DNA from: a virus
DNA: 33,019 nucleotides
IMG/VR virus record: IMGVR_UViG_3300044641_000252
Coordinates: 1 to 33,019 of that record
Direction: 5' to 3' (one strand)
The notes below the pieces were generated by a model, which saw only the letters and a program-made list of their open reading frames with translations, did no database searches and was not told the DNA's origin. Both the position numbers and the translations under genes were made by a program. Below are positions 1-33,019 of the stretch, in pieces (within the stretch, counting starts at the first letter, position 1; the number at the start of each line of letters is the position of its first letter).

Positions 1-2
1 CA

Positions 3-1559
3 AATCAAAATTTAAACGGGTCAAACATTTCTTGGAGTGGCGGTACTGCTTCTTATAAGATTAGTAATTTTGCAACTCTTTACAATCAGCAATCAGGTCA
101 GCACCAATGGTTTAATGCCCCAAGCGGTACGGCTGGCAATGCTATTACATTCACCCAAGCAATGACCCTAACCAGCGGAGGCAACCTACTTGTCGGCACG
201 ACGACGGATAACGGAGCGAGGTTGAACGTTAGTGGTAGATTATTTGTTTTAAATCAAGTAATTGCAAATAATACAATAACTGACCCTACAAATGATAATA
301 CTTTAACAAATGGAACTGTATATGCTTTAAATGGGGTTAGTACTATTAACAATTTTGGCATTGGTCTTAGTGCAATAAGAAATGGTAACTACGATATTTG
401 GTTTCAAACAGGAAGCATTAACGGTGGTGGTTATAGATTTTATCGTGGAACTTCTGAGTTAGTTACTATAACAAATGGCGGCAACGTTGGGATTGGGACA
501 AGTTCGCCAGTGGAAAGATTACAAGTTTATTCTAGCGGTGCAACAAGAGTAAGAATAGATGGAGGTGGCAACAACTCTGGAGTTTTATTATCTGAAAGCG
601 GAACAAATCACTGGTCTTTGGCATCTGTTAGTGGTTCATTATTATTTTATAATGAGGTAAATAGTGCAACTAGAATGACCATCACCTCAGGCGGCAACGT
701 GCTGATTGGAACGACAACGGACGGAGGGCAGAGACTGCAAGTAAATGGAGCCATAAAATCAATCGTATCAAGTGGGGGCTCAGTTGTTACATCAGAATCA
801 ACGGCAACAAATGGGGAGGGCCAATTTGTAATAATTGGTAAAAATTCAAGCGGAACAACAAGGTCGGCATCTTTTAAATATGATAATGCCGATTTATTAA
901 GAATTGGAACTTCATCTGCAATAGATTTTAGATTTGAAACCAACGACACCGAACGAATGCGCATTACCTCAGGCGGAAATGTACTGATTGGAACGACAAC
1001 GGATAATGGGGTAAGGTTGCAAGTAAATGGAGGAGGAACTTTTTTAGGCACAGTTAGTTCTGGAAACGGTAATGTTAACGGTTATAGAGGATTTCAAGGT
1101 GCAACTGGTCAATTTAATACTTCAACTGGGTTACTTCTTTTAGGTACAGCAAATCCTGGAAATGGATATATAATTGAATTCCAAGCTCCAGATGGTTCTT
1201 ATAATTATGCAACAAGGGGAGCAATTGAATTATCTGGAGTTAGTATTTTGTATTCTAATTTTTCAGATTACAGATTAAAGACAAACATTAAACCTTTGGC
1301 TAGTGCTTTGGAAAGAATTAGTAATTTGAAACCAGTTAGATTTAATTTATTAGCAGACATGAAAAATACTATTGATGGATTTTTGGCACACGAAGTTCAA
1401 GAAGTTGTTCCAGAGGCTGTTAATAGAAATAAAGATGCGGTTAAAGAAAATGGAGAACCAGATTATCAAAGCTTAGACCAATCAAAGTTAATACCTTTGT
1501 TAACAGCAGCTATTCAAGAGTTGAAAGCAGAGTTAGACGAATTAAAAAGTAATAACTAA
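3..1559 (+). CDS. Tail fibre protein, C-terminal part, with S74 intramolecular chaperone (5' end outside window)
   Basis: Receptor-binding fibre of the phage tail, seen only from its middle to its end. The frame is open from position 3 with no stop before the first ATG at 162, so that ATG is internal and the gene starts upstream of the window. The body carries four copies of a degenerate repeat with the core GGNVLIGTTTDNG, separated by unlike, Gly/Ser/Thr/Asn-rich segments expected to form beta-structure. The last 98 residues begin with SDYRLKTNI and contain FLAHEVQEVVPEAV and a C-terminal leucine-rich helix. This is the peptidase S74 (chaperone of endosialidase) domain, which helps fibre trimers fold and then cuts itself off before the Ser of the SD motif. 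It ends in TAA. Fibre identity is firm; the receptor is unknown. Confidence 0.92.
   Translation, partial: NQNLNGSNISWSGGTASYKISNFATLYNQQSGQHQWFNAPSGTAGNAITFTQAMTLTSGGNLLVGTTTDNGARLNVSGRLFVLNQVIANNTITDPTNDNTLTNGTVYALNGVSTINNFGIGLSAIRNGNYDIWFQTGSINGGGYRFYRGTSELVTITNGGNVGIGTSSPVERLQVYSSGATRVRIDGGGNNSGVLLSESGTNHWSLASVSGSLLFYNEVNSATRMTITSGGNVLIGTTTDGGQRLQVNGAIKSIVSSGGSVVTSESTATNGEGQFVIIGKNSSGTTRSASFKYDNADLLRIGTSSAIDFRFETNDTERMRITSGGNVLIGTTTDNGVRLQVNGGGTFLGTVSSGNGNVNGYRGFQGATGQFNTSTGLLLLGTANPGNGYIIEFQAPDGSYNYATRGAIELSGVSILYSNFSDYRLKTNIKPLASALERISNLKPVRFNLLADMKNTIDGFLAHEVQEVVPEAVNRNKDAVKENGEPDYQSLDQSKLIPLLTAAIQELKAELDELKSNN
162..1031 (+). repeat. Four degenerate tail-fibre repeats
   Basis: Repeats of about 25 codons lie at 162-236, 465-536, 675-749 and 957-1031, in one reading frame. 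The common pattern is M-T-I-T-S-G-G-N-V-L-I-G-T-T-T-D-N-G-x-R-L-Q-V-N-G. The second copy is the most divergent (GIGTSSPVERLQV). Copies three and four match at about 60 of 75 bases by my count and share the 20-mer CTGATTGGAACGACAACGGA. The repeats are visibly richer in G and C than the AT-rich segments between them. Confidence 0.85.
1263..1556 (+). other. S74 self-cleaving chaperone domain of the tail fibre
   Basis: This segment encodes the last 98 residues of the fibre. Cleavage in this family occurs just before the conserved Ser, here between the Phe codon at 1260-1262 and the Ser codon at 1263-1265. The following Asp, Arg and Lys (S-D-Y-R-L-K) match the family pattern. The C-terminal segment QSKLIPLLTAAIQELKAE is the usual trimerising helix. 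Confidence 0.88.
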
Positions 1560-1614
1560 TGAGCAAGAATACGGTGACATCGCAAATGATTAAATAATTA
1601 TAAACAACAAAAAG

Positions 1615-1947
1615 ATGAAAACAATCGAACCAGTATCCATTTGGGACAATGGACAAGTACTAGAGGCAACTATCTTAAATGCCTATGCAATTAATGTTAC
1701 ACTAGGAACAAGTGCTACATTCTACTATCAGCTTTTTTCTGAGACTGTAGACCTAGCAGTTGGACAGCAAGTAGCACAAGGAAACTTAAACATGACAGGT
1801 GAAGCGTACGCTCAGTGGGAAGTGGACTCCTATGCATGGGACTGGGTAGCAGCACAGCTGAACCTTACAATCACAGGTGACTATGTACCACCAGTACCTC
1901 CTGCTCCTGAGCCAACTCCAGATCCTCAACCTATAACTGCTGAATAA
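1615..1947 (+). CDS. Small hypothetical protein with proline-rich tail
   Basis: A 110-residue protein of unknown function. The first 90 or so residues look beta-rich, with aromatic residues in the middle (FYYQL, QWEVDSYAWDWVAAQ). The end is a low-complexity Pro-rich tail (VPPVPPAPEPTPDPQP). There is no signal peptide or membrane segment. It follows the tail fibre after a 55-nt gap and is only 1 nt from the next gene, which suggests a fibre- or virion-associated role. Proteins of this general appearance are frequent beside fibre genes in Bacteroidota phages, but I cannot name a family. The start is the first ATG and no Shine-Dalgarno site is visible. Confidence 0.75.
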   Translation: MKTIEPVSIWDNGQVLEATILNAYAINVTLGTSATFYYQLFSETVDLAVGQQVAQGNLNMTGEAYAQWEVDSYAWDWVAAQLNLTITGDYVPPVPPAPEPTPDPQPITAE

Positions 1948-1948
1948 C

Positions 1949-2185
1949 ATGGCAACTATTAACTCATACGCAACTGACAATTCAGTATCCTACAATGATA
2001 AGTTAATTGGTACTGATGCTGAGGACAGCAACAAGACTAAGAACTTTACTGTGGGTAGCATCCTAGCTATGCCTCTACCAAGTGTACCTGTATTTGCTAA
2101 TAACACAGCAGCAAAAGCAGGAGGATTAGCAGTAGGAAGGATATACAGAATCACAGGAACTGATACTGCCGGAGTAGTCTGGTAG
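1949..2185 (+). CDS. Small tail or virion protein
   Basis: A 78-residue protein. Its N-terminal half (DKLIGTDAEDSNKTKNFTVG) and C-terminal half (VPVFANNTAAKAGGLAVGRI) each match patterns I know from short phage structural proteins and from ends of phage tail fibres. The second is like the common ending VPVYANNAAALAGGLxVGxLYRT. It therefore probably belongs to the fibre or another exposed virion part; this is family-pattern inference, not a search result. The start codon is 1 nt after the previous stop, so translation is likely coupled. It ends in TAG after G-V-V-W, where relatives often end in C-V-V-H. Confidence 0.75.
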   Translation: MATINSYATDNSVSYNDKLIGTDAEDSNKTKNFTVGSILAMPLPSVPVFANNTAAKAGGLAVGRIYRITGTDTAGVVW

Positions 2186-2208
2186 TATCTTTAATAAAAT
2201 TTAATCTA

Positions 2209-2436
2209 ATGGACATAAGAAAAATATCAGTAGGACCAGACTATAAGGGTAGCTCCATGCACTACATCGTAGGGCAGAAGGTGCTTGGTGATAGCCATGA
2301 GATTCATCTCATTAAGTTCACCATAGACACAGGAGCAATTAGAATTTATATTATCAACGAGAAGCAGGAGGTAGTTCTCTGGAAGGAGTTCAACTACACT
2401 ATGCCTGTTGCAATTGAATACAATATAAACTACTAA
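2209..2436 (+). CDS. Conserved small phage protein (MDIRKISVGPDYK type)
   Basis: A 75-residue protein beginning M-D-I-R-K-I-S-V-G-P-D-Y-K-G and ending M-P-V-A-I-E-Y-N-I-N-Y. I recognise this pattern as a conserved small protein of Bacteroidota phages, including crAss-like ones, but no function is known to me. The middle contains HYIVGQKVLGDSHEIHLI and VVLWKEFN, suggesting a small beta-rich fold. Its stop overlaps the next start by one base (TAATG), so the two are probably translationally coupled. The upstream 23 nt are AT-rich (AAAATTTAATCTA directly before ATG) with no Shine-Dalgarno site. Confidence 0.78.
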   Translation: MDIRKISVGPDYKGSSMHYIVGQKVLGDSHEIHLIKFTIDTGAIRIYIINEKQEVVLWKEFNYTMPVAIEYNINY

Positions 2437-2999
2437 TGCAGTCCCCATTTGATTTTATCGTGAAGCCAATAAATGGTGAGCGATACAATAACACCAAGGA
2501 TATTGGTGGCATTGAGTTCATTGTCAACACATCAGAGGAAGACCACAAGTTCTCCAACAGATATGCTGAGGTGATTGAGGTACCCTATGGATACGATGGT
2601 CCTGTGCAGCAGGGTGATACACTATTGGTACACCACAATGCATTTAAGTTCTACAATGACATTAGAGGTAGACGTAAGAGTGGTCGGTCATTTTTTAGAG
2701 ACGATAAGTTCTTCATAGAGCCTGACCAATTCTTCCTATATCGCAGAGGCGATATTTGGTATACCTATGACCGCTACTGCTTTGTTAAGCCTATCCCAGC
2801 AATTGAGTCGTACATTAAGAAGCCATTCACTCACGAGCCCCTCATGGGTGAGATGGTATACCCTAATGCCTATCTCCTATCTCAAGGTATTCGTGCAGGT
2901 GACAAAGTATGCTTCAAGCCAGACAGTGAGTATGAGTTTGATGTGGATGGGGAGAAGTTGTATAGGATGTTTGACCATCAGATAACTATCAAGCTATGA
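2436..2999 (+). CDS. Possible GroES-like co-chaperonin, two tandem domains
   Basis: A 187-residue protein that I read as two GroES-like beta-barrels; this is inference from pattern. In the first half, DFIVKP, then TKDIGGIEFIVNTSEED, then a VIEVP strand and VQQGDTLLVHHN follow the order of GroES (DRVIVKR, mobile loop with GGI, GEVLAVG, VGDIVIF). In the second half, GEMVYPNAYLL, IRAGDKVCFKPDSEYEFDVDGEKLYRMFDHQITI repeats the later part of the fold, including the GroES-like closing strand. Phages such as T4 encode co-chaperonins (gp31) to fold their capsid protein, which would fit its place beside head and packaging genes. It could instead be an unrelated beta-barrel virion protein. Confidence 0.6.
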   Translation: MQSPFDFIVKPINGERYNNTKDIGGIEFIVNTSEEDHKFSNRYAEVIEVPYGYDGPVQQGDTLLVHHNAFKFYNDIRGRRKSGRSFFRDDKFFIEPDQFFLYRRGDIWYTYDRYCFVKPIPAIESYIKKPFTHEPLMGEMVYPNAYLLSQGIRAGDKVCFKPDSEYEFDVDGEKLYRMFDHQITIKL

Positions 3000-3289
3000 G
3001 AGACCCTAAAGAAATTAAGTTAAAGATAATTGAGGCAGGTCACCAGGCTGTAGAGCAACTAATTAAGGTCGCCAAGGAGGCCATCATTAAGCATGAGGAT
3101 GACGATGAGTTGTCTGCTGACAGATTAAAGAATGCCGCAGCGACAAAGAAGTTAGCCATCTTTGATGCGTTTGAGATTCTCAACAGAATAGAGGCTGAGC
3201 GTGAGGCTCTTGAGATGCTAGACAAGGGAGTGAACAGAACAGAAACCAAACAAGGATTTGCAGAGCGAAGGTCTATATCGAATCGTTAA
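2996..3289 (+). CDS. Small helical protein before terminase; candidate small terminase subunit
   Basis: A 97-residue, highly charged and probably all-helical protein (IKLKIIEAGHQAVEQLIKVA, then KKLAIFDAFEILNRIEAERE). It overlaps the previous gene by 4 nt (ATGA) and the terminase large subunit by up to 32 nt. Small terminase subunits are short helical proteins usually encoded immediately before the large subunit, so position and character fit. However, I see no clear helix-turn-helix and no family motif. The role is therefore only a candidate. The C-terminus is basic (TKQGFAERRSISNR). Confidence 0.7.
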   Translation: MRDPKEIKLKIIEAGHQAVEQLIKVAKEAIIKHEDDDELSADRLKNAAATKKLAIFDAFEILNRIEAEREALEMLDKGVNRTETKQGFAERRSISNR

Positions 3290-5495
3290 GGATCACGTCC
3301 CACAGAACTCTTTAAATAAAAAGAATAGTGGGAGGACATGGATGTACGGCTACAATGAGCAGTACGACATGGTGGTCATATCTAGGACTGGAGAGATAGG
3401 TGATATCATAAATATCTCAGGGCTGAATATTGCCCTGCCTAAGGCACCTAAAGATTGCTACTCAAGGAGCAAGAACATCAGGGATCAGTACTGGGAGAGG
3501 CAAGATTTGCCAAAAGAGTTATCAAAGATACAGTCAATCTTTCACTGGAATGAGATGCCTGCTGAGTTTAAGGACAGGTGGGTGGACTACATTGAGACAG
3601 AGTTTGATAGGCGTGAGGATGGAATGTGGTTCATGAACAATGGTGAGCCAACATACATCACAGGGTCTCACTACATGTACTTACAGTGGTCTAGCATTGA
3701 CGTGGGATACGCTGACTACCGTGAGGCTAACCGCATATTCTTTATCTTCTGGGAGGCATGCAGAGCAGACACTAGGTCATTTGGTATGATATACCTAAAG
3801 ATTAGACGCTCAGGGTTCTCATTCATGTCATCATCTGAGTGCGTGAACATAGCCACTCTTGCTCGTGACTCTCGTGTTGGTATCCTATCTAAGACAGGTG
3901 CTGATGCTAAGAAGATGTTCACTGACAAGGTGGTCCCAATAAATAGCAGGCTACCATTCTTCTTCAGACCTATCATGGATGGTATGGACAAGCCAAAGAC
4001 TGAGCTTGCGTACCGGGTACCTGCATCTAAGATTACTAAGAAGAACATGGCAAATGCCTCTGACACTGAGGTGATTGGTCTTGACACCACCATTGACTGG
4101 AAGAACACTGAGGAGAACTCTTACGATGGTGAGAAGTTACTATTCTTGGCACATGATGAGAGTGCTAAGTGGACTAAGCCAAATAATATTCTCAACAACT
4201 GGCGAGTAACTAAGACCTGTCTTAGGGTGGGTAGTAAGATTATTGGCAAGTGCATGATGGGGTCTACATCAAATGCGTTGAGCAAGGGTGGGGACAACTA
4301 TAAGAAACTATATGATGACTCAAATGTATTAACTAGAAATGCGAATGGACAAACTAAGAGCGGTCTATACTCATTGTTTATACCGATGGAGTGGAACATG
4401 GAGGGATTCATTGATAGGTATGGCATGCCTGTACTTAGAAAGCCTTCTGCTCCTATCCTTGGTGTTGACAACCAGATGATACGTAATGGTGCCATAGACT
4501 ATTGGGAGGCTGAGGTGGACTCATTAAAGAATGATGCCGATGCACTCAACGAGTTCTATCGCCAGTTCCCTCGCACGGAGAGCCATGCGTTCAGGGATGA
4601 GAGCAAGTCATCTATCTTTAACTTGACTAAAATCTATCAGCAGATAGACTACAATGACTCAATGATTGAGGGGCAGATGGTAACACGTGGGTCCTTTCAT
4701 TGGAAGGATGGTGAGAAGGATGGCAAGGTTATATGGACACCTGACCAGCGTGGCAGGTTCTTAATTAGTTGGGTCCCTCCTATCAACATGCAGAACAATG
4801 TGATAACTAGGAACGGAATGAAGTATCCTGGCAACGAGCACCTTGGTTCATTTGGCTGTGACCCATACGACATCTCTGCCGTAGTAGGTGGGAGAGGATC
4901 TAATGGTTCGTTGCATGGTATGACTAAATACCACATGGACGATGCTCCTGCGAACCAGTTCTTCTTAGAGTACATTGCTAGACCACAGACTGCTGAGATA
5001 TTCTTCGAGGATGTGTTGATGGCATGTGTGTTCTATGGGATGCCAATGCTTGCGGAGAATAACAAGGCACGTATACTGTACCACTTTAAGAACAGGGGCT
5101 ACAGAGCGTTCTCATTGAACAGACCTGACAGGGTGCTGAACAAGTTGAGCAAGACAGAGCGTGAGTTGGGTGGTATACCTAACTCAAGTGAAGAAGTGAA
5201 GCAGGCACACGCCTCTGCTATTGAGTCGTACATTGAGAAGTTCATTGGGTTTGATATGACATCTACCTACCGACCAGCGGATGAGATAGGCACTATGCCA
5301 TTTATTAGAACGCTTGAGGACTGGGCTAAGTTTGATATTAATGACCGAACAAAGCACGATGCATCAATCAGTTCTGGATTAGCTATAATGGCAAATCAAA
5401 AACATGTATATTTACCAGATAAAAAAGAGTCGAAAATTAGTGTTAATTTCGCAAAGTACGCTAACACTGGAAGTCAAAGTAAAATTATTAGATAA
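3258..5495 (+). CDS. terL: Terminase large subunit
   Basis: DNA-packaging motor and nuclease, acting at the portal of the empty head. The ATPase half has a degenerate Walker A segment (KIRRSGFS, residues 181-188) and a Walker B segment (LLFLAHDE, 294-301, with D300 and E301). The RNase H-like nuclease half has candidate metal ligands D535 (GCDPYD), E600 (MLAENNK) and D701 (KHDASISSGLA). A length of 745 residues is usual for this phage group. The given start is TTG inside the previous gene. An ATG at 3342 is preceded by GGAGGA, but residues before it (LYRIVKDHVP) look like family sequence, so I keep the longer form. The last 35 or so codons are more AT-rich than the rest and abut the homing endonuclease. 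Confidence 0.95.
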   Translation: MQSEGLYRIVKDHVPQNSLNKKNSGRTWMYGYNEQYDMVVISRTGEIGDIINISGLNIALPKAPKDCYSRSKNIRDQYWERQDLPKELSKIQSIFHWNEMPAEFKDRWVDYIETEFDRREDGMWFMNNGEPTYITGSHYMYLQWSSIDVGYADYREANRIFFIFWEACRADTRSFGMIYLKIRRSGFSFMSSSECVNIATLARDSRVGILSKTGADAKKMFTDKVVPINSRLPFFFRPIMDGMDKPKTELAYRVPASKITKKNMANASDTEVIGLDTTIDWKNTEENSYDGEKLLFLAHDESAKWTKPNNILNNWRVTKTCLRVGSKIIGKCMMGSTSNALSKGGDNYKKLYDDSNVLTRNANGQTKSGLYSLFIPMEWNMEGFIDRYGMPVLRKPSAPILGVDNQMIRNGAIDYWEAEVDSLKNDADALNEFYRQFPRTESHAFRDESKSSIFNLTKIYQQIDYNDSMIEGQMVTRGSFHWKDGEKDGKVIWTPDQRGRFLISWVPPINMQNNVITRNGMKYPGNEHLGSFGCDPYDISAVVGGRGSNGSLHGMTKYHMDDAPANQFFLEYIARPQTAEIFFEDVLMACVFYGMPMLAENNKARILYHFKNRGYRAFSLNRPDRVLNKLSKTERELGGIPNSSEEVKQAHASAIESYIEKFIGFDMTSTYRPADEIGTMPFIRTLEDWAKFDINDRTKHDASISSGLAIMANQKHVYLPDKKESKISVNFAKYANTGSQSKIIR

Positions 5496-6158
5496 ATGGC
5501 CTGTCTCTACAGACACATACGAAAAGATTTAAACGTACCATTTTACGTTGGCATAGGTAAAAACTTGAATCGAGCTTATTCAAAGTCTAATAGGAATAAT
5601 CATTGGTTGTCTATAGTTCAGAAGACCGAATACGATGTTCAAATTATTCTTGATGAGATTGATTACGAATTTGCAAAAGAGAAAGAAAAAGAGTTTATTG
5701 ATTTGTACAAAAGAAAAGTTGATGGCGGAACTCTTTGCAATATTACTAAGGGTGGAGATGGAGTACTTGGAATAGTACATAGTGAGGAAGCCAGAAAAAA
5801 AATGGGTGAGCCAAATAAAGGCAAGACTATTTCAGAGTGGCATAGAAAAAGAATATCTGAGTTTCATACAGGGAAAGTAGTTGCTAAACAGACAAAAGAA
5901 AAGATGTCTGAAAAAATGTCTGGAAAAAACAACCACAGATATGGGCTAAATGCTTCTGAAGAAACAAAGAATAAAATGAGTGCCTCTGCAAAAAAAGGAG
6001 AGGATCATCAGTTCTCTAAGCTTAAGTCATCTGATGTATTAGAGATAAGAAGATTAAGTTCAGAAGGTATGGGTAAAAATAAAATATCCAAATTATTTGG
6101 AGTAGCTAAGTTTACTGTACACAGTATAGTAAAAGGACTTACTTGGAAACACGTATAG
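5496..6158 (+). CDS. GIY-YIG homing endonuclease
   Basis: A selfish DNA endonuclease inserted between the terminase and portal genes. The catalytic domain is at residues 1-80: LYRHIR replaces the GIY strand (Y5), FYVGIG supplies the YIG strand (Y17, G19), R26 is the likely catalytic Arg, and the acidic helix KEKEKEFIDLY holds the metal-binding Glu, probably E66. Residues 90-165 carry NUMOD3-like DNA-binding repeats (SEEARKKMGEPNKGK, KEKMSEKMSGKNNHRYG, EETKNKMSASAKKGE). Residues 175-220 form a helix-turn-helix-like end (VLEIRRLSSEGMGKNKISKL, then TWKHV). It is not inside an intron: the flanking genes are intact, with gaps of 0 and 1 nt. Its codons are more AT-rich than those of its neighbours. 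Confidence 0.93.
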   Translation: MACLYRHIRKDLNVPFYVGIGKNLNRAYSKSNRNNHWLSIVQKTEYDVQIILDEIDYEFAKEKEKEFIDLYKRKVDGGTLCNITKGGDGVLGIVHSEEARKKMGEPNKGKTISEWHRKRISEFHTGKVVAKQTKEKMSEKMSGKNNHRYGLNASEETKNKMSASAKKGEDHQFSKLKSSDVLEIRRLSSEGMGKNKISKLFGVAKFTVHSIVKGLTWKHV

Positions 6159-6159
6159 A

Positions 6160-8595
6160 ATGAAAGATGTCGTAATTAATATATCCTCAACTGCTTTTCC
6201 TAGTCAGTTTGTATCTGATGCTGAAAAGGCATCTCCTGAATTTGGACTGCAAGTCGGGTCCGCCATACAATACGAATGGTTCCGAAAAGATGGAAGTCAA
6301 TGCAGATATTACAATCAGTGGGCTGAGTTTAATCGCTTGCGTTTATACGCTCGTGGTGAGCAGTCCATTCAGAAATATAAGAATGAGTTAGCCATTGATG
6401 GTGACTTGTCTTACTTAAACCTTGACTGGACTCCAGTTCCTATTCTCCCTAAGTTCGTTGACATTGTTGTTAATGGCATGGGAGATAGACTCTTTAAGGT
6501 TAAGGCATACGCACAGGATGCGATGTCTCAGGCTAAGAGAAGTAAGTATCAGGACATGATTGAGAGCCAGATGCTTTCTAAGGATTTGCTTTTAAAGATA
6601 CAGGGTGAGACTGGCGTTAATCCATTTGTTACTAACCCGGAGGAGTTGCCTCAGACTGATGAGGAGCTATCACTATACATGCAGCTTAAGTATAAGCCTG
6701 CGATTGAGATTGCCGAAGAGGAGGCCATTAATACCATCCTTGATGAGAATCACTACCAAGATACACGCAAGCGTATTGACTACGACTTAACGGTACTAGG
6801 GATTGGTATTGCTAAGCATGAGTTCTTGCTAGGTTCTGGCGTTGAGGTGTCCTATGTTGACCCTGCCAATGTTGTGTACAGTTACACTGAGGACCCATTC
6901 TTTAAGGACTGCTTCTATTGGGGAGAGATTAAGACTCTTCCTATGACTGAGTTGCTTAAGATTGACCCGACTCTTACACGTGATCAGTTGGAAGAGATTT
7001 CCAAATACTCTCAGAGTTGGTATGACTATTATAATGTTGCTCGATTCTATGAGAACAGCATGTTCTATCGTGATACCTGCACATTGCTTTACTTCAACTA
7101 TAAGACCACCAAGAAGATGGTCTACAAGAAGAAGATTCTTGAAGGTGGTGGTACTCGTGTTATAGAGAAGGATGACAAGTTTAATCCTCCTGTAGAGATG
7201 ATGGAGGAAGGTCGATTCGAGAAAATTGAGAAGACCATTGACGTGTGGTATGATGGTGTCATGGTGATGGGTACCAACTTCTTGTTGAAGTGGGAACTAT
7301 CTGAGAACATGGTAAGACCAAAGTCTGCATCTCAGCATGCTATACCAAACTATGTGGCATGTGCACCACGCATGTACAAGGGTGCTATTGAGTCGTTGGT
7401 GAGAAGGATGATACCTTTCGCTGACTTGATTCAGTTGACTCACTTAAAGTTACAGCAGGTTATTGCACGTACGGTGCCTGATGGTGTGTTCATTGATGCG
7501 GATGGATTGAATGAGGTTGACTTGGGTACAGGTGCAGCATACAACCCTGAGGATGCGTTGAGACTATACTTCCAGACTGGTAGTGTTATTGGGCGTAGTT
7601 ACACTCAGGATGGTGAGTTTAATAACGCACGAGTTCCTATTCAGCAGCTTACATCTAACTCAGGTGCGGCTAAGACTCAGATGTTGATTGCTAACTACAA
7701 TCACTATCTAGACATGATCCGTTCTGTGACTGGTCTTAATGAGGCTAGAGATGGGTCTACTCCAGATCCTAATGCATTGGTTGGTGTACAGAAACTTGCA
7801 GCACTTAATTCAAACACAGCAACTAGACACATCCTTGAGAGTGGTCTATTTATTTATCGCACAATTTCTGAGGCACTTACATATCGTGTTGCTGACATTC
7901 TTCAGTATTCTGACTTTAAGGATGACTTTGCTAATAAGATTGGAAAGTACAACGTGTCCATATTGAATGACATCAAGGACCTCTATATCTACGACTTTGG
8001 TATCTTCATTGAGATTTCTCCAGACGAGGAGCAGAAGGCACAACTTGAGCAGAACATTCAGGTTGCTCTAGCGAAGGGTGATATTAATCTTGAGGATGCT
8101 ATTGACATCAGAGAGATTAAGAATCTTAAACTTGCTAACCAGTTGTTGAAACTCAAGAGAGTGAAGAAGCAGGAGCGTGAGGAGAAGATGGCTATGCAGA
8201 AGCAGGAGATGATGGCTCAGCAGCAGTTACAATCTCAAGAATTTGCAGCGCAGACTGCTATGCAGAACATACAGTTAGAGGCTCAAGCCAAGATGCAATT
8301 GAAGCAGGCTGAGGTGGCGTTTGACATTGAGAAGTTGAAGGCAGAGGCTGAGCTTAAGAGAATGTTGATGGCTGAAGAGTTTAACTATCAGATGCAGATT
8401 GCTGGTGCTAAAGAATCATTGCTTGCAGATAGAGATATGATGAAGGAAGAATCTAAGGCTAAGCGAATTAGTCAGCAGAACACTGAGCAGTCTAAGTTGA
8501 TTAATCAGAGGAAGAATAACTTACCTCCGTTAAACTTTGAATCCAATGAGGATACGCTTGATGGGTTCGATATGGCAGAGTTTGAGCCACGTTAA
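6160..8595 (+). CDS. Portal protein
   Basis: Forms the ring at one head vertex through which DNA enters and leaves. The 811-residue length and the block ARGEQSIQKYKNEL ... GDLSYLNLDWTPVPI ... PKFVDIVVNGMGDRLFKVKA match what I know of large portal proteins of crAss-like and similar Bacteroidota phages. The order after terminase is also typical. Residues about 660-780 form a long Gln/Ala/Met/Lys-rich coiled coil (KKQEREEKMAMQKQEMMAQQ), expected to be the helical barrel or wing end reaching into the head. It starts 1 nt after the homing endonuclease stop. The next gene lies beyond an A/T-rich gap that contains a promoter. Confidence 0.9.
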   Translation: MKDVVINISSTAFPSQFVSDAEKASPEFGLQVGSAIQYEWFRKDGSQCRYYNQWAEFNRLRLYARGEQSIQKYKNELAIDGDLSYLNLDWTPVPILPKFVDIVVNGMGDRLFKVKAYAQDAMSQAKRSKYQDMIESQMLSKDLLLKIQGETGVNPFVTNPEELPQTDEELSLYMQLKYKPAIEIAEEEAINTILDENHYQDTRKRIDYDLTVLGIGIAKHEFLLGSGVEVSYVDPANVVYSYTEDPFFKDCFYWGEIKTLPMTELLKIDPTLTRDQLEEISKYSQSWYDYYNVARFYENSMFYRDTCTLLYFNYKTTKKMVYKKKILEGGGTRVIEKDDKFNPPVEMMEEGRFEKIEKTIDVWYDGVMVMGTNFLLKWELSENMVRPKSASQHAIPNYVACAPRMYKGAIESLVRRMIPFADLIQLTHLKLQQVIARTVPDGVFIDADGLNEVDLGTGAAYNPEDALRLYFQTGSVIGRSYTQDGEFNNARVPIQQLTSNSGAAKTQMLIANYNHYLDMIRSVTGLNEARDGSTPDPNALVGVQKLAALNSNTATRHILESGLFIYRTISEALTYRVADILQYSDFKDDFANKIGKYNVSILNDIKDLYIYDFGIFIEISPDEEQKAQLEQNIQVALAKGDINLEDAIDIREIKNLKLANQLLKLKRVKKQEREEKMAMQKQEMMAQQQLQSQEFAAQTAMQNIQLEAQAKMQLKQAEVAFDIEKLKAEAELKRMLMAEEFNYQMQIAGAKESLLADRDMMKEESKAKRISQQNTEQSKLINQRKNNLPPLNFESNEDTLDGFDMAEFEPR

Positions 8596-8612
8596 AAAAA
8601 AATATATATTTG
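8581..8612 (+). promoter_or_regulatory. Bacteroidota-type promoter before the head genes
   Basis: TATATTTG at 8605-8612 matches the Bacteroidota -7 consensus TAnnTTTG exactly. TTTG at 8581-8584 lies 20 nt upstream and fits the -33 element. The predicted transcript would begin some 10-15 nt before the ATG at 8632. It shares the 11-mer TATATTTGTAA with the site at 12385. The -33 element lies in the end of the portal gene. Confidence 0.6.
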
Positions 8613-8631
8613 TAACATAAAATCTAATTAA

Positions 8632-9729
8632 ATGGAAATCAAAGTAAGATCACTAGATGCAGTTGAGCCAAAAAGTATTCAGGAAGTTGAACAAGAACTT
8701 CTCGAAAAGCATGAAAAGGAAATCAACGGTGAGGTATCAATTGGTTTGGATACTTCTAGTATTGACAATGGAGTTCAAGATACTCTTCCACAAGAGGAGG
8801 AATTATCTGAAGAAAAAGTTCTTTCATATATTGGAAAGAGATACAATAAGCAAATCAATTCATTCGATGAGTTGATGGATCAGAGACAGGTAAATGAAGA
8901 ATTACCTGAGGATGTTTCAGCTTATTTAAATTATAAGAAGGAGACTGGTCGTGGCTTCGATGACTTCCTAAAGCTTAGGAAAGATTACGATGCTATGGAC
9001 CCTGATAACCTTCTTAGAGAGTACCTTGCAGATACGCAACAGAATCTTGATTCTGAGGATATCGATGTCTTAATGGAGGAGTATACCTACGATGAGGACC
9101 TAGATGAGGAATCAAAGATTAAGCGTACAAAGATTGCAAGAAAGAAAGCTATTGCCGAGGCGAAGAACTACTTCAACTCTCAGAAAGAGAAATATAAGTT
9201 TCCGCTTGAGTCAAGTGGTATGGGCTTATCTCAGGAAGAGAAGGAGGAGTTTGATGCTTATCGTCAGTATACAAAACAGTCAAAGAGTATAGAGGAGGAA
9301 AGTAATCGGAAGCGTAAGTGGTTCGACCAAAAGACAGATGAGGTCTTTAGTAAAGACTTCAAAGGATTTGAGTTCGACATTAACGATAAGAAGATTCTAT
9401 TTACTCCGGCATCTGCTTCAGAATTAAAGAGTGCTCAGTCAAGTCCATTAAACTTTGTTAATAAGTTCTTGGATGAGAGTGGACTAATTAAGGATGCGGC
9501 TGGATACCACAAGTCTTTGTCTATCGCAATGAATCCTGAGAAGTTTGCCAAGTTCTTTTATGAGCAAGGGCAGGCGGATGCTACCGATGATGTTTTACGT
9601 AAGACCAAAAATATAAATATGTCTGAGCGTAGAGCTCCTGAGGTTGTTAATAAAGGTGGAATGCAGGTGAAGGCGGTTGCTCCAGACTCTGGAAGGGGTC
9701 TAAAAATCCGCAGTATTAAAAAAATCTAA
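8632..9729 (+). CDS. Scaffolding-like protein
   Basis: A 365-residue, strongly charged protein directly before the major capsid protein, the usual place of the head scaffold. The first 170 residues are acidic and helical (EEELSEEKVLSYIGKRY, EEYTYDEDLDEESK). A central coiled-coil region follows (LSQEEKEEFDAYRQYTKQSK). The C-terminus is basic (GRGLKIRSIKKI), which in known scaffolds is the part that binds capsid protein. No catalytic motif for a prohead protease is visible. Function is inferred from position and composition. The promoter just upstream and the absence of a terminator before the capsid gene mean both would be made from one transcript. The first 40 codons are more AT-rich than the rest. 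Confidence 0.78.
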   Translation: MEIKVRSLDAVEPKSIQEVEQELLEKHEKEINGEVSIGLDTSSIDNGVQDTLPQEEELSEEKVLSYIGKRYNKQINSFDELMDQRQVNEELPEDVSAYLNYKKETGRGFDDFLKLRKDYDAMDPDNLLREYLADTQQNLDSEDIDVLMEEYTYDEDLDEESKIKRTKIARKKAIAEAKNYFNSQKEKYKFPLESSGMGLSQEEKEEFDAYRQYTKQSKSIEEESNRKRKWFDQKTDEVFSKDFKGFEFDINDKKILFTPASASELKSAQSSPLNFVNKFLDESGLIKDAAGYHKSLSIAMNPEKFAKFFYEQGQADATDDVLRKTKNINMSERRAPEVVNKGGMQVKAVAPDSGRGLKIRSIKKI

Positions 9730-9748
9730 CAACTAAAAAAACAAAACA

Positions 9749-11170
9749 ATGCCAGTATTAAACACCCCTGGGTTCCAGTTGCAGCCAAGTGCTGAGCAGG
9801 TCCCTTTATCAACTAACTACATTACCAACTTTGACTTCTTGAACCAGTATCTTCCTGATACCTACGAGAAAGAATTCGAGCGTTATGGTAACCGTACCGT
9901 GGCTTCCTTCCTAAGAATGGTTGGAGCTGAAATGCCATCCAACTCTGACATGATCAAGTGGGCTGAGCAAGGTCGTTTGCATACTAAGTATGTGAACTGC
10001 GATTCTTCTGCTGCTGCTGGAGCAGACTCTGCAACTATCACTGTTGCTGATGCTAACGTAACTGCAATTGCTATCCGTGCTGGACAGACTGTATTTATCT
10101 CTGATAACGCTACAGGTCTTTCTAACAAGGGTATCGTTACTGCTGTTAACACATCTGCTGATACTTTCGATGTTGCTTACTACGAAGGTGCTGGACAGAC
10201 TTTCTCTGGAACTGCTGTACTTTCTGTATGGATTTATGGTTCTGAATTTAAGAAAGGAACTGTTGGTATGATTGGTTCTTTGGAAGCTGAAGACGAAATC
10301 TTCGACAACTCTCCAATCATCATCAAAGACAAGTATGCTGTATCTGGTTCTGACATGGCTCAGATTGGATGGGTAGAAGTAACTACCGAGAATGGTGCAA
10401 CTGGATACCTTTGGTATTTGAAGTCTGAGCACGAGACTCGTCTACGTTTCGAAGACTACCTTGAGACTGCAATGATTGAAGCAGTTCCTGCTGAGACTGG
10501 TTCTGGTGTGGCTAACGCTTCTTTGAACCCATTGTATGGTAACAAAGGTTCTGAGGGTATCTTCTACGTGGTTAACAACCGTGGTAACGTATGGGGTGGT
10601 GGTAACCCAACTACTCTATCTGACTTTGATAGCATCATCTCTCGTCTTGACAAGCAGGGATCTATTGAAGAGAACGTAATCTTCGTTAACAGAGCATTCA
10701 GCTTTGACATCGATGATATGTTGGCAGCTCAGAACAGCTACGGTGCTGGAGGTACTTCTTATGGTCTATTCGACAACGATGAGAAGATGGCCTTGAATCT
10801 TGGATTCACTGGCTTCCGTAGAGGTTATGACTTCTACAAGTCTGACTGGAAGTACTTGAACGATCCTACCATGCGTGGTGGCTTGCCTACTGGCTCTACT
10901 GCAACTGGTACTGTAACTGGTCTATTGGTACCTGCTGGTTCTACCACTGTGTACGATCAGATTCTTGGTAAGAACGCTAAGAGACCATTCTTGCACGTTC
11001 GTTACAGAGCTTCTGAGACTGAAGATCGTAGATACAAGACTTGGATCACTGGTTCTGCTGGTGGTGCACAGACTAGCGATCTAGATGCAATGGAGGTTAA
11101 CTTCTTGTCTGAGCGTTGTGTATGTACCTTGGGTGCAAACAACTTCGTGTTGTTCAGATACGGAGCCTAA
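9749..11170 (+). CDS. Major capsid protein
   Basis: Forms the icosahedral head shell. At 473 residues it has the right size for a HK97-fold capsid protein and lies in the standard order portal, scaffold, capsid. The N-terminal part (NYITNFDFLNQYLPDTYEKE, NRTVASFLRMVGAE, MIKWAEQGRL) is typical of capsid proteins of this phage group. Residues about 86-163 are a Thr/Ala/Val-rich, beta-type stretch (DSATITVADANVTAIAIRAG), probably an inserted surface domain. Codon choice is clearly biased (CGT for most Arg, AAC, TTC), as expected for the most abundant virion protein. A terminator-like hairpin follows 11 nt after the stop codon. Confidence 0.88.
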   Translation: MPVLNTPGFQLQPSAEQVPLSTNYITNFDFLNQYLPDTYEKEFERYGNRTVASFLRMVGAEMPSNSDMIKWAEQGRLHTKYVNCDSSAAAGADSATITVADANVTAIAIRAGQTVFISDNATGLSNKGIVTAVNTSADTFDVAYYEGAGQTFSGTAVLSVWIYGSEFKKGTVGMIGSLEAEDEIFDNSPIIIKDKYAVSGSDMAQIGWVEVTTENGATGYLWYLKSEHETRLRFEDYLETAMIEAVPAETGSGVANASLNPLYGNKGSEGIFYVVNNRGNVWGGGNPTTLSDFDSIISRLDKQGSIEENVIFVNRAFSFDIDDMLAAQNSYGAGGTSYGLFDNDEKMALNLGFTGFRRGYDFYKSDWKYLNDPTMRGGLPTGSTATGTVTGLLVPAGSTTVYDQILGKNAKRPFLHVRYRASETEDRRYKTWITGSAGGAQTSDLDAMEVNFLSERCVCTLGANNFVLFRYGA

Positions 11171-11181
11171 TTGTAAATAAT

Positions 11182-11207
11182 GGAGGGGCCAATTGGCTCC
11201 TCCTTTT
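11182..11207 (+). terminator. Terminator-like hairpin after the capsid gene
   Basis: GGAGGGGCC (11182-11190) pairs with GGCTCCTCC (11195-11203) with one G-T pair and a four-base AATT loop, followed by TTTT at 11204-11207. The run of T is short, so termination may be partial, letting some transcription reach the next genes. Confidence 0.72.
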
Positions 11208-11228
11208 AACTTTAAAATAAATAACACA

Positions 11229-11513
11229 ATGGCAAAGAAAGTAATGGGACCTGGTCCAAAGAAAGGCACGCCTGTAAAGGGGCCTATTTATAATGCAACT
11301 AAAAGAGCTCCATTGATGGAGGTTGGTGTAGGTAAAGGACAAAAAATGTCTGTGGATACCACTAGCATGAGCAAGCCTGACCCTAAAACATTTAACTTTA
11401 CTATCACTGGTCCTGATGGATCTGTTGTAAGAAAGGGTAACTTGAGTCAAGGAATTGGCAAGATGGCTGCTCAAGATTTAGTAAACAAGCTTAAACTTAA
11501 GAAGGGTAAGTAA
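11229..11513 (+). CDS. Small basic head-associated protein
   Basis: A 94-residue, Lys- and Gly-rich protein of unknown function, starting M-A-K-K-V-M-G-P-G-P-K-K. I chose the ATG at 11229 because the frame's only upstream start is a TTG inside the terminator hairpin. The middle has a short beta-type motif (TFNFTITGPDGSVVRKGNL) and the end is strongly basic (LVNKLKLKKGK). Its position between two hairpins directly after the capsid gene suggests a minor head or decoration protein, or a DNA-contacting protein inside the head. Neither is shown by any motif. Confidence 0.72.
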   Translation: MAKKVMGPGPKKGTPVKGPIYNATKRAPLMEVGVGKGQKMSVDTTSMSKPDPKTFNFTITGPDGSVVRKGNLSQGIGKMAAQDLVNKLKLKKGK

Positions 11514-11522
11514 TAATTAACT

Positions 11523-11550
11523 GAGGGGGTCGCTGTGGCTCCCTCTATTT
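11523..11550 (+). terminator. Terminator-like hairpin after the 94-aa gene
   Basis: GAGGGGGTC (11523-11531) pairs with GGCTCCCTC (11537-11545) through nine pairs, two of them G-T, around the loop GCTGT. TATTTTA follows. The T run is interrupted, so it is weaker than the hairpin at 12353. The stem resembles that of the hairpin after the capsid gene. Confidence 0.6.
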
Positions 11551-11571
11551 TAAATCTTTAAATTTAATCAA

Positions 11572-12321
11572 ATGAAAAAATCAGTAACAAGTTCTGACAA
11601 AGTCTACAAACTTAAGGGAGAGTCTGCTCCTTTATCTTTTACTCTACCATCAAGAAACACTAGGAGATATCCTCTACTTTACTTTGATGAAGAAAATAAT
11701 GTTAACAGACCACTAAGGTATGCCATCAATCAGAAGTCTCCCTTTGAGGACGAGCAGGATGGCAATGCAATTGTAGAGCCAATCATCTTTGAGAATGGCT
11801 TCCTATCAGTTCCAAGAAACAACCCAGTACTACAGCAGTTCCTTCACTACCATCCACTAAATGGCTTGGCATTCATCCAGGTTGATTATGAGAGAGATGC
11901 AGCTAAGGAAGTAGAACAACTTACATCTGAGGTAGATGCATTGATTGAAGCACGTCAACTTAGTGTTGATCAGCTTGAGACAATTGCTAGAGTATTGTTC
12001 AGTAAGGACCCTAATAAGTTCACAACATCTGAGCTTAAGCGTGATATCTTAATCTATGCAAAGAGAGATCCAAAAGGATTCTTGAATATCCTACGTGACC
12101 CAATGCTAAAACTTCAAGCAAATATTCACGTGTTCTTTGAGAACAAGTTATTGGCATTCAGAAACAATAACAAGGAGGTGTGGTTTAATACCCCATCAGT
12201 GAAGAAAAAAATGCTTACTGTATCCTATGGTGATGACCCATACTTTGCCGTGGCTCAATTCCTAAAGACAGATGATGGCATCGATGCTTTGAAAATGTTA
12301 GAAAATAATTTAGATTTGTAA
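11572..12321 (+). CDS. Conserved phage protein of unknown function, head module
   Basis: A 249-residue protein. Its first 100 residues contain YPLLYFDEENNVNRPLRYAI, then NQKSPFEDEQDG and FLSVPRNNPVLQQFLHYHPL, a pattern I know from conserved but uncharacterised phage proteins that follow the capsid gene. Residues about 105-165 are helical (AKEVEQLTSEVDALIEARQL, then DQLETIARVLF), and the rest is mixed (TTSELKRDILIYAKRDPKGF). No enzyme motif is visible. It lies between two terminator-like hairpins without a convincing promoter of its own, so it may be expressed by read-through from the capsid transcript. A head-completion or decoration role is possible. Confidence 0.78.
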   Translation: MKKSVTSSDKVYKLKGESAPLSFTLPSRNTRRYPLLYFDEENNVNRPLRYAINQKSPFEDEQDGNAIVEPIIFENGFLSVPRNNPVLQQFLHYHPLNGLAFIQVDYERDAAKEVEQLTSEVDALIEARQLSVDQLETIARVLFSKDPNKFTTSELKRDILIYAKRDPKGFLNILRDPMLKLQANIHVFFENKLLAFRNNNKEVWFNTPSVKKKMLTVSYGDDPYFAVAQFLKTDDGIDALKMLENNLDL

Positions 12322-12352
12322 CGTAGTTTTTCATAGATAGATAATCAAAAAT

Positions 12353-12381
12353 GGGGGTGTAATAACACCCTCTTTTTTTTT
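12353..12381 (+). terminator. Strong terminator closing the head module
   Basis: GGGTGT (12355-12360) pairs perfectly with ACACCC (12365-12370) around the loop AATA. The stem can be extended by one G-T and one G-C pair at its base. Eight or nine T bases follow, from 12373 to 12381. This is the best rho-independent terminator in the window and lies directly before a promoter. Confidence 0.82.
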
Positions 12382-12384
12382 GTT

Positions 12385-12392
12385 TATATTTG
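12385..12392 (+). promoter_or_regulatory. Bacteroidota-type promoter before the tail and cargo operon
   Basis: TATATTTG matches the -7 consensus TAnnTTTG exactly and lies 13 nt before the ATG at 12406. The 11-mer TATATTTGTAA is identical to the one at 8605. No good -33 TTTG is visible, since that place is taken by the terminator stem. The transcript leader would be under about 10 nt. It would drive a gene series with gaps of 1-4 nt reaching beyond the right edge. Confidence 0.55.
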
Positions 12393-12405
12393 TAAAAAGA
12401 CTAGA

Positions 12406-13149
12406 ATGATCAACTCAGTTAGAAATACCGTATTGGCAATTCTGAACAAGAATAACTACGGATACATCTCACCTTCTGACTTCAACCTGTTTGCCAAGCA
12501 GGCACAGCTAGAAATCTATGAAGAGTACTTTTCTGGGTATAATGACTTAGTTAATAAGGAGAATGCCCGTGTCGCTGGAACAGATTACGCTGATCAGAAG
12601 AAGGCTTTAGAGGAAGCAATAGAACTATTTGCAGTTACATCAACGCTTACTCAGGTAACTGCTGCTTCGAATAGATACTACCTACCATCGGTAACTACCA
12701 CTGGGTTTGATTACTTTATGATCAACAAGGTTTTGTGCTACGATGCTTCAGGTGCTACTAGGGTATTCAAAGCAGAGGCAGAGAAGGTTACTCATGGAAA
12801 GATTACCATGCTAGTGAACTCTAACTTGACTGCTCCTACTGAAAACTTCCCAGCGTATACGCAGGAGGGTAGCATACTAACGGTATACCCATCAACGATT
12901 AATCTTCCTAACGAGGTGGATGCCAATTACTTTAGATATCCTAAGGACCCTAAGTGGACATTCACTACACTAACTAATGGTGAGCCAGTGTTCAACCAAT
13001 CTCCTGGTTTAGGATACCAAGACTTTGAGTTGCCTATCGAGGATGAAATAAAATTAGTTTCAAAGATTCTTCAGTACGCTGGAATGTCTATTCGTGAGAT
13101 TCAGGCAGTTCAGTTCGGTGGTGCTGAGGAACAAAAACAATCACAATAA
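12406..13149 (+). CDS. Head-tail connector (ring) protein
   Basis: A 247-residue protein starting MINSVRNTVLAILNKNNYGY and continuing ISPSDFNLFAKQAQLEIYEE. I recognise this opening from a conserved structural protein of crAss-like and related Bacteroidota phages, thought to be one of the rings below the portal. The rest is of mixed structure with beta segments (QEGSILTVYPSTINLPNEVD) and a helical, Gln-rich end (EEQKQSQ). It is the first gene after the promoter at 12385, and the next gene follows after 2 nt. The exact ring position cannot be told from sequence alone. Confidence 0.75.
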   Translation: MINSVRNTVLAILNKNNYGYISPSDFNLFAKQAQLEIYEEYFSGYNDLVNKENARVAGTDYADQKKALEEAIELFAVTSTLTQVTAASNRYYLPSVTTTGFDYFMINKVLCYDASGATRVFKAEAEKVTHGKITMLVNSNLTAPTENFPAYTQEGSILTVYPSTINLPNEVDANYFRYPKDPKWTFTTLTNGEPVFNQSPGLGYQDFELPIEDEIKLVSKILQYAGMSIREIQAVQFGGAEEQKQSQ

Positions 13150-13151
13150 TC

Positions 13152-14075
13152 ATGGCATACATCACTCAAGAGAAATACTACGAAAATAATGGGGTTGCTC
13201 CTATAGATGCAAACTGGGGATCATATCAGTATGTTAGTCTACAGGACATTGTCAACAATTTCTTGTTGATGTATTCAGGCAATCACTCATTAGTAAATAA
13301 TGAAGAGCGATATAAAATTTTGTTTCATGCCAAGAGAGCAATACAAGAACTAAACTATGATGCGTTTAAGCAAATAAAAGTTCTTGAGCTTACTGTGGAC
13401 GATACGCTTAAGTACATTCTACCGTCAGACTATGTGAACTGGGTTAGGGTAAACCTATACAAGGATGGATACCTAAGACCATTGACTGAGAACATTCAGG
13501 TGCTTTCCGCTAAGGCGTACTTGCAGGACAACACCGGTAAGATACTATTTGATAATCAGGGCAATGCATTGTCTCCTGAGTTTTCTGAGATTGACTTGCA
13601 GAGATTAGAGGGTGTTAAGAAGAGTATTTACTTGAACCCTCAGAGTGCGTATGATGGTCAGGAGGGTTGGAACCTAGATGGCAACTGGTATTTTGAATAT
13701 GGCATTGGTGCTAGATATGGTCTTAATAATGAGACTGCTAACTTCAATCCTACATTTAACATTGATGCCAAGAGTGGTGTAATTAACTTTAACTCAGGCA
13801 TGTATGGCGAGTCAGTGATATTGGAGTACATATCAGATGGCATGGAGAATGGTGACGATTTAAGTATTAGCGTAAATAAATTGTTTGAAAAGTTTATTTA
13901 TGCGTACATTACGTATGAGATTCTAAATGCTAAACTTGGAGTTCAGGAATATATTGTGAACCGTGCAAGAAAAGAGAAGACTGCTCTTTTGAGAAACTCT
14001 AAAATCAGATTAAGCAACATTCATCCAGGTAGACTATTGATGAACCTACGTGGAATGGACAAGTGGTTGAAATAA
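13152..14075 (+). CDS. Tail tube or head-tail ring protein
   Basis: A 307-residue protein. The N-terminal part (IVNNFLLMYSGNHSLVNNEE, then KILFHAKRAIQELNYD) and the C-terminal part (LFEKFIYAYITYEILNAKLG, then RARKEKTALLRNSKIRLSNI) match a widespread family of phage connector or tail-tube proteins comparable in role to T7 gp11. I infer a ring between portal and tail hub. A beta-rich middle (YILPSDYVNWVRVNLYKDGY) is typical for this fold. The gaps to neighbours are 2 and 1 nt. The final residues (LRGMDKWLK) are basic. Confidence 0.78.
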   Translation: MAYITQEKYYENNGVAPIDANWGSYQYVSLQDIVNNFLLMYSGNHSLVNNEERYKILFHAKRAIQELNYDAFKQIKVLELTVDDTLKYILPSDYVNWVRVNLYKDGYLRPLTENIQVLSAKAYLQDNTGKILFDNQGNALSPEFSEIDLQRLEGVKKSIYLNPQSAYDGQEGWNLDGNWYFEYGIGARYGLNNETANFNPTFNIDAKSGVINFNSGMYGESVILEYISDGMENGDDLSISVNKLFEKFIYAYITYEILNAKLGVQEYIVNRARKEKTALLRNSKIRLSNIHPGRLLMNLRGMDKWLK

Positions 14076-14076
14076 T

Positions 14077-17000
14077 ATGGCGAATATCACAAGGAACTTC
14101 ATAGCTGGTAGAATGAATAAAGTCGTTGATGAACGACTTATTCCTGATGGAGAGTATATTGATGCTCTTAATGTTCGCATGGGTTCTACTGAGAACTCAG
14201 AGATTGGTGTTATTGAAAACACTAAAGGGAACACTAAGTTAACAACGCTAAAGTACATTAACGGAACAGCACTTAGTGCATCGGCTAGATGTATAGGTAC
14301 TATAACTGACAATACAAACGAAACTATCTATTGGTTTATTCATGACTCAAACTTCCCGGTAGGTGCTACAGGTAAGCTTGACATGATTGTATCGTTCAAT
14401 GTGTACAACAACATATTGACATATCACTTGATTAGCATCAACGATGGAGGAGGAGTTAATACCACGCTGAACTTTAACCCAGACTATCTTATTACAGGGG
14501 TCAACATTATTGACAACTTATTATTTTTTACAGACGATTACAATCCACCTAGGGTAATTAACTTAGATAAGAACTATCCTGATCCTGTGGGAAACATAGA
14601 CCAGTTTAGTGCTGAGTCTATTCTTGTTATTAAGAAGCCGCCAGTTGAGTCACCTAGTGTAGAACTTATAAATACTGGTGATCAGGAGAACTTCTTGGAG
14701 AGCAGGTTCATTTGCTTTGCGTATCGATATCAGTATGAGGATGGCGAGTATTCAGCTACATCTCAGTGGTCTGACCCTGCGTTTCAACCTAAGCCATTTA
14801 GTTTTAGCATTAACAGCTATCTAAATGATGGCATGCAGAATCAGTACAACACTGCAATTGTAACTTACAATACTGGTGGTCCGCTTGTTAAGGGTATTGA
14901 CTTGCTATTTAAGGAGACCACAAGCAATGTAATTAAGGTCATTGAGAAACTTGACAAGGCTGCTCTTGGACTACTTGATAATATTAATGAAACGTTTACG
15001 TTTACAAATAGTAAAATATTTACAGTTCTCTCAGAAAGTGAGTTGTCTAGACTATTCGACAATGTTCCACTTCTAGCTAAGGCTCAAACTATTATGGGCA
15101 ATAGACTGATGTATGGAAACTACGTTGAGGGGTATGACATGATAGATGATGATGGTAACCCAGTCGAGTTGGAGTACTCTACTACATTGCTATCTGAAGA
15201 GATAAATAACATTGAGATTAATGATTCATTTGATTTTGGATTATATAATTTTGGTGCTATTCCTCCTGTATTTTTTGAGACGATTCCTGACTCTGTGGTA
15301 TATTTGGAGCTTGATGGTCTTGAACTTGTTGAAGGTGCCTCTATTACAGTGGATATGACTTTTGATCATTATTCTTTCACTGGGTTTGTACCATCATTTC
15401 CACCTGAAACCAATGAAAATATATCCCTTACATTCTCATTTATTTTACCTAAGTCTTACAGCTCAGTATATGAGATGGCTTTTAGTCTAGAGTTTAAAGA
15501 TGCTATCGGTTATCTAGGAATCACTAGTAATATTGAGCCTGTTGTTGATGCATGTGATGGTACTACTTTTACTGATCAGTTCAATTGCGCGCTTTCAACT
15601 AATCTAGGCGTATTAACTAAAACTGACAGTGGTATTAATGTTCCTGGTCAAGGTATTGGTATAATTACAACACCTGATAGTACACAGATTGGATTGCAAT
15701 TGCTTACCATGAGGTATGTTGATAACACAGTTTCACCTAGTCCAAGCGTATGGGAGTATTACTCATACAGCTTTGTTGAGGCATTTTATCAAAAGATAAA
15801 TACACCTAGAAGTTTACATAGCAATAGAGGATATGAGATTGGCATTGTTTACATGGATGATTTTAACAGATCAACCACTGCATTAGTAAGTCCAAACAAT
15901 ACGGTTCACGTACCATGTTCTGCATCTGATAATAAAAACTCTATTCAGGTAACTATCCCTACTGCACAGAAGCCACCATACTGGGCTACAAGATACAAGT
16001 TTGTTATCAAGCCAGACGAGGACACGTACGATACTATTTATAGCAGCATATTCTTCAATGATCCATCAACTAATAATACTTACTTCTTGCTTGAAGGTGA
16101 GAATGCTAGGAAGGTTCAGCAGGGTGATCGACTAATTGTGAAGGCAGATACTAATGGTGCTACTAACAGATGTGTGTATGCTACTGTGCTTGAGAAAGAG
16201 TCTCAGGTAGCAGGATTTGTTGAGATACCAAGCCCTACTGATCCAACTGTGGATATAGCTGTTCCGGCTGGAGTATACATAAAGATTAATCCAAATAACT
16301 TTTCTACTGTAACTGATTACAATTCTATTGTATCAGCTGGAACAATTGAGGTAGATCAAAATATACAGGGAGGATACCCTAAGTTAGCCTACCCAATGAA
16401 CATAAAAAAGGAGGCTGGGTATGATCCTTCTAACCCTACATGGGAGTATGAGGATTATACTGTTCCTGCTGGTAGTAGAATACAGATAAACCTTAAGTTC
16501 CAAAGACTTGGTGTTGGCAAAGGTAATGGGTCTTGTGAAACTAGGATATATACCCTAGAGAAGACCATGATTGCATCCGCAAACTATGACAACATGTTGG
16601 AATGGTTTAATGGAGACAATGTTCAGATTATTCTTGATCAAGGTATTCAAGATGTAGGTGGAACTGGATGTGAGATTGAGAATGAGTATCTTGGAACTGA
16701 ATTAGGGGTTTATAATTATACTACAGGACCAGCAACAAGTGCTATTTCAACTCCTTTAACATGTACTAATAAGTATCGATTCGCTAGAAACACAGTGACT
16801 AATGAGTTGACACTAGTTATGTCTGGAACAGTTAGATGTAATGGTGAGTTCTATAGAGAAGGAAGGAGATCTAGTATAATTGCTACTATTGATGTATTTA
16901 GAGCTGATAATATAATCATATTTGAGACTGAGCCAATAGATGCATCTCCAGATATTTTCTTTGAGAATGAGTTATCTCTACCTATTGTAAATGGGTTTCA

Positions 17001-18543
17001 TACAGGAAACATACAGAATCAAACATCTTCTGTACCAGCTATAATTGATACCAAATTCTTTAACTGCTTTACATTTGGTAACGGAGCGGAGAGTTATAAG
17101 ATTCTTGACTCAATCATTGGTAGGACACTATCTCTTGGTAATAGAGTTACAGCAGTCGCTGCTCAAGACTACCAGAGAGTTAGAAGGTTTGCTGATATCA
17201 CCTATAGTGGTGTCTATAACTTTGAGTCCAATGTTAATAAGTTAAATGAGTTTAACCTTGGTCTACTTAACTATAAGTACCTTGAGGTGGCATTTGGCCC
17301 TATCTACATTCTAGATAGTAGTGAGACTAATGTGCTTGTACTACAGGAGGATAAGATATCTTATGTGCTTGCTAGTAAGAACTTGATTTCAGATTCTTCT
17401 GGTGGGGGTACAATCGCTTCAATACCACAGATACTTGGTACTCAGATTGCTAGAACAGAAGAGTATGGAATTAGCTTCCACCCAGAGAGTTATGTGCAGT
17501 GGGGACCTGACAAGTTCTTTACAGATGTAAAGCGTGGTGCTGTGCTTAATCTAAAGGGGGACCAGTTGATAGTGATATCAGAGTTTGGAATGAGGACTTG
17601 GTTTAGAGATGAGTTTATTGAATCATTTAATACTCAGAAACTAGGTGGCTATGATCCGTATCTAAATGAATACGTTTTGACTACGAACTCTGAGGAGTTA
17701 CCTATACCAATTGATTGCATAGCTTGCGGAGTATCTCAGACATTTACTATACCAACTGGAAACACGTTTTCTTACTGCGTTGACCTTGGTCAACCTGTTG
17801 GTGTAACAAATATCAACTATAGTGTCCCTGCTGGATCTTCATCTAACTTTACCATATCTGTAACTTACGATGGTAATGTTGTAACATCTGGACTTGTATC
17901 TACATCTGGAAGTTTACAATTTGAAAAGGATAAGAACAATGTAAATGTAGCGACTATAACTATTGTTGCTAGTGGTCCACTTGAGATTACTGTTGTTCCT
18001 AACTGTCCTATTCAGGAGACTTTAACTATTGTAAAAGTTACATTGACTAGCGTGGTGGATGCAGGCAAGTTTATACATAATGAGTACAGATATACTGATG
18101 GAACTTATGTATCACCATTGCAATCTACTTTTGTTACCTTTGCTGTAGATGATTCAAGTCCTGTGGTTTCTCAGTATGAAATAATATCTGGTCCTCAAGG
18201 GTTTGGAGGGATACCAACAAATGGTTCAAACTTACAGATTATATCGAATAAGATTGTTCCAGATACATTTGATTTTGTTTTAGGTCAAGATAAGTTTAGA
18301 TATTTGCGTAGCAATACCTTATATCCAAATACTTCTGTTGGCATTTCAGGATTACTAGCAGCATCTACGGTTGTTAGTCCGATAACAGGAAGTTCAGGAT
18401 TTTATTCAGGAACTTTCAGTGTGCCTATCAGTGGAAATTATCTTTATCTAATTTGGGATTATAGAAATTCATTGTCTGTAAATCTTTGCTACTCTAATAC
18501 AACTACTCAAGACGCATGCTGCGGCTGCGAAGAACCAACTTAA
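14077..18543 (+). CDS. Large tail hub / muzzle (tail stabilisation) protein
   Basis: A 1488-residue protein forming the main body of the short tail. The N-terminal signature (NFIAGRMNKVVDERLIPDGE, then ALNVRMGS and VIENTKGN) matches the start of large tail-hub proteins of crAss-like phages and, more loosely, T7 gp12. Around residue 585, GYEIGIVYMDDFNRST is another typical block. Residues about 1009-1182 hold the conserved later part (FGPIYILDS, YGISFHPESYVQWGPDKFFT). After that, the sequence changes to beta-sandwich-like modules with a CxxC (C1214, C1217) and a cysteine cluster at the very end (ACCGCEEPT). Those end modules may be exchangeable attachment domains. It is flanked by gaps of 1 nt. 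Confidence 0.82.
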   Translation: MANITRNFIAGRMNKVVDERLIPDGEYIDALNVRMGSTENSEIGVIENTKGNTKLTTLKYINGTALSASARCIGTITDNTNETIYWFIHDSNFPVGATGKLDMIVSFNVYNNILTYHLISINDGGGVNTTLNFNPDYLITGVNIIDNLLFFTDDYNPPRVINLDKNYPDPVGNIDQFSAESILVIKKPPVESPSVELINTGDQENFLESRFICFAYRYQYEDGEYSATSQWSDPAFQPKPFSFSINSYLNDGMQNQYNTAIVTYNTGGPLVKGIDLLFKETTSNVIKVIEKLDKAALGLLDNINETFTFTNSKIFTVLSESELSRLFDNVPLLAKAQTIMGNRLMYGNYVEGYDMIDDDGNPVELEYSTTLLSEEINNIEINDSFDFGLYNFGAIPPVFFETIPDSVVYLELDGLELVEGASITVDMTFDHYSFTGFVPSFPPETNENISLTFSFILPKSYSSVYEMAFSLEFKDAIGYLGITSNIEPVVDACDGTTFTDQFNCALSTNLGVLTKTDSGINVPGQGIGIITTPDSTQIGLQLLTMRYVDNTVSPSPSVWEYYSYSFVEAFYQKINTPRSLHSNRGYEIGIVYMDDFNRSTTALVSPNNTVHVPCSASDNKNSIQVTIPTAQKPPYWATRYKFVIKPDEDTYDTIYSSIFFNDPSTNNTYFLLEGENARKVQQGDRLIVKADTNGATNRCVYATVLEKESQVAGFVEIPSPTDPTVDIAVPAGVYIKINPNNFSTVTDYNSIVSAGTIEVDQNIQGGYPKLAYPMNIKKEAGYDPSNPTWEYEDYTVPAGSRIQINLKFQRLGVGKGNGSCETRIYTLEKTMIASANYDNMLEWFNGDNVQIILDQGIQDVGGTGCEIENEYLGTELGVYNYTTGPATSAISTPLTCTNKYRFARNTVTNELTLVMSGTVRCNGEFYREGRRSSIIATIDVFRADNIIIFETEPIDASPDIFFENELSLPIVNGFHTGNIQNQTSSVPAIIDTKFFNCFTFGNGAESYKILDSIIGRTLSLGNRVTAVAAQDYQRVRRFADITYSGVYNFESNVNKLNEFNLGLLNYKYLEVAFGPIYILDSSETNVLVLQEDKISYVLASKNLISDSSGGGTIASIPQILGTQIARTEEYGISFHPESYVQWGPDKFFTDVKRGAVLNLKGDQLIVISEFGMRTWFRDEFIESFNTQKLGGYDPYLNEYVLTTNSEELPIPIDCIACGVSQTFTIPTGNTFSYCVDLGQPVGVTNINYSVPAGSSSNFTISVTYDGNVVTSGLVSTSGSLQFEKDKNNVNVATITIVASGPLEITVVPNCPIQETLTIVKVTLTSVVDAGKFIHNEYRYTDGTYVSPLQSTFVTFAVDDSSPVVSQYEIISGPQGFGGIPTNGSNLQIISNKIVPDTFDFVLGQDKFRYLRSNTLYPNTSVGISGLLAASTVVSPITGSSGFYSGTFSVPISGNYLYLIWDYRNSLSVNLCYSNTTTQDACCGCEEPT

Positions 18544-18544
18544 T

Positions 18545-19756
18545 ATGGCAACATCAGGAACATATTATTTAGATGCCCCATCACTTAGCAGTGCTACCGT
18601 GGTATATTCAAATGCTGCTCTAACTACAGTTGCTGCAAATGGATTTTATTCTGATGGTGCTATTGTTAGGGAGCAAGTATCAGGAGTGTTATTGCCTCAG
18701 CAAAATTGTCTTGCTTGTTCAATTCCATGTGGAGGTACTACAATAACTGCTAATGGTGGACAGGGTATATACTACTTGAATACTGAATTAGGTACAAATA
18801 CTGGAGCGGTAGTAATTGAGTTTGATGCGCTATCTGTTCCAAAGGGAATAGTAGCAGTATACAATAGCACTATTTATAATGGGGTATCTTCTCCTAACTA
18901 CGGATGGTTACAAGGTACAGCAGGAATAGCCACATACATTGGATCTACAGGTTCTGATTGTGGGATAGTCGCAAACTCACCATTTACTTTAAATGAATTC
19001 CAGTATGATGGATCTATTTTTGTTTCTCTTGGTACTACAGAGGTTGTTACTATAACTTCAGGTCAGACAGAATTAACTGCATCTGCACCTGGAAGTACAA
19101 TAATGGTTATACCAAAGACTGCTGCAAGCCCATCAATATTAAACTTAAGTTTTATTGGACCATGCGTAAGTACTTCGTTCAGTGTATCAGTATCATGTCC
19201 AGCGGCATTGCCATCATTCGCTTCTAGCACAGTAAATGCAGGAAGTGCTACAGCATGTGCTGACACTATTGATCAAACTTATTACGTGGCTTATGTTAAT
19301 GGAGGTGCTGGTGTACTTGGGTTATACGACTTAGTATTTAGTGATGCTAATGGTCAATCTAAACTTAGTGCAGGATACTATAAGACCACTGCTGCTGGCG
19401 CAAACAATTGGTTTCAAGTAGATTCCAATGGTGTAATTATTGCATTTGGTAATTGTTCATCTAATACATTCACAGTATATTTTGATGTGACTACAAATCC
19501 AAATACTTACGGATGGGGTAGTTCATCTGCTGCTTGTGCAGGAACTGGTACACCTTTGACAGTGTACATCACTGGAACAGAACCATCACTATATGATGTG
19601 TTTCTTGCAGGTAAGGTTCTATACACAAACGTAGGGCTTACTACACCATTGAATGGTAACAATACACACTATAAGACTGTATCAGCTCCTGCTTCAGGAG
19701 AGACATTATTAATCGATGGAGTTGGGGTAATTTCAACTTGGGGAGGACCTTGTTAA
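18545..19756 (+). CDS. Modular tail appendage or fibre protein with cysteine-bounded domains
   Basis: A 403-residue, Ser/Thr/Gly/Ala-rich, beta-type protein lying 1 nt after the tail hub. It shows at least three modules ending in cysteines. Residues 1-62 contain ATVVYSNAALTT, GFYSDGAIVREQVSG and CLACSIPC (C55, C58, C62). A middle part has YYLNTELGTNTGAVVIEFDA. Two later stretches are alike: YYKTTAAGANNWFQVDSNGV and HYKTVSAPASGETLLIDGVG, each followed by a Gly-Cys or Gly-Pro-Cys end. I infer an exposed, receptor- or glycan-facing protein of the tail tip. No enzyme motif is visible. The cysteine spacing recalls the end of the tail hub, so the two may share evolutionary modules. Confidence 0.7.
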   Translation: MATSGTYYLDAPSLSSATVVYSNAALTTVAANGFYSDGAIVREQVSGVLLPQQNCLACSIPCGGTTITANGGQGIYYLNTELGTNTGAVVIEFDALSVPKGIVAVYNSTIYNGVSSPNYGWLQGTAGIATYIGSTGSDCGIVANSPFTLNEFQYDGSIFVSLGTTEVVTITSGQTELTASAPGSTIMVIPKTAASPSILNLSFIGPCVSTSFSVSVSCPAALPSFASSTVNAGSATACADTIDQTYYVAYVNGGAGVLGLYDLVFSDANGQSKLSAGYYKTTAAGANNWFQVDSNGVIIAFGNCSSNTFTVYFDVTTNPNTYGWGSSSAACAGTGTPLTVYITGTEPSLYDVFLAGKVLYTNVGLTTPLNGNNTHYKTVSAPASGETLLIDGVGVISTWGGPC

Positions 19757-19759
19757 ACT

Positions 19760-20566
19760 ATGGCAAACTACACACTATCATATAGCGAATCATCACAGGG
19801 GTGGCCTTCATTCTACTCCTTCATTCCTGACTACATGGTCGGGATGAACAACTACTTCTATACTTTCAAGGGGGGAAACTTGTATCGTCACAATGTGAAT
19901 GAGACCAGAAACAATTTCTATGGTACTCAGTACACGTCTAGAATACAGAGTGTGTTTAACACATCTCCTCTTGAGAATAAGATATTCAAGACCATAAATC
20001 TTGAGGGTAATCATAGTTGGGCAACACTAGCTGAGACCGATATACAGACCTCTGGCTTCATCGAATCAGCATGGTATGAGAAGAAGGAGGCATCATGGTT
20101 TGCGTTCGTCAGAAACGCTGGAACGGTGCCAGCGCAGCCATCAGAGTATGCGCTTAGATCAGTGAATGGTATTGGGCTAAGTCAGAACGTGACTGGTGCT
20201 GCATCAGCATTGAACGTATCGTTTCCTATATCACCTGACCTAACTGAGATTGGTAGCATTGTGAGTGTTGGGGATTACTTGTATTATAGCCTACCTCCTA
20301 GTTATAGTACCCCTGTGTTATGTGGTCAGATTACAAGTATTGTAGTTGACTATCCAACAGGTAATAACAGGATAGTAGTGAATGCATCAATAGCAGGTGG
20401 TAGTGTGCCGGGTATAACTAACCCATTCTTTATGTATATTAAGGGGTCCGTAGCGGAGTCTCATGGTGTGCTAGGACACTATTGCGTATTCACATTGGAG
20501 AACAATAGTACGACTAAGGTTGAGCTATTTGCAGTTGAGTCTGAAGTAATGAAAAGTTATCCTTAA
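19760..20566 (+). CDS. Virion protein linked to the tail hub
   Basis: A 268-residue protein with the sequence WPSFYSFIPDYMVGMNNYFY, then TFKGGNLYRHNVNETRNNFY and NKIFKTINLEGNHSWATLAE near the N-terminus. I recognise this block from structural proteins of crAss-like and other Bacteroidota phages, where similar sequence can form the last part of the tail hub or follow it. The second half is beta-rich (VGDYLYYSLPPSYSTPVLCG). Here it is a separate gene, two genes after the hub. Compared with the gene before it, it has fewer AT-rich codons. Function beyond virion structure is unknown. Confidence 0.72.
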   Translation: MANYTLSYSESSQGWPSFYSFIPDYMVGMNNYFYTFKGGNLYRHNVNETRNNFYGTQYTSRIQSVFNTSPLENKIFKTINLEGNHSWATLAETDIQTSGFIESAWYEKKEASWFAFVRNAGTVPAQPSEYALRSVNGIGLSQNVTGAASALNVSFPISPDLTEIGSIVSVGDYLYYSLPPSYSTPVLCGQITSIVVDYPTGNNRIVVNASIAGGSVPGITNPFFMYIKGSVAESHGVLGHYCVFTLENNSTTKVELFAVESEVMKSYP

Positions 20567-20570
20567 ATTT

Positions 20571-20981
20571 ATGGGAATATTAGTAAGGCAACTAAATGCA
20601 AATGACTACGATGACATCCTAGTGGGATGGTGGAAGGATTGGGGATTGGACGCACCTAGTAGAGACTTCTTACCTGATGATGGTACTAGTGGATTGATTG
20701 TGTTTGATGGTGATGAACCAGTATGTGCTGGGTTTATGTATACCATGAATGCAAAGGTTGCTTGGGTTGAGTGGATAGTATCTAGCAAGACCTATAGAAA
20801 GAAGCCAGCAAGAAAGGAGTGTATAGATTTATTGATTTACACCCTTACTCAGGTTTGCAAAAGTAAAGGGGCTAAGTATGTGTTCTCAAACAATAACAAT
20901 AAACATTTGATTGATAGCTTCATTAATAGTGGGTATGTCAAGGGATGTACAAATTCAACAGAGTTAATAAAAATATTATAA
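20571..20981 (+). CDS. GNAT-like protein within the tail module
   Basis: A 136-residue protein with the layout of a small GNAT acetyltransferase. A first strand and helix (LVRQLNANDYDDILVGWWKD) precede the hairpin GLIVFDGDEPVCAGFMYTMN, the central strand AWVEWIVSS, and a long helix RKECIDLLIYTLTQVCKSKG with a closing strand AKYVFSNNNN. In GNAT enzymes the segment after the central strand binds acetyl-CoA with an R/Q-x-x-G-x-G/A loop. Here it reads SSKTYRKKPARKE, which lacks the glycines, so activity is uncertain. Related proteins sit at the same place in other phages, suggesting a virion or assembly function. The substrate is unknown. Confidence 0.72.
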   Translation: MGILVRQLNANDYDDILVGWWKDWGLDAPSRDFLPDDGTSGLIVFDGDEPVCAGFMYTMNAKVAWVEWIVSSKTYRKKPARKECIDLLIYTLTQVCKSKGAKYVFSNNNNKHLIDSFINSGYVKGCTNSTELIKIL

Positions 20982-20982
20982 C

Positions 20983-21894
20983 ATGGGACTAGAAACAGCA
21001 GCCATAATAGGTATATCAACAGCAATAGCAAGTGCAGGAGCATCTGCTGGACAGGCTGTAAGCGCAGGTCAAGCAGCTAGAAAAGCATCAAGAACTGCTG
21101 AAGACGCATTTAATAAGGCGATGAATGAGTTGAGTGCAAATAGAATTGCAGGGCTCAGCCTACCAAGAGAAGCAATGGAGCGTCAGATTGAGGAAGCTAG
21201 AGGTGCAGGATCAGAGTTAACTCGTGCTGGTGCAGAGAGTGAGAGAGGGGCGGCTGTAATAGCCTCACAGGTGTATAGAGGACAAACAGACGCTCAGAGA
21301 GAGATAGCTGGAGATATAGGTCAGCAACTAATGGGTCTTGAAGCTGCAACTGCTGAGGAAGAAGCTAACCTATCTAGAGCTAGAGCTACTCTAAGTTTGG
21401 CTGAAGCAGAAGGAGCTCAACAAGCTGCTGCTCAGGCTGGTGCTCAGAGTGCTGCTGCTGTTAAAGGAATATTTACAGGGCTTGAATCAGCAGGTCAGCA
21501 ATACCTAGAAGCAAGTGAGTTATATAAATCTAGCGAGGGCGTTAAGCAATATGATAATTTGCTTAAGCAGTACGAGAAAGCCGCAGCAGATAAAACATTA
21601 AACAAACAATTTCTAGATCCTACTACAAATCAGCCTTTGCCGTTTAATATGGTCATATCAAAACTAACAGGTAATAGAGATATCGCCAATAAGATAGGGT
21701 CAATGGATGCGTTAAATGCTAAAGATTATTTAATTAAAAGCCCGAACATAATTAAGTCAATATCAGGAGATGTATTCTCAAGAGGATATGACCCGGGTAT
21801 GGACATTTTAGCACCTAAAAGAAATTTGTCAAGTTCTTTAAATGCATTTTCAAATCCTTCTTTAGGATTTAATACAAACCCATTTGGAAATTAA
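20983..21894 (+). CDS. Internal virion (ejection) protein, Ala-rich helical
   Basis: A 303-residue protein with a small-residue, moderately hydrophobic N-terminus (TAAIIGISTAIASAGASAGQ) followed by a long Ala/Glu-rich helical body (RAGAESERGAAVIASQVYRG, LEAATAEEEANLSRARATLS). This profile, and the place just before larger cargo proteins, are like internal virion protein gp14 of T7-type phages, which is ejected and forms a pore in the outer membrane. The assignment rests on composition and order, not on detectable motif identity. The C-terminal 80 residues are Ser/Asn-rich and probably flexible. It starts 1 nt after the GNAT-like gene. Confidence 0.7.
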   Translation: MGLETAAIIGISTAIASAGASAGQAVSAGQAARKASRTAEDAFNKAMNELSANRIAGLSLPREAMERQIEEARGAGSELTRAGAESERGAAVIASQVYRGQTDAQREIAGDIGQQLMGLEAATAEEEANLSRARATLSLAEAEGAQQAAAQAGAQSAAAVKGIFTGLESAGQQYLEASELYKSSEGVKQYDNLLKQYEKAAADKTLNKQFLDPTTNQPLPFNMVISKLTGNRDIANKIGSMDALNAKDYLIKSPNIIKSISGDVFSRGYDPGMDILAPKRNLSSSLNAFSNPSLGFNTNPFGN

Positions 21895-21897
21895 GGA

Positions 21898-23367
21898 ATG
21901 GCTACATACTATAAATTTGCAGAAAGAGAAGCTGACAGTTTTGTAAACTGGGCAGAGATTGGTAAGGGCCTTACCGACATGCTTCAAGAGCAGATGAAAA
22001 TCCGTGAGGATAAAAGAACTGCTATTGATAAGGTCACTAGAGAGAACCTAAAGAGTTTGTCTGAGGCACCTACTGGAGACCATACTAATCTAAATACTTG
22101 GACTCTTGATTATGCGGACAATGCAAGACAGGCTATCCTGTTACAGGATAGACTACTAAAGTCTGGTGCTCTTAAATTAAAGGACTATACCATAATGCGT
22201 CAGAACCTAAACGATGGTACTGATGAGTTGTTTAGTGTGATTAAAAACTTTCAAACTGCATTCAAAGAGAAGAGAGACAGGATGATAAGTAATGACCCTG
22301 CTAATAAATCTCAAGCGTTTGAGATGGACTTGATGGCTTATACTGAGCAGTTTGGTGACTTCTCTAAATCAAAGGCTATGATTGATCCAAATAACTTTAT
22401 GGTTAATATTGGTATCATGGAGCCTGATCCTGAAAACAAGGGTGTAATGAAGGTTGGTAAGCAGATTGCTCCATCTGGATTCCTAAAGAAGATTCAGAAT
22501 ACCAAGGTTGATTACTTTGATTCTAATGGTGCGGCTGAGGCTGCAAGTAAAAGCTTTGGTGGGTTTACTGAATCTACTATACAAAGTCTGAACAGACTAC
22601 AGGGTAAGGTTGTAACGATTGATGATGTAAGGAAGAGACCTGGATACGAGGAGGCTCTTAATGAAGAGATTAATTCATTCTTCTCTAATCCATTTAATAT
22701 CACATCTGTACTTACTAACGACCTTGTTAAGGACAAGAATGGTAAGTCATACGTGTCAAATATATCAGGCAAGGAAGGCAATGTGATTGAGTATGTGTTT
22801 GACCCTAAGACAAACTTTTATACGCCAAGGCTAACAGCGGAGCAAGAGCAGGCTGCTAGAGATTATATGAGACGTAAGATTGAGAGCAGACTTGATATAA
22901 AACTTAAGGAGGACCCATTCAATAAGCCACAGCCTGACGTAGTAAAGTCTGAAGCACCATCTGCTGGTGGTAACTATTCAGAAAGTGTTAATCAATTTAA
23001 GACCAAATTAAAACAAGTTAAACCGAAAAGAGATAACTATATATTCACTGGTACTGGAGACGTAACAGTTGAAAACCTTCAAAATCTTTTGAGTTCTGAT
23101 CCAGCATTAATAGGTAAGTTTAAAGTATCATCAGTAGATGATGTGGTAACAGTTACTGATAATGATGATGTTCTAATTGGTTCTTATGACTTGTCGAAAA
23201 CAGATGCACGAAATAAAGGAACTGATTTTTTTAAGCAAAGAGAAAGATATCTAGATGACTTAATTAATCGAGTAACAAATTATTCAATCTCTAAAGACCC
23301 AACAATTATTGGTGTATCTTTGATGACAGGACAACAGACAGGAGGGGCTTCACGATTTAATCCTTAA
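21898..23367 (+). CDS. Internal virion (cargo) protein
   Basis: A 489-residue, charged, largely helical protein (ADSFVNWAEIGKGLTDMLQE, then MKIREDKRTAIDKVTREN). It lies between the gp14-like protein and the giant protein, so by order it corresponds to the second ejected protein of short-tailed phages. Residues about 345-375 are a Lys/Pro/Ser-rich linker, after which a small C-terminal domain follows (YIFTGTGDVTVENLQNLLSS, then VVTVTDNDDVLIGSYDLSK). It has no cysteine cluster, signal peptide or catalytic motif that I can see. The next start codon follows after 2 nt. Confidence 0.72.
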   Translation: MATYYKFAEREADSFVNWAEIGKGLTDMLQEQMKIREDKRTAIDKVTRENLKSLSEAPTGDHTNLNTWTLDYADNARQAILLQDRLLKSGALKLKDYTIMRQNLNDGTDELFSVIKNFQTAFKEKRDRMISNDPANKSQAFEMDLMAYTEQFGDFSKSKAMIDPNNFMVNIGIMEPDPENKGVMKVGKQIAPSGFLKKIQNTKVDYFDSNGAAEAASKSFGGFTESTIQSLNRLQGKVVTIDDVRKRPGYEEALNEEINSFFSNPFNITSVLTNDLVKDKNGKSYVSNISGKEGNVIEYVFDPKTNFYTPRLTAEQEQAARDYMRRKIESRLDIKLKEDPFNKPQPDVVKSEAPSAGGNYSESVNQFKTKLKQVKPKRDNYIFTGTGDVTVENLQNLLSSDPALIGKFKVSSVDDVVTVTDNDDVLIGSYDLSKTDARNKGTDFFKQRERYLDDLINRVTNYSISKDPTIIGVSLMTGQQTGGASRFNP

Positions 23368-23369
23368 AA

Positions 23370-26300
23370 ATGAACGAACAGGCTTTAAATTATTCGTATG
23401 AACTATTCAAGAAAGATGGGTATACCGGAACACTTGATCAATACAAACAACTTATAAGTTCAGACAAACAAGCTCTTGATTATTCATATAATCTTTTTAA
23501 GAATGATGGATACTCTGGCAGCGTAAATGATTTCAACCAACTGATTAGCCCTATGGCTGAAAAGCTAGTGGCATCGGAGCCAGTTGAACCAGTAAAAAAA
23601 AAAGATACGGTATCACCATTTGTGGATGGTGGTTCGGGGCTTACAAACTTTGACCCACGTACTGGTCAGGTTGTACAGGAGACTCCTGCATTTGCACAAA
23701 AGCAACCTGAGGTAAAGTTACCTGAGCAGAAACTACCTGCACGTACTGAGTTCCAGTTCCAGCCTGGCAAGCCATTGCCTGCACAAAAGACAGCACCACT
23801 TCCTAAGTTTGTAGAGGAGCAGTTATCTGCTGTTAAACCAGAACTTATAGGTAAGACTGAAGAGAATGTTGTACCACAACTTAAGTATCAGTTCGGTCCA
23901 CTAGGATTTAAGTTTGAAGAAACTGGTGTTGGTGATTTTATGAAAGCCACATCTCCATCAGGAGAGTCTATTGAAATATCTTTGGATATAATTGACCCTG
24001 CTGATAGAGAAGTAGAAGCCAATAAACTAAACGCATTTTTAAGAAAGGGCACCACCGCTGTAAAGAACTTATCCACTTTACAGAAGCAGTACACAGACGC
24101 TAATAAAAAGATTGTATCTCAGAAGGAACTTGATGATTCTCTGGCAAGCATCAATGCAGAAGAGACAAAAATCTTGGCAAGAAACTCTGAGTTCGTTAAG
24201 ACTCAGAATAAACTAGATGCAGAGAAAGCACAACTAGAAAGTGTTCCTGTACAGCAAAGAAACACTCCGGAGTACATTGCTAGAGTAGATGACTTCATAT
24301 CAAGAGCAGACCAGTTCAGTGGTGAATTCCAATCCTTTATAAAGGATGCTCAGGATTTGTCAAAGAGGGGTCAGCAATTAAACAGATCCATAGGCAAGTA
24401 CACTGAGATGAAAGCTCAGCAAGGTACATGGTATGGTGCTGCCTTAAATGCCGTTGCTAATAAGTCAATCTATCAAATGGCTAAAGGTTTTACCGGGGTA
24501 GCTATTGATTTCTTGGGAGAGGTAATACCAACTCAGGCTATAATGAGTCAGGATGATTACGAGAAAAACTTCATAGAGCAGGCTAAGAAGGAAGGTATAG
24601 ATGTATCTGAAGGTGAAGACTTTATATCATTGGCTAACAGACTAGACGAAACCACTCTAGCTAATATAGAGAATAGGGTACGAGATGTAGCAAAGAAGAC
24701 TGTAAAGGGTGATATAATAGGATCTATAGATAAGACTTCTAAGATGGCTATGGAATCATCAGGGGTTTCTCCTGAGTATTACAGGTCAATTGAAGAGACA
24801 TTTGTTGGAGGCGCATTGCTTGGTGCATTGACATCTATACCGGCTATGGCTGGTGGACCAATCGCACGTACAGTATTGATGAGTTCTCAGGTATTGGCAG
24901 GACTGGATGATGAGATGGCTAATGATCCTGCATTTGCAGATGTGTCAGAGAATGAGAAGTTACTAGTTAAGGCTCCAATTGCAGTAGCTGTAGGTATACT
25001 TGAAAGTGTTGGTCTAAGTAACTTATTAAAGCAAAAAGGTTTCTTGAATGGATTAGTGCTTAAGGCATTAGGAAAGGTTGGGACAGGTGCTAGTTACAAG
25101 ACATTTGGAGAAGTAATTAAGAATGAGATTGATAGCGCTATAGGCAGAGGAGCTTTAACTTTAGGGGCTGGTGTTTTAGCAGAAGTTGAAACAGGCGCAT
25201 TACAAGAAGTTGCTGATATCACTGCCAAAGAAATTTACAATATGGCTAAGGAGAAGGAGATGTTTGATACTCCTGACTCTGTGGTACAATTTATTGAGCA
25301 AGTAGGTAAGGCTGGTCTACAGGAAGGTATTGGAGCAGGAGTACTTGCTGTACCGGGTTCTGTATCTGCCGCCTACAGAGGCAAGGGATTCTTAGGAATG
25401 GATGATGCTCAGTTTGCTATGTTCGAAAAGATGGCTAACGACTCAAACATTCAGAAGGGATTCGTTGCTAGGCTTAAGTCTAGAATTAATAACGGTGAGA
25501 TTACTGCTGCTGAGGGTAAGGACATACTTGACAATTATGAAAACTCTGTAAGTTTATTTAACTCATTGCCTGATAACCTTGACATGAGAGGTAAGAAGGA
25601 GGCGATGAACTTGCTTAAGGAGAAGCGTGACTTACAAAAACAAATTGAAGGAAAAGATGAGGCACTTACTGTACCTCAAAGAAATAGAGTAAATGAAATA
25701 AATCAACAACTTACTAAACTATCAGAAGATGCCGTTCAAAAGCAAGCAGCAGGTGAAGTACCTGTACAGCCAGGAACCAGAGTTGGCCAAGAAGTGGCGC
25801 AAGGAGAACCCCAAGCAGAACCTCAAGGCGTTACCCAAGAAGGTCAAGAAAAAATAAATGACATTGAGAGAAGAAGACAAGAGGAACTGAGCACTTACGA
25901 TGAAGAAGGTCTTAATGAAGTTTATGAAGTAGGTAGCGATCAAACTGTAGGAGAGTTTATAAATGCCAAGTATGATGCGGAACTAGCAGCATTAGAACAA
26001 CCTACTCAGGAGGTAGATGTAGAAGGAGAAGTATCAAGACTTGAGCAACTATTTGCAGAGCAAGAGACTGCTCCTACCGTATCTGCTGGTATATCAATAT
26101 CAAATGATGCTGATGTAGAGGAGTTAAGAAATAGAACTAAGTCAAAATCTCAGCAGGCCACAACACAAGAAGAGAAGGAGTCTGTTGATACAAGGGTAAA
26201 GATTATCGATACAGCGAAGAAGGCTATCAAAACATTGAAGTCTGTATTCCCTGATATTGATATTGTAATCCATGATGATGAGGGTAGTTATAATGCTGCA

Positions 26301-29300
26301 ATGGCAGACATGGATGGAGCATCTGGAACTAGAGGCAACTTCTCTTATGATACTACTCCTGATGGTAAGACAACAGGAAGGATTGACATAAATCTATCCA
26401 GAGCTAACTCTAGAACAGTAGCTCATGAGGTTGCTCATGGTATACTATTTAAGACATTTGGAGAGAACGTAAACTTATTCAATGACTTTAGAACAAGACT
26501 ATCCAAGGTACTTAAGGGTGATGCAAATAAGAAACTAAATGATTTTGCTGCTAAGTATGTTGACCCTGTTACAGGACAACTACTAGATGTAAACCATGAG
26601 GAGTTCTTGGCTGAGTTAACTGGTATGTTAGAGCAGCAGGAGACAAGCGTATCTGTAAGTACAATGCAGAAAGTTGCTGCGTTGATTAATGAGTTTGTGT
26701 CTAAGATTACAGGTGGCAAGTTCAAACCATTTGAGGATACTAAGAATACCAAGGACGTAGTTGACTTCTTCAATACTATCTCTGGTGCTATCAGAGAGGG
26801 CAGTGAGATACAGCAACTAAATAGTCAAGAGCCATACTCTTCAGGTGTAGCAATACCTGTAAGTAATCCTCAAGAATTTGTTGGTAAGAAGTTTAAATCT
26901 CAGGTTGATATAGGTGATTATAAATTCCCATCTGGAATAGATATCCTAACAATAGCAGACTTACCTATAAAGACTTTGACTGAATTAGTTAGACAGTATG
27001 AAGGCAGAGTATTAATCATTACAAGTGATGCCACTGGGTATGGTGTAGATAGGAATGGAGACCCAATCCTTGGTGGTTTTGGGTTTGCTTCAAACAAAAA
27101 GAATGTTGATGATGGTATTGGATTTGCAAGTGTTAGTACTGGCACAGTAAGAGGAACTTATACAGCAGCTGAGAAAGCATATGGTACAGGGAAGACTCTT
27201 GTGCTAGTAATGATTCAGCCTCCACATACTACTATCAATAACTCTTATGGTGCTAAGTACATTATCAGAGGGCTAAAAGAAATAGCCGCATCTTCTAAGG
27301 AAGAGTTAGCAAAAACTAAGGATGCCATTAAGAGTTTTATAAAAGGCTCTAAGGCTATTCAAAATGAATTGAAGAATGATCAGGCTGCTTTGAAGAGAGG
27401 ATCAGAGAAGAGATTATTTGACTTGATTGATAGCATAGATGAGAATACCAATTTAGAAGAGGCCGTTAAAGAGTTTCTTAATGACACTACTTTTACAATA
27501 AGAAAGGAACTTGGTAAAGGTATAATCCTTGAGAATAAAAATATAAGAACAAACAAGTCTACTAACTATAGTAAGATTGCACTTAACAATGTTGGGTACA
27601 ACATATATGATTTCCTTAAGGAGTACGGAGACAATACATTCTTGACAGATGATTTAATTCTAAATAATACTGGAGGGTATGTGGTTGGTGGATTTGAATT
27701 AGATGTACTTCCAAAAGAACAGAGAGAGACTTTAATAAATGACATACAAGGAAGTGGTATAGTACATCCATTGTTTAATGCAAAACTTCCTGGAACAAAT
27801 CATTTTAGACTTGATGGCCTATACGATGTTCAAGAAAACTTTTCTGAATATGCTAAGCCTGACACAGAAATTTCTTTATCAAAAGAAGAAAGAGATGCTT
27901 TGGTAAGAGAGATTTATAAGGATGATAAGTTTTATAAGGCAGAGGCTAGATCAATTCCTTTAGATAAAAGATCATATACCAATCTAACTGTTCCAGCTAA
28001 GACTGAATTTAAGGATAAGTATTTAAAACAAAGAGGGTTACTTACAGAGGCCACACCAAATGTGCCTACTAAAGTTGCCAAAGGAGAAGGGTTTATCCCT
28101 AGAGAAGGTGCCGCTGAACAAATGGCGAAGAGAGACTTTGTAAGCAGAACTCAGGATGAAGCTACGCCAAAATCTAAAAGGGTATCTAAGTCTCAGATAA
28201 TTGGAGAGAATGCTCAACTTGAAGCTGTAGTAAGACATGATTTAGGTGTTGCTAAAATTCTATCTAGAGAAGGATTGCTACCACAAAGAACTAAACTCAT
28301 TACTGGATGGGAGTTGGGATCTGATGGTAAGTGGAGATATGAAATACCAGATGGTAAGTTCAAAGAGAATATTGATATCAGTTCTCCTTCTAAACTGTCA
28401 GATATATTTGATGCCCCTGAATTGTATAAGGCATATCCTGAAGCAAGGAACATAGAGGTTGAGTTTAAATTGTTGCCAGAAAAAGAGTTTGGTAATTTTA
28501 GTCCAGACACAGGGGCAATTATAATAAACAGATCAAAATATAAGAATGATAGAGCGGCTGCTGAGCTGACTATGCTTCATGAAATCCAGCACTGGATACA
28601 AGTAAAAGAGATATTTCAAGGAGGGTCAAGTGTTGTACAGGCAGAATTCAAGATGAAAAAAATTGTTGACTACTTTGAAAAGTTAGTCAAGAAGAGAGAG
28701 AGTATATATGATTCAGCAAGATTATTTTATTCAGACAATCAAGAGGTAGTTAAGGAAGCAAAAGAACTTCTAGACTTTGCTAAAAGCCAATACGATATAG
28801 TTAAAGAATTAACATTTGAAAAAGGCACTAAGGAAGAGAAGGCAAAAGCCACTGAGATGATAAAAAATCTCAGCGAATATGCAAAGAGAGGAATCCCATC
28901 TGCTCAGAATCTTATTGATGAATTGTCTAAGAAGAATCCTGCCGAAGCATTTAATCTTTACTATCGAGTAGCAGGAGAGGTTGAGGCAAGAAATGTAGAG
29001 TACAGAAATAAATTGACCAAAAGTCAAAAAAGAAATATCCTACTTTCTGACACTGAGAATATAGACAGAGATGATCAAATCATGATTGACTCATTTGACT
29101 TTATATTTCAGGCTGATGAAATGAAGAATGAGTTCAGAGTTTCAAAGTCTCAACTAGATGATCAGGACAGAATAAATAAATTAATCAATGATGCAAGGGC
29201 TCAGGGTTTCTCTGAGGAGGCTATCATATTATTCTTACAGCGTAAGGGTCTGACTGATAAGGCTATCGATACTGCAATGGCTAAGGCTGAGCCTGCTGCC

Positions 29301-32300
29301 AAGAAGGTTGAGGTGACTGAGGAGTTTGCTCCTGGGTATGACAGAGTTCTCAATAACATGTTTGGGAAAGATGGTGTAGTCGCCAAGTCACGTAGACGTG
29401 GTGTATCTGAGGAAGATACAATGCAGAATGCCATCAACTACCTACGTGGTACGAAGGTATACGAGAATGCTACTGACGTACAGCGTGAGGCTATGGAACG
29501 CAATGTGAACAAGGAGTTTAAGAAGCGTGAGAAGCGTGCTCCTAGTGCTGAGAAGGTAGTAGGTAAGCCAAAGAAGAAGGAGGTTACTGTCGATGAGATG
29601 GCAGCATTGAAGGACCAGATAAAGCTTGAAGCAAGAGCAGCAAGAGAAGCCAAGGGAGATCTTAATACCAAGCGAAAAGCATTGGCTGCTAAGATTATTG
29701 CTGCTAGAAAGAAGGGTACCATTACTGCTGCACAAGCTAGGGCTTTAGTAAATAGAATTAGCAAAGTCAATCTTGATAATCCCATCATGGTAGATAGGTT
29801 GCTTGCATACATCGAGAAGGTATTTGATAATGCCAACTATGCTGCTGACATGGCTGAGTTAAGAAAACTACAGAAGCAGGCTAAATCAAGGAAACATACA
29901 TCAATGAGTAATCTTGTTGATAGATTCACATCTATTAACCCAGAACTTATACCACTAGATAAAATACAGGAATATAAGGAGGCACTTGACTTCTTGAATA
30001 ATAGAACTCCTTCTTATTCCAAAATGAATGAGATGCTTTCTGAAATTGAATCTTATCAGGTTGCCGACCAATTCGATGCAGTTAAGACAAAGGATGGTCT
30101 TATGGATAAGTTCAATAGTATACTATCCAATAAAGTTGAAAGTGTAGAGGATTATATTGAATTAATAAAAGATATCAATTCATTCAAGAGAAAGGCATAC
30201 CAGTTACTACAGAACGAAGTTATTACCCAGGAAGAGTATGAGGATTTAATTGATGGAGCTGGAAAGAACCAGGCTACTATTGAGAAGAAGTTTGCAGAAC
30301 AAATCAAAAAGATAAAGAGCGATTTAATATCTGAGATAAAGACGCAGCGACCAAAGACTAATCCTGAATTCACCAAGGAAGAGAATGATTTAATCAAGGA
30401 GTACCTAGAACTTAGCGATGCTGACCTTGAGAGTCTATCCCCTGAGGAACTATTCATTTTAAATGACTTACTAGAAAACATTAGCAATGGAGAGATAGAT
30501 GTATTTAGATTTGGAAACATCGTATCTAAAGCATCTAAAAATAAAGAGGGTGTTGCTGTTGGTAAGCAACTAAAAGGATCTAAGTTAAGCCTTGGTTCAG
30601 CAGAACTAAGAAAGAAGATGGCTCAGTTTGAAAGTTCATTCTGGGAGGGGCTTCTTGGGTTAGGCAGAGCCACATCAGGGCCATTACAAAAGTTTATTAT
30701 ATCTCCATTCAATAGAGCAATTGGTTCTTATGAGAAGTTCTTAAGAGATGGATACAATGATTTCTTAAAGCTTAAGAAAAAGTATAAGATTGATGATTCT
30801 AAGTTAATAAAAAGTACTAAGCAAATGACTAAAATAGGTATGCTAACCACATATCTACAGGAGTATATGGCTCAGTTTGATCCTAATAATAAGGGTGTTG
30901 ATAATATCGGAAAGCGTGATTGGTTCAAGGAAATCTTGGCTAGTGAAACCATGAGAGATGACTACTCTCCTGAAGAGTTAAAGATTATTGAAGAGGTATA
31001 TAAGAGTCTACCTAAGGACAAGGATGGTAATGTAGATCCAAAGGCGGTGTACGATAGCTACATGGCTAATGATGGTAAGTTCTTTACTGAAAATGAGAAG
31101 GGATTCTTTGATGAGGTAATGGAGTGGAAGAAGAAAAATTCAACATCAAAGCAGAAGGCCGCTAATGAGATGAATGGTAATCCATTCAAGGAGATTCCTT
31201 TCCACATGCTTAGATCAAGGTACGGAAGTTCAGCTCCTCAAATTGCACCAAGTACATCTGGTGACAATGGAATGGTACGAATCAAGGCTGGTACCGGTAA
31301 GGAAAGAGTTAGTGAAGCAGTAGGTGCAATCAATACAAACTTTGAGAAGTTATTCATCAAAGGACTTGAGCAGACTGGTAGAGATTACTTCTTATCCAAG
31401 GCATTAAAGGATATCAACAACGTGTTGGCATCTGCTAAGAAAGAACTTGCTGGAGATAAAGATCCGCTAGTTAAGGCTATATCTTATACGCTATCTGATG
31501 CATTGGCTTATGAGTTCAGTGATACCGCTAGTCAGAACATATTGAAGAGATTGGTTCAGGCTAGAGCTGCAATGACATTGTTTGATCCTATCAGAGCAGG
31601 AGTAGAATTTACATCTACCCTACTATCATTTGGTCTTAGAGCAAGAACATTATCTGGATATAAGAACTTGTTTGGTAGTCAGGGAGATATGAAAAATCTA
31701 CTTGAGTTTACTAATAGCCCTCTAAGATTGAGACAGAATATCAACAATGCAATTGATATCAATGATGGTAGGATAGAACCACAGGGTATGTTTATGAAGT
31801 GGACCAACTTCCTATCTGGTCTTCCAGAAAGAACGATGATGGTTACCTCATGGATGCCAACATTCACTAATGAGTTTCAGAATATCACAGGTGAGAAGTT
31901 TGACATGAAGAAGTTCAATGATAGCGAAGCATACAGAGAGAAGTATGGTAAGGCTATTAAGGATGCTTCTGCTGTTGCTGATGCACAGACTGAAAAGATT
32001 ATTGGTCCAACTACAAAGGCTGGTCAGAGAAGAGACATTATAATTTTCCCTGGCAAAACTGTTGGTAGAGATACAGTGTCTGGTCAGATACTTGGCTTCT
32101 TTAGTAACTATCCTTACCGAGAAATAACTGAATTCTTTAATGGATTTAGGGAAGCGTTAGAAGTATTGAAGAAGGGTGATACAGTAGATTCATTAAGCAA
32201 ATTGCAGAAGCCTCTTGGTATTGCTTTGAACGTGGCTGCTTACGGATTCTTGTCATCAGTAGTGTACGCTTCTAGATTGATTCTTTTTGGAGATGATGAA

Positions 32301-33019
32301 GAGGAAGAGAGAGGAGAAAAGTTATTGGAAGAGTTGATGACTACTAAAGGATTTATTGAGGAGACCGCAGCAAACGCAGCAGCATTAGCAGCAAGCAAGT
32401 ATGCAGGCGGTGGTAGAGCAATTCTACAATTACTTGGTACACTTGGAATGATGCTTACTGACAATGAGGAAACAAAGGCTACAATTAAAAAGATGCTAAA
32501 GGGTAGTGTCTATGTAGATCCTCTTCCTACTCAGAAGTTAAGTGGATATGGTACCGCTGATAAAGTAAATTCAGCAATAATAAAATACATTCCTCAGTTT
32601 GTGGTGCTTAGTAATTTAATTCTAGATGGAATGGGTGCAGTTAATGAATTCAAAACCATAATTGATAAGGTTCAAAATAAAGGTGTAGAAGAATTAACAG
32701 AAGATGAGGAACTAAAAGTACTAGCATTAAGCGTTATGTTTACTGCGACTCAATTATTCCTAAACTATAGAGGAACATCTTTACCATCTTACAACAACTT
32801 GAAGGCAGGAATGAAGGCAGTAAAAGAAGAAGCCGGAGTTGCTGATATAGCAGCAGGTAATGAACCTACTAAGAAGAAATCATCTGGTGGTGGTGGAAGC
32901 AGCAGAGGTGGAGGTATGAATAAGACCGACATGAAAAAGTTTAACCCTGAGTTATATGATAAGATGTACGGGCCTGGATCTGCTGCGTATGAAATAGAGC
33001 AAGAGGTTAAAGCCTTCGA
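23370..33019 (+). CDS. Giant polyvalent cargo protein with two zinc-metallopeptidase domains (3' end outside window)
   Basis: An open frame from the ATG at 23370 to the right edge, at least 3216 residues. In order: a 30-residue tandem repeat (3-32, 33-62); a Pro/Lys-rich linker; coiled coils; Gly/Ala-rich hydrophobic segments (FVGGALLGALTSIPAMAGG, from residue 478) and GALQEVADITAKEI near 610; a zincin with HEVAH (1019-1023) and EEFLAE (1076-1081); an unidentified domain (about 1171-1500); a second peptidase domain with HEIQH (1737-1741) resembling domain LPD23 of phage polyvalent proteins; long helices; and a late region (about 2611-2950, with GFFSNYPYRE) like other LPD-type modules. A Gly-rich linker lies near 3175. 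Such proteins are packaged and ejected to disarm or remodel the host. Function is inferred from architecture. Confidence 0.88.
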   Translation, partial: MNEQALNYSYELFKKDGYTGTLDQYKQLISSDKQALDYSYNLFKNDGYSGSVNDFNQLISPMAEKLVASEPVEPVKKKDTVSPFVDGGSGLTNFDPRTGQVVQETPAFAQKQPEVKLPEQKLPARTEFQFQPGKPLPAQKTAPLPKFVEEQLSAVKPELIGKTEENVVPQLKYQFGPLGFKFEETGVGDFMKATSPSGESIEISLDIIDPADREVEANKLNAFLRKGTTAVKNLSTLQKQYTDANKKIVSQKELDDSLASINAEETKILARNSEFVKTQNKLDAEKAQLESVPVQQRNTPEYIARVDDFISRADQFSGEFQSFIKDAQDLSKRGQQLNRSIGKYTEMKAQQGTWYGAALNAVANKSIYQMAKGFTGVAIDFLGEVIPTQAIMSQDDYEKNFIEQAKKEGIDVSEGEDFISLANRLDETTLANIENRVRDVAKKTVKGDIIGSIDKTSKMAMESSGVSPEYYRSIEETFVGGALLGALTSIPAMAGGPIARTVLMSSQVLAGLDDEMANDPAFADVSENEKLLVKAPIAVAVGILESVGLSNLLKQKGFLNGLVLKALGKVGTGASYKTFGEVIKNEIDSAIGRGALTLGAGVLAEVETGALQEVADITAKEIYNMAKEKEMFDTPDSVVQFIEQVGKAGLQEGIGAGVLAVPGSVSAAYRGKGFLGMDDAQFAMFEKMANDSNIQKGFVARLKSRINNGEITAAEGKDILDNYENSVSLFNSLPDNLDMRGKKEAMNLLKEKRDLQKQIEGKDEALTVPQRNRVNEINQQLTKLSEDAVQKQAAGEVPVQPGTRVGQEVAQGEPQAEPQGVTQEGQEKINDIERRRQEELSTYDEEGLNEVYEVGSDQTVGEFINAKYDAELAALEQPTQEVDVEGEVSRLEQLFAEQETAPTVSAGISISNDADVEELRNRTKSKSQQATTQEEKESVDTRVKIIDTAKKAIKTLKSVFPDIDIVIHDDEGSYNAAMADMDGASGTRGNFSYDTTPDGKTTGRIDINLSRANSRTVAHEVAHGILFKTFGENVNLFNDFRTRLSKVLKGDANKKLNDFAAKYVDPVTGQLLDVNHEEFLAELTGMLEQQETSVSVSTMQKVAALINEFVSKITGGKFKPFEDTKNTKDVVDFFNTISGAIREGSEIQQLNSQEPYSSGVAIPVSNPQEFVGKKFKSQVDIGDYKFPSGIDILTIADLPIKTLTELVRQYEGRVLIITSDATGYGVDRNGDPILGGFGFASNKKNVDDGIGFASVSTGTVRGTYTAAEKAYGTGKTLVLVMIQPPHTTINNSYGAKYIIRGLKEIAASSKEELAKTKDAIKSFIKGSKAIQNELKNDQAALKRGSEKRLFDLIDSIDENTNLEEAVKEFLNDTTFTIRKELGKGIILENKNIRTNKSTNYSKIALNNVGYNIYDFLKEYGDNTFLTDDLILNNTGGYVVGGFELDVLPKEQRETLINDIQGSGIVHPLFNAKLPGTNHFRLDGLYDVQENFSEYAKPDTEISLSKEERDALVREIYKDDKFYKAEARSIPLDKRSYTNLTVPAKTEFKDKYLKQRGLLTEATPNVPTKVAKGEGFIPREGAAEQMAKRDFVSRTQDEATPKSKRVSKSQIIGENAQLEAVVRHDLGVAKILSREGLLPQRTKLITGWELGSDGKWRYEIPDGKFKENIDISSPSKLSDIFDAPELYKAYPEARNIEVEFKLLPEKEFGNFSPDTGAIIINRSKYKNDRAAAELTMLHEIQHWIQVKEIFQGGSSVVQAEFKMKKIVDYFEKLVKKRESIYDSARLFYSDNQEVVKEAKELLDFAKSQYDIVKELTFEKGTKEEKAKATEMIKNLSEYAKRGIPSAQNLIDELSKKNPAEAFNLYYRVAGEVEARNVEYRNKLTKSQKRNILLSDTENIDRDDQIMIDSFDFIFQADEMKNEFRVSKSQLDDQDRINKLINDARAQGFSEEAIILFLQRKGLTDKAIDTAMAKAEPAAKKVEVTEEFAPGYDRVLNNMFGKDGVVAKSRRRGVSEEDTMQNAINYLRGTKVYENATDVQREAMERNVNKEFKKREKRAPSAEKVVGKPKKKEVTVDEMAALKDQIKLEARAAREAKGDLNTKRKALAAKIIAARKKGTITAAQARALVNRISKVNLDNPIMVDRLLAYIEKVFDNANYAADMAELRKLQKQAKSRKHTSMSNLVDRFTSINPELIPLDKIQEYKEALDFLNNRTPSYSKMNEMLSEIESYQVADQFDAVKTKDGLMDKFNSILSNKVESVEDYIELIKDINSFKRKAYQLLQNEVITQEEYEDLIDGAGKNQATIEKKFAEQIKKIKSDLISEIKTQRPKTNPEFTKEENDLIKEYLELSDADLESLSPEELFILNDLLENISNGEIDVFRFGNIVSKASKNKEGVAVGKQLKGSKLSLGSAELRKKMAQFESSFWEGLLGLGRATSGPLQKFIISPFNRAIGSYEKFLRDGYNDFLKLKKKYKIDDSKLIKSTKQMTKIGMLTTYLQEYMAQFDPNNKGVDNIGKRDWFKEILASETMRDDYSPEELKIIEEVYKSLPKDKDGNVDPKAVYDSYMANDGKFFTENEKGFFDEVMEWKKKNSTSKQKAANEMNGNPFKEIPFHMLRSRYGSSAPQIAPSTSGDNGMVRIKAGTGKERVSEAVGAINTNFEKLFIKGLEQTGRDYFLSKALKDINNVLASAKKELAGDKDPLVKAISYTLSDALAYEFSDTASQNILKRLVQARAAMTLFDPIRAGVEFTSTLLSFGLRARTLSGYKNLFGSQGDMKNLLEFTNSPLRLRQNINNAIDINDGRIEPQGMFMKWTNFLSGLPERTMMVTSWMPTFTNEFQNITGEKFDMKKFNDSEAYREKYGKAIKDASAVADAQTEKIIGPTTKAGQRRDIIIFPGKTVGRDTVSGQILGFFSNYPYREITEFFNGFREALEVLKKGDTVDSLSKLQKPLGIALNVAAYGFLSSVVYASRLILFGDDEEEERGEKLLEELMTTKGFIEETAANAAALAASKYAGGGRAILQLLGTLGMMLTDNEETKATIKKMLKGSVYVDPLPTQKLSGYGTADKVNSAIIKYIPQFVVLSNLILDGMGAVNEFKTIIDKVQNKGVEELTEDEELKVLALSVMFTATQLFLNYRGTSLPSYNNLKAGMKAVKEEAGVADIAAGNEPTKKKSSGGGGSSRGGGMNKTDMKKFNPELYDKMYGPGSAAYEIEQEVKAF
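23376..23555 (+). repeat. Tandem 30-residue repeat at the start of the giant protein
   Basis: Two copies of 90 nt in one frame. Copy one has ALNYSYELFKKDGYTGTLDQ and copy two has ALDYSYNLFKNDGYSGSVND, and both end in QLIS. The shared pattern is QAL-x-YSY-x-LFK-x-DGY-x-G, with exact 30-residue spacing. It could be a packaging or docking signal, since it precedes a flexible linker. Confidence 0.88.
26421..26613 (+). other. First zinc-metallopeptidase motif in the giant protein
   Basis: AHEVAHGILFKTFG supplies the HExxH zinc site (H1019, E1020, H1023). About 55 residues later NHEEFLAEL (E1076, E1077, E1081) offers the third ligand. The strand before it, GRIDINLSRANSRT, is the usual edge strand of such zincins. 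This HExxH plus EExxAE arrangement is frequent in peptidase modules of phage and plasmid polyvalent proteins. Confidence 0.85.
28206..28640 (+). other. Second zinc-metallopeptidase domain, LPD23-like
   Basis: LITGWELGSDGKWRYEIPDG, then SKLSDIFDAPELYKAYPEAR, then TGAIIINRSKY and MLHEIQHWIQVKEIFQGGSS. The GW-x-G-x-DGKWR-x-EI start, the L-x-AYP block and the LHEIQHxIQ zinc motif (H1737, E1738, H1741) followed by GGS are the pattern I know as large polyvalent protein-associated domain 23. All lie in the frame of the giant gene. Confidence 0.85.

Follow-up and report, generated by a model that had tools for sequence, protein, structure and literature searches.

Two zincin-like domains of different families in one giant, probably virion-borne protein of a viral contig

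The locus and the giant frame

The window (the whole stretch of DNA that was analysed, 33,019 nucleotides) is a 33-kb virus contig, IMG/VR record IMGVR_UViG_3300044641_000252, and the source record holds no sequence beyond it. A giant gene lies at its right-hand end, after the terminase, portal and nozzle/muzzle genes in one late operon (Table 1); the window also encodes a tail fibre, a GroES-like protein and a homing-type endonuclease. The giant frame (23370..33017, + strand, 3216 codons) continues past the window edge. In a 98% identical copy on an independent contig (L002) the frame closes at 3234 aa, so the full product, here called the mega-protein, should comprise about 3236 aa, with some 20 codons beyond the window. 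The same copy agrees with the window DNA at 97.7% identity over 19.6 kb, both HExxH sites included, which rules out an assembly chimera as the source of the two-site arrangement. It also reveals leftward frames next to the giant gene, which is the final gene of the rightward late operon.

Table 1. Features of the mega-protein and its neighbours in the window. Fractions are aligned p1 or p2 rows, recruited in part by the motifs themselves
Feature	Position	Strand	Basis
Nozzle/muzzle protein gene	14077..18543	+	crAss_MUZ over aa 6-233; homologue of phi40:1 gp097
303-aa protein, Gly/Ala-rich N-terminus, T7 gp14-like place	20983..21894	+	similar to elemo gp22 (E 5e-4)
489-aa left neighbour, T7 gp15-like place	21898..23367	+	position
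Mega-protein gene	23370..33019	+	ATG; 3216 aa visible, open at window end
N-terminal chassis, aa 1-827 (N-chassis HMM region aa 441-821)	23370..25850	+	ends at recurrent breakpoint aa 827
Hydrophobic stretch, aa 531-549, membrane-helix candidate	24960..25016	+	Kyte-Doolittle, 19-residue window > 1.6
Exchangeable bay, aa ~828-1962	25851..29253	+	replaced, shortened or lost in sisters
p1, first zincin-like domain, aa 896-1160	26055..26849	+	p1 profile, alignment, model
HEVAH, aa 1019-1023, presumed p1 zinc site	26424..26438	+	H1019 48/48, E1020 48/48, H1023 45/48
EEFLAE, aa 1077-1082; E1078 presumed third zinc ligand of p1	26598..26615	+	E1078 48/48
mod2, between the peptidases, aa 1161-1600	26850..28169	+	no Pfam match in window
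p2, LPD23-linked zincin, aa 1601-1930	28170..29159	+	LPD23 match, alignment, model
LPD23 (Pfam PF18838), aa 1612-1664	28203..28361	+	31.7 bits, gathering cut-off 27
HEIQH, aa 1737-1741, presumed p2 zinc site	28578..28592	+	58/58
GEVEARN, aa 1869-1875; E1870 presumed third zinc ligand of p2	28974..28994	+	E1870 58/58
C-terminal chassis, aa 1940 onward	29187..33019	+	comparison with relatives

The nozzle protein is a homologue of gp097 of Cellulophaga phage phi40:1 (Pervagoviridae; 3e-147). Its crAss_MUZ match is confined to the N-terminal part, aa 6-233 (profile positions 4-207 of 1224), and no assignment to the crassviruses was made. A separate gene of 268 aa (19760-20566) corresponds to the C-terminal part of the nozzle proteins found in phi40:1 and in Flavobacterium phage elemo (Elemovirus), so the nozzle gene of the window looks split; between the two parts sits a 403-aa gene (18545-19756) without a PHROG or Pfam match. 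The following 136-aa gene (20571-20981) is similar to elemo gp23 and phi40:1 gp098, which occupy the equivalent place; it appears GNAT-like by eye, and Pfam returned nothing for it. The homing/HNH-type endonuclease gene (5496-6158) lies between terminase and portal, where the elemo and phi40:1 records list no pre-portal gene.

The preliminary description likened the two genes directly left of the giant gene to T7-type ejected proteins. The likeness is plausible from position and character, the two being gp14/gp15-like in size and character only and the giant gene lying after the nozzle, but neither has a PHROG of known ejection function. The mega-protein itself matched no PHROG family at E 0.1 and no lytic transglycosylase or amidase domain in Pfam at E up to 1, and neither database linked it to known ejection proteins. 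The hydrophobic stretch listed in Table 1 is the sole strongly hydrophobic one of the visible chain. In tblastn searches of deposited phages the visible protein (first 2977 aa) retrieved 75 records at E 1e-5, of which the best covers 16% at 25% identity; the N-terminal chassis and one distant p1, used as separate queries, returned nothing at E 0.01. A search for PF00940 (N4-like virion RNA polymerase), made outside the window, found it in 0 of 7 relatives' records and also in 0 of 14 control genomes, and is thus uninformative.

Two zincin-like domains

The mega-protein contains exactly two HExxH motifs, HEVAH at residue 1019 and HEIQH at residue 1737, and the preliminary description was right to place them some 718 residues apart in a single frame of more than 3216 residues. 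The number expected from the composition is 0.004, and 2000 shuffles of the chain gave one motif seven times and two motifs never, so that chance occurrence was rejected. The surroundings of the motifs do differ, as had been claimed: EEFLAE follows the first site, at residue 1077, and at E 1e-3 the p1 profile matches the window only at residues 924-1161 and the p2 profile only at 1613-1906. At the level of sequence, the assignment of the two sites to two different zincin-like families is supported.

A Pfam LPD search of the full protein, suggested in the preliminary description, placed LPD23 above its gathering cut-off. The proposal that HEIQH belongs to an LPD23-like domain was correct as to the presence of LPD23; the motif itself lies 73 residues past the LPD23 match, in the zincin that follows. 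LPD23 was matched at E 0.01 in all 58 aligned relatives of p2, in which H1737, E1738, Q1740, H1741, Q1744, G1869, E1870 and R1874 are invariant; this invariance, like that of the p1 ligands, is partly by construction, because both sets were recruited with patterns covering parts of the active sites (for p2, HE[ILV]QH[AW]IQ and [AS]GEVEARN). The Peptidase M78/IrrE family of Pfam matches eight of the 58 relatives at E 0.01 and not the p2 of the window, and the putative metallopeptidase family DUF6782 (PF20573) matches 31 of the 58 at the same threshold, its scores in the window (16.2 and 20.0 bits) falling below the cut-off of 27.

For p2, the alignment query yielded 472 or more related stretches on viral contigs, the best 80 of the 472 being kept, and tblastn at E up to 0.01 found 43 deposited phage records and seven plasmids. 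Plasmid proteins with p2 relatives include one near tra genes in Bacteroides ovatus, while in Pseudomonas phage AF the relative lies inside a giant protein (gp16) encoded after two annotated internal virion proteins. The same LPD23-p2 block is carried by phage AF gp16, by the Bacteroides plasmid protein and by gp60 of phage H66. The p1 query found 59 loci, and the p1 of the window has no Pfam match. Nine of 63 p1 clusters (L126, L127 and L129-L135) read HExxE (HETWE, HEAWE or HEVFE) at the presumed second ligand; they form a family branch whose site is altered.

Structure prediction, likewise suggested earlier, gave a confident AlphaFold model of p2 (pLDDT 90.7, pTM 0.84) and a modest one of p1 with mod2 (pLDDT 71.3, pTM 0.50). 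Neither model has a PDB match at E 0.001, and no VIA-align Z score reaches 8. The first ten Foldseek rows for p2 against the PDB are all jannalysin, selecase or PprI (best E 0.37, not significant). In VIA-align, selecase, jannalysin, abylysin and IrrE/PprI appear for p2 at Z 4.8-5.8; unrelated helical rows rank higher, up to Z 7.0, mostly on the part between the halves of the site, and IrrE/PprI aligns to model residues 66-291, spanning both halves. A phmmer search of PDB sequences gave one irrelevant weak match for p2 and none for p1 with mod2.

For the p1 and mod2 model, Foldseek against the PDB found nothing significant (best E 0.75), unrelated proteins leading the list. In VIA-align, 12 of the first 13 rows are lethal factor (residues 43-254), Certhrax or PPEP-1, at Z 5.3-6.3 over 135-168 residues, and the thirteenth is a designed protein; mod2 is hardly covered. 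The fold shared by lethal factor, Certhrax and PPEP-1 that p1 resembles is one we take to be M34-type. Against BFVD, the best match of the model is the structural protein of elemo (3.5e-10). A link between lethal factor and a polyvalent MPTase has been drawn by Iyer et al. (PMC5512222). The zincin fold matches of p1 and p2 are suggestive, not significant; the reading of two different zincin-like domains in one chain draws its support from motif conservation and from the confident p2 model.

Conserved chassis halves and an exchangeable bay

In the sisters compared, the chassis is 61-98% identical to that of the window, and both peptidases lie inside the region that is exchanged. Compared with eight sisters at the DNA level, the window loses identity at residues 827, 882, 1151, 1593 and about 1962, each border being common to two to six sisters. 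In L005/L006, p1 and mod2 are kept and p2 is replaced; in L007 and L013 everything downstream of p1 is replaced; in L010 and L014, p1, mod2 and p2 have all given way to a stretch with one HEFAH or HEFGH; and L012 is without the p2 slot. Methyltransf_23 was matched below the cut-off in the p2 slot of the L005, L007 and L013 bays (E 4e-4 to 2e-3) and in the L026 bay (1.4e-4). The L003 bay is 97.4% identical to that of the window over 3.56 kb, against mostly 74-88% in the aligned pieces flanking it (one 123-bp piece reaches 92.7%), a pattern most simply explained if both peptidases moved together in a recent transfer.

Among nine bays scanned, the distant ones hold ART-PolyVal in L038 (1.4e-15), DUF7178 in L041 and GNAT domains in L039 (just at the cut-off) and in L037 and L046 (below it). 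Where both chassis halves were found, the distance between them ranges from 24 to 1532 aa.

Queries with the whole protein and the two chassis halves gave 38 contigs, window and elemo included. Eleven were dropped for the count of complete relatives (the window, elemo, six end-open frames, two closed frames without a C-chassis match and one broken gene), leaving 27, of which two, L052 and L056, look identical over the giant gene. HExxH is absent from 12 of these, single in 13 and double in two. None of the 12 close complete relatives, defined by a best segment of 60% identity or more, is without an HExxH, its family varying, and the peptidase-free relatives are distant members together with L029 (55%); three distant members, L038, L059 and L061, have one site each. 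When loci recruited through p1 or p2 were added, 37 closed chassis frames were available, with two sites in 11, one in 12 and none in 14; this table counts the end-open window as well as its 98% relative, one two-site frame (L117) has an HEEEH outside p1 and p2 that may be due to chance, and two of the 14 frames without a site are pieces of broken genes. All 34 HExxH motifs in these frames lie upstream of the C-terminal chassis, and p2 occurs in 10 frames, each time together with p1. In L009 (10001-18914) and L139 the giant gene is spread over several frames, by decay or sequencing errors.

In 121 clusters formed at 95% identity, chassis-bearing or not, p1 precedes p2 in 16 of the 16 having both, a figure that is not a probability because related sequences are not independent. 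Two or more HExxH occur in 46 of the 64 clusters with p2 and in 17 of the 63 with p1 (length 1000 aa or more); these are not population rates, since recruitment used active-site patterns and p2 was limited to the best 80 of 472. In this sample, p2 is thus usually accompanied by another HExxH. Two unusual arrangements were seen: a 1596-aa protein without the chassis (L155, 2854-8132) combines p1, mod2, p2 and GNAT, with a ferritin-like gene directly after it, and one frame (L105, 2062-12642) has three HExxH and, besides p1, matches the p2 profile at three separate places.

Probable role and relation to known systems

That the mega-protein is ejected cargo, as the preliminary description proposed, is supported by position and homology only. 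In phi40:1 the gene order of portal, nozzle, a 132-aa gene, two more genes and gp101 (1691 aa) is that of the window, the 132-aa gene resembles the 136-aa gene of the window (1e-6), and the record gives MS/MS detection for gp097 to gp101. Profile searches detected no similarity between gp101 and the mega-protein chassis, so gp101 is a counterpart by position only. For p2, the record of phage H66 remarks of gp60 (PLxRFG protein, 3787 aa, containing the p2 block) that it was 'verified by mass spectrometry as part ...'. Gene product 20 of elemo (3694 aa) is annotated 'structural protein'; a literature search retrieved no paper on the elemo virion proteome, PMC7077304 dealing with other phages.

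Two zincin-like families, conserved ligands, an exchangeable bay and a late-gene position can be read directly from the sequence; packaging of the mega-protein, its injection, catalysis and targets are inferred. The mega-protein is probably a virion-borne ejection protein that doubles as a carrier of polyvalent effectors, and the virus itself would be a podovirus with relatives among the Flavobacterium and Cellulophaga phages. Packaging and passage into the cell would need the two conserved halves, N- and C-terminal, and the bay would carry enzymes as payload, folding and acting inside the host once injected, here the zincin p1, mod2 and the LPD23-zincin p2. It is most likely that p2 is an injected effector. 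It would cleave a host protein, plausibly a defence or regulatory one, since the metallopeptidases that it matches in fold comparisons are small gluzincins and IrrE/PprI. Because the p2 slot takes a methyltransferase-like domain in L005, L007 and L013, whose chassis is 63-83% identical, and distant bays hold ART or GNAT domains or are nearly empty, p2 would be payload rather than part of the delivery machine. For p1, the role may be that of a second effector or of a domain freeing the payload.

A different reading, distinctly less probable and still worth serious attention, is cleavage of the chain by one of the zincins, p1 being the likeliest, either ahead of packaging or once the protein has been ejected; this would free the other domains, with p2 as payload or helper. 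Iyer et al. (PMC5512222) propose for the MPTases of polyvalent proteins both self-processing, on the grounds of the processing of P1 DdrB, and host-directed effector action; according to the same survey, N4 vRNAP, which has an MPTase, is packaged uncut, and ArdC/TraC1 is transferred uncut, which argues against cleavage of the chain. The persistence of at least one HExxH in all 12 close complete relatives, even as its family changes, leaves room for a processing role of p1, and it is for this reason, together with the constant upstream place of p1 (16 of 16 clusters with both) and the absence from this chassis of any p2 without p1 (10 of 10 closed frames), that processing or release by p1 retains a minor share of the probability. 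Against it stand the 12 of 27 complete relatives that lack HExxH, two of them with bays of 24 and 57 aa, and the variation of zincin number and family among relatives; bay exchange and the peptidase-free relatives argue against either HExxH being needed for the chassis.

Two further readings are improbable. The zincins might clear a path for the ejectosome by cutting proteins of the envelope or periplasm, or cross-linked peptides. The place of the giant gene after the nozzle and two gp14/gp15-sized genes, and the one membrane-helix candidate, are compatible with this, and the N-terminal peptidoglycan-hydrolase domain of T7 gp16 is periplasmic and can swap to the gp15 homologue (PMC8954989). 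Such an entry role fits poorly with same-chassis relatives that have no HExxH at all, with the lack of a lytic transglycosylase or amidase match in the mega-protein, and with the p2 relatives in plasmid proteins, for instance near tra genes in Bacteroides ovatus, where there is no phage ejectosome. Marginally less credit can be given to the idea that one or both zincins are catalytically inactive and serve as binding or structural modules: the HExxE clusters of p1 suggest that the fold can persist with an altered site, but both sites of the window are intact, with ligands invariant or nearly so in the 48 p1 and 58 p2 rows, partly by construction.

A more organised arrangement may be put forward tentatively: one conserved ejection chassis with a dedicated bay exchanged by recombination, in which p1 would release or activate and the slots behind it would take interchangeable effectors (an LPD23-zincin or methyltransferase-like domain; in distant members GNAT or ADP-ribosyltransferase). 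If so, the chassis would represent a natural protein-delivery scaffold with defined insertion borders.

Among deposited relatives, elemo gp20 shares the C-terminal chassis (8.5e-35) and p1 (2.3e-29) with the mega-protein and differs in having DUF3293 and one HExxH. Manatee Spring podovirus MW202828, the deposited relative with the closest portal (76.7%), encodes a giant protein of 3859 aa (L217, 741-12320) that shares the N-terminal chassis (1.3e-42) and also has two HExxH; both are HEFGH (residues 1615 and 2500), and neither is p1 or p2 by HMM at E 0.01. Its annotation as 'reticulocyte binding/rhoptry protein' looks mistaken. The LPD23 (PF18838) proteins of phages and plasmids have the LPD23-p2 block in common with the mega-protein, whereas this chassis was found in 0 of 58 p2-only clusters (HMM, E 1e-3).

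The giant gene closes a series of nozzle, small, medium and giant genes, as T7 gp16-type genes do, and its place recalls crAss001, in which large cargo proteins are encoded after the muzzle gene (PMC10172136). Sequence likeness to T7 gp16-type or crassvirus cargo proteins was not seen, and the gp16 homologues described in PMC8954989 measure 609-1337 aa, against about 3236 aa with a bay of effector-like enzymes here.

Large phage proteins with one to five zincins have already been described by Iyer et al. 2017 (PMC5512222), in whose polyvalent set about 36% carry 1-5 MPTases, about 8% of these in more than one copy. Like the polyvalent proteins of that survey, the mega-protein is very large, is encoded by a late virion gene and combines zincins, unrelated domains and an LPD domain: p1, mod2, LPD23-p2 and two chassis halves lie in one chain of about 3236 aa, the gene has the position of a late virion gene, and domain content is shuffled among relatives by replacements and at the bay breakpoints. 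It differs from the proteins as presented there in its two distinct zincin families in fixed order, its bay with mapped DNA breakpoints and its conserved chassis, of which searches of the open-library literature retrieved no earlier description. Domain swapping among ejection proteins has likewise been reported (Swanson et al. 2022, PMC8954989). Because multi-zincin polyvalent proteins and such swapping are on record in these two papers, the finding as originally posed is of a known kind, and the mega-protein illustrates well a type of multi-tool viral protein that has been described before. What is added here is the dissection of the bay, together with its borders and the order in which the two zincins stand, and p1 is delimited as a zincin-like family that Pfam does not match in the window. 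The usual view treats each polyvalent protein as an isolated oddity of architecture; close sisters show nearly to the residue which parts are kept and which are exchanged, and this comparison makes the question of whether a peptidase serves the virion or acts on the host testable in cultured relatives such as elemo and phi40:1.
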